Positions 1 to 54,499 of a DNA stretch of 54,499 bases are shown in pieces; the first letter of the stretch is position 1, and every line of letters begins with the position of its first letter. The position numbers and the translations under genes are program-made. The notes beneath the pieces were generated by a model. That model had not been told where the DNA came from. It worked only from the letters and a program-made list of their open reading frames with translations, and ran no database searches. This DNA comes from Pseudomonadales bacterium (GTDB taxonomy: Bacteria; Pseudomonadota; Gammaproteobacteria; Pseudomonadales; Ketobacteraceae), in assembly GCA_002701845.1 (NCBI GenBank), contig NZXG01000020.1, forward strand, positions 1-54,499. The letters run 5' to 3'.

Positions 1-58
1 GACGCTTTTCTTCAATGGCTTCAAAAGGTAATTTGCGGGTATCTATTTTTTTAGTCAT
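1..58 (-). CDS. Partial CDS, possible IS630-type transposase N-terminus
   Basis: An ATG at 58 on the minus strand opens a frame that runs off the window after 19 residues (MTKKIDTRKLPFEAIEEKR). The Lys-Lys-Ile-Asp-x-Arg-Lys-Leu start followed by a charged helix resembles the N-terminal helix-turn-helix of IS630-family transposases. That is recall of family appearance, not a search, and 19 residues is little to go on. It could be another HTH protein. No terminal inverted repeat could be assigned next to it. Confidence 0.35.
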   Translation of the reverse strand, partial: MTKKIDTRKLPFEAIEEKR

Positions 59-387
59 CCGCGCATTATATCAGAGATATTACTAAGCCGGGTTAATAGA
101 TTCATCATGTTGCTCATTCCTGTGTGGTGATCTCATTGGATTTAGTTGGGTATCAGCCAGGCGCTCAACCCGAAAGGCCAATCCCCTTGCCATCAATCTG
201 ACGGTTTCGAAATGGCTTTTGTAACCGCCTTGTCGAAATGCCAAAAATCTGCCGGCAAATACCAGTGTTTGCGCCGATTCCGGTAACGGCTACAACCTGG
301 TAACAATAAAAAACTTTAGCAATATATCGGAGAGAACGGCAGATTCTATACTTTGAACAAACTGTAACCAACACGACAACGGTCACT
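59..387. other. Intergenic region between edge ORF and GGDEF gene
   Basis: About 330 bases with no convincing gene; the ORFs here are short and lack family features. It must hold the divergent promoters of the partial minus-strand ORF and the plus-strand signalling gene. A TATACT hexamer at 347-352 is a possible -10 for the latter, but no good -35 lies at the right distance. It is AT-richer than the rest of the window, as expected for promoter DNA or mobile-element edges. Confidence 0.5.
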
Positions 388-2309
388 GTGCTTTCGAATC
401 CCTTTCCACTCATTCGCCGCCTGCTGGTCTTGCTCCCGCTGCTGCTGAGCACGGTTCCGCTTGTGGCTCAACCCGCTGGCGTGCCGGTGCTGGCTCTGGA
501 TTCCAGCGGGCGGATTATGGTGGATGCTGAGCATATTGTTTATCACGTTGAACGGCAATATGAGACGCTATTAGAGGTCATCAACCAGCCCGCCAGCCAA
601 TGGCAGCCGATCGAGCGTAAAGCCGTCACCATCGGCCAAATCGGCGAACCGGTGTGGCTGCACTTCGAATTGCGCAATGACACCCCCCCACCAGCTTCAG
701 CGCCTGCTGGAAATTCGCTGGGTCAACTTTCGCGAGATCGGGTTGTTTGAAAAGCCCTCCGATGCTCACACCAGCCACTTAACCCCGGTTCCCACCGGCC
801 CCGAGGGATCCAGCCACCTGTATCGGATTGAACTGGCAGCCGGCGCCAGCAAGAGGTTCTTCCTGCGGGTACGGTCCGATATACAGTTTTATGCGCCGAT
901 CTTCGTCTGGCAACCTGAAGCGTTTCAGGCAAACCAGACCCTGCGCTACAACTGGTACTTCCTGGCGTTTGGCGCGTTGGCCGCGCTCACTCTGTACAAT
1001 TTTTCACTGTTTGTTTTCACCCGGGACAGAACCTATCTTTATTATTCGTTTTACGCGTTCTCCATCATCATTTATCAGCTCTGCATGACCGGCCTCGGGC
1101 ACCACTATCTATGGAGTCAGTCCCAATGGCTGCAGCAAAATGGCATGCTGCTGGGCGTCAACTTAAGCTTTATGAGTGGCGCCCTGTTCTTCCGGGAATT
1201 CCTGAATCTGAAGGCTTACCCCCGCTGGATGCTGTGGAGCTGCAATGCGGTCATCGCCTATTGGTTTGTCAGCCTGGTGCTGCTACTCCTTTTTGAGTGG
1301 GCGGCCCCCAGCGGTGTGTACAATGCGCTGGGTACCTGTGTTCTGGCCGTGGGTGGCACCGTCATACTGCTGTACTGGGGCAATGTGTCGGCCCGCTACT
1401 ACGCCATGGGATGGGCCGCTTTGCTGTTCTTCACCATGGCGACCCTGATGATGGTTGCCGGCCACCTGCCCTACAGCGAAACTGCGGAATACGGTCAGAT
1501 GGTGGGGTTCGTCAGCGAAATGCTGCTGCTATCCGTGGCCCTGGCGGAACGAATTAACCGGGAGCGGCGCCAGCACGCGGCAGAGCAAAGTAAAAATCTG
1601 CTGTTACAAATGGAAATCAACCGGGAACGGGAAAATACCATTGAGGCCCAGCAGCAGGTATTGCGGATGGAGCAGGAGGCCAAACAGGAACTGGAGATGC
1701 GGGTACTGGAGCGCACCGAAACCCTGGAGCAGGTGATGAGCAAACTGCGGGCGGTGAACGATGAAATGGCCCGTATGTCAGTGACCGATGCCTTGACCCA
1801 GGCTTACAACCGCCGCCATTTCGACCAGGTGTTACAGGAGGAGATCGCCCGCGCCAGCCGCACCCGACAGCCCCTGGGATTGATCATGTTGGATATTGAT
1901 CATTTTAAGCAATTCAACGATCGCTATGGCCACACCCTGGGGGACGAGTGTCTGCGTCAGGTGAGTGATACCCTGACCAAAGTGGTGACACGAAGTACGG
2001 ATCTGGTAGCCCGTTACGGGGGGGGAGTTTGTGGTGTTGTTGCCGGGCGCTGATACCGAGGCCGCTGCCAGGGTGGCGGAAAAGCTACGCCAGGCCATAG
2101 AAAGTCTTACCCTCGCGCACCAGGAGCAGTCGATTCCGGTTACCGCCAGCCTGGGAATCGTCAGCCGGATTCCGGGGCCGGACACACACCCCGACACCCT
2201 GGTGAATGCCGCGGACAAAGCCCTGTACACCGCCAAGGGACTGGGCCGGAATCAGTGCGTGATGTACCAGCCCGATGGCGGCAGTGACGCGCAAACCGCA
2301 CACCCCTGA
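388..2309 (+). pseudogene. 7TM-DISM sensor diguanylate cyclase, two frame breaks
   Basis: Membrane sensor expected to make cyclic di-GMP from GTP. Reading from a GTG at 388 it has a signal peptide (about residues 1-25), a 7TMR-DISMED2-type periplasmic domain, seven hydrophobic segments, a coiled coil (near 1560-1750) and a GGDEF domain reaching 2309. Three frames are needed. The first break is in a run of seven C at 683-689, where dropping one C restores the frame. The second is in a run of eight G at 2018-2025, inside the signature motif itself. Removing one G reads Tyr-Gly-Gly-Glu-Phe, one residue short of the usual GG(D/E)EF; the alternative is two missing bases. An I-site RxxD (Arg-Ser-Thr-Asp) lies five residues before the motif, so product inhibition was intact. 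Either a decayed gene or two homopolymer sequencing errors. The domain assignment is strong; the functional state is unknown. Confidence 0.85.
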
Positions 2310-2329
2310 GCCGTGGCTCAGCCCGTGGT

Positions 2330-2812
2330 TCACGAAGCAGGCACTCCAGGGCTGTTTTCCTCGCCGACGAAGGTTTCACCGGCCACTTTCCACTGTCCCT
2401 GTTCCGCCACCAGCGTGATTTGGTACTCCCGGTAGGTCCGCCCCGGAAACAGGAGCGCCACTTCATCAGGCTGCAACACGATGATGGGCCTGGTGAGGGG
2501 AAAAGTATAAGTAATATCGCCAGCGGGCGTTACCAGCTTGTGGGGGGGCTGCTCCAGGCCACCGTGACGGATCAGCAGTGAATGGACCCTGGCACTGGCG
2601 GCGTACTCCCGCTTTAACTGCTCCGGCGAGGCCAGGACATGCTCGCGAACCGCCTTGTACCAGAAGCCGGAATAATCACCGATGGATTTCTCGTGGGTAA
2701 TTTCCTGAATAAAGCGAAGCGCAGCCTGCAGCGGCTCATCAGTGCCGGCCCGGGTCAGGCACGTCACAGCGGTCAGCAACACCACCAGGGACCCTAGAAA
2801 AGCCTGCTTCAT
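2330..2812 (-). CDS. Small secreted protein of unknown function
   Basis: 160 residues beginning with a clear Sec signal peptide (Lys near the N-terminus, then a Leu/Val-rich core ending around Ala22-Gly23). The mature part is a mix of helix and strand, with an early helical segment (residues 27-60) and a later run of alternating hydrophobics ending in a QWKVAGE strand. This would fit an NTF2/SnoaL-like or DUF4864-like fold, but I cannot name the family. An AGGAAC Shine-Dalgarno lies about eight bases before the ATG. It is convergent with the GGDEF gene. The product is probably periplasmic. Confidence 0.75.
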   Translation of the reverse strand: MKQAFLGSLVVLLTAVTCLTRAGTDEPLQAALRFIQEITHEKSIGDYSGFWYKAVREHVLASPEQLKREYAASARVHSLLIRHGGLEQPPHKLVTPAGDITYTFPLTRPIIVLQPDEVALLFPGRTYREYQITLVAEQGQWKVAGETFVGEENSPGVPAS

Positions 2813-2915
2813 CTGCGGTGTTCCTGCCTCTGATTGTATAGGTTCAGGGCAGTATACTCCCGGCCGCGGGGTTTGAGAATCCCGCTTTACTGCAGCTGCC
2901 CAAAGCCCGCCGGCT

Positions 2916-3347
2916 TCAGGCCTGTGCCACCAGTATGATTAGCGCCAGCAGGCTGAGCCCGCTGCGCACCTGATGCAGCTCGTTCCAGCGCCGCAGCAAT
3001 GGCTCGGCCTGCGCCTCCGCCTGCTCCCCGGTAAGGGACTTGAGTTCATCGTTCACCGGCATGATGACTTTCAAGGTGAAGGGCACCACCGCCCCCAGCA
3101 GCAGGCCGCCGATCAGTACCCAACCACTGGCGCCAAACAACCAGGCCAGCACCGCGAACACCAGGCCGGCCAGAGCCAGTGGCGCCTGCATGGAAACCGC
3201 ACGCTGATAACTGGCTTGCCATTGTTGCCAGGCCGCCCTGATATCACAGGTCATGCGCGCGGGATGCTCCACCAGGTTGATGTAAATGGCTGCCCCGGCA
3301 AATACCGCGCAACACATAATGACAAGAAACTCAAAAAAACCCTGCAT
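2916..3347 (-). CDS. DUF1772 (anthrone-oxygenase-like) membrane protein
   Basis: 143 residues with four predicted membrane helices (about 5-25, 54-72, 76-96 and 126-142). Between the first two is the Asn-Leu-Val-Glu-His-Pro-Ala-Arg segment, followed later by Met-Pro-x-Asn-x-x-Leu and Trp-Asn-x-x-His-x-x-Arg. This order of motifs is typical of DUF1772, the family that contains fungal anthrone oxygenases. Bacterial members are mostly uncharacterised integral membrane proteins, so no substrate is proposed. It stands alone on the minus strand with about 65 bases to the next gene upstream. Confidence 0.85.
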   Translation of the reverse strand: MQGFFEFLVIMCCAVFAGAAIYINLVEHPARMTCDIRAAWQQWQASYQRAVSMQAPLALAGLVFAVLAWLFGASGWVLIGGLLLGAVVPFTLKVIMPVNDELKSLTGEQAEAQAEPLLRRWNELHQVRSGLSLLALIILVAQA

Positions 3348-3413
3348 ACTGTGGCTCCTGAACTGATCCGCTCACTGTTGGAGTGCACTATATTAACTGA
3401 TATTCGTCATTTT

Positions 3414-3878
3414 TCATGACATCCCGATAAAGGCCGGTGAAAAGTACAGGGCGCCGGCGCCATTGATCAGAATCAGCGCCAGCCAGAACAGATTGTTGTG
3501 ATGCTGCAGCAAGCCCCGCATCAACCGGTGATCCTGCTCCCGGGCCCGTAGGAAGTGTTCCCAGGCCAACGGAGAGCCGCCCTGATCCAGCCCGAAATTC
3601 CGCTCCAGTTGCACCAGATAAGCCGCTGAAATGCGAATAGCACCGTCCTGGGCAAAGTACTTGATGTAAGAAAAGATCACGAAAGCCAGCGGAATCCAGA
3701 TCACGTAAAAGCGCACCAGATCCTGTTGAATATGAGTGATGATCCAGGCCCAGAGACCGCCGGTCACCAGCATACCGTTGCGCATGTCGGCTTCGATCCG
3801 CTGGATGCGCTGCAGGATGTCATTACGCCGGATCTCAAAGTCCCGCAACAGGATCTCGTCTTTAACCACCACCGCCAT
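3414..3878 (-). CDS. Small membrane protein of unknown function
   Basis: 154 residues. The N-terminal 30 residues are charged and helical (Arg/Glu/Asp-rich, likely cytoplasmic or a short coiled coil). Hydrophobic segments follow near 38-50, 60-72 and 130-150. A GGGGGG run precedes the ATG at 3878. I do not recognise a family. It lies between mltF and the DUF1772 gene on the same strand, but the spacing does not prove an operon. Confidence 0.7.
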   Translation of the reverse strand: MAVVVKDEILLRDFEIRRNDILQRIQRIEADMRNGMLVTGGLWAWIITHIQQDLVRFYVIWIPLAFVIFSYIKYFAQDGAIRISAAYLVQLERNFGLDQGGSPLAWEHFLRAREQDHRLMRGLLQHHNNLFWLALILINGAGALYFSPAFIGMS

Positions 3879-3925
3879 CCCCCCTGCCTGACAGATCCAG
3901 AGAACCGTTACAGGGTCAGCATGAC

Positions 3926-5314
3926 CTACTGCGCCTGCGCCAGCTCGTTCTGGATCACGTGCAGGTACTCCCGAATTCGCTGCACATAACGTACCGGCTC
4001 CATGCCCCGGGCATAGCCGTATTTGAGATCTTTATAATAGCGCTTATCCGATAGCAGGGGCAGCACCTGTTTGATATCCCGCCAGCGATGGGGATCCAGC
4101 CCCTGGCGCCGCGCCAACACCTGAGCATCATGCATGTGGGCGCGCCCGATATTGTAGGACGCCAGCGCCAACCAGGTCAGATCCGGCTCCGTCACCGCTT
4201 CGTCAAAGCGGTCCCGCTTCAGTTGCGCCAGGTACTTGGCACCCCCGAAAATGCTTTGGCGTGGGTCGAGCCGATTGCTCACCCCCATGGCCCGGGCGGT
4301 GTTCTGGGTGAGCATCATGATCCCCCGCACCCCGGTGGGACTGACCGCATCCGCGCGCCAGTGCGACTCCTGATAGGCCTGGGCCGCCAACAAAAGAGGC
4401 GACAACTGGTACTTGGCACCAGCGGTTTTGAAATAGTCATTATAATTTGGCAGGCGTTGATCAATGCGGCGGATCAGCTTACGGATGTCCACATAGTCGA
4501 ACTCGGTGAAGAAGCCATAATACTTGTCCTGCAACGCGGAAAGCCGACCCGAACCCTGATACTCGTCAAACCAGTCACTGACCGCGCTCTGCAATTCATC
4601 CTGCTGCGAAGACATCATCCAGGCCAGGGGTTCAGCCCGGCTCAGATTCATGGGGGCAATCAACTCCGGGAAGTAGCGACGGTTGATGTCCACGATGTTG
4701 GAGTCCGCCACTGTGCAGTCCAGTTCCCGCTGCCAGACCGAATACAGCAGCTGCTCGGTGGACAGACTGTCGGTCTCCTCCCAGCTTAACTCCGGATGCT
4801 CCTGCCGGAGACGTGCCAACTGCGCCGCGTAGCTGGAGGCCGCGATAACTTTGATCTCCAGCCCCACCAGCTCCGTCACCGACTCCGGTTGCACATTATC
4901 CCGGCGACACACCACCTGCTGTGTAACATCCTGGTAGGAGGGCCCAAAATGAAAGGCTTCCTGTCGCACCGGGGTCATGGTCAGGCCCGCCGCCGCCAGA
5001 TCCCCCTCCGCCTGCTCAATACCACTGATAATTTCCTGAATGGAATCCTTCACCAAAAATTCCACTTCCAACCCCAGATGATCGGCAAAAGCGTTCACCA
5101 TTTCCAACTCAGGCCCGGTGGGTTCGCCATCCCGACCAATATAATAAGTGGTGGGGGCGTTGCGGGTGAGAACCACCAGTTTGCCGGCGTCACGAATTTC
5201 CTGTAACGACCGGCCGGCTTCCTGTTTTGGGTTATCCGGTGACGAACAGGCCGCCAACAGCCCTGAACCCATCAACAAAACCAGCCATCGACAGTGGCGC
5301 AGCCAAAAAGTCAT
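3926..5314 (-). CDS. mltF: Membrane-bound lytic murein transglycosylase F
   Basis: Cleaves the beta-1,4 bond between MurNAc and GlcNAc in peptidoglycan, forming 1,6-anhydroMurNAc, at the inner face of the outer membrane. The start at 5314 is chosen because GGGAGA sits six bases upstream and it gives a lipoprotein signal with lipobox Leu-Ala-Ala-Cys; a longer frame extends to 5353. Residues about 40-270 are an extracellular solute-binding-like (SBP_bac_3) domain. The SLT domain follows, with Gln-Glu-Ser-His-Trp carrying the catalytic Glu, then Gly-Val-Arg-Gly-Ile-Met-Met-Leu-Thr. At 462 residues it is a normal MltF length. An inverted repeat AATTTGG/CCAAATT (5327-5333 and 5350-5356) lies just upstream and could be an operator. 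Confidence 0.95.
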   Translation of the reverse strand: MTFWLRHCRWLVLLMGSGLLAACSSPDNPKQEAGRSLQEIRDAGKLVVLTRNAPTTYYIGRDGEPTGPELEMVNAFADHLGLEVEFLVKDSIQEIISGIEQAEGDLAAAGLTMTPVRQEAFHFGPSYQDVTQQVVCRRDNVQPESVTELVGLEIKVIAASSYAAQLARLRQEHPELSWEETDSLSTEQLLYSVWQRELDCTVADSNIVDINRRYFPELIAPMNLSRAEPLAWMMSSQQDELQSAVSDWFDEYQGSGRLSALQDKYYGFFTEFDYVDIRKLIRRIDQRLPNYNDYFKTAGAKYQLSPLLLAAQAYQESHWRADAVSPTGVRGIMMLTQNTARAMGVSNRLDPRQSIFGGAKYLAQLKRDRFDEAVTEPDLTWLALASYNIGRAHMHDAQVLARRQGLDPHRWRDIKQVLPLLSDKRYYKDLKYGYARGMEPVRYVQRIREYLHVIQNELAQAQ

Positions 5315-5377
5315 ACACTCTCCCACAATTTGGTTATTTACTACCCTACCCAAATTCTGCGGGAAAATCGATGCTGT

Positions 5378-6067
5378 TCAGGAATGGAATACAGTGGTGT
5401 CCTCCAGGGCCGCGCGCCCCATTCGTGCGGCGTTAATCGGGTCACTGCTGTCTTCATAGCCAAACGATATACCGAACACCAGCTTCCAGTCGGCATCCAG
5501 CTCCAGGACTTCTCGCACCGCATCCGCATGGAAACCCAGGGAAGTCTGCGGGCAACTGGCCAGGCCATGGGCGGTGAGCGCCAGCATCAGGGTCTGGGCG
5601 TACATACCCAGATCCGCGGCCTCCCGCAGCCCGAACTGCGCCGGTAAAAACAGAAACGCCACGTGGGGGGCACCGAAAAACCGGTAGTTACGCATAAACA
5701 CCGCCTGCCGCTCCTGTTTGTCCTTGCGCTCCAGCCCCACCGCCTGGTACATGCGATTGGCGGCGTCAAACTGCCGCTCCTGGTACACCCCCTGGTACTT
5801 GGGTTCGTAGGGATAGTCCAGTGTCATCAGACCGCGTGTGGTATTCAGGGGCAGAATCTCCCGCAGCCGTTCCAGTTTCTCACCGCTGACCACGTGCGTG
5901 CGCCAGGGCTGGGTATTGCAATTGGAGGGAGCGCGCCCCGCCAGGGTGAATACCTGCTCCAGTAACCCCTGGTCCACCGCCTGCTGACGAAAGCCACGCA
6001 CCGAACGGCGCTGCCGTACCACCGCTGAAAAGCATTCCGCCAGAGTGGCTTGTTCTATGTTCATCAT
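5378..6067 (-). CDS. Nitroreductase family FMN oxidoreductase
   Basis: 229 residues. The N-terminal Arg-Arg-Ser-Val-Arg-Gly-Phe and Ala-Pro-Ser-Asn-Cys-Asn-Thr-Gln-Pro-Trp motifs are the FMN-phosphate and isoalloxazine binding segments of the nitroreductase fold. A C-terminal Gly-Ile-Ser-Phe-Gly-Tyr precedes the final helix. Such proteins are cytoplasmic NAD(P)H-dependent reductases acting on nitroaromatics, quinones or enones; the physiological substrate cannot be read here. AGAGG lies upstream of two adjacent ATG codons (6067 and 6064). It is 63 bases upstream of mltF on the same strand and could be cotranscribed. Confidence 0.9.
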   Translation of the reverse strand: MMNIEQATLAECFSAVVRQRRSVRGFRQQAVDQGLLEQVFTLAGRAPSNCNTQPWRTHVVSGEKLERLREILPLNTTRGLMTLDYPYEPKYQGVYQERQFDAANRMYQAVGLERKDKQERQAVFMRNYRFFGAPHVAFLFLPAQFGLREAADLGMYAQTLMLALTAHGLASCPQTSLGFHADAVREVLELDADWKLVFGISFGYEDSSDPINAARMGRAALEDTTVFHS

Positions 6068-6350
6068 TCTGCCTCTGCTGCTGGTTGACTACAGCCCCAT
6101 GGTAATACAAATGACTTGCCGGTTCCCACGCACCGCTGGTCGTTGTCTGAAACCTTACAATGTCCGTTACCGGCCAAAACCGGAACCCGGCAGGGACCAC
6201 TTCAAAGCCACGGCGGGCTATCCAACCAGCTGAAATAATTGCTTTTTTATTCATCCTTTCCGGCATGACCCCGTGCCCCCGGGCTGGTGCGCCCCTTGCA
6301 GCGCGGTACCGCAACCGGGCTTAGACAACACCCCTGAACAGGAAACTATC

Positions 6351-6839
6351 ATGTCCATGCAACAACAGGCTCTACCCGCCGATTGCGCCAGCATCGCCGA
6401 GGCGGTGACCGATACCAATGACCTGGTGGTGGCCTTTGCCTCTTCCGATGGTGAACTGGTGGATCAGCACTTTGGTTCCGCGGAAGCGTTTTTTGTCTAC
6501 CGCGTCTCCGCCGACGAAGCCGAAATAATCGCCAGCAAACACTTCGGTCATGCCAAGAAAGATGGCAACGAAGACAAACTGAAACCCAAGCTGGCGTGGC
6601 TGGTGGGGGCTGATGTGGTTTACTGCGGTTCCGTAGGCGGCTCCGCCAGCCGCCAGTTGATTGCCCTGGGTATCACCCCGATGAAAGTTACCGGGGGCCC
6701 GGACGTGGACGAACTGATCGAAACCATTCAGCAGGAATTATCCGGTACGCCGGCATTCTGGCTGGCCAATATAATGAAGAAAAAAACCGGGCAGAGTGCA
6801 GACCGGTTCGATGCCATGGCCGACGAGGACTGGGACTAA
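6351..6839 (+). CDS. NifX/NafY-like FeMo-cofactor-domain protein, outside any nif cluster
   Basis: 162 residues from the ATG at 6351, preceded by AGGAAAC. The core matches the NifX/NifB-C-terminal (Nitro_FeMo-Co, PF02579) fold: Phe-Ala-Ser-Ser-Asp-Gly-x-x-Val-Asp-Gln-His-Phe-Gly-Ser near the start, a Glu-Asp-Lys-Leu segment, Val-Tyr-Cys-Gly-Ser-Val-Gly-Gly-Ser-Ala, and Gly-Ile-x-Pro-Met-Lys-Val near the end. In diazotrophs such proteins carry NifB-co or FeMo-co precursors. No other nif gene is present here, so a different metal-cluster or metal-binding role is possible. A short extension (about 30 residues) precedes the domain. The downstream small gene starts ten bases after the stop. Confidence 0.85.
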   Translation: MSMQQQALPADCASIAEAVTDTNDLVVAFASSDGELVDQHFGSAEAFFVYRVSADEAEIIASKHFGHAKKDGNEDKLKPKLAWLVGADVVYCGSVGGSASRQLIALGITPMKVTGGPDVDELIETIQQELSGTPAFWLANIMKKKTGQSADRFDAMADEDWD

Positions 6840-6848
6840 TCACTGTCT

Positions 6849-7103
6849 ATGGACACACTGAACCTTATTTCCCAACTGGAACGCAATCTGAAAGCTCATA
6901 TCCGGTTGCTGCCGGACGAACAACAGGCGCGGGACTGGAAAATGGAGATCCAGTTGTTTTACCAGGGTCACCCCGCCGGCAGCACCAGTTTCAATCTTCA
7001 CGGCTATGATCAACAGGAAGCCGAACAGATCGCCCGCAATGTCAAGGACAACCCATTCGTGATGCGGGAGATTGATGAATATCTTTGGGGCGAGAGCGAC
7101 TGA
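6849..7103 (+). CDS. Small acidic protein downstream of the NifX-like gene
   Basis: 84 residues, strongly charged, with no signal peptide or membrane segment, so probably cytoplasmic. It shows alternating amphipathic stretches (a QLERNLKAHIRLL helix, a WKMEIQLFYQG strand, a TSFNLHGY strand, then an acidic helix) and ends Trp-Gly-Glu-Ser-Asp. I do not recognise the family. Its start is nine bases after the NifX-like stop with no strong Shine-Dalgarno, which suggests translational coupling and a shared role. Confidence 0.75.
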   Translation: MDTLNLISQLERNLKAHIRLLPDEQQARDWKMEIQLFYQGHPAGSTSFNLHGYDQQEAEQIARNVKDNPFVMREIDEYLWGESD

Positions 7104-7107
7104 AACC

Positions 7108-7134
7108 CCAAAAAAAAGGGCCCCGAGGGGCCCC
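7108..7134 (-). terminator. Intrinsic terminator of the PHP-type gene
   Basis: GGGCCC and its complement flank a CGAG tetraloop (7118-7133). Eight A at 7110-7117 become a U-tract when read on the minus strand. It lies just after the stop of the minus-strand metallohydrolase gene at 7157, and just after the small gene on the plus strand, for which it has no T-tract. Confidence 0.85.
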
Positions 7135-7156
7135 AAGTGTTGCCGTCTTGCTGTGG

Positions 7157-9172
7157 TTATTTGACCTCGATAAAGATCGGGTTGGTGTGGAACCAGATGT
7201 CCGCCCAGGCTTCCACGTCGGCGGTCAGCACACCACCCACGTGCGGAGGACAGGCTGCATCATCACAGGCGATATTATCGCTCAGATGATCGGACAGCGG
7301 GTTGCCGTACAGGTCTCGCTCGTTGGGAGTACCGGCGGGGATGTTGGAACCCCGGGCCCGCACATAAGCATCCTGGGTGGCGCGGAAGGCATAGAACATG
7401 CGCTCACGCTTGTCCTTCTTCAGCTTTTCCGGAATCCAGGTGCGACCGCGATCCCGGCCCGGGTGACCAAAGTCATCCCAGCTCTTGACAATACGGGTGG
7501 TGGCAGGTGCCAGCGGGTTGTAGTACTCGGGATCCGTGGGCGCAATGATCTCTGTCACCTCACCCATGATCAGGTCCACCTGGGCCAGTTCCGGTTCGTT
7601 GATGGGCACGTGCTTGCCGATCTGCAACAGCGAGGGGTTGTCAAAGGCGTACTTGCTGTTGTTTTTGCCGGAAGGATCGGTCACTTCCAGAGCCACAAAT
7701 ACCATCTGCCCCTTACGTACTTTCAGGGTTTCACCCATGGTGGCGCACTGGTTGCGGGTACAGGCCTTGAACTCCAGGTCACCACTGATCAGCTGACCCT
7801 GCACGGTGTAGGAATTACCGCTGCGCAGACCGTCCACGATGGCCTGGGCCCGGTCATCCACATACTCGTCCTCGATCCACACATAATTCTCCTGGTACTC
7901 ACCGGGCCAGAAGTCATTGGTGGTTTCGTAATCCAGGGGACCGAAGCTGCCGCGGCTGTGCCAGTCGGAGCTGGCGAAGAACCAGAAGCGACGGCCTTCG
8001 CTGAGCATGGCATCCCACATGGTGCGCACGCCGGGGCGACACAGAGTCACTTTGGCGGGATCCATATTGTCGGGGATGATTTCGTACTCAGCACCGGGGG
8101 CAAAGTCCGCCTGGGTCAACGGTGTGCCGTCAAAATCCAGTCCGGGTTTAGCGGCTTCCGCCGCACCATAACAACCGGTGCCGCCAAACGTGAACAGACC
8201 CGCGGAGGGACGGCCAGCGTTATAGCTGCCACGGCTGTACTGACCCTGGTGGCCGGGCTGGCTCTCGAAACCAAAGGCGATATCCGGCGCCACCGTGTTC
8301 CAGTCCCGCATATGCTCCACGTTGTAGCCTTCGTCATCGTCTTCGATAAAGGCACCCTGCCGCTCTACGTGGGCCTGTACCGCAAAGCTCTCGCCGGGGA
8401 AGTTTTCCTGCATCCACAGTACCGCGGCGGTGGATTTCACGTGCTCGCCACCGTCATTGATATTAATGCCGCCGCTGAGCGTGGCGTTGTAATCAGCGAT
8501 GCCTTCCTCCGGACGGCCGGCGAACAGGGATTTGATGGTGTCATTGCCGGCGGGGCTCAGTTCGCAGGTCCAGCCCTGACCGCCACCCTGACTGGTGTCA
8601 TCGGAGTTGCGGGCAAAACAGTATTCAAACTGCGCCAGAGCGTCGGAGTTGGGGGTTTCACCGTACTGACCGGTGCTGATGGAGTTACTGGAGTGCTCGT
8701 GACCGGGCACCACCCATTCCAGACCCAGGAATGCGGTTTTTTCTTCGTTGCCGGGCAGTTCGCGCTCATCAACGATGCCCCCCAGGTTGTATTCCTGCAG
8801 ACTCTGCCAGCGCCACATGGCCTGCACCTGTGAACCATTACGCATGGTTTCGTAGCTGACGTCGCCCTTGATATCCGCGGCGCCGGCGGGCAGGGAGTTC
8901 ACCCACAGACCCCGGTTGTATTCGCTGTCACGGTTCAGGTACAGGAAGTCACTGACGCGACAGTCCCGTGAACCCCGGCCACTGTGGCCCACGTGAATAA
9001 ACCAATCCAGGTATTCCAGGGATTTGCGGGTCAGGGTTTTCACCGACGTGGAACCGTCGGAACAGGTGGTGTGGTTATGGAAGTCACCGGCCAGATACTG
9101 GCCGGCACTGGCGCCACCGGCCGCACTGGCCACGGCAGCCGCCAGGGCGGCAGACATAACATTCTTGTTCAT
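7157..9172 (-). CDS. Secreted PHP-type (DUF3604-like) metallohydrolase
   Basis: 671 residues with an Ala-rich Sec signal peptide (about 1-24). Immediately after it comes Gly-Asp-Phe-His-Asn-His-Thr-Thr-Cys-Ser-Asp-Gly-Ser, the metal-binding first motif of PHP phosphoesterases, followed by Phe-Ile-His-Val-Gly-His-Ser. Near residue 400 there is Phe-Ala-Ser-Ser-Asp-Trp-His-Ser-Arg-Gly, another likely metal-ligand segment. The C-terminal 200 residues are beta-rich. The size and order fit DUF3604-like secreted proteins; their substrates are unknown. The signal peptide places it in the periplasm or outside the cell, so its metals must be loaded there. It is divergent from the PpiC/HupE operon across a 382-base shared region and has its own strong terminator. 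Confidence 0.8.
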   Translation of the reverse strand: MNKNVMSAALAAAVASAAGGASAGQYLAGDFHNHTTCSDGSTSVKTLTRKSLEYLDWFIHVGHSGRGSRDCRVSDFLYLNRDSEYNRGLWVNSLPAGAADIKGDVSYETMRNGSQVQAMWRWQSLQEYNLGGIVDERELPGNEEKTAFLGLEWVVPGHEHSSNSISTGQYGETPNSDALAQFEYCFARNSDDTSQGGGQGWTCELSPAGNDTIKSLFAGRPEEGIADYNATLSGGININDGGEHVKSTAAVLWMQENFPGESFAVQAHVERQGAFIEDDDEGYNVEHMRDWNTVAPDIAFGFESQPGHQGQYSRGSYNAGRPSAGLFTFGGTGCYGAAEAAKPGLDFDGTPLTQADFAPGAEYEIIPDNMDPAKVTLCRPGVRTMWDAMLSEGRRFWFFASSDWHSRGSFGPLDYETTNDFWPGEYQENYVWIEDEYVDDRAQAIVDGLRSGNSYTVQGQLISGDLEFKACTRNQCATMGETLKVRKGQMVFVALEVTDPSGKNNSKYAFDNPSLLQIGKHVPINEPELAQVDLIMGEVTEIIAPTDPEYYNPLAPATTRIVKSWDDFGHPGRDRGRTWIPEKLKKDKRERMFYAFRATQDAYVRARGSNIPAGTPNERDLYGNPLSDHLSDNIACDDAACPPHVGGVLTADVEAWADIWFHTNPIFIEVK

Positions 9173-9554
9173 TGATGCACCCCCGAGGTGTCAAAGTTCA
9201 ATTAGCTAGGCAGTTTGTTAATGGATGATGAACGATCACGCCGGTCCGTGGCAGGGCAGCAGCCCATAATCGTCAGGGAGAAGTTTTACCGGGGACAAAT
9301 GTCACTTAGGTTATGGTTTCTTTAAATTTCATGACATTTTTTATGTCAGCCCTCTTCGACCTCAACTTTCTGGTATCCAGCAAGCTGGTGGTCGGCAGCC
9401 GGCCTTTTTGATCCGACTCGTCATGTTTTTGTAGCAAATCCGTTTTATTAATAGCCCTTCCCCCAACGCAGGCCAAGCGCGGCTCTAGAGCAGGCATTGC
9501 GGTTTGTCGGGGGTCGACAGTTCTTATCCAGCCATTACGACCAGTGACCACAGC
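9173..9554. promoter_or_regulatory. Shared divergent regulatory region, PHP gene / HupE operon
   Basis: No gene is seen here. It separates the PHP-type gene (leftward) from the PpiC/HupE operon (rightward) and so must hold both promoters. A perfect inverted repeat TGACAT-N5-ATGTCA lies at 9332-9348 (the spacer is five T), and another ATGTCA copy is at 9299-9304, exactly 44 bases before the right arm. This looks like a regulator site with an extra half-site. The 9504 TTG that would extend the PpiC-like frame into this region is not favoured. Confidence 0.45.
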
Positions 9555-10463
9555 ATGCCCGTAACTCAGCGCCTGAACCTCTTTCGCGAACCCCTGATCC
9601 AGTTTTTAATCCTGGGGGCCATGTTATTCGCGGTGGACGCGTATGTGCTGGCCAACCGCGACGATCCCCGGCGTATTGTCATCGACGATGAGCGGGTGGC
9701 AGAGCTGATCGCGATCTTTAAAGAGGGACAGGGCCGGGAACCGTCCCCCCAGGAGGTTCAAAATCTCATTATCAAGTGGTCGCAAAACGAAATTTTGTAC
9801 CGGGAGGCACAACAGCTGCGGATGGATCAGGGGGATGAGATGATCCGCAACCGGCTGATCCTGAAGATGCGTAATGTATTGTTCAACCGGGTAGTGGTGG
9901 ATGCACCAAGCCCTGGGGAACTGGAGGAATTTTTCGAGTTCAACCGGCAGCGCTACGACACCCCCGCCCGCTATGATCTGGAAGTGGTACCGCTCACTGA
10001 CCCGGCACTGGCACAACAGGCGGGGCAACTGGCCAGGGAGCTCAATACCGGCACACTGACATTGAACGCGCTGGATAATCCCGTACACAACTATGAAAGC
10101 CGGCCCCGATCCAACCTTGAAGCCCTGTTCGGTGATGCCGCTATCGCCCCTTTGCTGGATGACCCAGGCAATGACTGGCAGGTGGTTGAGCACGACCGGG
10201 AGCGCCACCTGGTGCGGGTGGTGGCCCGATATCCGGCACAACCGGCGCAACTGGAACAGGTAAAGAGCCAGGTGATCCGGCACTGGAAACAGTTCAGTAA
10301 CGAGATGCAGCTGGCGGATCAGACCAAAGCCATGGCGGACCGTTATCGGATCCGGCTGGATCTGAGCCGGGAAATGAGTGAGCGGTTACCGGAAGACAGT
10401 GACGCCAGCCGCATCCATCAGATCAGCGACCGGTTCCGCCCGGCGGACGTGATGGTGAACTGA
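9555..10463 (+). CDS. Membrane-anchored PpiC/SurA-like peptidyl-prolyl isomerase
   Basis: 302 residues from the ATG at 9555; a TTG at 9504 would add 17 residues without signal character. A single N-terminal membrane helix (around residues 11-32) is followed by a helical segment of SurA/PpiD chaperone type and a parvulin-like region. The latter is rather diverged: the usual catalytic parvulin motif is not obvious around the Ala-Arg-Tyr-Asp-Leu-Glu segment, so a chaperone role may be more likely than isomerase activity. It should face the periplasm. Its stop is one base before the next ATG, so the first two genes are tightly coupled. Confidence 0.7.
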   Translation: MPVTQRLNLFREPLIQFLILGAMLFAVDAYVLANRDDPRRIVIDDERVAELIAIFKEGQGREPSPQEVQNLIIKWSQNEILYREAQQLRMDQGDEMIRNRLILKMRNVLFNRVVVDAPSPGELEEFFEFNRQRYDTPARYDLEVVPLTDPALAQQAGQLARELNTGTLTLNALDNPVHNYESRPRSNLEALFGDAAIAPLLDDPGNDWQVVEHDRERHLVRVVARYPAQPAQLEQVKSQVIRHWKQFSNEMQLADQTKAMADRYRIRLDLSREMSERLPEDSDASRIHQISDRFRPADVMVN

Positions 10464-10464
10464 G

Positions 10465-11436
10465 ATGCAGCTGGGCACCCGGACTCTGTTAAAAGTTCTG
10501 ACCGCCGTGTTGCTGTTGCAGGCGGCTGGCAGCCTGTGGGCCCACGACACCCCCATTGCCCTGCTGACCCTGAGTGAACGCCAGCAGGGCTTGTATAACG
10601 TGGAATGGACTTTTTCCTCGGCCCTCAATCTGCCCCCACCGACGCCGGTATTCCCCGACCATTGTCAATACGACCACCCTCGCCTGCAGTGTGGCGAAAC
10701 CGGGTTGCAGGGGCGGCTGTCACTGCAACAACTGGGGGAGCGCTACTCCGCCGCCGTGGTGCAGATTCATCGCCTCAATGCCAAGTCCCTCACCTATACC
10801 CTGACCGGAGCCAATCCCGCAGTCAGTATCACCCCCAGCGGCGTACTACCCTGGCAGCAGATCATGGCCTCGTATGTGCCCCTGGGATTTGAGCACATTA
10901 TGCTGGGGGTGGATCATCTGTTGTTTGTGCTGGGTCTGATGTGGCTGGTGGGCAACACCTGGATGCTGATCAAAACCATTACCGCCTTTACCGTGGCCCA
11001 CAGCATCACTCTGGCGGCGGTAACCCTGGGCTGGGTTGGCGTGCCGGAACAGCCGGTGAACGCTGCCATCGCCCTCAGCATTGCCATCGTGGCGGTGGAG
11101 GTGTTGAAAGCCCGGCGCGGAGAACCCAGCCTCAGTGCCCGCATGCCCTGGGTTATCGCCTTTGGTTTTGGCCTGCTGCACGGGTTTGGCTTCGCCGGAG
11201 CCCTTACCGATATCGGCCTGCCACCGGAAAACCTGCCGGCGGCGCTGCTGTTCTTTAACGTGGGCGTGGAGCTGGGTCAGATTGGCTTTGTGCTGGCGGT
11301 GTTGGCGCTGTTGTGGAGCCATCGGGCTTTGCAGGCGCAATTCCCCCGTTGGAGCGAGACGGCGGCCATTTACGCGGTGGGTACCGTCGGCAGCTTCTGG
11401 TTCCTGTCCCGCCTGGACCTGTTAATGACCATTTGA
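10465..11436 (+). CDS. HupE/UreJ_2-type membrane protein with periplasmic N-domain
   Basis: 323 residues. A signal peptide ending near Ala-His is followed by a soluble, two-cysteine periplasmic domain (about 25-135), then six or seven membrane helices. The family motifs are all present: Phe-Glu-His-Ile-Met-Leu-Gly-Val-Asp-His-Leu-Leu-Phe, Phe-Thr-Val-Ala-His-Ser-Ile-Thr-Leu, Gly-Leu-Leu-His-Gly-Phe-Gly-Phe-Ala-Gly and Phe-Asn-x-Gly-Val-Glu-x-Gly-Gln. The buried His/Asp/Glu residues are those thought to handle Ni or Co in related HupE/UreJ permeases. Members of this longer subfamily have no assigned substrate. Start ATG one base after the preceding stop. Confidence 0.88.
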   Translation: MQLGTRTLLKVLTAVLLLQAAGSLWAHDTPIALLTLSERQQGLYNVEWTFSSALNLPPPTPVFPDHCQYDHPRLQCGETGLQGRLSLQQLGERYSAAVVQIHRLNAKSLTYTLTGANPAVSITPSGVLPWQQIMASYVPLGFEHIMLGVDHLLFVLGLMWLVGNTWMLIKTITAFTVAHSITLAAVTLGWVGVPEQPVNAAIALSIAIVAVEVLKARRGEPSLSARMPWVIAFGFGLLHGFGFAGALTDIGLPPENLPAALLFFNVGVELGQIGFVLAVLALLWSHRALQAQFPRWSETAAIYAVGTVGSFWFLSRLDLLMTI

Positions 11437-11456
11437 AACTTCCCGAGGATCTAACA

Positions 11457-12068
11457 ATGAACAAGCCAACCGCCTTACAGCCCGCCACACTCCTTACTTT
11501 TCTGCTTTTGACCCTGTGTGCCGGCCAGGCCCAGGCCCATGCGGAAACCGGCGTTGCCGGCGGCCTGATCAGCGGCTTTCTGCATCCGTTGTTGGGGCTG
11601 GATCACCTGGTGGCCATGGTGGCGGTGGGGCTCTGGGGCGCTCAGTTGCAGAAGCCGGCCATCTGGTTGCTGCCCATCACGTTTCCGTTGTTGATGGCCA
11701 TGGGCGCGGTGCTGGGGTTGTTCGGGGTGCCGGTGCCGGGGATTGAGGTGGGTATTGCCCTGTCGGCGCTGATTCTGGGTCTGATGGTGTTGTTCAGTGT
11801 CCGCCCACCCCTGGTGGTGGCAGCAGTCATCGTGGGTTTCTTCGCCATTTTCCATGGCCACGCCCACGGTACTGAACTACCGGATGCCGCCAACCCATTG
11901 GCCTATGGGGTGGGCTTTGTGGTAAGCACCGGTCTGTTGCACCTGGCGGGCATCGTGCTGGGTGTGCTGACCCTGTGGCCGGCCGGAGTGCGGGCGGTGA
12001 AAGGGCTGGGAGGTTGCATCACCGCCCTGGGGGTGTATTTTTCCGTTGCCAGTTTCGGCTGGCTGTAA
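11457..12068 (+). CDS. HupE/UreJ-family metal permease-like protein
   Basis: 203 residues from ATG 11457 (GAGGAT upstream). A cleavable signal ends Gln-Ala-Gln-Ala-His, leaving a mature N-terminal His. His-Pro-Leu-Leu-Gly-Leu-Asp-His-Leu-x-Ala-Met-Val-Ala-Val-Gly-Leu-Trp is the HupE signature, and Phe-His-Gly-His-Ala-His-Gly-Thr-Glu-Leu the second. Both have the His, Asp and Glu residues proposed to carry nickel or cobalt. There are six membrane helices. No hydrogenase or urease genes are in the window, so a role in supplying metal to another enzyme, perhaps the neighbouring PHP or oxygenase proteins, is inference. Confidence 0.9.
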   Translation: MNKPTALQPATLLTFLLLTLCAGQAQAHAETGVAGGLISGFLHPLLGLDHLVAMVAVGLWGAQLQKPAIWLLPITFPLLMAMGAVLGLFGVPVPGIEVGIALSALILGLMVLFSVRPPLVVAAVIVGFFAIFHGHAHGTELPDAANPLAYGVGFVVSTGLLHLAGIVLGVLTLWPAGVRAVKGLGGCITALGVYFSVASFGWL

Positions 12069-12080
12069 CCCGGAGTCCCC

Positions 12081-12671
12081 ATGCGCCGTCTACTGTGGCT
12101 TGCCCTGCTGATTCCGGTTCCGGCTTCCGCCCATCTGGTGTCCACCCGCTTTGGGGAGTTTTACGCCGGCATGCTGCACCCGGTCACCACCCTGGGTCAT
12201 CTGGTGCCCTGGCTGGCGGTGGGTTTGCTGGCGGGCCTGCAGCATTCCGCACTGGCCCGCAAAGTCCTGCTGCTGTTTCCGCTGGCGGTGCTGGCGGGCA
12301 CCTGGATGGGTAGTGAGCTGAACACCGCCGCCTGGGTCGGCATCGTCAATCAGAGCTCATTGCTGATCCTGGGGCTGCTGGTGGTGCTGGCTCGGCCCCT
12401 GCCACCGGCTGTTTTCAGCGGGGTGGTAATGATTCATGGCCTCAGTCACGGATTGGGTAACGGCGCCACGGATCTGTCCGGTAACGGCCTGCTGCTGTAC
12501 GTGCTGGGGGTCACCACTGCCGCCTACCTGCTGGTGACATTGCTTACCGCGTCCAGTCATCAGTTGGTGACCCGGCAGTCCTGGGGCACGGTGGCGATAC
12601 GGGCCGGTGGCAGCTGGATTGCCGCCGTGGGCCTTATCTACCTGACCTTTACCCTGCTGGCGGCGCCATGA
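12081..12671 (+). CDS. Degenerate HupE/UreJ-like membrane protein
   Basis: 196 residues, signal peptide ending Pro-Ala-Ser-Ala-His, with six membrane helices. It follows the HupE plan, but the first signature reads His-Pro-Val-Thr-Thr-Leu-Gly-His-Leu: the conserved Asp before the second His is Gly. The second region keeps His-Gly-Leu-Ser-His-Gly without the following Glu-Leu. This suggests a paralogue that lost or changed metal binding, perhaps a subunit working with the two preceding HupE proteins. It starts 12 bases after the previous gene and overlaps the next by ATGA. Confidence 0.75.
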   Translation: MRRLLWLALLIPVPASAHLVSTRFGEFYAGMLHPVTTLGHLVPWLAVGLLAGLQHSALARKVLLLFPLAVLAGTWMGSELNTAAWVGIVNQSSLLILGLLVVLARPLPPAVFSGVVMIHGLSHGLGNGATDLSGNGLLLYVLGVTTAAYLLVTLLTASSHQLVTRQSWGTVAIRAGGSWIAAVGLIYLTFTLLAAP

Positions 12672-15370
12672 CCGCGGCCGGCTCCCTGGGCGACACCACC
12701 TCGCCTGCTGAATTGAGCAAACCCAAACAAACGGCGTTTTACCTGCTGGTGACCCTGTCCGGATTGGCGGGGTTGGGCTATCAGATGGTCTGGGCCCGTC
12801 TGCTGGCGGTGTCTCTGGGTCACGAAATTGTGGCGGTGCTGGCGGTGGTGGCGGCCTTCTTCGTGGGCCTGGCCCTGGGGGGATTCCTGTTCAACCGGAG
12901 CTTACAGCGGACCCCGTCACCCCAGCGCTGGTACCTGGGACTGGAGCTGATCATTGCGGCCTGGGCGCTGGTGCTGATTGCCCTGATTCCGTTATACAAC
13001 CAGTGGATGCCTCAGGTTCTGGGCCCTACCCCCGGCGCTCTGACCCACTGGGGCTGGGCCTTCCTCGCCTCGTTGCTGTTACTGCTGCCCGCCACCACCG
13101 CCATGGGGGCCACCCTGCCTGCCATGGAACGGATTATGAGCACCCTGGCGGGGCGCCAGCACCGGCTGCCCGGGCTTTACGCCGCCAATACTCTGGGGGC
13201 GGTGCTGGGCACCCTCGGCGCCACCTTTGTGCTCATTCCCCAGTGGGGTCTGACCCAGACCCAATGGCTGCTGGCGGCGGTGAATCTGCTGTGCGCCCTG
13301 GGTATCGGCGGCCTGTTTCCCCGTAGCGGGGCTGCCGCGCAAGCAATGCCGGTTACCCGCCCCCGGCTCCTCCCTGCCGGCAGCCGGCCCCTGCTGCTGC
13401 TGTTCTGTTGTGGACTGCTGGGCATCGGTTACGAAATCCTGGTGGTGCGGGTGCTGAGCCAGATCCTGGAAAACACCGTCTATAGCTTTGCCGCCGTGCT
13501 GGCGGTGTATCTGCTGGGAGTGGCCGTGGGTTCCTGGTGGTACCAGCGCCGGTTCGCGGATACCGGCACGCCTGCCGCAGGGTCGCCTGCCGCAGGGTCG
13601 CCTGCCGCAGGATCGCCTGCCGCAACTGATATTCTGACGCGGCTGCTGGTATTCACTGCCTGCAGCTGTGTGCTGGGACTGGGGGCCCTCTGGCTGGCCA
13701 ATGCCTGGTACCTGCCCCTGTTACAGTGGATTGAACGCACCCTGTGGACCGCCCTGCTGACCGAGTTGGCCATGGCGGCGCTGGTATTTCTGTTGCCCAC
13801 TCTGTGCATGGGGGCCCTGTTCAGCCATCTGGCGCTGTTGAGTCTGCCCCGGCACGGTCTGGGTAAAGCCCTGGGCTGGAACACCCTGGGGGGCGCCCTG
13901 GCCCCCGCCCTGTTCGGCGTGGTGTTGCTGCCCTGGCTGGGGGCAAAAACCGCCCTGCTACTGATTCCCCTGGGCTATCTGGCGCTGGTGGCGGGCGCCG
14001 GCGGCAAACCCAGGCCGGCCGTGCGCTCGGCCCTGATACCGGCGCTGGCGATCATCCTGTTGCTGCTGGCGCCGCTGCCCCTGCGCTTTGTGGCGATCCC
14101 GGATCAGGCCCGGCTGCTGGAGTACCGGGAGGGGGTGATGGCAGCGGCGGCGGTGGTGGAACAGGCCGACGGCTCCCGCCACCTCAAAGTCAACAATCAT
14201 TTCACCATGGGCGGGACCGCATCCCGTTTGTCCGATCACCGCCAGAGCCATCTGCCCCTGCTGTTACACGGTACCCCGCGCTCGGCCCTGTATCTGGGGC
14301 TGGGCACCGGCATCACCTTTGAAGCGACGAAGTTCTACCCTGAACTGGAGGCCACTGGCGTCGAGCTGATCCCGGAGGCCATTGAGCTGATGCCCAGCTT
14401 TGGCGTCAACCCCGACTCCGGCCACTGGTCCCGGCCACCGCACATCATCGCCGCCGATGCCCGCCGGTTTATACTCTCATCCCGGGACCGGTTCGATGTG
14501 ATTCTCGCGGAAATATTTCACCCCTCCCGGGATGGTGCCGGTGCTCTGTATACCCGGGAGCATTTCCAGGCCATCAAACAGCGCCTGCAACCGGATGGGG
14601 TGTTCTGTCAGTGGCTGCCGCTGTTTCAACTGGATCTGGACACACTGCGGATCATTATCCGCACCTTTCTTGAGGTGTTTCCGACGACCCAATTGCATCT
14701 GGGGCATCTCAGCCTGGAGCAACCGATCCTGTGTCTGGCCGGATTCCAGCAACCGCCGGCATTCACCTCCCCCTGGCTGCTACCCCGGGTTCGCCATCCG
14801 GCTCTGCAACAGGAACTGGTACAAACCCGGCTTAATTCTGATTTTGCCCTGTTTGGCGGTTATCTGGGGGACGCCGGAGCCCTGGCCCGGTTTGCCGGGG
14901 AAGGCCCGCTGAATACCGATGACCGGCCCCTGGTGACCTATCAGGCGCCGGATTTTGTCTACCGTCCGCAAGAGCCGGCGGCGGAGCGGCTGCTACAGTT
15001 AGTGACGGCACTGGCGTCAGAACGCAACGGCCAGCCGCTCTCTCCGGCGAGCTTCGCGCCGGAGCATTTTGCCGGGCGACTGCAGCGCTATTGGGAGGCC
15101 CGGGATCGGTTCATCGCCACCGGTGTTGCAAACCGGGAAGCCACCGATTTGCAGCAAATGCTGCTGGCCAGCAAAGAAGACCTGTTGGCCATGGTCCGCC
15201 GCAGTGACGACTTCGCGCCCGCTTACCGCACCCTGTTGCTGGGAGCCCGAAGCCTGGCGGCCTCGGATCCCCGGGCCGCTTACCGGCTGCTCACGGAGTT
15301 ACAGCAGGCCAGCCCCCAACAGCCGGGGGCCAAGCGCCTGAAACAGCAATTGTTCGGAGCGGGTCCATGA
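12668..15370 (+). CDS. Membrane protein fused to a spermidine-synthase-like domain
   Basis: 900 residues. The first 470 or so are about a dozen hydrophobic helices; residues about 490-700 are a Rossmann-type spermidine-synthase-like (SpeE) domain, with Leu-Gly-Leu-Gly-Thr-Gly and a downstream acidic Val-Glu-Leu for S-adenosyl binding, then Ala-Asp-Ala-Arg-Arg-Phe. Where SpeE enzymes have the catalytic Asp-rich loop, this reads Ala-Glu-Ile-Phe-His-Pro-Ser, so ordinary aminopropyl transfer is doubtful. The last 100 residues are helical and TPR-like. Residues about 300-320 are a Pro-Ala-Ala-Gly-Ser repeat linker between helices. It overlaps both neighbours by ATGA, indicating translational coupling. 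Confidence 0.85.
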   Translation: MTAAGSLGDTTSPAELSKPKQTAFYLLVTLSGLAGLGYQMVWARLLAVSLGHEIVAVLAVVAAFFVGLALGGFLFNRSLQRTPSPQRWYLGLELIIAAWALVLIALIPLYNQWMPQVLGPTPGALTHWGWAFLASLLLLLPATTAMGATLPAMERIMSTLAGRQHRLPGLYAANTLGAVLGTLGATFVLIPQWGLTQTQWLLAAVNLLCALGIGGLFPRSGAAAQAMPVTRPRLLPAGSRPLLLLFCCGLLGIGYEILVVRVLSQILENTVYSFAAVLAVYLLGVAVGSWWYQRRFADTGTPAAGSPAAGSPAAGSPAATDILTRLLVFTACSCVLGLGALWLANAWYLPLLQWIERTLWTALLTELAMAALVFLLPTLCMGALFSHLALLSLPRHGLGKALGWNTLGGALAPALFGVVLLPWLGAKTALLLIPLGYLALVAGAGGKPRPAVRSALIPALAIILLLLAPLPLRFVAIPDQARLLEYREGVMAAAAVVEQADGSRHLKVNNHFTMGGTASRLSDHRQSHLPLLLHGTPRSALYLGLGTGITFEATKFYPELEATGVELIPEAIELMPSFGVNPDSGHWSRPPHIIAADARRFILSSRDRFDVILAEIFHPSRDGAGALYTREHFQAIKQRLQPDGVFCQWLPLFQLDLDTLRIIIRTFLEVFPTTQLHLGHLSLEQPILCLAGFQQPPAFTSPWLLPRVRHPALQQELVQTRLNSDFALFGGYLGDAGALARFAGEGPLNTDDRPLVTYQAPDFVYRPQEPAAERLLQLVTALASERNGQPLSPASFAPEHFAGRLQRYWEARDRFIATGVANREATDLQQMLLASKEDLLAMVRRSDDFAPAYRTLLLGARSLAASDPRAAYRLLTELQQASPQQPGAKRLKQQLFGAGP
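13569..13624 (+). repeat. 15-bp tandem repeat inside the SpeE-like fusion gene
   Basis: The unit CGCCTGCCGCAGGGT occurs 3.7 times (starts 13569, 13584, 13599, 13614), with one substitution in the third copy. It encodes Pro-Ala-Ala-Gly-Ser repeats between membrane helices. The unit length is a multiple of three, so copy number can change without breaking the frame. Confidence 0.95.
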
Positions 15371-15987
15371 GCGGCATCAATCTGCAGCAGGCCATGCTGC
15401 CGGCCTTTGCCACCCCCCTGATTAATCACCACTGGCCCGACAGTGCCCCCCTGAATCGACAATTGGCGGAACTGGTGGAACGCCTGGCCGGGGAGCAGCG
15501 GGGATTGCAGAAAAGCAATGTGGGGGGTTGGCATTCGGATCTGCAGTTTCTGCAGCGAACGGAACCCTGCGTGGTGGCTTTGCGTCAGCGGCTCAACCAA
15601 CTTGTGGAACAGCTTAATCGGGCAGTGGCCAGGCAGGATGCCACCCCGGAAGACCTGACTTACCGCCTGGAAGGCTGGGCCAACAAACTGGGATTCGGCG
15701 AGTACAACAGCCTGCACTGTCATCCCAACAGCTTCTGGTCGGGAGTGTACTACGTAACCGGCAATGAGGCGCCGCCGGAACACCCCTTCAGCGGCAAACT
15801 GGAATTGCTGGATCCCCGGCCCGGGGCCAGTCTGGCTTACGCCGAACAGACCAATCTTTACGGCCGCTTTCTGATTAACCCCGTGCCCGGCCAGGTAGTG
15901 GTCTTCCCCTCCTGGCTACAACACCAGGTACATCCCTGCTTCAGTGAGCAACCGCGCATATCTGTGGCGTTCAATGTGATATTGTAG
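15367..15987 (+). CDS. 2OG-Fe(II) oxygenase, TIGR02466-like
   Basis: 206 residues, cytoplasmic (no signal). The C-terminal half shows the jelly-roll pattern of the putative 2-oxoglutarate/Fe(II) family TIGR02466: Asn-Ser-Leu-His-Cys-His-Pro-Asn-Ser-x-x-Ser-Gly-Val-Tyr-Tyr-Val, then Pro-Ser-Trp-Leu-Gln-His-Gln-Val-His-Pro, then Arg-Ile-Ser-Val-Ala-Phe-Asn. The two His groups supply iron ligands and the Arg the 2-oxoglutarate carboxylate. The substrate is unknown; family members occur in natural-product and protein-modification contexts. It is the last gene of the operon, overlapping the fusion gene by ATGA, and faces a second member of the same family. Confidence 0.88.
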   Translation: MSGINLQQAMLPAFATPLINHHWPDSAPLNRQLAELVERLAGEQRGLQKSNVGGWHSDLQFLQRTEPCVVALRQRLNQLVEQLNRAVARQDATPEDLTYRLEGWANKLGFGEYNSLHCHPNSFWSGVYYVTGNEAPPEHPFSGKLELLDPRPGASLAYAEQTNLYGRFLINPVPGQVVVFPSWLQHQVHPCFSEQPRISVAFNVIL

Positions 15988-16023
15988 GGCCAGGGTTCGC
16001 AGCACAAACTCATCCCGGCTGGT

Positions 16024-16653
16024 TCAGTCCGAAAACCGGACTTCATAGTCCCAGCTTTTCAATCGCTCCGGGAGGGCATTGAAGGCGATGGTGACGCGCT
16101 CACTGCCTTCGTTACGGGGCACCGCATGCAACATATAGCTGGGAAACAATAACAGATCCCCCCGCTCCATATCAGTAGCCGCCCAGCGGTCCCCATTGTA
16201 AGGCGTGGTGGCGGACTCGGCGTGGTTGTTGGAAAACACAAACTGACGCAGCCCCATGCTGTTGTGGAACACGGTTTTCGAGGATTCATGGGCGTCGGTG
16301 AGGTACACCACTCCGGAGATGAAACTGTTGGCATGGGAATGCATTACCTGATGGCCGCCGTTAGCCAGGCGGTTCATCCACATCTCCTTGATGTGCCACA
16401 CCAGATTCTCGCCGAACAGCAGAAACCCGAAGTCCCGCAGATAATCCTGCGCCAGCTCACCAATATGGGCGAACTGGGGGCTCTGCTGGGGCCGGATCAC
16501 TTCGGTATGAGACAACAGGTCGGTGTGGGCGTTGGTCAGTTGAGAGCCGGTCCCGGTGGCCGCCACGGTGGCATCAATGACGTCCTCCCCGAGAAATTTC
16601 TCCACCCGCATCACCGGCACCGGAAACAGATTGTGGATGTGAATCTGACTCAT
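16024..16653 (-). CDS. Second 2OG-Fe(II) oxygenase, TIGR02466-like
   Basis: 209 residues, no signal. The motifs match the other family member: His-Ser-His-Ala-Asn-Ser-Phe-Ile-Ser-Gly-Val-Val-Tyr-Leu-Thr, then Leu-Phe-Pro-Ser-Tyr-Met-Leu-His-Ala-Val-Pro and Arg-Val-Thr-Ile-Ala-Phe-Asn. Sequence between motifs differs clearly from the first copy, so they are old paralogues rather than a recent duplication. The start overlaps the stop of the EF-hand lipoprotein gene (ATGA), so the two minus-strand genes are translationally coupled. It is convergent with the first oxygenase, 36 bases apart. Confidence 0.85.
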   Translation of the reverse strand: MSQIHIHNLFPVPVMRVEKFLGEDVIDATVAATGTGSQLTNAHTDLLSHTEVIRPQQSPQFAHIGELAQDYLRDFGFLLFGENLVWHIKEMWMNRLANGGHQVMHSHANSFISGVVYLTDAHESSKTVFHNSMGLRQFVFSNNHAESATTPYNGDRWAATDMERGDLLLFPSYMLHAVPRNEGSERVTIAFNALPERLKSWDYEVRFSD

Positions 16654-17150
16654 GGCCGGGACCGGGCCCGCAGAAACGCCGCCAGCTCCGCCTCCTCTGC
16701 GGTGACCACGCCATCAGCGTCTGTATCCGCCAGCTCCAGGGCCCGGAACACATGTTGGCGATACTCCATCACCGACACCGTGCCATTGCGATTGGTGTCC
16801 ATCTGCTGAAACACATACAGGTCCTTGTCCCTGGACTCGGCACTGGAATGCGCCAGGAATTCAGCCTGGCTGATGCTGCGGGACTGATCGCGATCCGCAA
16901 AAAAATAAAGTTCGAAGAAGTGGTTATCCACTTCGCCGGCCTCCACCTCACCCTTCTTTTCACAATCCAGCACGCTGAACACCGGCTGCAGAAAGTGCAC
17001 CGCCGACGCCCGCTGGTCGGGGAGCGGCGCACTATCATCCTGCGCTGACGACGCCTGTGGTTGTGCCTGTGCCGGTACCTGTGCAGCCGGGCTGCACCCC
17101 CCCAGAGCCAGAGCGGCAACCATCATGGTGAAACCCGCTGTAATCTTCAT
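16650..17150 (-). CDS. EF-hand calcium-binding lipoprotein
   Basis: 166 residues. The signal ends with lipobox Ala-Leu-Gly-Gly-Cys, then comes a Gln/Ala/Pro linker. Four EF-hand-type loops follow: an imperfect Asp-Cys-Glu-Lys-Lys-Gly loop, Asp-Arg-Asp-Gln-Ser-Arg-Ser-Ile, Asp-Thr-Asn-Arg-Asn-Gly-Thr-Val and Asp-Thr-Asp-Ala-Asp-Gly-Val-Val. The last two are canonical. Expected in the envelope, facing the periplasm, probably sensing or binding Ca2+. It is translationally coupled to the downstream 2OG oxygenase, an odd pairing of envelope and cytoplasmic proteins. Confidence 0.88.
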   Translation of the reverse strand: MKITAGFTMMVAALALGGCSPAAQVPAQAQPQASSAQDDSAPLPDQRASAVHFLQPVFSVLDCEKKGEVEAGEVDNHFFELYFFADRDQSRSISQAEFLAHSSAESRDKDLYVFQQMDTNRNGTVSVMEYRQHVFRALELADTDADGVVTAEEAELAAFLRARSRP

Positions 17151-17472
17151 GGAATGCCCGCACCCTATTTTTGAACTGGTCTGTCAACCGGCCATAGCGC
17201 CGTTACATATGGCTGTTATAGTGCGACATGATGACGTTATGTTGACACGGCGACCCCCGGGCCCCCACGGATACATCCCCTTTACAAGCCGGCTACAGAA
17301 TGTCATTTGACAACTTCTGTTGTCAAAAAATACTATGGTAAACCTGTGACCGCTGGGTTCGAGGCATTTCACCCCGATTGGGGCAGCTCATTGTCGTCGC
17401 GAGACTCAAGCTGCAACGCACTGCAGAAAATAAAGCAGTCAACAAAGAAACCAACAAAAATAAGGTAACACC
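17151..17472 (+). promoter_or_regulatory. Palindromic operator-promoter of the hydrolase/sterol oxidase operon
   Basis: Intergenic region without a gene. At 17306-17327 lies a perfect 9-bp inverted repeat TTTGACAAC/GTTGTCAAA with a four-base spacer. Its left arm contains TTGACA (17307-17312), a consensus -35, followed after 18 bases by TACTAT (17331-17336), an acceptable -10. A repressor bound there would block RNA polymerase. The nearby TetR-family gene (21494-22165) is the obvious candidate regulator; that link is inference. The start of the operon is at 17473. Confidence 0.65.
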
Positions 17473-19572
17473 ATGAATTTACACACCAGCGTGGTCGCCC
17501 GGGGGGGACGGCCGTTTTGGTATCCTTTGCTCTGCTGTTGCCTGAGCGCCGCCCTGCTGGGGGGTTGTGGCGGGGAGGATTCAACCCCGGACGCCGCCAC
17601 CGATAGCAGTCGCGCCCTCACTGTAGAGCCTGTTCCGGAAACTGCGGACGATAGCGAACAGCCGCCAGCGGAGCCCGAGGTACCGGTGGAATCCACCGAA
17701 GAGATCACCGGCAGTATTTATTACCCCCCGGCGGAATATCCCAGGGCAGTCAATCTACCCCTGCAGTTCATCACCACCGTGGGCGGAGAGAAACTGAGTG
17801 TGCGCGTTACCCTGCCGGCGGATGCCAACGGCGATCCCCTGCCGGGACCGTTTCCGGTGATCGTCACCCAATCCGCCTACAACACCAATCTGTTGAGCCA
17901 AATGCTGGGCAAGGTGCCCGGCAACCTGCTGCTGGGTGTTACCGATTCGTTTATTGTGCGCCGGGGCTACGCCCAGGTGGCGGTGGACGCTCTGGGTACC
18001 GGCGCCTCCAGTGGCGGCTGGGAACTGCTGGGGGAACATGAACAGATCGGTTTTGCCGATGCGGTGGCCTGGGCCGACCAACAACCCTGGTCCAATGGCC
18101 AGCTGGGTGTGGCCGGCGTCTCCTACATGGCTATCAGCTCCCTGTTTGCCGCCCAGCGCCGACCGGATGTGGTGGATGCGGTATTTGCCAGCCTGCCCAT
18201 GGGGGACGCCATGCGCGGCACCGTGGGTATCGGCGGTCAGTTAAATGGTCTGTTCATGTCCACCTGGATGCAATTGACTCATTTCACCTCCACCCAGAAT
18301 GTCACCACCGCACTGCTGAATCCACAGCATATGGAACAGCTCATGCGTTCCACCCAGGATCATATTGATCAGGTGGAGCGGTTCCACCTGCCCCTGATCA
18401 ACGCCGCCCTCGATGGCGCGCCCACCTACAACTACGATGGTGAGTTCTGGCAGTTGCGCTCCCCCATTACTCACATGGACCGGGTGCAGGCACCCACCTT
18501 TATCCTGGGAGCGCTGCACGATCTGTTTCAGCGGGATGAACCGCAACTGTTCGAGATTCTGCAGAAGAATAATGTGGATAGTCGCCTGGTGATCTATGAC
18601 GGCAGTCACTTCATCAATTTTGTGGCCGGCCATATCGGTAACGAAGCCGTGCCGCCGGTGGATCTGATGCTGCTGCAATGGTTCGATCACTACCTCAAGG
18701 GCAAAGAGACCGGCATCGAAAACATGCCCAAGGTGACCCAGTTCGTGAAGAACTACCCCACCGCCGATACTCCAGCAGCCTTTGGTGACGACTACTACGC
18801 CACCACTGACACCTGGCCGCATCCCCAGGCCCGGGCCGAACGCTGGTATCTGCGGGAAGGCGGCGGCCTGACCCGGGAGCCGCCGGCGACCGAGGAAACC
18901 GGTCCGGAGCTGGTGCAACCGCCCCATCCCACCGGCGGGGCTTACAATGCCAATGGCCTGTTGGGATTCGACCTCCATATCAACGATGGCACAGAATGCT
19001 CCCGCAGCTTTGATCAATGGACCCTGGGGCTGAACCTGCCTACCCCATGCTTCAGCAACAGCGACCTGGTGGACCAGGACCGGGTGGTGTTCGAAACCGA
19101 ACCCATGACGGAAGATTACTATATCAACGGCCCCATTCAGGCGGATATCTGGATTCACAGCAACGTCACCGAAGCCGTGGTGGCTGTGCAGGTGGAATCG
19201 GTTTCCAGGCGTCAGTCGCTGCCCATCACCAACGGCCAGTTGCTGGCCTCGGGGCGCATGATCGATGAATCCCGCTCCCACTACCTGGATGGAGAAATGA
19301 TCCAGCCATATCATTACTTTACCGAAGCAACCAGCCAACCCCTGGTGCCCGGTGAAGTGGTCAAGCTGTCGGTGGAGATCTTTCCCACCAGCGCCGTGAT
19401 CCGGCGCGGGGACAAACTGCGGATCTCCATCAGTGCCAGTAACCAGGCCCAGGCCATGCTCAATTTCGCCCGCCAGGCCCAGGCGGAGGGCGGCATCACC
19501 CGGTTGCATATAAGCCCTGATTACCCGTCGAGCGTGGTGCTTCCCATTGTGCCCACGTCGGCACTGAATTAA
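17473..19572 (+). CDS. CocE/NonD (X-Pro dipeptidyl-peptidase S15) family lipoprotein hydrolase
   Basis: 699 residues. The N-terminus has a lipoprotein signal with Leu-Leu-Gly-Gly-Cys, then an acidic Pro/Glu-rich linker. The hydrolase domain has the nucleophile in Gly-Val-Ser-Tyr-Met-Ala, an Asp in Gly-Ala-Leu-His-Asp-Leu, and a His in Asp-Gly-Ser-His-Phe-Ile. The C-terminal domain (from about 490) is the jelly-roll X-Pro dipeptidyl-peptidase C-terminal domain. Such enzymes cleave esters, acyl groups or X-Pro peptides; CocE cleaves cocaine. The pairing with a sterol oxidase suggests an ester substrate, perhaps a steryl ester (inference). The two genes are 50 bases apart and share the upstream operator. 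Confidence 0.9.
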   Translation: MNLHTSVVARGGRPFWYPLLCCCLSAALLGGCGGEDSTPDAATDSSRALTVEPVPETADDSEQPPAEPEVPVESTEEITGSIYYPPAEYPRAVNLPLQFITTVGGEKLSVRVTLPADANGDPLPGPFPVIVTQSAYNTNLLSQMLGKVPGNLLLGVTDSFIVRRGYAQVAVDALGTGASSGGWELLGEHEQIGFADAVAWADQQPWSNGQLGVAGVSYMAISSLFAAQRRPDVVDAVFASLPMGDAMRGTVGIGGQLNGLFMSTWMQLTHFTSTQNVTTALLNPQHMEQLMRSTQDHIDQVERFHLPLINAALDGAPTYNYDGEFWQLRSPITHMDRVQAPTFILGALHDLFQRDEPQLFEILQKNNVDSRLVIYDGSHFINFVAGHIGNEAVPPVDLMLLQWFDHYLKGKETGIENMPKVTQFVKNYPTADTPAAFGDDYYATTDTWPHPQARAERWYLREGGGLTREPPATEETGPELVQPPHPTGGAYNANGLLGFDLHINDGTECSRSFDQWTLGLNLPTPCFSNSDLVDQDRVVFETEPMTEDYYINGPIQADIWIHSNVTEAVVAVQVESVSRRQSLPITNGQLLASGRMIDESRSHYLDGEMIQPYHYFTEATSQPLVPGEVVKLSVEIFPTSAVIRRGDKLRISISASNQAQAMLNFARQAQAEGGITRLHISPDYPSSVVLPIVPTSALN

Positions 19573-19622
19573 TAACACAAGGTTTCCACCCCCTACATAA
19601 ACCCTAGCAGTCGAGGTTGAAA

Positions 19623-21407
19623 ATGGACTTGAAGATCACAGAAGCACCGGCGTTCAGCCGACGGAAGTTTCTGGGTGGCGCTGCGGCAACCGCTGCGGCC
19701 GGCACACTGCTGCCGGGCTGCCGCTTTGTGGCCGGCTCCGGCAGTAACACCATTCCCGAGCCACCGGATTTTCCGGCGGAAGTGGAACTCTATCAGCAGG
19801 GGTTTGTTAACTGGGCCCGGGAAACCAAGATTGCCGGCGTTTGGTTCTGCTCCCCCCGCTCCGCCCTGGAAGTGGTGACCGTAGCCAACTGGGCCCTGGC
19901 CCAGGGTTATCAGCTGCGTCGCCTGGGCAGTGGTCACGGCTTTGCCCCCACTCTGCTGCCCCGTGGCCACGATGGCCGGGATGTGGTGATCATTAACACC
20001 CACGATTATCTGAACAGCATCACTGTGAATGTGGATGGGACCGTTAAGTCAGCCACCTGCGGCGCCGGCGCCTATATCGAGGATATCTGCGCCGAGCTGG
20101 AACAGTATGACCTGGGGCTCTATCACACCACGGCCCCCGGTGGTATCTCCATCGCCGGTGCCATTGCCATGAACGCCCATGGTGCCGCCATTCCCAAAAC
20201 CGGCGAGACCCTGCAGCCGGGCCATTCCTGGGGCACGCTCAGCAACCTGGTGCTGGAGCTCACCGCCGTGGCCTGGGATGAGGCCAGCGGTCAGTACGTG
20301 TTGAGAACCTATGGTCGTGACAACCCCGAAATCGGGCCCCTGCTTACCTGTCTGGCCCGGGCATTTATCACCTCGGTGACCATTCAGGCCGGCCCCAATC
20401 TGAAGATCCGACAAACCAGCCGTACCGATCTCACCGCCGATGAGCTGATGGCCATGCCGGAGGTTCAGACCGAGAACTCGTTTGAGAATCTGAGCCAGCA
20501 GTTCGGGACCGTGGACATGCTCTTCTACCCCTTTACCCCGGAGAACCGGGTGTGGGTAAAAACCTGGACGGTCACCCCGGAAAAGCCGCCGGAGAGCCGG
20601 GAGGTGGTTGAGCCTTATGTTATCTCAGGTGGTGTAACACTGGCGCCATGGCAAGCGGACCTGCTGGGTTCGACCCTGCGCACTTTCCCCCGGATCGTGC
20701 CCCAATACAACACTACCTCCATCAACGGCATTATCGACCTGATGGCCAACGAGGACCCCGCCACCAAACTCAATGACATCTGGGGCTCCGCTTACACCAC
20801 CACGTTGTATGTGCAACCGAAAACCCCACGACTGACGGTGGCTGCCTGGGGAGTCATCGTGGCCCGGGACAACGTGCAACGGGCGCTGGCGGAGTGGTAT
20901 CAGTTCTTCAGCGAGCTACTGGCGGAATACCGCGCCCAGGGTCTCTACCCCTATACCGGCCCGGTGGAACTGCGGGCCCACAGCCTGGAATACCCCAGCG
21001 ATGTATTGATTCCCAACGCGGTGGAACCCACCCTGTCCGGCGCCCGCCCCCATCCGGATCACCCGGACAACGACACCATCATCTGGTTCGCCATCAACAA
21101 CAATGTGGATCAGCCCCATGCGGCGGAATTCAACACCCGCCTGGAGCAGTGGTTCCTCAGTAATTATGCGGATTACGGCATTGTGCCGCCGGAATGGACC
21201 AAGGCCTATGCCTACACCGAAGACGGTGAGTTTGGCGGCGCCTGGACCAACCGGGAGATTTTGACCGAGGTATTCCCCGCCGCCTGGCGCGAGGGCTATC
21301 CGGAGGACAACAACTGGGACAGCGCCAGGGCGCAGTTCAACGCCATGGACCCCCACGGGGTGTTGAGCAACTCTCACCTGGACAAGCTGTTCCCCCCCAC
21401 CAGCTAA
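19623..21407 (+). CDS. Cholesterol-oxidase-type (BCO2-like) covalent flavoprotein
   Basis: 594 residues from ATG 19623, with GAGG seven bases upstream. It starts with a twin-arginine signal (Arg-Arg-Lys-Phe-Leu) and a Leu-Pro-Gly-Cys near residue 30 that could be a lipobox. The fold is the PCMH/VAO FAD-binding domain followed by a cholesterol-oxidase substrate-binding domain, and it aligns along its length, from memory, with type II cholesterol oxidase of Brevibacterium sterolicum. His105, in Gly-Ser-Gly-His-Gly-Phe, matches the covalent FAD attachment. Glu449 and Arg451, in Pro-Val-Glu-Leu-Arg, match the Glu475/Arg477 active-site pair. Expected reaction: oxidation of a 3beta-hydroxysterol with O2, giving hydrogen peroxide. 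Exact substrate not proven. Confidence 0.88.
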   Translation: MDLKITEAPAFSRRKFLGGAAATAAAGTLLPGCRFVAGSGSNTIPEPPDFPAEVELYQQGFVNWARETKIAGVWFCSPRSALEVVTVANWALAQGYQLRRLGSGHGFAPTLLPRGHDGRDVVIINTHDYLNSITVNVDGTVKSATCGAGAYIEDICAELEQYDLGLYHTTAPGGISIAGAIAMNAHGAAIPKTGETLQPGHSWGTLSNLVLELTAVAWDEASGQYVLRTYGRDNPEIGPLLTCLARAFITSVTIQAGPNLKIRQTSRTDLTADELMAMPEVQTENSFENLSQQFGTVDMLFYPFTPENRVWVKTWTVTPEKPPESREVVEPYVISGGVTLAPWQADLLGSTLRTFPRIVPQYNTTSINGIIDLMANEDPATKLNDIWGSAYTTTLYVQPKTPRLTVAAWGVIVARDNVQRALAEWYQFFSELLAEYRAQGLYPYTGPVELRAHSLEYPSDVLIPNAVEPTLSGARPHPDHPDNDTIIWFAINNNVDQPHAAEFNTRLEQWFLSNYADYGIVPPEWTKAYAYTEDGEFGGAWTNREILTEVFPAAWREGYPEDNNWDSARAQFNAMDPHGVLSNSHLDKLFPPTS

Positions 21408-21439
21408 CCACCGTTGGCGGGACGGTTATCCCGCATTGC

Positions 21440-21467
21440 AGGTCCGCCGCCCGGCGGACCTTTTTTT
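21440..21467 (+). terminator. Intrinsic terminator after the sterol oxidase gene
   Basis: A perfect stem with arms AGGTCCGCCG and CGGCGGACCT around two bases (21440-21461), followed by seven T (21461-21467). It terminates rightward transcription of the hydrolase/oxidase operon, 32 bases after the stop. It is not a terminator for the convergent TetR gene, which lacks a T-tract on its side. Confidence 0.95.
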
Positions 21468-21493
21468 ACGTCTGGTAGTGGTTTTTTATGGCG

Positions 21494-22165
21494 CTACGCC
21501 TGGGAACTTCCGTCACCGCTGTAACGGGACTTCAGTTCCCGAATGGTGCCCAGAATGGATATTTTACATCCCTGAATCAGCGCTTCCTCCGGCAACTGAT
21601 TGTCACTCAAGGTCCACTGAGTCACCACGGTGGCGGCGAGCCCGTAGAGCGCCAGCGAAACGGCCAGTAATACATCTTCGGGCAGATCCTGAACATCCTG
21701 ATCGACGCGAATCAAATGCGACGCCATCTGGGCCGGCTCCGCCCAGCGCGGCCGTTCCACGGCGCCACTGGCATGCAAGGCAATGCTTTCCACATGCAGC
21801 AAGCGCACTATCCTTTTATCCCGCATCCAGTCGAAATACAGCCGCAACACTCCCTCCACCCGCGCCTCGAGCGCCGTGGGCAGAGTGGGCAAACGGGACA
21901 GGACGAACTCGCCAAAACGGGCACTCTGGCGTTCGCAAACCGCATTGAACAGATCGTTGAGGTCACGGAAGGATTCATAAAAATAGCGCTCGGTCAGCCC
22001 CGCAGAACGACACAGCCTGCGCACGGTGGCACCCTGAAATCCCAGGGTACCAAATATTTCCAGGCCCGCTTCCAGCAGTCGTTCCCGTCGTTCATGCACC
22101 CGCTCGGCTTCGGTCTGCCCGGCATAGGTGCGTTTGGCGGATTTGTTGTGAGAATCGGCTGTCAT
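21494..22165 (-). CDS. TetR/AcrR-family transcriptional regulator
   Basis: 223 residues from an ATG at 22165; a longer frame from a TTG at 22249 has no family features. The N-terminal HTH has Leu-Glu-Ala-Gly-Leu-Glu-Ile-Phe-Gly-x-x-Gly-Phe and Ala-Thr-Val-Arg-Arg-Leu-Cys-Arg-Ser-Ala-Gly-Leu-Thr-Glu-Arg-Tyr-Phe-Tyr-Glu-Ser-Phe, typical of TetR DNA-binding helices. The C-terminal helical domain would bind a hydrophobic ligand. It lies between the sterol-oxidase operon (convergent) and katA (divergent). Candidate control of either is inference; the palindrome at 17306 is the best operator candidate. The Shine-Dalgarno is weak. Confidence 0.88.
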   Translation of the reverse strand: MTADSHNKSAKRTYAGQTEAERVHERRERLLEAGLEIFGTLGFQGATVRRLCRSAGLTERYFYESFRDLNDLFNAVCERQSARFGEFVLSRLPTLPTALEARVEGVLRLYFDWMRDKRIVRLLHVESIALHASGAVERPRWAEPAQMASHLIRVDQDVQDLPEDVLLAVSLALYGLAATVVTQWTLSDNQLPEEALIQGCKISILGTIRELKSRYSGDGSSQA

Positions 22166-22540
22166 ACTGGCGGTCAACGGCGGTGCCTGGTCAGGTGTGG
22201 GATGTGCATTAAGGCAAATAACGATTGGCCGATCACTGGCCACTGGCAAAGGGTCCAGCTCTTACGAGTATTTGGCTAACTTGCTTGGCTGGCGCAGGAA
22301 AAATCCAGGTTTTTATTATACACCCGGTTACTTATCAGCGATAGCCAAAATGCATGCGCCACATAGGGTAAACCAATGGCGCCCTGGCACAGGGCTTGCG
22401 CTTTCCCTTACCACACATGCCACCACACATGCCAAGTGCCCCGTCACCGGTGGCTCTTTCCGGTCCGGTGTGTGGTTCAGGCTGTAAGGCATACAGCCGG
22501 CTGTAACTTTTACAATCCACGACCAGCAAGGAGCCAGTCC
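22166..22540. promoter_or_regulatory. TetR/catalase divergent intergenic region
   Basis: No gene seen. It holds an exact tandem duplication of a 12-base unit ACCACACATGCC (22410-22433). Closer to katA is a perfect inverted repeat GGCTGTA-AGGCA-TACAGCC (22480-22498), followed by another GGCTGTAA at 22499. The inverted repeat ends 42 bases before the catalase ATG and could be an operator or a leader hairpin. No OxyR site could be identified with confidence. The katA Shine-Dalgarno AAGGAG is at 22528-22533. Confidence 0.4.
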
Positions 22541-23995
22541 ATGTCCGACCAACAGCGCAAGCCCACCACCACAGACGCCGGTATTCCCGTACCCAGCGAT
22601 GAACACTCATTGACCATTGGCCCCGAAGGCCCGGTGGTGCTGCACGACCATTATCTGATAGAACAGATGGCGAACTTTAACCGGGAAAGGATTCCTGAGC
22701 GCCAGCCTCATGCCAAAGGCGGCGGCGGCTTTGGCCACTTCGAGGTCACTGCCGATGTCAGCCGCTACACCATGGCAAAAGTATTTCAGCCCGGTACCAA
22801 AACCGATGTCCTGGCCCGTTTTTCCACGGTTGCCGGGGAACGGGGCAGCCCGGACACGTGGCGCGACCCGCGGGGTTTCGCCCTGAAGTTCTACACTGAA
22901 GACGGCAATTACGACATGGTGGGTAACAATACCCCGGTATTTTTTATCCGCGACCCCATGAAATTCCAGCACTTCATTCGCTCCCAGAAGCGCCGGGCCG
23001 ACAACAACACCCGGGACCATGATATGCAGTGGGACTTCTGGACCCTGTCACCGGAATCCGCCCATCAGGTCACGTGGCTGATGGGGGATCGGGGCATACC
23101 CAAAACCTGGCGCCACATGAACGGTTATTCCAGCCACACTTACATGTGGGTGAACGCACAGGGAGAAAAATTCTGGGTGAAATATCACTTCAAAACCGAT
23201 CAGGGTAATGATTTTCTGACTCAGGCGGAAGCGGACAGCCTGGCGGGCGCCGATGGCGATTACCATAACCGGGATCTGTTCAACAGTATCAGCCAGGGTG
23301 ATTTCCCCAGCTGGACTCTGAAGGTGCAGGTTATGCCGTTTGCCGACGCCGAAACTTACCGGTTCAACCCCTTTGATCTGACCAAAGTCTGGCCCCACGA
23401 CGATTACCCACTGCAGGAAGTGGGCAAACTCACCCTGAACCGCAACCCCACGGACTACCACACGGAGATCGAACAGGCGGCGTTCGAGCCCAACAATATC
23501 ATCCCCGGAGTGGGCCCCAGCCCGGACAAAATGCTGCTGGCCCGTTTGTTCGCTTATGCCGATGCCCATCGGGCCCGGCTCGGGGTGAATTACAAGCAGA
23601 TTCCGGTGAATGCGCCCCAGTGTCCGGTGCACAGTTACAGCAAGGATGGCGCCATGCGTATCCAGAAAGTGGCTGATCCGGTGTATGCCCCCAACAGCAA
23701 AGGCGGCCCCGCAGCCTGTGGCGAGGGTTATCATCAGTCGGAAACCTGGCCGGTGAAAGATGAGATGGTGCGCTCTCCCTACACCCAGCACCGGGACGAC
23801 AACGACTTCGTGCAGGCCAACGCGTTAATCAATCAGGTGATGGACGACGCCGCCCGGGAGCGCCTGGTGAATAACGTGGTGGGTCATCTCAGTGATGGTG
23901 TTTCCGAGCCGGTTCTGGAGCGGGCATTTGAGTACTGGAAGCAGATCGATCCCGCCATCGGTGAACGTATCGAAGCCGGAATTCGCAACGGCTGA
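22541..23995 (+). CDS. katA: Monofunctional haem catalase, small-subunit clade 3
   Basis: Breaks down hydrogen peroxide to water and oxygen. 484 residues, the usual length for small-subunit catalases. Start at 22541 with AAGGAG seven bases before; a longer frame from 22376 lacks homology. The active-site His is His57, in Gln-Pro-His-Ala-Lys; the distal Asn is in Gly-Asn-Asn-Thr-Pro (129/130); the proximal haem-ligand Tyr is Tyr339, in Arg-Leu-Phe-Ala-Tyr-Ala-Asp. No signal peptide, so cytoplasmic. It sits close to a hydrogen-peroxide-producing sterol oxidase. Confidence 0.95.
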
Positions 23996-24036
23996 TACCG
24001 CCCGGGGCTGCGCCAATGGCCCCGCCATTCAGCGTG

Positions 24037-24849
24037 TCAGTCCCAGCGATAGGCGCTGGCCTGCTTGCCCAGGATCTGCATTTGATAGACCTGGTCGCAG
24101 GCCCTCTGCGCCGCACCATAACATACGTGCAGGGGTAACAGATGCTCCTCGCGCGGATGGCAATAGCGGGCGAAGGGCGCCCGTACCCAGTGCGCCAGTT
24201 TCTTATGTCGTTCTGTCTCCGTCAGCCGGGTGTTGGAACAGGTGTCCATCAGCCAGGCTTCAAATGACTCGTTCATGGTGCGGGATTCGGAATTGTTAGG
24301 GCTGGAAAACGCCCGAAGGTTATGGAAGGTCAGCCCGGATCCCAGAATCAATAACCCCGGATAATCCAGTTGCGCCAATGCCTGCCCCAGCGCCATATGC
24401 CGCCCGGGATCCAGGTCCGCCAGCAACGACAGCTGGACACAGGGAATGTCCGCCTCCGGAAACATCAGTTTCAACGGCACAAACATACCGTGATCAAAAC
24501 CGCGCTCGCCGTCGGCCTCCGCCGCAAAGCCCTGGCGCTGCAATTGTGCTGCTGCCTGTTGCGCCAGCTCAGGGGCGCCGGGGGCCGGGTACTGAATGTC
24601 ATAGGCCGCCGGGGGGAAACCGTGATAATCGTAGATCAATTGCGGCCGGGGCCCAGCGGTTAACCGCGGGCCTGGCGCCTCCCAGTGGGCGCTGATCACC
24701 ATAATCGCGGATGGTCGACGTAAAGTGCCCGCCAGGGCCTGCACCCCACTGACCATTTGCTGATGCCCCTCGGCACCCAGCAGGGGTGTGGGACCTCCTC
24801 CATGAGAGACAAATGCCACCTGGGGTGACTGTGATGAATCCTTCGTCAT
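24037..24849 (-). CDS. DODA-type extradiol ring-cleavage dioxygenase
   Basis: 270 residues of the class III extradiol dioxygenase (LigB) fold, YgiD-like. Ser-His-Gly-Gly-Gly-Pro near residue 15, Ser-Ala-His-Trp-Glu near 54 and a later Phe-Asp-His-Gly-Met-Phe carry the metal- and substrate-binding histidines. Gly-Leu-Thr-Phe-His-Asn supplies a further His. The E. coli homologue acts on L-DOPA-type catechols with Fe or Zn; the natural substrate here is unknown. Cytoplasmic. It is convergent with katA, 41 bases apart. Confidence 0.9.
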   Translation of the reverse strand: MTKDSSQSPQVAFVSHGGGPTPLLGAEGHQQMVSGVQALAGTLRRPSAIMVISAHWEAPGPRLTAGPRPQLIYDYHGFPPAAYDIQYPAPGAPELAQQAAAQLQRQGFAAEADGERGFDHGMFVPLKLMFPEADIPCVQLSLLADLDPGRHMALGQALAQLDYPGLLILGSGLTFHNLRAFSSPNNSESRTMNESFEAWLMDTCSNTRLTETERHKKLAHWVRAPFARYCHPREEHLLPLHVCYGAAQRACDQVYQMQILGKQASAYRWD

Positions 24850-24872
24850 TCCACCTATCCTAGCAGCGCAGC

Positions 24873-25862
24873 TTAACCGCTTTCAAAACCAAACCAGCGT
24901 TTCAGCGTTTTGCGAAGCAAGAATAGCACCGCAGCCAGGATCAGAGCCACCGCCGCCCCCCAGAACTCCAGAAATTTTTCCCAGGCCACCTGCCCCAGTT
25001 CACCACTGCGCTCTTTTACCACCTTGGCCGTATTCACTGCCACCTCCACCTGCAGGGTGGCGGCGGATTTGGGAATAGGGGTGCCCTGGCAGCCGGCATC
25101 TGCAAACAGATAAACCGTGGCCCCCACTTTGAACACACCGGTGTCCGTGGGGGTCAATTGGAACTGCACCTCGGACCCACTGGGGTGAATACGGATACAC
25201 TCGGTGCGGGGAGGCGCCAGGGTAAAGGCGGGCGCAAAAGGCTCCACCCGTGCCGCCTGACCCAGGGCCGGTATGTCCGTGGTATCCGTGGCCATATCCG
25301 ACGCTGGCGCTGCGTCATAGTCCGGGTCGCCAATCCACACCCGCAGTTCCCCCGGGGGGCCCGGTAGGGTCATATGCTCCTCCACGGACAGGCGCACTCT
25401 GAACTGCTCCAGGGCCTCGCGATCACGGGCCACCTCCCCTGCGGCCTGATCCGGCGCCGCAGCGACCTCGTCCGGGGCGGGTGCTGCGGACTCGGTAGGC
25501 TGTTCCTGTGACGCATCCGGCGGCCGCGGACCAAGCGGGTGGCCGGCCCCGTTGACCGGTGGTGGCGGGGGTAAAGGGGGTGGTAGAGGGGGTGGCACCA
25601 GGTCCGGAGTCGGTTCCGGCTCCGCTCCGGCGCCGGTCTCAGTGTTGTCAGCACCGGCTGCGGCTTCTTCTGGCGCTCCCCCATCCGCCCCTACGCTGGT
25701 GTCCTCCGGAGCGCCGGTGGCGTCGTCCGTGGACGAGCTGCCATCCAGGTTCAGGTCCACCTCTTTGGGTTCTTCACCCGAGGCCGCCCCCACCGTCATT
25801 CCAGTACAACCCGCCATGATTGTCAGCCACAGCAAACTGATCACCGTTAACACTGTACGCAT
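24873..25862 (-). CDS. Pro/Ala/Glu-rich lipoprotein with C-terminal membrane helix
   Basis: 329 residues, family not recognised. An N-terminal signal ends at Met-Ala-Gly-Cys, a lipobox. A low-complexity acidic region (about 25-85) and a polyproline stretch (about 90-102) follow. Residues about 145-285 look like a folded domain with alternating strands and two cysteines. A membrane helix (about 296-315) comes before a basic tail. Having a lipid anchor at one end and a membrane helix at the other is unusual: it would span the distance between membranes or fold back on one. The Pro/Ala linker might reach through peptidoglycan (inference). Confidence 0.72.
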   Translation of the reverse strand: MRTVLTVISLLWLTIMAGCTGMTVGAASGEEPKEVDLNLDGSSSTDDATGAPEDTSVGADGGAPEEAAAGADNTETGAGAEPEPTPDLVPPPLPPPLPPPPPVNGAGHPLGPRPPDASQEQPTESAAPAPDEVAAAPDQAAGEVARDREALEQFRVRLSVEEHMTLPGPPGELRVWIGDPDYDAAPASDMATDTTDIPALGQAARVEPFAPAFTLAPPRTECIRIHPSGSEVQFQLTPTDTGVFKVGATVYLFADAGCQGTPIPKSAATLQVEVAVNTAKVVKERSGELGQVAWEKFLEFWGAAVALILAAVLFLLRKTLKRWFGFESG

Positions 25863-26062
25863 GTGCGAGCGCCCCGTCGCGGCAAAGCCGAAAACACCGG
25901 TTTAACCCACCGGCGGCCCAGAAGTCAATTGATGGGCAACCATTCTCCGGCCCCTGCACTCGGGGCAGTATTACCCGCCACGGCGAGGCCCCTTGCCCTA
26001 TGCTGTCATCCCCCTTGCCGTATAATGGCAGCCAAACTTACAGCCCTAAGGATGCTGATCCC

Positions 26063-26875
26063 ATGAACAAATGGTTCTATCCGCTGATTATCGGTTTGCT
26101 GCTGGTGGCCTGCGCCACCAGTCCCACCGGTCGCAAGCAACTCATGTTGATTCCCCCTGAATCCGCCATCGTGGAATCCAAAACCGCGTACCTGGCCACC
26201 ATGGAGCAATTGGAAGAGGAAAATAAACTGGTGCGGAATCCCCAAACCGTGGAACGCATTCGAACCATTACCGGACGCCTGGTGACCGAAGCGGTGAAAA
26301 TGTACCCCCGTACCCGCGACTGGGAGTGGAGTGTTGCCATTATCGAGGCTCCGGATACCCTCAACGCCTGGTGCATGGCCGGGGGCCGCATGGCCATTTA
26401 CACCGGCATTATTCAGCAGCTCAATCTCACTGACGCGGAGATCGCACAGATTATGGGGCATGAAATCAGCCACGCCCTGGCCAATCACACTGCCGAGCAA
26501 ATGTCCCGGGCCATGGCCATTAACCTGGGGATAACCGCGGCGGGGGCGGCCTCGGATAACAATGCCATCGCTCTCACCGGGGCAGCCCTGGCGGCAAAAC
26601 TCGCGCTGCAACTGCCCAACAGCCGTACTGCGGAATCCGAGGCTGACCGGATTGGCATCGAGCTGGCCACCCGCGCCGGTTACGCGCCGGAAGCCGCGGT
26701 TTCCCTGTGGCAGAAGATGGAGCGGGCCGGCGGTGGTGGCCCCCCGGAATTTCTGAGCACCCATCCCTCGCCCGGAAACCGTCAGCAGACCTTGTCGCAA
26801 CTGGTAGGCAAAATGAAGCAATTAAACCCGAACGCCAGCAAATCTGCTGTTTATCCCGTTGATATCGTGCAATAG
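26063..26875 (+). CDS. M48-family metalloprotease lipoprotein (LoiP/BepA-like)
   Basis: 270 residues from ATG 26063; the in-frame ATG at 26000 is upstream of the signal. Lipoprotein signal with lipobox Leu-Val-Ala-Cys. Zinc motif Gly-His-Glu-Ile-Ser-His-Ala, with a later Glu in Ser-Arg-Thr-Ala-Glu-Ser-Glu-Ala-Asp-Arg-Ile-Gly as the third ligand, and the Ser-Thr-His-Pro-Ser-Pro segment typical of the family. It should be anchored to the outer membrane facing the periplasm, cleaving misfolded envelope proteins. It stands alone between oppositely oriented units. Confidence 0.92.
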   Translation: MNKWFYPLIIGLLLVACATSPTGRKQLMLIPPESAIVESKTAYLATMEQLEEENKLVRNPQTVERIRTITGRLVTEAVKMYPRTRDWEWSVAIIEAPDTLNAWCMAGGRMAIYTGIIQQLNLTDAEIAQIMGHEISHALANHTAEQMSRAMAINLGITAAGAASDNNAIALTGAALAAKLALQLPNSRTAESEADRIGIELATRAGYAPEAAVSLWQKMERAGGGGPPEFLSTHPSPGNRQQTLSQLVGKMKQLNPNASKSAVYPVDIVQ

Positions 26876-27008
26876 AATCAAGCCTAAAATTGCAACCCGC
26901 GGTCAAGACCGGTAGGGTGAATAAGGGATGTTGGCGGGCGATCCCCAACAAACATTCACCGCGGCGCGGACGCAATCGGGTCCGGGCCGCCAATGCAACG
27001 AGGGAGCT

Positions 27009-28232
27009 ATGGAACCGAATCCGGAAAAGGGTTATGTGGCACTGCTGGGCTGGAGTCTGAATGCCGTGGAGGCCGCGGCGGATTTTGATCGGCGCTATAT
27101 CGTAGTGGCGCCGGACTGGGCAGAGGACTACTGCAAACAGCATGATATTCCCTACATGCCCTGGAATTTCGAACGTCTCAACGAGCGCTCCATGGAAATA
27201 GCGGAAAAGCTCAAACAACAGGGGGTGGATGTGGCAATCCCCCTGTACGAAGAAACCGTGGAGTGGGCAGGCGCCATCAATTCTGTGTTGCTGGACAAGC
27301 CGCGATTGCTGGGCCAGTCCATGCTGATGCGGGACAAATCCCTGATGAAGCGCCGGGCCCAGCTGGGCGGTATCCGGGTCGGCATCTTCGAAGAAGCGCA
27401 TGATCGCGATGACGTTATTCGCTTTCTGCGACGGGTGAATCAGACCCTGCTAAAACTGGACGGCGACCCCAACGACCCCATTCACTTCAAGGCTTTCGAC
27501 AAGGCCGGGTGTTTGGGTCACCGGGTGATTCGCACCCCGGATGACGTGGATGCCATCCCGGACGAAGAGTTTCCTGCCCTGATCGAATCCCACCTGGACG
27601 GCTGGGAGTTTGCGGTGGAAGCCTGGATTCACAATGGCGAAATCTGCTTCCTCAACATTTCCGAGTATGTGCGACTGGGTTACTCTGTGCATGTGCCTGC
27701 ATCGCCGGAGCTGGAAAAATACCGTGACCAGATCCGACAGCAGATTGAAAAGCTGATCAAAGTGTTCGACATCGACTTTGGATTCGTACACCCGGAATAC
27801 TTCGTTACCAATGACGGCGAAATGTATTTTGGCGAAGTGGCTTACCGGCCGCCGGGCTTTAAAGTGTTCGAGCTGCTGGAACGGGTGTATGGTTTCAACG
27901 CCTACCAGGCCCTGGAACTGGTGTTTGATCCCAAAACAACGCCCGAAGAGATCAAGGCGTTCTTCCCCCGGGAAATCGTCGACGCCGACGGCTACGCCGG
28001 ATGTTTCGGGGTTTACCCCCGGCGGCGCGTGGTGAGCCGCCTGGAAATCCCGGAAGAGACCGAAGATCACCCCTACTTCGAATCCCATGAGCTGACGCCA
28101 CCGGTGCAGGAAACGGTCACCAAGCGTACGGCCTTTGGCACGCACTGGGGGCTGATTTACTTCCGGGGCGAAGACCCCAAGGAAATGCACCGGCTACTGA
28201 AACGTCAGGAAGAGTTGGATTTCTACGTGTAG
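27009..28232 (+). CDS. ATP-grasp-fold carboxylate ligase of unknown substrate
   Basis: 407 residues from ATG 27009, with an AGGGAG Shine-Dalgarno directly upstream; a longer frame from 26928 is not favoured. ATP-grasp features are visible: a Lys-containing Met-Arg-Asp-Lys-Ser-Leu-Met-Lys-Arg segment, the flexible Phe-Lys-Ala-Phe-Asp-Lys-Ala-Gly-Cys loop, Glu-Ser-His-Leu-Asp-Gly-x-Glu-Phe-Ala-Val-Glu, and the metal-binding Gly-Glu-Met-Tyr-Phe-Gly-Glu-Val-Ala-Tyr-Arg-Pro-Pro-Gly. It likely makes an acylphosphate and couples a carboxylate to an amine or thiol. Cytoplasmic. It is 41 bases upstream of the large unknown gene, same strand, so probably cotranscribed. Confidence 0.85.
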   Translation: MEPNPEKGYVALLGWSLNAVEAAADFDRRYIVVAPDWAEDYCKQHDIPYMPWNFERLNERSMEIAEKLKQQGVDVAIPLYEETVEWAGAINSVLLDKPRLLGQSMLMRDKSLMKRRAQLGGIRVGIFEEAHDRDDVIRFLRRVNQTLLKLDGDPNDPIHFKAFDKAGCLGHRVIRTPDDVDAIPDEEFPALIESHLDGWEFAVEAWIHNGEICFLNISEYVRLGYSVHVPASPELEKYRDQIRQQIEKLIKVFDIDFGFVHPEYFVTNDGEMYFGEVAYRPPGFKVFELLERVYGFNAYQALELVFDPKTTPEEIKAFFPREIVDADGYAGCFGVYPRRRVVSRLEIPEETEDHPYFESHELTPPVQETVTKRTAFGTHWGLIYFRGEDPKEMHRLLKRQEELDFYV

Positions 28233-28273
28233 TACACTAGATTCAAATCATTACGGACGAATCCAAAAAATCG

Positions 28274-30307
28274 ATGTCGGATTCCGAATCATTGCTAGAA
28301 GAAAAGCGGGCCCGCCTGTGCCAGCACCTGGACGCCAGTGTTGAGCGGCTGGCGGCTGCCCGTGATTTCGCCAAACCGGCAAAACTGAGCCCGGTGTTGG
28401 ATAATGCCCGGCGCCTGCTGCTGGCCGGCGGTGCCGCCGAGCTGGAACAGCGGGCACCCGCCCTGGAGCAGGCCGGGGTATTCGCCGGTACCGACTGGGC
28501 CTACCCCCAGATTCTGCTGCCGGCCCTGACCTGTCACGCGCTGACCAGTCCGGACAGTACCGTGGTGGTGATTGAGTCCCTGAGCGAGCTGCGCCTACTG
28601 GCAGTGGCCCTGGGCGATTACAAGCACGAGTTGATTTCCGCAGAACAGGCGCACCACTACCTGACCCAGGTACTGGCCATGAACCTGGCCATGCTGTTCT
28701 CGCCCCCCAGCGAGGCCGAGCGCACCCTGCAGGGGCGCCTGGCCCAGGTGCCGCGGGCGCTGCTGCAACATCTGGCCGAGCGTATCGGCTACGAACACAT
28801 TATCGACAAGCTGATTGCCGAGATCTGGCGCATCCTGCGCCAGCGGCCGGTGCAGGTGGATGCGGTGAAACAGATGATCACCCAGATCGCCATCTGCCGC
28901 GGCTCCGCCAACTTCAGCGTCAATGGCGACGGTGGCGGCGAGACCCTGATGCAGGGCACTGAGCGCCTGGTCAGCAGTCTCTACGGCCCCACTCAATTGT
29001 GCCGGGAAGACCCCGGCGTTCAGGTGTACCTGGAGCGCCTGGGCAATGTGGACAGCAGTGCACTGCAGTCCGAGGCCTATGGTTTTGCCCGGGCCATGCA
29101 CGATACCGGTTTGGTATCCCCCTATCACGCGGTATTCGTACGCTTTATCTGTGAACACCACGCCCATTTGCTGGTGGATGCCCTGGGGCTCTCCGGCACC
29201 GGTCGCGACTGTCTGTTGTGTTATCACGACCTGGTGATGGCCCTGGTGCAACACGCCATTACCGCGGATACCCCCCAGGCAGTGTTCGGACTGACCCTGC
29301 TGCTGGAGCGCGGTATCCTCTATCAGCCGGCGGTGGCGCCGTCGCTCTGGCGGCAAATCGGACTGCCGCTGTCGGAGTGGTCAAGCCAGCGCCTGAGCAC
29401 GGTATTTGGTAATGCGGTGCCACCCCGCACCCGCCTGCTGGAAGGGGTGGTGCTGGTGCTGGGCCTGCCCCTGGGGATTGGCCAGGGTAACAACCCCACC
29501 TGCCAGTCCGCCCGGGCTATTTCCATCTGGTCTTACATCGATCCGGATTTCCTGTTGCAGCTGATTACCTGCGCGGCCCGGGACGATGAAATTGTCATGC
29601 ATTTTGAAGGGCAACCCATCAGCTCCAGCCCGGTACTGACCAACGCGCTGCAGCCCCTGCCGGTGGACCTGGATCCAGTGTCCATCGTCCTGGTGCCGCA
29701 CCTGGATTATATCTACAACGAGATGGGCCGCCTGTGCCTGGGGCGGGAAGGCGATCCTCATCGCTGGATCAACCCGGAGTTTCATGGCTGGCGGGTGGGC
29801 CGGGGCTTTCGCATCAATGTGGATGTTGGCACCGGCACCATTGTGGATATCGAGGATTTCATCCGGCACTTTTACGCTTACTATCACCCCTATTTCAATG
29901 GCAACCAGCCACTGATCCATCCCCAGCCGGCGGGTTTGGCGGTGACCGACAGTGCCGCCCGTTTTATCGGCTGGCACGCCATCACCATTCAGCGCGCCGC
30001 CCTGGATCCCAAGGGCGTCATGCGGGTGTACTTTTTCAATCCCAACAATGACAGCGGTCAGGACTGGGGGGATGGGGTGGTAGTGAGCACAGCCAACAAC
30101 GGCGAACAGTTTGGCGAGTCCTCACTGGAGTTCGAGCAGTTCGCCTCCCGCATTTACATCTTCCATTACGACACTCAGGAGCGCGGCGAGCCGGCCCAGG
30201 TCAGCGCCGACGCCGTGGAGCGTATCAAAGCTTACATCAGCCGCAGCTGGGGCCAGGACCGGGGCCTGGGCGAAGCCCACCCGGCACCCCGGGTGGGCGA
30301 AGCCTAA
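28274..30307 (+). CDS. Large protein with papain-like Q/C/H/N residues, unknown function
   Basis: 677 residues, no signal peptide; family not recognised. Residues about 400-420 read Gly-Gln-Gly-Asn-Asn-Pro-Thr-Cys-Gln-Ser-Ala-Arg-Ala. Here Gln404 lies six positions before Cys410, the spacing of the oxyanion Gln and nucleophile Cys in papain-fold peptidases. Later come Gly-Trp-His568-Ala-Ile-Thr and Phe-Asn589-Pro-Asn-Asn-Asp, in the order of the catalytic His and Asn. This pattern is inference from spacing and context, not a search result. The N-terminal 380 residues are helical. Next to an ATP-grasp ligase, it could be a cysteine peptidase, amidase or acyltransferase. The end of the gene carries a strong GC hairpin. 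Confidence 0.72.
   Translation: MSDSESLLEEKRARLCQHLDASVERLAAARDFAKPAKLSPVLDNARRLLLAGGAAELEQRAPALEQAGVFAGTDWAYPQILLPALTCHALTSPDSTVVVIESLSELRLLAVALGDYKHELISAEQAHHYLTQVLAMNLAMLFSPPSEAERTLQGRLAQVPRALLQHLAERIGYEHIIDKLIAEIWRILRQRPVQVDAVKQMITQIAICRGSANFSVNGDGGGETLMQGTERLVSSLYGPTQLCREDPGVQVYLERLGNVDSSALQSEAYGFARAMHDTGLVSPYHAVFVRFICEHHAHLLVDALGLSGTGRDCLLCYHDLVMALVQHAITADTPQAVFGLTLLLERGILYQPAVAPSLWRQIGLPLSEWSSQRLSTVFGNAVPPRTRLLEGVVLVLGLPLGIGQGNNPTCQSARAISIWSYIDPDFLLQLITCAARDDEIVMHFEGQPISSSPVLTNALQPLPVDLDPVSIVLVPHLDYIYNEMGRLCLGREGDPHRWINPEFHGWRVGRGFRINVDVGTGTIVDIEDFIRHFYAYYHPYFNGNQPLIHPQPAGLAVTDSAARFIGWHAITIQRAALDPKGVMRVYFFNPNNDSGQDWGDGVVVSTANNGEQFGESSLEFEQFASRIYIFHYDTQERGEPAQVSADAVERIKAYISRSWGQDRGLGEAHPAPRVGEA
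30275..30298 (+). other. Strong GC hairpin at the 3' end of the papain-like gene
   Basis: Perfect 10-bp stem, GCCCACCCGG and CCGGGTGGGC, around a CACC loop, inside the last codons. It ends nine bases before the end of the gene. No T-tract follows, so it is not a classical terminator. It may block RNase or slow the end of transcription, or simply be coding. Confidence 0.5.
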
Positions 30308-30345
30308 GACCGGCAATAAAAACCCGGGGGCCGGCAACAGTGCTG

Positions 30346-31266
30346 TCAGGGCTCAGCCTGCACACCCTCCCGCAGGTGGAAATAGGCGTCATTGATCAGC
30401 ATGTCGTACACGCCCGCTATATTTTCCGGCAGCCACTCCTGATACATGCGCAGGCCGCTGTACTTGGGAAACCGCAGTTCCCGTTGCAGGTCCGCCAGAG
30501 TTTTGCCCGCCAGCATACCGCCCCGCACCCCGGCGTATTAGGCCTCCATGTAACCCAGATAGAACTTAACGTCCTCCCAGGTACCCACGTCACCGTGACC
30601 ACCTACAAAGACATCAAACCGCGGCTGCGCCAACAAAGCCCGGGTGGAACGGATGACGCCATGGACGTCGTAACCCTGAAAGTTGCGATAAGGCATCCGC
30701 CCCACCAGCACCCAGTCCACCACAAACATTACATTGGCGGGCATAAAGCGCATACTGACGGAACCGCGCCCGTTGTTAGGCCCGTAGTACTGCAACTGCA
30801 CCGACGATTCACCCAGCGTAACGGTCAGCTGATCGGCAAACCTGACTTCCGGCCGGGCGGTGGGCAGACGCGTCCACGCCATGTCTTCGGCGGCGCGTAC
30901 ATGGGCGATGACAGTGACGGCCGGACCATCCAGCACCTCCCCCCCCAGAGCATGGTCAGGATGGCTGTGACTGTAGGCCAGGTAACGAACAGGGGCATCG
31001 AAGCGCGCCTGCAACTGCGACTTGAGCCAGCGGGCCGCTGCAGGGTTGATGGGGTCGGCCACGAAGATACCGGCGTCAGTGACCATAAACACCGAGCGAT
31101 AGTGACCCGCCAGCACCCGGTAAACATTGCCTTTCACCGGCTCAATACTGAATGGCTTATCTTCTTCCGCCCTTACAGAGCAGCCGGCCAACAGCAGGAC
31201 TGCGGCTGCCAGCCAGCTCAGCAGCGGCAGTTTCAGGTCAGCCCAGCGCGGCCAGGGCGGCGTCAT
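30346..31266 (-). pseudogene. Metallo-beta-lactamase-fold lipoprotein with in-frame stop
   Basis: The frame from an ATG at 31266 begins with a lipoprotein signal (lipobox Leu-Ala-Gly-Cys) and has the HxHxDH motif Ser-His-Ser-His-Pro-Asp-His-Ala-Leu-Gly-Gly, a later Gly-His-Gly-Asp-Val-Gly, and otherwise a full MBL fold. A TAA at 30538-30540 stops it after Tyr-Met-Glu-Ala. The same frame goes on for another 63 residues (Gly-Val-Arg-Gly-Gly-Met-Leu-Ala-Gly-Lys) ending at 30346. This tail is the helical C-terminus usually found in such proteins. A single substitution, for example CAA to TAA, would explain it. The protein may be truncated but stable. Its start overlaps the end of tpx by 29 bases. 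Confidence 0.78.
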
Positions 31267-31735
31267 AATTCGGCTCATCACCCAGTTCCGGCACCTGTTC
31301 GGTGTGCAGTACTTTGCCGCTTTCATCCACCACCACCACGGCGCGGGACAATAGACCGTGCAACGGCCCATCCTTGAAAGTCACGCCGTAATCCTGGCCA
31401 AAGCCGGAACGAAAACTGGAAGCCACCTTCACGTTGTCGATACCCTCGGCACCACAGAACCGGGTCAAAGCGAACGGCAGATCCGCCGACACGCAAACCA
31501 CCTCGGTGTTGTCCAGCGCCGCCGCCTTCTTGTTAAAGGCGCGGACCGAATTGGCGCAAGTGGGAGTATCAATGGAGGGAAAAATATTGAGAATAAAACG
31601 TTTGCCCGCCAGGGCCTCGGAGGTCAGCTCGGACATGTCCCCCTGCACCAGATTGAATGCCGGCGCCTTGCTGCCCGTTTCCGGCAGCTCACCGACAGTT
31701 TCAAAAGTGCTGCCCTTCATGCTCACTGTGGCCAT
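31238..31735 (-). CDS. tpx: Thiol peroxidase (Tpx-type peroxiredoxin)
   Basis: Reduces hydrogen and alkyl peroxides with thioredoxin. 165 residues from ATG 31735, GAAGGAA eight bases upstream; a longer frame to 31873 is not homologous. The peroxidatic Cys is in Asp-Thr-Pro-Thr-Cys-Ala-Asn-Ser-Val-Arg, the resolving Cys in Arg-Phe-Cys-Gly-Ala-Glu-Gly, with family ends Gly-Leu-Leu-Ser-Arg-Ala-Val-Val-Val-Val-Asp. The Tpx class is the usual two-Cys one. It overlaps the start of the MBL gene downstream, so the two may be one transcript. Confidence 0.95.
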   Translation of the reverse strand: MATVSMKGSTFETVGELPETGSKAPAFNLVQGDMSELTSEALAGKRFILNIFPSIDTPTCANSVRAFNKKAAALDNTEVVCVSADLPFALTRFCGAEGIDNVKVASSFRSGFGQDYGVTFKDGPLHGLLSRAVVVVDESGKVLHTEQVPELGDEPNYDAALAALG

Positions 31736-31871
31736 GACAAATTCCTTCTTCAGTTGGTAATAAACGGTTCCCGGCAAGAGAGAAACCCTTGCCAACGGTT
31801 CCCCGACATTAAAGAAGTTTGCGGCAAATTGAAATAGCCAGGAGGTGTTGCCTGAGAAAAGCTTTCGACGC

Positions 31872-31902
31872 AAAAAAGCCCTGCGCTATACAGGGCTTTT
31901 TT
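31872..31902 (-). terminator. Intrinsic terminator after the PEP-CTERM gene
   Basis: AAAAAAGCCCTG and CAGGGCTTTTTT surround a seven-base loop, with an A/T run on each side, so it can work in both directions. It lies 24 bases after the minus-strand PEP-CTERM stop and separates that gene from tpx. Confidence 0.92.
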
Positions 31903-31925
31903 CGCTTCAATGGATCGGTGTGCCG

Positions 31926-32918
31926 TTAGCCCCGGCCTTTACGTCGCTGCCAGCCCAGACCCGCCAGGCCCAAACCCAGCAGCAGCAGCGTGGCCGGCTC
32001 GGACACCGCCACCGGGCCGCTGTAATCCTCCACCAGTTCGATCAGAATCGAGCCGTCGCCCGTGCCCAGGCCTGCCAGGGCATAGGCATCCATTCCGGAA
32101 AAGAAGGAGCCGCCGCCGCCGGCCACCCGACCACCGTCGCCCCCGGAGTAGCCACCGCCACCGCCGCCGCCATAACAACCACCGGCGCCACCGCCGCCAA
32201 AGCCGCCCTCGGCTGCGCCGCAGGTGCCTGTACCACCCAGCATGCCGTTCAGCCAAGCGGTGCCCCCCTGATCCGAGGGATCGTCATCAGCGCCGTCACC
32301 GTAAAAGCCGGCCCCGCCGGAACCCCAGCTACTGGAGGAGACATCGCCACCCAGACCCAGGTCAGTGGTCTTTTCCACCCCGCCACCCACGGGGCTGGAA
32401 CCGCTGGCGCTGGTGCCGTACCGGGTAGCACTGGCATCATTGCCATTCTGGCTCACAGAGGTACGCGTACCACCGCCGCCACCGGCCACCAGCAACGGGC
32501 TATTGACGCTGTTCACCACGAACGAGCCGCCACCACCGCCACCTTCAGTCCCCTTGGTGCCCACACCCTGCTGGCCCACCAGGAGCTGCAGCATGGTGCC
32601 GGCACTGAAGTCGAAGGTACCGAATACCAGAGCCCCTAAACCGCCGTCATAACCGGCCTGCCCGGAAAAGCCCTGGGCCCCCACGGCGGTAATGGAATAG
32701 CGCCCGGTGGTGGGTACGGTCCAGCTCTGGATGCCCTGATTGACGGTGACCATGCCCTCCAGGGAGGTGCCGCTATAAGTGGCGTCACACATGGCCTGAG
32801 TGCCACCGGTCGCGCCACTGGCGCCGCAGGTGGTGAAGTCGTAATCAATAATGCCCGCCTGGGCCAGAGTGCCGGCGCCCAACAGAAGCGCGGCGACAAT
32901 AGAGTGCAATGGTTTCAT
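31926..32918 (-). CDS. Glycine-rich PEP-CTERM surface protein
   Basis: 330 residues. N-terminal signal peptide ending at Ala-Gln-Ala. The middle is strongly glycine-rich, with long Gly runs mixed with Ser/Asn and a few Cys, resembling the ALK/LTK-type glycine-rich domain. The C-terminus has Ser-Glu-Pro-Ala-Thr, a hydrophobic Leu/Gly helix and a Arg-Arg-Lys tail: the PEP-CTERM sorting signal, recognised by an exosortase that must lie elsewhere in the genome. The expected destination is the cell surface or matrix. A sigma-54-like promoter lies just upstream, and a bidirectional terminator follows. Confidence 0.9.
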   Translation of the reverse strand: MKPLHSIVAALLLGAGTLAQAGIIDYDFTTCGASGATGGTQAMCDATYSGTSLEGMVTVNQGIQSWTVPTTGRYSITAVGAQGFSGQAGYDGGLGALVFGTFDFSAGTMLQLLVGQQGVGTKGTEGGGGGGSFVVNSVNSPLLVAGGGGGTRTSVSQNGNDASATRYGTSASGSSPVGGGVEKTTDLGLGGDVSSSSWGSGGAGFYGDGADDDPSDQGGTAWLNGMLGGTGTCGAAEGGFGGGGAGGCYGGGGGGGYSGGDGGRVAGGGGSFFSGMDAYALAGLGTGDGSILIELVEDYSGPVAVSEPATLLLLGLGLAGLGWQRRKGRG

Positions 32919-32955
32919 GGCTAACCTCTTGGTGAGTCCAGCTGTTCAAATATTA

Positions 32956-32972
32956 GGCAAAACTCAGGCCGG
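32956..32972 (-). promoter_or_regulatory. Candidate sigma-54 (-24/-12) promoter of the PEP-CTERM gene
   Basis: Read on the minus strand, CGGCCTGAGTTTTGCC has GG-N10-GC with the -12 part TTGC intact and several positions of the TGGCAC-type -24 element matching. The -12 GC lies about 39 bases from the ATG, giving a plausible short 5' leader with GAGG before the start. PEP-CTERM genes are known to be RpoN-dependent with PrsK/PrsR in some lineages; applying that here is inference. Confidence 0.45.
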
Positions 32973-33182
32973 TATGTTTTTTGCTCAGAACATCAGATAG
33001 TTGACGCCGGCCTTCTCCACCGACCATCTCCAAGATGTAAAGAAAGCCGACACTGGGACGGGCAAGGCTGTCTCACCGCTTGTTTCTTTCTGTAACTCCG
33101 TCTGGCACCGTCTCCCACGATCCCATAGGCTTGAAACCTTACCCGCCAACGACAACCCACACTCCGATGGATGAGGCCGCCT

Positions 33183-33983
33183 ATGTGGTTACGTGCCAGT
33201 TGCGAAATGCATTTTGAAATGGCATTACCCTCCCCCTTTATTCTGATGCTGCGCCCCCGTAGCGGCGCTCAACAATGGATTGCCCGGGAAGAATACCGGC
33301 TGCAGCCGATGGTGCCGGTGATGGAGTTCACCGACGATTACGGTAACCTGTGCCAGCGGCTTACGGCGCCAGTGGGCGAGTTTTCCATTTACACCATGGC
33401 AGAGGTGGCGATTCAGGAAGCGTTGGACATCGCGCCCGGTGCGCCTTTCGTGGAGGCCCAGAATCTGCCGGACCATGTTCTGGTGTATTTGTTACCCAGC
33501 CGCTATTGCGAAGCCGACCGCTTCGGTGACATGGCACTGGACATCACGCAGGGTTGCCTGTTGGGCTACGACCAGATCCAGACCATTGAGGAATGGGTAC
33601 GCCAGCATATTGATTACCAGCCCGGCACCAGCACTACTCCAATCTCTGCAGTGGAAGTGAATCAACGGCAGTTCGGTGTGTGTCGGGATCTGGCGCACAT
33701 GGGCATCGCCCTGTGTCGGGCCCTGGCCATCCCGGCGCGGATGGTGGTGGGCTATCTGCATCAACTCCACCCCATGGACTTACATGCCTGGTTCGAAGCC
33801 TACGTGGGCGGACGCTGGTATACGTTTGATGCCACCCAAAGGCAAAAACGTTCCGGTTACATCAGCATTGGCTACGGCCGGGACGCGGCGGATGTCTCTA
33901 TTTACACTCAATTCGGCCCAGCAGTATTGCCGGTTTGGCAACAGGTACAGGTGGAGAGAATCCCGGGGCCGGAAAATCGCTGA
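33183..33983 (+). CDS. Transglutaminase-like cysteine protease
   Basis: 266 residues from ATG 33183, with GAGG six bases upstream; ATG 33171 is an alternative. The catalytic triad fits: Cys167, in Phe-Gly-Val-Cys-Arg-Asp-Leu-Ala-His; His201, in Met-Asp-Leu-His-Ala-Trp-Phe-Glu-Ala; and Asp216, in Thr-Phe-Asp-Ala-Thr. An N-terminal bacterial transglutaminase-like domain precedes it. No signal peptide, so cytoplasmic. The function of this family is unclear; members may cleave or transfer amide groups. Confidence 0.9.
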
Positions 33984-34355
33984 AGGGTACACCGGTGCCA
34001 ATCCCACCTGAGCGCCGATCACCCGACTGAACGCAGTAAAGCGCCTCCTGTACAGCTAACAGAAGTTACAAAAAAAACCTTTTTGCTCATTATTGCCTTG
34101 TCGCTCGGCTAGGCCACTGCCGCCGCGGGGCTGATGTTTTTATCAAGCTGTTGCATTACCCCCAAGGGGCCATTTCCCCAGCGCAAAAAGGCCACTGGGC
34201 GGGCCACCCAATTTACTATCCGCTTGTCACGCTATAACATGACGCTTGAGTCACGAACGGGTATGTGGCCTTCACCATCACCCGAAGCAGATCAACCGAT
34301 AACAACATAATTACTCAATCCTTTTTATAACATAACAACAAAAGAGACTGTCACC
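33984..34355. other. Intergenic region upstream of lipoprotein hydrolases
   Basis: About 370 bases with no gene-like ORF. It is AT-richer than average near 34290-34355 and holds the promoter of the following hydrolase genes. I see no convincing operator. A short TTTTTT-containing run near 34070-34090 after GTTACAAAAAAAACC is not preceded by a stable stem. Confidence 0.5.
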
Positions 34356-34428
34356 ATGTTTACCACGAAGGATCGCGTGCAACCTGTAAACACATCACGC
34401 CCCGGGAAACCGATATTCCTCCCGCCCC

Positions 34429-35304
34429 TTGCTGGGCCTGTCCCTGCAGAAAAGCCTGCGCAACCTGCTGTTGCTGGTGGGGCTGTGCAGCCAGTTACTA
34501 CTTGCCGGCTGCGAGTATGCCTATACTGGATCCGGCTTCAACGTATTGCAGGAAAACCCCAATGAAGAGCCCTGGTTCAGCGGCTATCGCCCCGCCGATA
34601 TGGCCGAAGCCATCGAAGCCCGGGGTGAGCTGCTGCCGGTGATTGTGTGGGCCAATGGCGGCTGCTTCCGCAGTGATTTCCCCTGGCAGCCCCTGTTCAA
34701 GAACTGGGCCGCGGCAGGGTACGTGGTACTGGCCCTGTCAGAGGCGCCAGCCAACCAGGGTGGCGCTCTGGGACAAACCAATGTGGCCGATCACGGGGCG
34801 TTGATTGACTGGGACATTCAAAAGTCCCCCTACAACGATATGCTCGACCATGATCGCATCGTGGCCGCGGGCAACTCCTGTGGCGGTATCACCGCCCTGG
34901 GTCTTACCGCACAGGATCCCCGGGTGAGCGCGGTGTTTGTACTCTCCGGTTCCAGCGCCATCGGCAGTTCCAGCCGCTCGGTTATGGAAGCCATCGACGT
35001 GCCGGTAGGTTATGTGATCGGCGGCAGCACCGACATTGCCGGCGGCCCCGCGCGAACCGATTACGAACGCATGTCACAGGACATTCCCGCCATGGTGGTA
35101 AATCGCACCATCGGTGGTCATGTGACAGTATCCACCACCGCATCAATTTTGGAAGAGGTGGCGCAAATCGGACTGAACTGGATGGAGCTGGTGCTGTATG
35201 GATCGCCGGAAGCCTATGATGAACCGACCGCCGATACGGTGTGTGCCGAATGCACCCCCGGCGACTGGAATCTGATGGCGCGCCTGTTGGATACCTTGCT
35301 GTAA
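34429..35304 (+). CDS. Alpha/beta-hydrolase lipoprotein, N-terminus uncertain
   Basis: 292 residues from a TTG at 34429. The signal has a lipobox Leu-Leu-Ala-Gly-Cys. The nucleophile is in Gly-Asn-Ser-Cys-Gly-Gly, a likely Asp is in Gly-Ser-Thr-Asp-Ile-Ala-Gly-Gly, and a His in Gly-Gly-His-Val. Shape and size fit a serine esterase of dienelactone-hydrolase or polyester-hydrolase type. The ATG at 34356 with a Shine-Dalgarno-like sequence starts a different frame that covers the same N-terminal region, so a frameshift near 34405-34420 may have hidden the true start. If the frames were joined, about 24 extra residues would precede the lipobox signal. The catalytic part is intact. Confidence 0.75.
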   Translation: MLGLSLQKSLRNLLLLVGLCSQLLLAGCEYAYTGSGFNVLQENPNEEPWFSGYRPADMAEAIEARGELLPVIVWANGGCFRSDFPWQPLFKNWAAAGYVVLALSEAPANQGGALGQTNVADHGALIDWDIQKSPYNDMLDHDRIVAAGNSCGGITALGLTAQDPRVSAVFVLSGSSAIGSSSRSVMEAIDVPVGYVIGGSTDIAGGPARTDYERMSQDIPAMVVNRTIGGHVTVSTTASILEEVAQIGLNWMELVLYGSPEAYDEPTADTVCAECTPGDWNLMARLLDTLL

Positions 35305-35410
35305 CACCAGCAAACACTGACTGTGCCGTAGCCGGTCTCGGGTTCGACACAGTCAGACACGCTGCTTGCAGCCAGTACCAAAAAAAACAAAAACAGAAGT
35401 GAGTTCAACC

Positions 35411-36931
35411 ATGACATTTCAGCGTACCGCCGGCTGGCTCCTGCTGTTGGCCGCCGCTCTCCCCGCCTTGCTCGCCTGTAAGCCGCAACTGGAGGCCGAG
35501 TATCCCAATGCGGTGGTGAGCAAGGCGCCCAATCTGGGGCCTTCCTTCGTGGCCGGCACCTATTTTTCCCTGGCGCCTTACGACTATGTGGAGCAGGAAT
35601 ACTTTTTCCGGGGTGAAGCCCGTTCCTATGTCAATACCGCTCCCCTTACCAGTGATGGCAAGTGGTCAGTGGAGCCGGCCGCCACGGCGCAATACAACAC
35701 CCGCATGCTGGTGTACCGGCCGCAGAATCCCGAAGATTTCAATGGCACCGTGGTGGTGGAATGGCTCAATGTCACCGGCGGCGTGGACACTGCCACCGAC
35801 TGGCTGATGCTGCATAATGAAATCCTGCGCCGGGGTTACGCCTGGGTGGGCATTTCCACCCAGCGCATTTGCGTGGAGGGTGGCGAGCCGCCCCTGCCGA
35901 CGCCACTGGGATTTTCCATTCCCCTGAAACTGATCAATATCCTGCGCTACGCCACTCTGTCCCATCCCGGTGACAGTTTCTCTTACGATATATTCTCCCA
36001 GGCGGCGCGGGCCATTCGTAATCCGGTGGGGGAGGCACCCCTGGGGGATCTGCAGGTGGAACGTTTGATTGCCGCCGGGGAATCCCAGTCCGCCACCCGG
36101 CTACTGACCTATGCCAACGCTTTCGAACCCACTGAGGATTTGTTTGACGGATATTTTATTCACAGTCGACTGGGCTTTATTCCGGACTTTGGCGGTGCCT
36201 CGGCGCCCCTGTCCCAGGCGCCCCAGGAATACATTACCACGCCGGAAGTGGTGACGGTGCGGGATGACCTGGGCAAACCGGTGCTGAACCTGCAGACGGA
36301 AACCGACCTGTTTAAACTGGGCGCCTACAGCAGCCGCCAGCCCGACAGCCCCGGTTTCCGACTGTGGGAGGTGGCGGGTACCGCCCATGCGGATCTGTAC
36401 CTAACCACCGCCGGTGGCCTGGATCAAGGCAAAGTGGCTGCGGCCAAAATCTATGAGACCTACAATCCCAGCCTGGTGATGGGCTTCTGTCCGGATCCCA
36501 TTAACACGGCCCCCCAGCATCATTTTTTGGGCCACGCCGCACTGCACGCGTTGAACCAGTGGCTGATAAACGGCACGCCGCCACCGTCGGCACCGCGGCT
36601 GCTGGTGAACGCCAGCGAGGATGCCATTGAGCGGGATTCCCTGGGCAATGCCATCGGCGGTGTCAGCAGCCCCTACATGGACGTACCGGTGGCACTGATG
36701 TCCGGGGACAACTCCAGCGAGCAGAACGAATCGGATATCTGCTTCCTGTTTGGTGAAACCCGCTTCTTCGACCGGGCCACCCTGAATTCACTGTACGCAG
36801 GCAAAGCGCATTATGTAGCGGCCGTTACCGACTCCGCACTACAGGCGGTGGCTGACGGCTATCTGATGGCGGAAGACGCCGACTTGATTATCGCCGCGGC
36901 GGAAGCCACTACGTTGTTCGATCCTGAATAA
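35411..36931 (+). CDS. Alpha/beta-hydrolase-domain lipoprotein (GESQS esterase)
   Basis: 506 residues from ATG 35411. Lipoprotein signal with Leu-Leu-Ala-Cys. Carries Ala-Gly-Glu-Ser-Gln-Ser-Ala-Thr (nucleophile Ser), and a His in Gly-Thr-Ala-His-Ala-Asp. Order and length fit the family of alpha/beta-hydrolase domain proteins related to PF20091. It likely cleaves an ester or lactone at the outer membrane; no substrate is proposed. It is 107 bases downstream of the previous hydrolase on the same strand, perhaps one operon. Confidence 0.85.
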   Translation: MTFQRTAGWLLLLAAALPALLACKPQLEAEYPNAVVSKAPNLGPSFVAGTYFSLAPYDYVEQEYFFRGEARSYVNTAPLTSDGKWSVEPAATAQYNTRMLVYRPQNPEDFNGTVVVEWLNVTGGVDTATDWLMLHNEILRRGYAWVGISTQRICVEGGEPPLPTPLGFSIPLKLINILRYATLSHPGDSFSYDIFSQAARAIRNPVGEAPLGDLQVERLIAAGESQSATRLLTYANAFEPTEDLFDGYFIHSRLGFIPDFGGASAPLSQAPQEYITTPEVVTVRDDLGKPVLNLQTETDLFKLGAYSSRQPDSPGFRLWEVAGTAHADLYLTTAGGLDQGKVAAAKIYETYNPSLVMGFCPDPINTAPQHHFLGHAALHALNQWLINGTPPPSAPRLLVNASEDAIERDSLGNAIGGVSSPYMDVPVALMSGDNSSEQNESDICFLFGETRFFDRATLNSLYAGKAHYVAAVTDSALQAVADGYLMAEDADLIIAAAEATTLFDPE

Positions 36932-36939
36932 GCGCCAAT

Positions 36940-36966
36940 GGCCGGTAGCCGTTCAGGCTGCCGGCC
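36940..36966. other. Convergent intergenic hairpin
   Basis: GGCCGGTAGCC and GGCTGCCGGCC around GTTCA form an 11-bp stem with one mismatch. It lies just beyond the stop of the alpha/beta hydrolase gene and overlaps the last codons of the convergent VOC gene. There is no T-tract, so it is a weak terminator candidate. Confidence 0.4.
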
Positions 36967-37336
36967 GGTACATGGCACAAAGTTTATTACCCGCCGGATC
37001 ACGCAGATACGCCACATAGATCGGGCCAAAGGAGGTTTCCCGAATTCCCGGCGGATCCTCGCATTCGCTACCGCCGTTGGCCAAACCAGCCGCATGCCAG
37101 GCATCCACTTCCGCTTCGTTCTGCGCCGTGAATCCCACCGTACCCCCGTTGGCATGGGTAGCCGGGTTACCGTCAATGGGTCTGGTAATCCCTAACACAC
37201 CCGTGGGTGTCACATAAAAGCAACGGCCTTTGTCGTCAATGTTGCCGGCGGGGTGCCCCAGGGTCACCAGTATGGCATCGTAGAACTGTTTTGCAGCGGC
37301 CACATCATTGGCGCCAAGCATCAGATGACTGAACAT
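36953..37336 (-). CDS. VOC (glyoxalase/bleomycin-resistance fold) protein
   Basis: 127 residues. Two beta-alpha-beta-beta-beta modules: Phe-Ser-His-Leu-Met-Leu-Gly-Ala-Asn-Asp at the start, Phe-Tyr-Val-Thr-Pro, Val-Gly-Phe-Thr-Ala and Val-Ala-Tyr-Leu-Arg-Asp-Pro-Ala-Gly-Asn-Lys-Leu-Cys-Ala at the end. Ligands include the His near residue 4 and others in later strands. VOC proteins bind a metal and act as lyases, dioxygenases or drug-binding proteins. The role cannot be set. Confidence 0.9.
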   Translation of the reverse strand: MFSHLMLGANDVAAAKQFYDAILVTLGHPAGNIDDKGRCFYVTPTGVLGITRPIDGNPATHANGGTVGFTAQNEAEVDAWHAAGLANGGSECEDPPGIRETSFGPIYVAYLRDPAGNKLCAMYRPAA

Positions 37337-37415
37337 AATTTAGGGCTTCCCTTTTTTGTCTGGATATTGCAGCTATCGAGTGCATTGCCAAATATATCAC
37401 CAAAGAGACCCCCGA

Positions 37416-38456
37416 TCATTCCTCGACGGAATCCGGCGCTGCGTTCCCCGCCGCACCAACCCCGGGCGTAACCGCTGCGGAGCGCTGATACCGCTGAAAA
37501 AACTCCCAGATCACATCGGTGGCACCAATCACATCGGAACGGGCCCCCACCATAAATTCCGGCAGCAGACTGCGTCCACCGGCCCGGGTATGACCCAGCC
37601 CTTCCACCTGGATATAAACCACCTCAGTATCACCGGCGCAGGGTCCAAAGCGCTCACGACTGACCCCGGCGGGCGCCACGACCTGCTGCGGCTGGGACTG
37701 ACATTTCAGCGCCCGGGCCCATTTTTCCACCGACTCCCGCACTGGCGGCTTGGCCTTGGACCGCACCTGGTCACTGCCGCCGTTGGCCAGCCTGGGCACA
37801 CCGCCGTCCAGGGGATTCAGCGAATCCTCAGTACCGGTGATATAAAGCATGGGCACCGGCGGCGACAGGCGGGGCGGATCGAACCAAAGAGCACCCGCCA
37901 CCGGCGCGATAGCGCTGATTGTTTCAGGCAGGGCGGCGGCAACCCGAAAGCTCATGGAAGCGCCGTTGGAAAATCCGGTGACATATACCCGCCCGCGGTC
38001 CAATGGGAATTGGGCCGCCAGCTCATCCACCAGGGCCTGTATAAAGGCCACATCATCCACCTCGGCCTGACCGTGGTAAAAGCGGTCGGAACCGTCATTC
38101 CATAACTGGGGGTTGAACACAAAACTGCTGCGCCGGTCCGGATTGGGAGGCAAGGCGTCAGGGTAGACCACCAAAAAACCTTCCTGATCCGCCTTGGCGC
38201 TCCAACCGGTTTGAGTCGCTGCCGCCTTACCGCTGCCGCCACCACCATGGAGCATGATCACCAATGGCAGCGGTTCCCCCCGGGCCGCGGCCGGAGGAAC
38301 GTGGAGTCGATAATGACGGGGCCGGTCGGCCAGCAGCAGAACCCGTTCAAAATCGCCCGCCATCAGGGGCGTGGGAACGTTCGCGTCCCCGGTTCCCGCG
38401 CACCCCACCAGCATCAGCACAACCAGCCACACCGTGAGCACCAGTCTGGCGTTCAT
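37416..38456 (-). CDS. LpqC/PHB-depolymerase-like lipoprotein esterase
   Basis: 346 residues from ATG 38456, with AGGAGGAGA upstream; the adjacent ATG at 38459 is too close to the Shine-Dalgarno. Lipoprotein signal with lipobox Leu-Val-Gly-Cys. Oxyanion region Met-Leu-His-Gly-Gly-Gly-Gly-Ser-Gly, nucleophile in Gly-Phe-Ser-Asn-Gly-Ala-Ser, Asp in Gly-Thr-Glu-Asp-Ser-Leu-Asn, His in Gly-Leu-Gly-His-Thr. This is the feruloyl-esterase/PHB-depolymerase-like family, so it likely cleaves a polyester or aryl ester outside the inner membrane. The C-terminal 20 residues are Ala/Pro-rich. Confidence 0.9.
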   Translation of the reverse strand: MNARLVLTVWLVVLMLVGCAGTGDANVPTPLMAGDFERVLLLADRPRHYRLHVPPAAARGEPLPLVIMLHGGGGSGKAAATQTGWSAKADQEGFLVVYPDALPPNPDRRSSFVFNPQLWNDGSDRFYHGQAEVDDVAFIQALVDELAAQFPLDRGRVYVTGFSNGASMSFRVAAALPETISAIAPVAGALWFDPPRLSPPVPMLYITGTEDSLNPLDGGVPRLANGGSDQVRSKAKPPVRESVEKWARALKCQSQPQQVVAPAGVSRERFGPCAGDTEVVYIQVEGLGHTRAGGRSLLPEFMVGARSDVIGATDVIWEFFQRYQRSAAVTPGVGAAGNAAPDSVEE

Positions 38457-38518
38457 CATTCTCCTCCTTTCCAGTTTCTCAGGCAGTTGCCAGGGCCTTT
38501 CCGCTCCGACGGAGTCGC

Positions 38519-39004
38519 TCAGGCCGGGTCCCTTCCGGCCGGGGCCTCCGCCTGGCGCTGCATCCCGGCAATAACAAACTGAGGTATCTTGATTGGCAGT
38601 ACCCATATGCGCACATCCAACCGCAAGCGGGTCAGGCGGGAGTAATGAATCCGCCACTGCCCATCCACCTTGCGATACGCTTCATGATAGTGGCCATAGC
38701 CCCGCAGATCGATAAAGCCCAGAAACCGCACCAGATCCTCCATGGCCCAGATGCCCCGCGCCTGCCCCTCGCCGGTCAGTTCGATTTCCGGCATATGGCC
38801 GTGATGCACCGTAGGATTTGCGCCCAGGGTCTTCTTAACGAAGGCCACGAACTCATCGCCGCCCTCAATAACTTTACCACCGGACCCCCGGGTGTCGCTG
38901 ACGAACTCGCTGGTGAACAGTTCACGAAACCCGTCCCACTGCTTGGTGTCCAAGAGTCGAAAGTAACGGGCTTTTAGTTGTTTTATTGCCTCAATATCCT
39001 GCAT
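38519..39004 (-). CDS. SnoaL-like/NTF2-fold protein
   Basis: 161 residues. Ile-Lys-Gln-Leu-Lys-Ala-Arg-Tyr-Phe-Arg-Leu-Leu-Asp-Thr-Lys-Gln-Trp-Asp near the start, then Leu-Phe-Thr-Ser-Glu-Phe, the cone-like core and a His-Tyr-His-Glu-Ala-Tyr strand are the usual NTF2 SnoaL_4 pattern. Such proteins are often isomerases, dehydratases or small-molecule binders; related ones include steroid delta-isomerases. Cytoplasmic. Same strand as and upstream of the LpqC-like gene by 62 bases. Confidence 0.88.
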   Translation of the reverse strand: MQDIEAIKQLKARYFRLLDTKQWDGFRELFTSEFVSDTRGSGGKVIEGGDEFVAFVKKTLGANPTVHHGHMPEIELTGEGQARGIWAMEDLVRFLGFIDLRGYGHYHEAYRKVDGQWRIHYSRLTRLRLDVRIWVLPIKIPQFVIAGMQRQAEAPAGRDPA

Positions 39005-39177
39005 GGTTCAACCTTTTTGTGGATGATTGCCCCGGGATCCGTACCGCTCACGGACCCCGCACAAACTGGCCTGATCTGACTGATTTTATGCACCAGGGGA
39101 CAGGGCTGTCAGTGTACAGCTCTCCTATACTGGAAGCAGTTAAGATGAGACCCGATACCGTCCAGGAGGAAACTGTT

Positions 39178-40050
39178 ATGACCGCCGCCGCGCATCAAAA
39201 CGCCAAACGTATTGGCACTGACGCCATTCCAGTGCGCCGCATGGATTTTGAATTTGATGACAATATCCCCCTGTTCTGGTTCGCCGGCGACCCCCTGCGC
39301 ACCATGATTCTCACCGCCATGTCCGGCACCTTCCCCGAGGGCGAACGTATGTTCATGCGCTCGGTGCGCCATTTTCAAAAGGCACTGCGGGATCCGGAAC
39401 TGCGCCAGCGGGTAAAAGCCTTCATCGGCCAGGAAGCCCACCACGGCAAGGAACACGAAGCCTTTAACACGATGATGACCCGCAAGGGCATACCGGTGGA
39501 TAAGATCGACAACTTTACCCGCATCGGTTTGGGTCGCCAGGAAGAAATTTACTCTCCTGAACGCATCTTGGCAAAAACCTGTGCCCTGGAGCATTTCACC
39601 GCCCTGTTTGCCGAGACCCTGCTGGCGCATCCGGAACTGATCGACGGCGTGGACAAACGCCTGCAACCCCTGTGGATCTGGCATGCCATCGAAGAAAGCG
39701 AGCACAAGGCCGTGGCTTTCGATGTCTATCAGGAGCAGGTGGGTGACTACTGGACCCGGGTCAGCGAAATGATGGTCACCACCGTGCTGTTCACCTTTTT
39801 CTCCACCATGCATACCATGCAACTGCTGCATGCCAGTCGCCATCAGCCGCGAGCGCGGAAATGGTCCCTGGGCCAGCGGCTTAAGGGCTTGTGGCAACAC
39901 CGCGATCTGGCGGCGGAGCTGGGCAAACATTACCTGAGCTATTACCGGCCGGATTTCCATCCCTCGCAAAAGGACAGTCAGCAACTGCGGGACAAAGGGC
40001 TGGCTCTGCTCACCCGTCTGGTGGGTGACAAAGCCAATACCTCAATCTGA
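39178..40050 (+). CDS. PF10118 ferritin-like metal-dependent hydrolase
   Basis: 290 residues from ATG 39178, with AGGAGG upstream. The longer frames from 38986 or 39145 are not favoured. Several Glu/His segments are visible: Gly-Gln-Glu-Ala-His-His-Gly-Lys-Glu-His, Leu-Glu-His-Phe-Thr-Ala and Trp-His-Ala-Ile-Glu-Glu-Ser-Glu-His-Lys. These are the di-iron-type ligand motifs of the PF10118 'predicted metal-dependent hydrolase' family. A long hydrophobic-aromatic helix lies near residue 200. Related genes are common in lipid- and steroid-degrading bacteria; the reaction is not established. Confidence 0.9.
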   Translation: MTAAAHQNAKRIGTDAIPVRRMDFEFDDNIPLFWFAGDPLRTMILTAMSGTFPEGERMFMRSVRHFQKALRDPELRQRVKAFIGQEAHHGKEHEAFNTMMTRKGIPVDKIDNFTRIGLGRQEEIYSPERILAKTCALEHFTALFAETLLAHPELIDGVDKRLQPLWIWHAIEESEHKAVAFDVYQEQVGDYWTRVSEMMVTTVLFTFFSTMHTMQLLHASRHQPRARKWSLGQRLKGLWQHRDLAAELGKHYLSYYRPDFHPSQKDSQQLRDKGLALLTRLVGDKANTSI

Positions 40051-40229
40051 CCGCGCCACGCCTCCGACCCGGCGCCTGCCGTCGGGTCAAACGGCCTGCT
40101 TGACTCCACGACGCCGCCAGTGGCCGGTGCTGGTGAAGCCATCCTGAAACCGGTATGATCCCATTTTATGCAACGGTTTCTGACACCGGCTTTGCAAGGC
40201 GTGTTTCCAACCATATGGGATGACTTCTA

Positions 40230-41243
40230 ATGGAAATCATTAAGACCCTGGGTGAGTTCATCATTGACCGGCAGATGGAATACCCTCATGCCAGCGGCGA
40301 ACTGAGTTCGCTGTTTTCCTCCATCCGCCTGGCGGCCAAAATACTCCACCGCGAAATCAACAAAGCCGGCCTGGCGGATATTACCGGAGCCGCCGGCGAT
40401 GACAATGTGCAGGGCGAAGAACAGCAAAAGCTGGATGTCTACGCCAATGAACGGTTCAAGAACGCCCTGGCCCAGCGTGGCGTGGTGTGCGGCATCGCCT
40501 CCGAAGAGGAAGAGGAATTCGTCAAGTTCCAGGAAACCAAAAACCGCGAAGGCAAATACGTGGTGTTGATCGACCCCCTGGACGGCTCTTCCAATATTGA
40601 TGTCAACGTTTCCGTGGGTACCATTTTCAGCATTTACCGCCGGGTTTCACCGGTGGGCACCCAGGTCACCGAGGCGGATTTTCTGCAGCCCGGTCACGCC
40701 CAGATCGCTGCCGGCTATGTGGTATACGGCTCTTCCACCATGCTGGTGTACTCCACTGGCAACGGCGTCAACGGTTTCACCTACGACCCCACCATCGGCG
40801 TGTTCTGCCTCTCCCATCCCAATTTACAGATTCCCGCCGATGGCACCATCTACTCCATCAATGAAGGCAACTATGTGCACTTCCCGGAAGGGGTAAAAAA
40901 ATACATCAAGTACTGCCAGGAGGAGGATGCCGAAACCAAACGCCCCTATACGTCGCGCTATATTGGCTCCCTGGTATCGGACTTCCATCGCAATCTGATC
41001 AAGGGTGGCATCTATCTGTACCCCACTTCCAGCCGCTACCCAAACGGCAAGCTGCGCCTGTTGTATGAGTGCAATCCCATGGCATTTCTCATTGAGCAGG
41101 CCGGTGGCAAGGCCCTGGCGGGGCCGGGGCAGCGGGTACTGGATATTGAGCCCACCAGCCTGCATCAGCGCTGCCCGCTGTTTCTGGGTTCCATGAACAT
41201 GGTGGACCGGCTGGATCAGTTTATTACCGAATTCGGCGGTTAA
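40230..41243 (+). CDS. fbp: Class I fructose-1,6-bisphosphatase
   Basis: Cleaves fructose 1,6-bisphosphate to fructose 6-phosphate in gluconeogenesis. 337 residues, like E. coli Fbp. It aligns along its length with [10 protein letters not shown] as the metal-binding motif, Ser-Glu-Glu-Glu-Glu-Glu-Phe, Tyr-Gly-Ser-Ser-Thr-Met-Leu, and [12 protein letters not shown]. Cytoplasmic. Gluconeogenesis fits a cell growing on fatty acids or organic acids. The next gene follows after 18 bases. Confidence 0.97.
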
Positions 41244-41261
41244 TACCGCAGGGAGGTCCCC

Positions 41262-42440
41262 TTGCTGTCTGTTGTGAGAAACCTGTCGCTGCTGTTGCTG
41301 ACGGCAAGCGCCTTAACTGCCTGCAACGGCGGCAGCTCAGCCACCGCAGGGGAGCCGTCCGCGGCTGACACCGGCCCTGCACCCATCGAGACCCAACAGG
41401 CCAGTTTTGTGGTGGAAACCCTGGCCAGCGGCCTGGATCACCCCTGGGGCCTTGCCTTTGTCACCCCGGACCGCATTCTGATAACCGAACGCTCCGGTCA
41501 GCTACGTATCTTCGAGGATGGCAAGCTCAGTGAGCCGGTGCAGGGCCTGCCGGAAATCTGGGTGGGCGGTCAGGGGGGACTGCTGGATGTGGCAGCCAAT
41601 CAGGGCTGGATTTACTTCAGTTACTCCGAACCGGGTTCCCTGCCCCTGACCAACTCCACGGCAGTGGCCCGGGGCAAATTAAACGGCCGGCAGCTCAGTG
41701 AACTGGAAGTGATTTTCAGTCAGGAGCCTAAATACGTATCCCGCGCCCATTTCGGTTCCCGACTGGTATTCTCCGGCGGTTATCTGTTTATCACCCTGGG
41801 GGAGCGCTTCTCGGCCAAAGACGACGCCCAGACCCTGGATAACCACCACGGCAAAGTGGTGCGTATTTTTCCGGATGGCCGGGTTCCCGAGGATAACCCA
41901 TATCAGGGCCAGGATAACGCCCTGCCGGAAATCTGGTCCATAGGGCACCGCAATATTCAGGGCGCCACCCTGCATCCTACGACCGGCGCCCTGTGGATTC
42001 ACGAGCACGGCCCCCAGGGCGGTGACGAGATCAACATTCCTGAACCCGGCGAAAACTACGGCTGGCCGGTGATCACCTACGGCGAAAAATACGGCGGCGG
42101 CAAAATTGGTGAAGGTACGGAGAAGCCAGGCATGGAGCAACCACTGTATTACTGGGTACCCTCCATCGCCCCCTCTGGTATGACCTTTTACACGGGGACC
42201 GCCTTCCCTCAGTGGCGGGGTGACCTGTTTGTGGGCTCCCTGAAGTTCCGCCAGCTGGTGCGTCTGGAACTGGATGGTAATGAAGTGGTGGGCGAAGAGC
42301 GCATGCTGCAGGACGCGGTGGGGGATCGCATCCGCGATGTAGTGCAAGGGCCCGATGGTCTGTTGTACCTGCTGACGGACGAAGACAATGGCCGACTGCT
42401 GCGATTGAAGCCGGTCACTCAGGACAGCGGTGTTCGTTGA
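41262..42440 (+). CDS. PQQ-dependent sugar dehydrogenase-like lipoprotein
   Basis: 392 residues from a TTG at 41262, with GGGAGG upstream. Lipoprotein signal with lipobox Leu-Thr-Ala-Cys. The beta-propeller has Gly-Leu-Asp-His-Pro-Trp-Gly-Leu-Ala-Phe, Gly-His-Arg-Asn-Ile-Gln-Gly, Trp-Ile-His-Glu-His-Gly-Pro-Gln-Gly-Gly-Asp-Glu and Asn-Tyr-Gly-Trp-Pro, the family markers of soluble aldose (GSDH/YliI) dehydrogenases. It should act in the periplasm using PQQ. No PQQ synthesis genes are in the window. Its 3' end overlaps the next gene by 11 bases. Confidence 0.93.
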   Translation: MLSVVRNLSLLLLTASALTACNGGSSATAGEPSAADTGPAPIETQQASFVVETLASGLDHPWGLAFVTPDRILITERSGQLRIFEDGKLSEPVQGLPEIWVGGQGGLLDVAANQGWIYFSYSEPGSLPLTNSTAVARGKLNGRQLSELEVIFSQEPKYVSRAHFGSRLVFSGGYLFITLGERFSAKDDAQTLDNHHGKVVRIFPDGRVPEDNPYQGQDNALPEIWSIGHRNIQGATLHPTTGALWIHEHGPQGGDEINIPEPGENYGWPVITYGEKYGGGKIGEGTEKPGMEQPLYYWVPSIAPSGMTFYTGTAFPQWRGDLFVGSLKFRQLVRLELDGNEVVGEERMLQDAVGDRIRDVVQGPDGLLYLLTDEDNGRLLRLKPVTQDSGVR

Positions 42441-42906
42441 CACCCGGCTGGTGGATTACCGGGATCCGGAACAGGCCCGGGCGCTGCTGCGCCTGCTGCG
42501 GGAATACGCCCTTGATCCCATGGGCGGCGGCGCGCCGGAGCCGGTGCAGGCAACCCTGATCAACGAACTGGCCAAACGGCCCCATGCTTTCAGTATTCTG
42601 GCCTACCGCGGCAGCCGGGCGGTGGGGCTGGCCAATTGCCTGGAGGGCTTTTCCACCTTCGCTGCCCGCCCCCTGATTAACGTTCATGACCTGGTGGTAC
42701 AACGGGATTACCGGGGTATGGGCGTGGGCCGGACCCTGCTCAATCAGGTGGCCGCGGAGGCCCGCAGCCGGGGCTGCTGCAAACTCACTCTGGAAGTACT
42801 TTCCGGTAATCAGCCGGCGCGGCGGCTCTATGAAGGCCTGGGTTTCCACCGCTATCAGCTGGACCCGGCCGCCGGTTGTGCCGAATTCTGGGAAAAGCCG
42901 CTGTAG
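42430..42906 (+). CDS. GNAT-family N-acetyltransferase
   Basis: 158 residues from a GTG at 42430 inside the end of the previous gene. Acetyl-CoA binding motif Val-Gln-Arg-Asp-Tyr-Arg-Gly-Met-Gly-Val-Gly-Arg-Thr-Leu-Leu, then a Leu-Thr-Leu-Glu-Val-Leu strand and Ala-Arg-Arg-Leu-Tyr-Glu-Gly-Leu-Gly-Phe-x-Arg-Tyr-Gln at the C-terminus. Acetyl transfer to a small amine or protein is likely; substrate unknown. The overlap suggests translational coupling. Confidence 0.9.
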   Translation: MFVDTRLVDYRDPEQARALLRLLREYALDPMGGGAPEPVQATLINELAKRPHAFSILAYRGSRAVGLANCLEGFSTFAARPLINVHDLVVQRDYRGMGVGRTLLNQVAAEARSRGCCKLTLEVLSGNQPARRLYEGLGFHRYQLDPAAGCAEFWEKPL

Positions 42907-43022
42907 AGAGCGCCGCTCGCGCATAGACGGGAAGCGACCCATTGCCAAACTCAGGGTTTAGTGATATCAGAGTTTCGTTACCTGAAAAACAAACTCCATT
43001 CCTAATTTCCAGAGATGCTGTT

Positions 43023-43367
43023 ATGACCACACTGGATGACACCGCCCGGCTGAACATCATTCGCTTTGGTGTGATGCTGGCGGCCCGGGAATTTAGCGCC
43101 GCCCATGGGTTACTGGCTCCGCAGCTGGCAGAACAGGTTTCCGCGGGGGATCTGGAACAGGCTTTCGACGAGATGATAGTGCATTTTGATACCGAGGATG
43201 TGGCCCCGGTGGCCGAGGCCCTGCAGCTGGTGGATGAGGACGCCTTCGGCCACTGGGTGTACCTGCCCATGGAAGGGGATGGGGAGCTGGAGGCCATTAC
43301 CCTGCAGGTGAACCCTGAGGGACGTATCCTGGATATTGAGTGGGGCAAGGATTGGAAAAGCGGTTGA
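43023..43367 (+). CDS. Small acidic protein of unknown function
   Basis: 114 residues from ATG 43023. Soluble, acidic, no signal peptide. A helical N-terminal part is followed by a Val-Ala-Glu-Ala-Leu-Gln region, then alternating strands, ending Trp-Gly-Lys-Asp-Trp-Lys. I do not recognise the family. It lies seven bases upstream of a membrane methyltransferase-like gene, with which it may be translationally linked. Confidence 0.7.
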   Translation: MTTLDDTARLNIIRFGVMLAAREFSAAHGLLAPQLAEQVSAGDLEQAFDEMIVHFDTEDVAPVAEALQLVDEDAFGHWVYLPMEGDGELEAITLQVNPEGRILDIEWGKDWKSG

Positions 43368-43374
43368 GATCCCA

Positions 43375-43836
43375 ATGACTTCACTGGAACTGAAAATCCC
43401 GCCACTGGCACTGGTGCCCCTGTTTGGGCTGCTCATGTGGCTGGCGCACCGGGTCACGCCGGATCTGGGTATTCCCCTTTCCTGGCGGGCGTACAACAGC
43501 GTCCTGATGGGGCTGATAGGATTCGCGGCGGCTCTCGCCGGGGTGGTGAGTTTCCGCCGGGCCCGAACCACGGTGGATCCCCGGGTCCCCCATCACAGCT
43601 CCGCCCTGGTGGCCAATGGCATCTATCGCTACAGCCGCAACCCCATGTATCTGGGGTTCTTATCCTGGTTGCTGGCCTGGGGCCTGTATCTGGATAACGC
43701 CGCGGCCATCCTGCTGGCACTGGCGTTTGTTCCCTATATGAACCGGTTTCAGATAATTCCCGAGGAACGGGCTCTGCAGCAGCGATTCGGCGAACCCTAC
43801 ACCCAATATTGTCAGCGGGTGCGCCGCTGGCTGTAA
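43375..43836 (+). CDS. Isoprenylcysteine carboxyl methyltransferase-like membrane protein
   Basis: 153 residues from ATG 43375, four or five membrane helices. The C-terminal half reads Gly-Ile-Tyr-Arg-Tyr-Ser-Arg-Asn-Pro-Met-Tyr-Leu-Gly-Phe, then Ile-Ile-Pro-Glu-Glu-Arg-Ala-Leu-x-x-Arg-Phe-Gly-x-x-Tyr-x-x-Tyr-x-x-Arg-Val-Arg-Arg-Trp-Leu, the ICMT/PEMT signature for SAM-dependent methyl transfer to a lipid or isoprenoid. The bacterial substrate is not known. Located upstream of the phased repeats of the siderophore operon. Confidence 0.92.
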   Translation: MTSLELKIPPLALVPLFGLLMWLAHRVTPDLGIPLSWRAYNSVLMGLIGFAAALAGVVSFRRARTTVDPRVPHHSSALVANGIYRYSRNPMYLGFLSWLLAWGLYLDNAAAILLALAFVPYMNRFQIIPEERALQQRFGEPYTQYCQRVRRWL

Positions 43837-43895
43837 CCGATTTACGCCCCGGGGATCCTCAGCGGATCTTTATCCTCTGCAGTTGCTCTCTCTCG

Positions 43896-43950
43896 CCACA
43901 CCCTAACCACACCCTAATTACACCCTGATCCCGCCTTAACCACACCCTGA
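43896..43950 (+). repeat. Five 11-bp phased repeats upstream of the fhu operon
   Basis: Unit CCACACCCTAA repeats five times with an exact 11-base period (starts 43896, 43907, 43918, 43929, 43940). Copies 1 and 2 are identical, 3 and 5 have one to three changes, 4 is degenerate. The core CCTAA, CCTGA or CTTAA falls every 11 bases, about one DNA turn. Such spacing is typical of response-regulator (OmpR/PhoB/PmrA-type) half-sites. It lies 55 bases before the Fur box. Confidence 0.9.
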
Positions 43951-44004
43951 TCTCTGTCCTGCCGCGTGTTTTTTCAACATCTATAGCGCCAACATATCGC
44001 ACAT

Positions 44005-44023
44005 GATAATTATTTGCATTATC
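44005..44023 (+). promoter_or_regulatory. Fur box of the siderophore uptake operon
   Basis: GATAATTATTTGCATTATC matches the 19-bp Fur consensus at 15 positions; both outer hexamers are perfect. It ends 38 bases before the fhuC-like ATG. It should place fhuC-fhuD-fhuB-iutA under iron repression. Confidence 0.88.
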
Positions 44024-44061
44024 ATTGTGATGATTTTTTGGGACAGGCAGGACAACACTCT

Positions 44062-44856
44062 ATGATCACGCTGAATCAGGTCACTGTGCGTCGCGGCGGC
44101 AAGCGTATCCTGAATGCGGTTTCCATGGCACTGACACCGGGCAAAATCACCGCCATCGTGGGCCCCAACGGCTCCGGCAAAAGCTCACTGCTGAAAGTGA
44201 TGGTGGGGGCCATGGCACCGGATCGCGGTGCCGTCAGCCTTGGCGACCGGCCTCTCAGCCGCTGGCCGCGCCGGGAACTGGCCCGCGCCCTGGCCTATCT
44301 GCCCCAGTCTTCCGAACGCCCCAGCGGCATGACCGTGGAAGAGGTGGCCGCCTGTGGCCGCTTCCCCCATCTGCCCCCCTGGGCCAATCTGAGCCCCCAG
44401 GATCAAGCGGCGGTGACCGAGGCCCTGCGCCAGACCGAAATGCTGGCCCTGGCCAACCGGCCGGTGGACCACCTCTCCGGCGGGGAGATGCAACGGGTAT
44501 GGCTGGCCACGGTACTGGCCCAGGGCTCCGGGCTGCTGTTGCTGGATGAACCCAATTCCTTTCTGGATCTGAGCCATCAACTGGAATTAATGGCACTGAT
44601 CAAACGCCTGAATCAGTCACTGAACAAGACCATCGCGCTGGTGATCCACGACCTCAATCAAGCCATTCAGTGGTGCGATGAAGTAATTGTAATGCAGGAG
44701 GGTGGCCTGCACAGCGCCGGCAGCATTTCCGTGCTGCAGGATCCGGAATTGCTGCAGCAGGTATTCAACCTGTCCTGCCAGTTTCTGCGGGTGCCGGGTC
44801 AGAACCGTCCGCTGCTGCAGGCCAGTCTGTATCAGGATCCGGGAGTCAGAGGCTGA
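44062..44856 (+). CDS. fhuC: Siderophore ABC transporter ATPase, FhuC-like
   Basis: Drives import of ferric siderophore across the inner membrane. 264 residues from ATG 44062, after the Fur box. Walker A Gly-Pro-Asn-Gly-Ser-Gly-Lys-Ser-Ser, signature Leu-Ser-Gly-Gly-Glu-Met-Gln-Arg, Walker B Leu-Leu-Leu-Leu-Asp-Glu-Pro, His of the H-loop in Val-Ile-His-Asp-Leu-Asn. It belongs to the FecCD-associated subfamily. The stop shares a base with the next start, so translation is coupled. Confidence 0.95.
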   Translation: MITLNQVTVRRGGKRILNAVSMALTPGKITAIVGPNGSGKSSLLKVMVGAMAPDRGAVSLGDRPLSRWPRRELARALAYLPQSSERPSGMTVEEVAACGRFPHLPPWANLSPQDQAAVTEALRQTEMLALANRPVDHLSGGEMQRVWLATVLAQGSGLLLLDEPNSFLDLSHQLELMALIKRLNQSLNKTIALVIHDLNQAIQWCDEVIVMQEGGLHSAGSISVLQDPELLQQVFNLSCQFLRVPGQNRPLLQASLYQDPGVRG

Positions 44857-45818
44857 TGCAGAACACGCCAATCCGGGTCGGTGCCCTACTCTGCCTGCTG
44901 ATATTCACTGCCAACGCTGACGCCATTGTGATCCGCCACGACGCCGGCAGCACCGGTTTCGAGCAACCGCCCCAGCGCATTGTGGCCCTGACCTGGTCCC
45001 AGGCGGAAATCCTGCTGACCCTGGGCATTACCCCGGTGGGGGTGGCCAGTGTCCCCGGCTACCACAAGTGGCATTCCAACCGGCCGCCGTTGCCGGCTTC
45101 CGTGGTGGACGTGGGGCATCGGGGCAATCCCAATCTGGAAGTGATCGCCGGGCTGCAGCCGGATCTGATTCTGGGCTACAACTTCCGCCATGCCAATCAA
45201 CTGGGGCGGCTGCAAAGCATTGCCCCCACCCTGCTCTACCGGCAGTATCCCAGCGGCCATGACAACCAGTTCCGCTATTTTCAACAAATGCTGCGCATTA
45301 CCCGGGATCTGGGGCGCCTGTTGCAACGGGAGGCCGCCGCCACTGCCGCCATCAACGGGATGCAGCAAACCATTACCGAGGCCCGGCAGGCACTGGCCGG
45401 GGCCGGCTTGGCCGGGGCACCGGTGGTGCTGGGCAAGTTCGTCGGCATGGGAATGGGGTTGCGGGTCTTCTCCGACCATTCCCTGGCAGCCGATGTGGCC
45501 GGCCAATTGGGGCTGGAAAATCAATGGCACCACTCTTTGCCCGGTCGCGATTTCAGTCATATTCAATTGCCCCAGATGCTGGCCCTGGGCAATGTACATC
45601 TGATCATTTTTGGCGATGACTCCGACGAAACCGCGCTGATGCAGCGCTCGGCCATCTGGCCGCAACTGGCGTTCGTGCGCCGGAACCAGGTCTATCGGGT
45701 GGCCAACAGCTGGGGCTTCGGCGGCCCGGTGTCAGCCTCACTGCTGGCGCAGCGCATCAGCCAGGCGCTGCTGGCGGGGCGCTATGCGGAGCAGCGTCAT
45801 CCGGAGGGCCGGCCATGA
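44856..45818 (+). CDS. fhuD: Siderophore periplasmic-binding protein, FhuD-like
   Basis: Binds ferric hydroxamate-type siderophore in the periplasm. 320 residues, signal peptide to about Ala-Asp-Ala. Characteristic FhuD runs: Gln-Arg-Ile-Val-Ala-Leu-Thr-Trp-Ser-Gln, Arg-Pro-Pro-Leu-Pro-Ala-Ser-Val-Val-Asp-Val-Gly and Asn-Pro-Asn-Leu-Glu. These parallel E. coli FhuD along the N-lobe. Its start overlaps fhuC, its stop overlaps the permease gene (ATGA). Confidence 0.93.
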   Translation: MQNTPIRVGALLCLLIFTANADAIVIRHDAGSTGFEQPPQRIVALTWSQAEILLTLGITPVGVASVPGYHKWHSNRPPLPASVVDVGHRGNPNLEVIAGLQPDLILGYNFRHANQLGRLQSIAPTLLYRQYPSGHDNQFRYFQQMLRITRDLGRLLQREAAATAAINGMQQTITEARQALAGAGLAGAPVVLGKFVGMGMGLRVFSDHSLAADVAGQLGLENQWHHSLPGRDFSHIQLPQMLALGNVHLIIFGDDSDETALMQRSAIWPQLAFVRRNQVYRVANSWGFGGPVSASLLAQRISQALLAGRYAEQRHPEGRP

Positions 45819-47749
45819 TGTCCGCCCCCGCCCTCACCCCGGCTTACCGGGGCAGCTGGCTGTTTGCCGGCCTGGCCCTGGTAACCCTGGGCCTGTGGCT
45901 GCTTGCCCGCAGTCCGGTGAGCGCCGCTACCGAGCAGCTTCTGCTGTTGCGTCTGTATGAACTGCCGCGGCTGGGACTGGCGGTGGTTTGCGGCGCGGCC
46001 ATGGGCTTTGCGGGACTGCTGATTCAACAGGTGATTCGCAACCCCTTTGCCAGCCCGTCCACCCTGGGCATCAACGCCGGCGCCATGCTGGGGGTGACCC
46101 TGGCCGTGGCCTGGGGCAGCCATCTGGGACTGTCGCCGCTGGGCGGGCTGCTCGGGGGACTGGCGGCCGGCGCGCTCACCCTGCTGCTGTCACGCCGCCT
46201 GGGGGGCAGCCCGGTGCATATGGTGCTGATTGGCATGATTATCAATCTCAGCCTCAACGGCCTGGCGGCGATTCTGCTGTTGCTGTTTGAAAACTCCCTG
46301 GACGGCCTGTACATCTGGGGCGCCGGCAACCTGCACCTGCATGACTACTCCCCGTTTTGGTGGATCAGTGGCTTGCTGCTGCTGATTATCGCCGGCAGCA
46401 GTCCGCTGGCCCGTTCGCTGGATCTGTTTGCCTTGGGCACCGCCAGAGCCGCCAGCCTGGGGGTGTCAGTAAAATTGATTCAGGCACTGGCCCTGGGGGG
46501 CGCCATCATTCTGGCTTCCGTCGTCTGCAGCCTGGTGGGCATGATCAGCTTTGTGGGCCTGATCGCGCCGCACCTGGCCCAGGGCTGTGGTGCCCGTACC
46601 AGCGTCGGTAAAGCCCTCTGGAGTATGGCCTGGGGCGCCCTGATTCTACTGGGGGCGGATGTGCTGGCCCGGCTGCTGGGGGGCGACAATATCAGCGTTC
46701 CCGCCGGCGCCCTCACCACCCTGTTGGGAGCACCCCTGCTGCTGTACTACCTGCGTCACCGCAACCGCCACGCCTTCCAAAGCCCCACTAAACACTCGCT
46801 GTCTCTGGCGGCGCCGGTGCGGGCCAGGGCAGGCGCCGTGATCCTGGTGTTGCTGGGGCTTATTGCCCTGGGCCTGGTGGTGACTCTGGAGCCAGGCGCA
46901 ACCTCCGCCAAGGTCCAGGCATTACGGCTGCCCAGGGTGATCTACGCCCTGTGCGCCGGGGTGGGCCTGGCGGCAGCCGGCATGATCCTGCAACTGTTTT
47001 TACGCAACCCGCTGGCCAGCCCCGATATTACCGGTCTCACCCACAGTGGTGTGCTCAGCGTAGTACTGGTAAGCAGCTTCGTGGCCGGCCTCAATCAGTT
47101 CGCCACCATCGGTGTCTCCGTGGCCGGCAGCGCACTGGGCCTGCTGGCCCTGCTCTGGCTCAACCGGGGCAACTTTTTTTCACCGGTGCGCCTGGCGCTC
47201 ACCGGTATCGTGCTGACCGCCATCACCAGCACCATTACCCCCCTGGTCTTCGCCTTAAGCGCCAATCAATCCACCGATGCCCTGATGTGGCTGTCCGGTA
47301 CCACCTATACCGCCACCCCGGGCACCGCCGTCGCCTACATGCTGGCCAGCGCCGCCTTGATCCTGCCCCTGGTGGCCACCTGGCGCTGGCTGAATTTGCT
47401 GGCCCTGGGGGATCAATGGGCCCTGACTCTGGGCCTGAACCTGCGTCAGTGCCGGCTGCTGTTGCTGTTGATTGCCTCGCTGCTCAGCGGGCTGGCGGTG
47501 GCCCTGGTGGGAGGCATCACCTTTATCGGCCTGATGGCGCCCCATGGGGCGCGGTTGCTGGGCCTGGGCGACCATAAACAGCTGCTGCCCATCACCTTAT
47601 TGCTGGGTGCCTGCTTGATGCTGTGGGCGGACCTGGCCGCCCGCACCTTACTGCATCCATACGAGTTACCAACCGGCCTGCTGGTGTCCCTGCTGGGCGG
47701 GTTGTATTTCATCGGCCTGATGGCCCTGGGCGTGCGGTTACAAAAATAG
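45815..47749 (+). CDS. fhuB: Fused double FecCD permease, FhuB-like
   Basis: Forms the membrane channel for ferric siderophore. 644 residues made of two FecCD permeases in tandem, each with about ten helices. The first half has Arg-Asn-Pro-Phe-Ala-Ser-Pro-Ser-Thr-Leu-Gly and the second Arg-Asn-Pro-Leu-Ala-Ser-Pro-Asp-Ile-Thr-Gly, family hallmarks. Each half ends with a Gly-Gly-Ile-Thr/Ser-Phe-Ile/Val-Gly-Leu-Met/Ile-Ala-Pro-His EAA-like loop to contact the ATPase. The fusion is the usual state in FhuB. Confidence 0.95.
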   Translation: MMSAPALTPAYRGSWLFAGLALVTLGLWLLARSPVSAATEQLLLLRLYELPRLGLAVVCGAAMGFAGLLIQQVIRNPFASPSTLGINAGAMLGVTLAVAWGSHLGLSPLGGLLGGLAAGALTLLLSRRLGGSPVHMVLIGMIINLSLNGLAAILLLLFENSLDGLYIWGAGNLHLHDYSPFWWISGLLLLIIAGSSPLARSLDLFALGTARAASLGVSVKLIQALALGGAIILASVVCSLVGMISFVGLIAPHLAQGCGARTSVGKALWSMAWGALILLGADVLARLLGGDNISVPAGALTTLLGAPLLLYYLRHRNRHAFQSPTKHSLSLAAPVRARAGAVILVLLGLIALGLVVTLEPGATSAKVQALRLPRVIYALCAGVGLAAAGMILQLFLRNPLASPDITGLTHSGVLSVVLVSSFVAGLNQFATIGVSVAGSALGLLALLWLNRGNFFSPVRLALTGIVLTAITSTITPLVFALSANQSTDALMWLSGTTYTATPGTAVAYMLASAALILPLVATWRWLNLLALGDQWALTLGLNLRQCRLLLLLIASLLSGLAVALVGGITFIGLMAPHGARLLGLGDHKQLLPITLLLGACLMLWADLAARTLLHPYELPTGLLVSLLGGLYFIGLMALGVRLQK

Positions 47750-47801
47750 CCACGCCTCGGCCAGCAACGCTGTATTGGGGATCAATAACAGGAGTAACGA
47801 C

Positions 47802-50273
47802 ATGCGAACCAAACCCTTAGCCTATGCCATAGCGGCCCTGGCGGCCACCGGCACCAACGCCGTCCGCAGCGCCACCGAGCAACCCCAGGCCCTGGAGCCG
47901 GTGGTGGTGAGCGCCTCCCGGGTTACCGAGAGCCTGGCCTCCATTCCCTATACCACCCAGATAATTCCCGGGCAGGACATTGCCGAGCAGGCCCAGCCGG
48001 GGCGTAATCTGGGGCAGATTCTGGGGCAAATGATTCCGGGCCTGGCCCCCGGAGACGATTCCGCCACCAGCTTTTATCAAACCCTGCGCGGGCGTCAGGT
48101 ACTGGTGCTGATCGACGGTGTGGCGCAACGCTCGAGCCGCAATATTTCCCGCCAGCTCACCACCATCGCTCCAGCCATGATCGAGCGGGTGGAAGTGATT
48201 TCCGGCGCCACCGCGGTGTACGGTGCCGGCGCCACCGGTGGGGTGATCAATATCATCACCAAACGGGGGGCGGATCAGGCCACCCGCTTCAACACGGAAC
48301 TGGGCCTGACCCTGAACACCGAAAACACCGACGCCGACGGCTTTACCCGGTTTGGCTCCCAGACTGTCAGCGGCCTGGTGGGGGACGTGGATTACCTGGT
48401 GAACGTCAGCTACGAACAGCGGGGGGATTTCTACGACAGCGAAGGGGAGCAGATCGCCACCGATCCCAACCAGGTGAGCCGGGACAACAGCAACACCCTG
48501 GACATTCTGGCCAATATCGGCTGGCAGCTCGACGCCACCCGCAGCTTCAGGCTCAGCCTGGAGCACTTCCGCGAGCGCCAGAACACCGACGATGCCGCGG
48601 ATTTTGGTGCGCCGAGCCCGGCCTATCTGGGGCTGCCGGAGGGTATCTTCGCCGCCGGCGGGGATTATCGGCCCCGCCCCCAACCGGGCCTGGATCTGAA
48701 TCAGCAGCCTGAATCCACCCGCGACAGTATCACTCTGGATTTCAGTGACCAGGACTTTTTCGACCATACCCTGCTGGCCCAGCTCAGCTACCGGGAAAAC
48801 GAGTACTTTTTCTACCCCTACCCCAGCCAGCCCCTGTTTCTGGACATCAGCTGGGCCGGCGTGGCGGGGGCCCTGCAGGGCGGCGCCCCCCTGCAGACCG
48901 CTGTCACCACCAATATCAACGGCGCCACCGGCACCCTGTTTCAGAGCCAGGTGAATACCGAGGTGGTGGATTTCAAACTGGCCCTGGACAAGCACTTGGC
49001 ACTGGATGATCAGCGCAGCCTCGACCTGACCTATGGCCTGGACTATATCCACGACAACAGCGAGCAGCGCTCCATCGAGTACGACTATACGCAGTGGGTG
49101 GCCAGTGGTCAGGTGGATTACCGCCCAACTGGCGATATCTACGACGCGGGGCCAGCCACCACCACCCAAACCAGCGCGCTGTTTCTGCAGGGCAAACTGG
49201 CATTGGACGAGCACTGGACTTTAAAGGCCGGAGTTCGCTATGAGCACGCCGATGTGGAAGCGGACGACACCGTCTCCGGGGTGGACGTGGCCAACGCCGA
49301 GTTCTACCAACAGGAACTGCAGGATCCCACCCTGGCCGCCATTGCCACCCAGCTGGCCATGACGCCGGAGATGTTTCTGGCCACGGTGACCAACCAGCTG
49401 GCCACCGGCTTTGGCTACCAGAGTTTTCTCACCTACAGTGACACCGCGGCCCGGCGTGAAGGGGGCGAGGAAAGTTATGCCGAGACCCTGTTCAACGCCG
49501 GCGTGGTGTACGCGTTCAACCCCAACCAGGAAGCCTTTCTTAACTATTCGGAAGGCTTTGATGTGCCGGACCTGACCCGACTGTTGCGCTCAGTGACCGT
49601 GCTCAGCGATGGCGGCAACCAGGGTCCGATCCTGCAGGGCACCAACGTGGATGCCACCAAGACCCATTCCTGGGACCTGGGCTGGCGTGGCCGTTTCGAC
49701 CGTTTTAGTGCCCAGGCTTCGCTGTTCTACAACACCTCGGATCAAAACGTGGAATTCGACCGGGAAACCGGGGTGGTGGTGATTCGCGATCAGGACGAGC
49801 GGTTTTGGGGCTTTGAGGCCCTGCTGGACGCGGAATTCGACAATGGCGTGCGGGCGGGCTTCACCTATGCCCGAACGCAGGGGGAAACCGAAGATGCGGA
49901 CGGTGACTGGTACGCTCTGGGCGCCGACCGGGTGGCCCCGGAGAAGATCACCGCCTACCTGGGGCGGGACTTCGGCGCCAGCGCCAGCGCCCGGTTGCAG
50001 GTGACCCACCTCAGTGACTACAAGGACGGCAACCAGGAAGCGCCGGCGGCATTACAGAGCCAGGTGGTACCCTTCGAAGGCTACCGCACCTTCGATTTGA
50101 TCACCCACTTTGATACCGATGCCGGCACCATCAGTGCCACGGTGCGCAATCTGACCAACACGGATTACTATTCGGTTTATAACCAGGTGCGGGGCTATCC
50201 CCAGGGTGGCGCGTCGGCCTATTTGCCGGCTCAGGGCCGAACCTTCACCCTGAGCTACAGTGTGGACTACTGA
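47802..50273 (+). CDS. iutA: TonB-dependent siderophore receptor, IutA-like
   Basis: Outer-membrane receptor expected to take up ferric aerobactin or a related citrate-hydroxamate siderophore. 823 residues from ATG 47802, CAGGAG upstream. Plug domain (about 35-160) contains Leu-Ile-Asp-Gly-Val, Glu-Val-Ile-Ser-Gly-Ala-Thr-Ala-Val-Tyr-Gly and Gly-Gly-Val-Ile-Asn-Ile-Ile-Thr-Lys-Arg-Gly; the barrel ends Tyr-Ser-Val-Asp-Tyr. The N-terminal 150 residues run close to IutA, by memory. The TonB box is likely Glu-Pro-Val-Val-Val-Ser-Ala. No biosynthesis genes are near, so piracy of others' siderophores is possible. Confidence 0.92.
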   Translation: MRTKPLAYAIAALAATGTNAVRSATEQPQALEPVVVSASRVTESLASIPYTTQIIPGQDIAEQAQPGRNLGQILGQMIPGLAPGDDSATSFYQTLRGRQVLVLIDGVAQRSSRNISRQLTTIAPAMIERVEVISGATAVYGAGATGGVINIITKRGADQATRFNTELGLTLNTENTDADGFTRFGSQTVSGLVGDVDYLVNVSYEQRGDFYDSEGEQIATDPNQVSRDNSNTLDILANIGWQLDATRSFRLSLEHFRERQNTDDAADFGAPSPAYLGLPEGIFAAGGDYRPRPQPGLDLNQQPESTRDSITLDFSDQDFFDHTLLAQLSYRENEYFFYPYPSQPLFLDISWAGVAGALQGGAPLQTAVTTNINGATGTLFQSQVNTEVVDFKLALDKHLALDDQRSLDLTYGLDYIHDNSEQRSIEYDYTQWVASGQVDYRPTGDIYDAGPATTTQTSALFLQGKLALDEHWTLKAGVRYEHADVEADDTVSGVDVANAEFYQQELQDPTLAAIATQLAMTPEMFLATVTNQLATGFGYQSFLTYSDTAARREGGEESYAETLFNAGVVYAFNPNQEAFLNYSEGFDVPDLTRLLRSVTVLSDGGNQGPILQGTNVDATKTHSWDLGWRGRFDRFSAQASLFYNTSDQNVEFDRETGVVVIRDQDERFWGFEALLDAEFDNGVRAGFTYARTQGETEDADGDWYALGADRVAPEKITAYLGRDFGASASARLQVTHLSDYKDGNQEAPAALQSQVVPFEGYRTFDLITHFDTDAGTISATVRNLTNTDYYSVYNQVRGYPQGGASAYLPAQGRTFTLSYSVDY

Positions 50274-50306
50274 CGCCATCCAGCGGGGCCCTAATCAGCC
50301 GGCGCG

Positions 50307-50783
50307 TCAATCTCCCAGTACGCTGATCAGGGCCACCAGCACACTGGCCACGGCCTGGATCAACGCGGCGATGATGATGGGGTTCCACTGGCTGCCGGAT
50401 TTCGCCCGGGCGGCAACCGTCGCTCCCTGGGGCTCAGCCTGGGGTGGCGGTGCTGGCACCGGCGCCGAACCGGACTGCTGCTGACTCTGCCCGGCGCCGG
50501 TCTGACGCTGCTCCGGAGGCGGCGAACCGGCGGTGAGCCAGCGACTGGCCAGGCCGAACAGCAAACCATAGGCGGCCGGCGCCGCCACACCGGCAATCAC
50601 CGCGGAGGGGAAGTTACCCACCCCCAGCACGATATCCGCCAGGGCACCGGTGAGGATGGAAATGGCGTACACCACAAGAACGAACGCCGCCCGCTGTGGC
50701 ACGCTAAGCCTGTGCCGAAAGATCCAAATACAAATAAGCAGTATGGGGATTGGCCCACCCCAGCCCACCAGGCCTGCAGTCAT
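50307..50783 (-). CDS. Small membrane protein with Pro/Gln-rich linker
   Basis: 158 residues from ATG 50783, with AAGGGAA upstream; a longer frame to 50876 is not favoured. Three membrane helices (about 8-24, 32-54, 56-80), then a Pro/Gln/Ala-rich linker (about 85-125) and a final hydrophobic helix (about 135-155). I do not recognise the family. It follows the siderophore receptor on the opposite strand. Confidence 0.72.
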   Translation of the reverse strand: MTAGLVGWGGPIPILLICIWIFRHRLSVPQRAAFVLVVYAISILTGALADIVLGVGNFPSAVIAGVAAPAAYGLLFGLASRWLTAGSPPPEQRQTGAGQSQQQSGSAPVPAPPPQAEPQGATVAARAKSGSQWNPIIIAALIQAVASVLVALISVLGD

Positions 50784-50872
50784 AAAGTTCCCTTTGTCAG
50801 CTTTTTTTAGTATCCAGCCTATGGTCGACAATAGCAACCGACCACTCCCGGCAATCCATACTGCAGGCCACA

Positions 50873-51265
50873 TCACCCCATAATCAGCAACCGGTACAGC
50901 ATCCGCCCGGGCGTCATTGCGAAAGCGCCCGCCACCACCAACCCCCCCAGATACAAGCCCAGCATATTGCCCGCGTGCAACCGCCTGTTGCCGCTCCTGA
51001 CCGCCAGATAGGCGGAAGGCACCAGGATAAACACCGACAGGCTGAACAGGTGAATATAGCCAAAATGTGATAGCAGCGTGGGCCCCACCCGGGCTGGCAT
51101 GAACAGCGTCAACGTGGCGGTGATTAGCATGAGCAGCATATAAACCTGACCCAGCGCCCGGTGCGCCCTATCACCTTTACGTCTGAATAATAAAAAAGTG
51201 CCGATGAAAAACGCCGGCACCACGGTGCCCAGATGGAGGACCGCGAGTGTTTCATAAGCCTGCAT
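50873..51265 (-). CDS. DUF2306 membrane protein
   Basis: 130 residues, four membrane helices. The N-terminal His-Leu-Gly-Thr-Val-Val-Pro-Ala-Phe-Phe-Ile-Gly-Thr and Arg-Ala-His-Arg-Ala-Leu-Gly-Gln-Val-Tyr motifs, followed by Gly-Tyr-Ile-His-Leu and Arg-Leu-His-Ala-Gly-Asn-Met-Leu-Gly, are characteristic of DUF2306. Several conserved His suggest haem or metal binding, but function is unknown. The upstream region 51266-51473 is the divergent promoter with the reductase gene. Confidence 0.88.
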   Translation of the reverse strand: MQAYETLAVLHLGTVVPAFFIGTFLLFRRKGDRAHRALGQVYMLLMLITATLTLFMPARVGPTLLSHFGYIHLFSLSVFILVPSAYLAVRSGNRRLHAGNMLGLYLGGLVVAGAFAMTPGRMLYRLLIMG

Positions 51266-51473
51266 CTTTTTTTGCTCCCGGCAGTCGGAGACAGGGATAT
51301 TCGGTTATCACCTCGCTGGATTATGCCCGGGATGGTGATCGGCTGCAGCAGGATCCCGCGCGGAAATGGCCAGCGTGCGCAATGTGCTGGGCAGTGTACT
51401 ACAGAGATTCCGCCGTTTAGACTGTAGCCACCGGCGACCTGTCTACGCCCAACGGATGATGAAGGAGCACAGC

Positions 51474-52424
51474 ATGGAAAAAGTAATTCTCGGTAATTCC
51501 GATATCGGCGTCGCGCCACTGGTTTTTGGCGGCAACGTCTTCGGCTGGACTCTGGATGAAAAGCAGTCTTTCAATATGCTGGATGCCTGCGTGGACCGGG
51601 GTATCAATATGCTTGACTCCGCCGACGTCTATTCCGCCTGGGTGGACGGCAATCAGGGGGGCGAGTCGGAAGCGGTAATCGGCCGCTGGCTGGCACAATC
51701 CGGCAAACGGGATCAGGTTGTCATTGCCACCAAGGTGGGCATGCCCATGCCCAATGGCGGCTCGGGCCTGTCCCGTAAGCATATACTTAAAAGCGCCGAC
51801 GACTCTTTACGCCGCCTGCAGGCCGACTGCATTGATGTTTATTACGCCCATCAGGACGATCCGGAAACGCCGTTTGAGGAGACCCTGGGCGCGTTTCAGG
51901 AACTGATCGACGCCGGCAAGGTCCGGGCCATTGCCTCATCCAACTACAGTGCGGAGCGTTTGGCAGAAATGCTGAAATTTGCCCGCGCCAATGGCTTGCC
52001 GGAATTTATTGCCCACCAGCCCCAGTACAACCTGTTCGACCGCGGCGATTATGAGGGGGCCCTGGAGGCGGTGTGCAAGGAATTCGATCTGGGGGTGCTG
52101 ACCTATTTTTCCCTGGCCAGCGGGTTCCTGACCGGGAAATATCATAGCCGGGAGGATTTACAGCAATCCGGTCGCGGCGCGGCATTTCTGGAAAAATACC
52201 TGAATCCACGGGGGCTGCGGATTCTGGAGGCATTAAAAGAGGTCTCCCAGCTGCATCAGGTGCCGGAAGCGGCAATCGCACTGGCCTGGATACTTCACCG
52301 GCCCGGTATTACCGGGCCCATTGCCAGCGCCACCAGTACCAAACAACTGGATCAGCTGATTCTGGCGGCCAGCCTGGAACTGCCGCCGGAGGATATGGAA
52401 CGGTTGAACAGCGCCGGCGACTGA
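51474..52424 (+). CDS. Aldo/keto reductase
   Basis: 316 residues from ATG 51474, GAAGGAG upstream. Catalytic tetrad: Asp and Tyr in Leu-Asp-Ser-Ala-Asp-Val-Tyr-Ser, Lys in Ala-Thr-Lys-Val-Gly, His in Tyr-Tyr-Ala-His-Gln-Asp-Asp. The NADPH-binding C-terminal segment Pro-Ile-Ala-Ser-Ala-Thr-Ser-Thr-Lys-Gln-Leu is present. Cytoplasmic; reduces an aldehyde, ketone or quinone of unknown identity. Confidence 0.95.
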   Translation: MEKVILGNSDIGVAPLVFGGNVFGWTLDEKQSFNMLDACVDRGINMLDSADVYSAWVDGNQGGESEAVIGRWLAQSGKRDQVVIATKVGMPMPNGGSGLSRKHILKSADDSLRRLQADCIDVYYAHQDDPETPFEETLGAFQELIDAGKVRAIASSNYSAERLAEMLKFARANGLPEFIAHQPQYNLFDRGDYEGALEAVCKEFDLGVLTYFSLASGFLTGKYHSREDLQQSGRGAAFLEKYLNPRGLRILEALKEVSQLHQVPEAAIALAWILHRPGITGPIASATSTKQLDQLILAASLELPPEDMERLNSAGD

Positions 52425-52471
52425 GAGTCCCGGCGCTATGGTATCCCGGCTACGCTGACGCGACGGATTGC

Positions 52472-53047
52472 TCAGGCGATGGCAAGGTAGACGCCACCCA
52501 TGGCAATGGCCGCTCCTCCCATTCGGGTAACTGTTTGCAGATTCACCTGGCGCAGCAGCAGACCCAGCCCGACACCCGCCAGGTGCAGAGCCGCAGTGGC
52601 GGTAGCAAATCCCGCCACATAGCTGGTGGCTCCTGTGGTGGCGGGGAGTTCAGCGCCGTGGGCAACGCCGTGAAACACCGCGAACACGCCCACGATCAGC
52701 CCAGTGACCGTCAACGGCAGTTTGAAAGCCCCTGCCAACAGCAGCCCCAACACCAGTACCGACGCCAGGATTCCGGTTTCCACAAAAGGCACGGCCACAC
52801 CGAAAAAGCCCAGCAGGCTGCCCATAACCATCATACCGACGAAGGTGGCGGGTACCACCCACAGGGCCCGCCGCGACTGGCCGGCCGCCCAGAGTCCCAC
52901 GGCCACCATGGCCAACAGGTGATCCAGCCCCTGAACCGGGTGCATCAAACCATGCAGCACGCCCGAGGTGGTGCCAGTACCTGTATGAGCCAGCGCAATA
53001 CCAGGCAGCAACAAAAACAGGGCACACAGTTTACCGGATTGGCGCAT
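52472..53047 (-). CDS. HupE/UreJ-family metal permease-like protein (fourth copy)
   Basis: 191 residues from ATG 53047, AAGGGGA upstream. Signal ends at Ile-Ala-Leu-Ala-His, leaving an N-terminal His. It has intact motifs: His-Pro-Val-Gln-Gly-Leu-Asp-His-Leu-Leu-Ala-Met-Val-Ala-Val-Gly-Leu-Trp and Phe-His-Gly-Val-Ala-His-Gly-Ala-Glu-Leu. It closely resembles the copy at 11457. It likely moves Ni2+ or Co2+. No urease, hydrogenase or cobalamin genes are nearby. Confidence 0.93.
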   Translation of the reverse strand: MRQSGKLCALFLLLPGIALAHTGTGTTSGVLHGLMHPVQGLDHLLAMVAVGLWAAGQSRRALWVVPATFVGMMVMGSLLGFFGVAVPFVETGILASVLVLGLLLAGAFKLPLTVTGLIVGVFAVFHGVAHGAELPATTGATSYVAGFATATAALHLAGVGLGLLLRQVNLQTVTRMGGAAIAMGGVYLAIA

Positions 53048-53324
53048 AGTATTTCCCCTTATGTGGACGTGGCGACGTTGGTGATGACGCAAGATTCAGA
53101 AACTGATCCCCCGGCTCCATCGACTTGCCTTTGCCCTGGCAGCTATCCCCAACAAAGCGTAAGGACCAACATTATGACAATAGTATGTCAGCGGGCTTTG
53201 GGGGGCAACGCATGATGGAGTGATGGATTGGATACCAACGGCCCGCTAGCTGACGTTCATCCCACCCGTAGCGCCTCGGGCAATACCGGTGCCGCAGCAG
53301 CGGCAGACACAGCAAAGCCGGATG

Positions 53325-54203
53325 TCACTTGATCCTGGGATAGTAATTTATCAGCTTCCTGGTTTGCGGGTTTCGATATACCAACATGCCGTCATAAAAA
53401 CTGTAGGCAAAACGCGACCGTTCCCCACTGTCCCACTGAATGGTCAATATGCCATCGGCTGCGCTCCAGCGGCCACGATCTGCAGTTTCCCCCGTATTGC
53501 CGGTGGCAGTCCATTCCAGATCGCCATTGTAATCGCGCTCCGAGGCAGAGTAGTGACTGATCGCACCATAAAGCACTGTGCCATCGGGCTGGAACACCCA
53601 ATTCAACTGAGTGTTTGTATAAGTGCCAGTATCGCCACCGGCGATGGTTTCCCCCTTATAGACTCCCACCAGCCGAGGATCATCGGCAGTGGCCACCGGG
53701 GCTCGCGGCTTTGGTTTGGGGGCCGGTGGCGTGGATTTGGGTTCCACCTTGGCCGCTGGCTGTTGCGCGGAAGTCTCCGACGCCGGTTCCCGCCCCCAGT
53801 TACCCGCCGCATCCATCCAGTAGCGCCCGGGTTGCAACTGGCCAACCAGGGCGGCAAAGAACGCAACTTCCGCCGCCGGCAACTCACGACCATTGATAAA
53901 CACCCCAGTGTCGCCATTGGAAGCCCCTGCCGGCAGCGTGCCAAAGTCATGGCCCGGATTCATTGACCCCATAAAACCGCCACCCATGATTCCGTAAAGT
54001 CCGGTTTTGGCGTCATACCAGTAATCACCCGCCACCGGGTAAGAACCATAAGTTTGTGCATATTCCTGCTGTTGGCCGGCGGTCATCGGCTTGCCGTTGA
54101 TGCGGATATTGGAACTACTGTCAGCCCGGGCCACACTGCCGCCCAGGACCAACAAAACCATCAATAGCCAATGACCGCCGGATTTCATCACCCACTCAGA
54201 CAT
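53325..54203 (-). CDS. Secreted protein of unknown function with Pro/Lys linker
   Basis: 292 residues from ATG 54203, preceded by GGGAGG; a longer frame to 54323 lacks a signal. Sec signal to about Ala27-Asp28. An N-terminal Gly/Tyr/Asn-rich domain (about 30-135) has two related segments: Ile-Arg-Ile-Asn-Gly-Lys-Pro and Val-Phe-Ile-Asn-Gly-Arg-Glu, each followed by a Gly-x-Tyr-Trp-x-Asp motif. Then comes a Pro/Lys linker (about 150-165), and a C-terminal beta-rich domain (Gly-Val-Tyr-Lys-Gly-Glu and Arg-Tyr/Phe strands). I do not recognise the families; the internal duplication is visible. Confidence 0.75.
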   Translation of the reverse strand: MSEWVMKSGGHWLLMVLLVLGGSVARADSSSNIRINGKPMTAGQQQEYAQTYGSYPVAGDYWYDAKTGLYGIMGGGFMGSMNPGHDFGTLPAGASNGDTGVFINGRELPAAEVAFFAALVGQLQPGRYWMDAAGNWGREPASETSAQQPAAKVEPKSTPPAPKPKPRAPVATADDPRLVGVYKGETIAGGDTGTYTNTQLNWVFQPDGTVLYGAISHYSASERDYNGDLEWTATGNTGETADRGRWSAADGILTIQWDSGERSRFAYSFYDGMLVYRNPQTRKLINYYPRIK

Positions 54204-54435
54204 ACTGCACCTCCCGACCTGCGGTGGACACCGCATCTCACCCCCGTCAGTTTCACGCAAAAAAACACCTATGATCAGGGTAGAATTACCGGGAAATATC
54301 CTTACAAATACACAAATCACCAAGCGCTAGAAAGGCTGATTCCGGGCTAACTGTCCCCTTCAGCACAAAGGCTCACGGCTGTGATCCGGCATCATCATCA
54401 GCGATACGCTAGTGGTTGGAGCGGAAAATAATGTA

Positions 54436-54453
54436 ACTCATGGGCAAATGAGT
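54436..54453 (+). repeat. Inverted repeat before a possible Y1 transposase
   Basis: ACTCAT-GGGCAA-ATGAGT, a perfect 6-bp inverted repeat with a six-base loop, follows a GTA at 54433. It ends 16 bases before an ATG. Hairpins of this shape, with a GTA(G/A)-type head, often lie in front of REP-associated Y1 transposase genes. Confidence 0.45.
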
Positions 54454-54469
54454 GTATTATCCATTTATT

Positions 54470-54499
54470 ATGCGCAAACCAAAACCTTTTCAAATTTCC
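54470..54499 (+). CDS. Partial CDS, possible REP-associated (Y1) transposase
   Basis: From ATG 54470 the frame gives MRKPKPFQIS to the window edge. The start resembles Y1_Tnp (IS200-like/RAYT) proteins, which often begin Met-x-(Arg/Lys)-Pro-(Arg/Lys)-x-x-(Gln)-(Ile/Val)-Ser. Ten residues are too few to be sure; the ATG at 54448 in another frame is an alternative. Confidence 0.3.
   Translation, partial: MRKPKPFQIS

What the first reader, a model, noticed from the sequence alone, without database searches (positions are those of the whole stretch)
7157..17150. PHP hydrolase / PpiC / triple HupE / SpeE-like fusion / twin 2OG-oxygenase block: candidate undescribed system
A secreted PHP-type metallohydrolase is divergent from an operon whose genes nearly touch (one-base gap, ATGA overlaps): a periplasmic PpiC-like chaperone, three HupE/UreJ-type membrane proteins, a membrane-SpeE-like fusion and a TIGR02466-type 2OG-Fe(II) oxygenase. 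A second such oxygenase, coupled to an EF-hand lipoprotein, faces it. No urease, hydrogenase or cobalamin genes explain the HupE proteins. Metal-loading of an exported PHP enzyme, or oxygenase-dependent modification of an exported product, are two possible readings. The grouping is seen; the function is inference.
Basis: partly seen in the sequence, partly recalled or inferred. Interest (0 to 1): 0.75.

Follow-up and report, generated by a model that had tools for sequence, protein, structure and literature searches.

The report
Exported hydrolase coupled to metal permeases
A bacterium carries a conserved block of genes that ties an exported, probably metal-dependent enzyme to its own folding helper and to metal-uptake membrane proteins; a simpler three-gene version occurs in many bacteria, and what the block does is not known.

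Summary
Window 7157-17150 has an exported PHP-like hydrolase divergent from PpiC-HupE2-HupEb-HupEc-SpeE-like-2OG oxygenase, facing an EF-hand/2OG pair. Seven other loci found through the hydrolase alone carry PpiC, the HupE genes and the SpeE-like gene wherever the contig reaches far enough, with largely different flanks. A betaproteobacterial plasmid has hydrolase, SpeE-like, PpiC, HupE2 and oxygenase re-ordered on one strand, beside nikR, a TonB receptor and PCu(A)C.

The core is one case of a wider unit: exported PHP-like hydrolase (elsewhere usually DUF3604), PpiC foldase and HupE/UreJ-2 permease. A PpiC profile hit 30 further places; HupE2 follows PpiC in 29, DUF3604 is present in 25. My searches of the held papers found no description. 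HupE/UreJ-2 proteins were recently shown to bind Cu/Ni through an N-terminal histidine (PMC12537917).

Best reading: an envelope system coupling a Sec-exported metallohydrolase to transition-metal capture and import, perhaps nickel. Metal, substrate and SpeE/2OG role are inference. The nickel link is weak: NikR lies beside one locus, is absent from the window's genome, and flanks of ordinary DUF3604 units are not metal-rich.

The parts
7157..9172 (-). Exported PHP/CehA-McbA-like putative metallohydrolase, Sec-like signal peptide (by eye)
   Evidence: NF038032 48.4 bits (cut-off 80); nine candidate metal ligands (H32 H34 D39 H63 E152 H160 H268 D403 H405) invariant in 7 sequences, the other six 29-64% identical to it; profile match to PHP protein 2anu E 0.0018
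7117..7134 (-). Terminator-like hairpin with T tail behind the PHP gene
   Evidence: the stretch holds 14 such sites against 10.5 (sd 3.5) expected from shuffles
9173..9554 (.). 382-base divergent intergenic region, presumably both promoters
   Evidence: no sigma-70 consensus site found here
9555..10463 (+). Membrane-anchored PpiC-type foldase
   Evidence: PF13145 43.1 bits (cut-off 27); ATG checked
10465..11436 (+). HupE2: signal peptide, periplasmic domain beginning with His (by eye), HupE/UreJ-2 permease
   Evidence: PF13795 E 2.6e-49; model of mean pLDDT 60 shows a beta-rich N-terminal domain
11457..12068 (+). HupEb: HupE/UreJ permease, signature motifs intact (motifs recalled)
   Evidence: PF04955 E 8.7e-58
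12081..12671 (+). HupEc: divergent HupE/UreJ paralogue with degraded signature motifs (motifs recalled)
   Evidence: PF04955 E 7.3e-21
12668..15370 (+). Polytopic membrane protein fused to a SpeE-like SAM-binding domain
   Evidence: NF037959 74.4 bits (cut-off 40), PF01564 E 4.4e-7; true speE models far below cut-off
15367..15987 (+). TIGR02466-type 2OG-Fe(II) oxygenase 1 (accessory)
   Evidence: TIGR02466 82.9 bits (cut-off 62.5), PF13759; close copy only in L011 among the seven loci
16024..16653 (-). 2OG-Fe(II) oxygenase 2 (the recurrent one)
   Evidence: PF13759 80 bits (cut-off 27), TIGR02466 61.7 bits (just under 62.5); also L010, L011, L013, L014 and L109
16650..17150 (-). EF-hand lipoprotein-like protein, overlapping oxygenase 2 by four bases
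   Evidence: EF-hand Pfam matches; relatives in L010-L014; lanmodulin model only 27.7 of 135 bits

Best explanation
The block is one functional unit built on a widespread three-part core. SHOWN by comparison: an exported PHP-like hydrolase, a membrane-anchored PpiC foldase and a HupE/UreJ-2 permease travel together, and in this variant also with two HupE paralogues, a SpeE-like membrane fusion, a 2OG oxygenase and usually an EF-hand protein. INFERRED: the hydrolase is secreted unfolded by Sec and folded at the outer face of the inner membrane by PpiC. Its metal-dependent hydrolysis of an organic compound in the periplasm is coupled to capture of a transition metal, most likely nickel, by the N-terminal histidine of HupE2, which passes it to the HupE channels for import. 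The SpeE-like and 2OG enzymes make or modify the small molecule concerned, such as a metal ligand. The EF-hand protein gives calcium-dependent binding or stabilisation of the hydrolase.
For: PpiC, HupE genes and SpeE-like gene beside the hydrolase in the loci found by the hydrolase alone (6 of 6, 4 of 4 and 3 of 3 that reach). Re-ordered set on a betaproteobacterial plasmid with nikR (PF08753 E 1.7e-26), a TonB receptor and PCu(A)C. HupE2 follows PpiC in 29 of 30 places hit by the PpiC profile, in 15 with a four-base overlap; DUF3604 present in 25 of 30. Candidate PHP metal ligands invariant. HupE/UreJ-2 N-terminal domains bind Cu (Kd 74 nM) and Ni (220 nM) through His1 in PMC12537917. Mature N-terminal His in 21 of 33 PpiC-linked HupE2. 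Urease and [NiFe]-hydrogenase genes in the same genome. A SpeE-like relative at 40% identity, in L086, lies three bases before a TonB receptor and about 3 kb from zrgA. In L113, PpiC-HupE2 lies 474 bases downstream of an ABC operon with a gene annotated 'dipeptide/oligopeptide/nickel'.
Against: NikR is absent from the window's genome and six relatives (0 of 7). 12 of 33 PpiC-linked HupE2 start with Asp, not His. Flanks of the PpiC units are not metal-rich: of 133 families matched by 100 neighbours, the 25 shown hold no metal-specific one, only SBP_bac_5 (peptide/nickel type) in 2 of 100. Five distant PHP relatives examined (L016, L017, L018, L110, L111) have no PpiC or HupE2 match in their stretches. 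The TonB receptors of the window, L086 and L109 show no close likeness. No substrate is known. Fold predictions were poor and a fold search with the HupE2 model gave nothing at E 0.001.
Confidence: 0.38

Rival explanations
1. The PHP-like protein is a nutrient-scavenging hydrolase (phosphoester, sulfate-ester or carbamate type). PpiC is its dedicated foldase, the HupE proteins serve metal supply in general, and the SpeE-like and 2OG enzymes process the released product.
For: L010 carries a calcineurin-like phosphoesterase and L011 a PhoX gene beside the cluster, and the genome's second PpiC is divergent from an exported calcineurin-like phosphoesterase without HupE. Sulfatases and DUF1254 proteins each matched 2 of 100 neighbours of the PpiC units.
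Against: Does not explain why a HupE/UreJ-2 permease follows PpiC in 29 of 30 places, nor nikR in L109.
Confidence: 0.3
2. One reading: HupE proteins and PpiC load and fold the exported PHP enzyme, the metal serving the enzyme itself.
For: The permease is tied to PHP-like exported proteins of two distantly related kinds; the direct profile comparison of the two kinds was negative.
Against: HupE/UreJ proteins are described as metal permeases with uptake proposed (passages of PMC2667541 and PMC12537917), while the hydrolase signal looks Sec-type, so metal should be loaded in the periplasm.
Confidence: 0.15
3. The SpeE-like/2OG pair builds a metal ligand that is secreted and recovered through a TonB receptor; the hydrolase cleaves it to free the metal.
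For: TonB receptors near SpeE-like genes in L109 and L086; nikR in L109.
Against: The two receptors are not alike; I saw none inside the block in the window, L010, L011 or L014; of 37 neighbours of SpeE-like relatives scanned, only single ones matched metal-uptake families.
Confidence: 0.1
4. Chance neighbourhood of unrelated genes.
For: The outer flanks are ordinary and the hydrolase subfamily is rare (2 of 369 class genomes, one being the window's own and the other a partial match).
Against: Recurrence in seven loci with largely different flanks and in a re-ordered plasmid copy.
Confidence: 0.02

Closest known systems
HupE/UreJ-2 'anglerase' permeases (Ang-1, PMC12537917)
   Same: PF13795 permease with signal peptide, extracytoplasmic N-terminal domain and a mature N-terminal His (by eye)
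   Different: N-terminal domain here is about 100 residues; in RbAng-1a the linker starts at residue 176. The Ang-1 neighbours named in that paper's section 8 text are proteins of unknown function, DUF4198, indigoidine A-like and PfkB, not PHP/DUF3604 or PpiC (its figures are not held)
DUF3604 (PF12228) exported proteins with PpiC and HupE
   Same: Same three-part core, same PpiC and HupE2 profiles
   Different: The window's hydrolase is not DUF3604 and its direct profile comparison with DUF3604 is negative. No SpeE-like, 2OG or EF-hand profile match was found in the 25 DUF3604 stretches (a weak SpeE-like match lies in L060, which has no DUF3604)
CehA/McbA metallohydrolases (NF038032)
   Same: Partial profile match over the later part of the model (positions 158-257)
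   Different: Below the curated cut-off (48.4 of 80 bits); exported, and about twice the length of the 315-position model
Fused MFS/spermidine synthase (NF037959)
   Same: Polytopic membrane part plus SpeE-like domain, above cut-off
   Different: Long C-terminal extension; the catalytic DSSDP-type motif of true SpeE (recalled) is replaced by FHPSRDGAG

Membership tests
DUF3604 (PF12228) | Profile match over gathering score | tested here: not met
   No match even at E 1; hhalign probability 2.5
CehA/McbA metallohydrolase (NF038032) | Score over curated cut-off 80 | tested here: not met
   48.4 bits; relatives L016 72.5 and L018 61.5 bits, also below
PHP superfamily | Conserved His/Asp/Glu metal ligands and PHP fold | tested here: inconclusive
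   Nine candidate ligands invariant, profile hit to 2anu E 0.0018; fold model failed, pLDDT 34.5
HupE/UreJ-2 (PF13795) | Profile over cut-off 24.5 | tested here: met
   167.3 bits
Anglerase Ang-1 | His directly after signal peptide cleavage | tested here: inconclusive
   Read by eye in the window; no signal-peptide program run; 21 of 33 PpiC-linked HupE2 have His, 12 Asp
Anglerase Ang-1 | Beta-sandwich Cu/Ni-binding domain | tested here: inconclusive
   Beta strands at 31-122 in a model of mean pLDDT 60; no significant PDB match; metal binding not testable here
Spermidine synthase (speE) | TIGR00417 / PRK03612 equivalog cut-offs | tested here: not met
   40.3 of 249.55 and 72.5 of 472 bits
TIGR02466 oxygenase | Score over 62.5, oxygenase 1 (15367-15987) | tested here: met
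   82.9 bits
TIGR02466 oxygenase | Score over 62.5, oxygenase 2 (16024-16653) | tested here: not met
   61.7 bits, just under; PF13759 met
Lanmodulin | NF053806 cut-off 135 | tested here: not met
   27.7 bits
NikR-regulated nickel uptake | NikR in the same genome | tested here: not met
   0 of 7 genomes; present beside L109

The most novel reading that the evidence does not exclude
A new class of envelope metal-acquisition system: an exported PHP-type hydrolase, folded by its own PpiC, cleaves an organic metal complex in the periplasm and hands the freed transition metal to a histidine-tipped HupE permease. In this variant the cell also makes or modifies the ligand with a membrane SpeE-like enzyme and 2OG oxygenases. 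The DUF3604-PpiC-HupE units of many Pseudomonadota would be its simpler form.
Probability: 0.15. Interest if true: 0.85.

Novelty: new variant of a known kind. Interest (0 to 1): 0.6.

Why it matters
Pfam still lists DUF3604 as of unknown function. A fixed partnership with a foldase and a metal permease gives a testable hypothesis for these proteins. It would also extend the recent anglerase work from a metal-binding domain to a physiological context. The window variant offers a compact gene set to test whether SpeE-like membrane fusions and TIGR02466 oxygenases belong to metal handling.

Tried and rejected
AlphaFold of the hydrolase (pLDDT 34.5) and of HupE2 (pLDDT 60), and a fold search with the latter (no match at E 0.001), gave nothing usable.

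A direct profile comparison of the hydrolase alignment with DUF3604 failed. An alignment with three distant PHP relatives gave only a 71-column match (probability 88).

A lanmodulin/lanthanide idea was dropped (27.7 of 135 bits). A metal context was looked for by scanning neighbours; each answer shows only the 25 commonest families. For HupE2 loci without PpiC I scanned 79 of 120 listed neighbours: 5'-nucleotidase C-terminal domains in 4, DUF6488 in 4, DUF4198 in 3. For the PpiC loci I scanned 100 of 111 listed neighbours: nothing metal-specific among the 25 of 133 families shown, SBP_bac_5 in 2. For the SpeE-like relatives I scanned 37 of 135 listed neighbours. In one search one HupE2 (L066) was left unresolved by my pattern and read by eye as His.

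L019, L020 and L021 are the same contigs as L010, L014 and L008; I count the loci once, but L019 and L020 are among the 33 HupE2. L013 lacks the PpiC side because the contig starts there. L008 and L009 end after PpiC, and L012 ends inside HupEb.

Four genomes supply two of the 30 PpiC places each, and L063/L064 come from one genus, so the 30 are not fully independent. In L073 the DUF3604 match next to PpiC is a 93-residue fragment; a full one lies further on. The 34 HupE2 loci of the control were my pick from the matches in 101 genomes.

Papers: PMC12537917 abstract, section 8 in full and other passages; PMC2667541 passages. All others were seen in listings only. PMC2812973 is not held.
Full report
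OBSERVATION. Coordinates and junctions were checked on the DNA. An exported PHP-like protein (7157-9172, minus) is separated by 382 bases from a plus-strand run of genes: PpiC (ATG at 9555), HupE2, HupEb, HupEc, a SpeE-like membrane fusion and a TIGR02466 oxygenase. Their gaps are 1, 20, 12, -4 and -4 bases. A second oxygenase and an EF-hand lipoprotein-like protein, overlapping by four bases, face it. The hydrolase is not a DUF3604 member: Pfam gives nothing even at E 1, and its only match is CehA/McbA NF038032 at 48.4 of 80 bits. Nine candidate metal ligands are invariant among seven sequences, the other six being 29-64% identical to it, and a profile reaches the PHP structure 2anu at E 0.0018.

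IT RECURS. A scan of genome contigs with the hydrolase alone found seven loci. In all six that include the upstream side, PpiC is divergent from the hydrolase. HupE2 and HupEb are present in 4 of 4 loci long enough to show them, and HupEc and the SpeE-like gene in 3 of 3. Oxygenase 2 is in four (L010, L011, L013, L014). A close copy of oxygenase 1 is only in L011, so it is accessory. An EF-hand protein is in five (L010-L014), but its place moves between oxygenase 2 and the hydrolase. Flanking genes largely differ between loci; L014, the nearest relative, shares the Nitro_FeMo-Co gene next to the hydrolase. The hydrolase is rare: 6 of 96 relatives matched at 1e-20, four of them full length including the window's own genome, and 2 of 369 class genomes, one being the window's own and the other a partial match. 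More distant PHP relatives (L016, L017, L018, L110, L111) show no PpiC or HupE2 match in their stretches, so the enzyme family also exists without the unit.

AN INDEPENDENT ASSEMBLY. Plasmid CP099604.1 of a Comamonadaceae bacterium (L109) carries, on one strand, nikR, a TonB receptor, a small lipoprotein-like protein, the hydrolase (35% identity), SpeE-like, PpiC, HupE2, the oxygenase (46%) and a PCu(A)C chaperone. One short gene on the other strand lies between receptor and lipoprotein. Pfam supports NikR (E 1.7e-26), the TonB receptor, SpeE-like (E 1.2e-5), PpiC, HupE2, the oxygenase and PCuAC. Changed order with retained membership is strong evidence for a functional unit.

THE WIDER CORE. 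The PpiC profile hit 26 of 398 phylum genomes at 31 places. I read all 30 places other than the window's. HupE2 follows PpiC on the same strand in 29 of 30, in 15 of them with a four-base overlap; four larger overlaps come from my taking the longest frame. DUF3604 lies in the stretch in 25 of 30, and within 200 bases of PpiC on the same strand in 21 (one of these, L073, by a 93-residue fragment). The one place without HupE2 is the window genome's second PpiC (L068), which is divergent from an exported calcineurin-like phosphoesterase. HupEb and HupEc homologues also sit beside the unit in L075 and L076. As a control, only 2 of the 34 loci that I took from the general PF13795 search have PpiC, and both are DUF3604-PpiC-HupE2. 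Of 71 plasmid records with a PpiC match I opened nine: HupE/UreJ follows PpiC in nine of nine. DUF3604 is present in seven, the window-type hydrolase in one (L109), and neither in one (L113).

MECHANISM. By eye the window's hydrolase has a Sec-like signal, and many DUF3604 proteins have signal or lipoprotein-like starts. A twin-arginine pattern appeared in 3 of 28 DUF3604 frames, at least one with a doubtful start, and in none of six PHP frames. A dedicated PpiC is then a natural foldase. HupE/UreJ-2 proteins with an N-terminal His were shown to bind Cu (Kd 74 nM) and Ni (220 nM) and were proposed to capture metal and feed it to the permease (PMC12537917, section 8). By eye, all three HupE proteins of the window begin their mature chain with His. 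Among 33 PpiC-linked HupE2 proteins, 21 have His and 12 have Asp. The genome has nickel enzymes: urease and [NiFe] hydrogenase; for Ni-SOD the search was uninformative, as no control rang. I therefore favour hydrolase-coupled transition-metal capture and import. The SpeE-like protein fails the true speE cut-offs and lacks the recalled DSSDP motif, so it is probably not a spermidine synthase. A relative in L086 lies three bases before a TonB receptor and about 3 kb from zrgA. Among neighbours scanned there are also single ZnuA, CusB-type and AcrB-type matches, which by their sequences and sizes I assign to L087 and L089.

AGAINST. NikR is absent from the window's genome and six relatives. The flanks of the PpiC units are not metal-rich in what was shown. 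The TonB receptors of the window, L086 and L109 are not alike. L010 and L011 carry phosphatases beside the block, which suits a nutrient-scavenging rival. Structure predictions failed.

LITERATURE. In the held open-access library, DUF3604 with HupE gives no paper and DUF3604 alone gives one, on Chlamydia transposon mutants (listing only). One search gave none; others (12 of 12 listed; 12 of 91 listed; 10 of 39; 10 of 11; 1 of 1) showed no title or abstract opening describing the PHP/DUF3604-PpiC-HupE unit. That is a statement about this library and these searches only.

Noticed in passing
window 52472-53092(-), with 44014-50273(+): A fourth HupE/UreJ gene lies about 2 kb from a TonB receptor that follows a FecCD-type ABC uptake set (ATPase, binding protein, permease): another possible metal or cofactor uptake locus in the same window.
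   Followed up: partly
window 6345-6839(+); L014 12345-12836(-): A Nitro_FeMo-Co (NifX-like) gene sits beside the hydrolase in the window and in its nearest relative.
   Followed up: no
L068 1003-4100: The window's own genome has a second PpiC of this subfamily, divergent from an exported calcineurin-like phosphoesterase; a protein of the same Pfam make-up sits beside the cluster in L010 at 704-2716.
   Followed up: partly
L110 6100-8629: In a Photobacterium replicon a distant PHP relative has a small EF-hand protein directly upstream; further upstream lie what by eye are urease accessory genes and a HupE.
   Followed up: partly
L091-L107: Distant SpeE-like fusions of Gammaproteobacteria seem, from like gene sizes, to have a conserved neighbourhood of their own; formylglycine-generating-enzyme-like domains matched 4 and 4Fe-4S domains 3 of the 37 neighbours scanned.
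   Followed up: no
L075 3-5900: Three tandem DUF3604 frames (the first cut by the end of the stretch) next to the PpiC-HupE unit and a HupEb-HupEc pair.
   Followed up: no
L113 828-7853: PpiC-HupE2 without DUF3604 in the stretch, 474 bases downstream of an ABC operon with a gene annotated as dipeptide/oligopeptide/nickel transporter.
   Followed up: no
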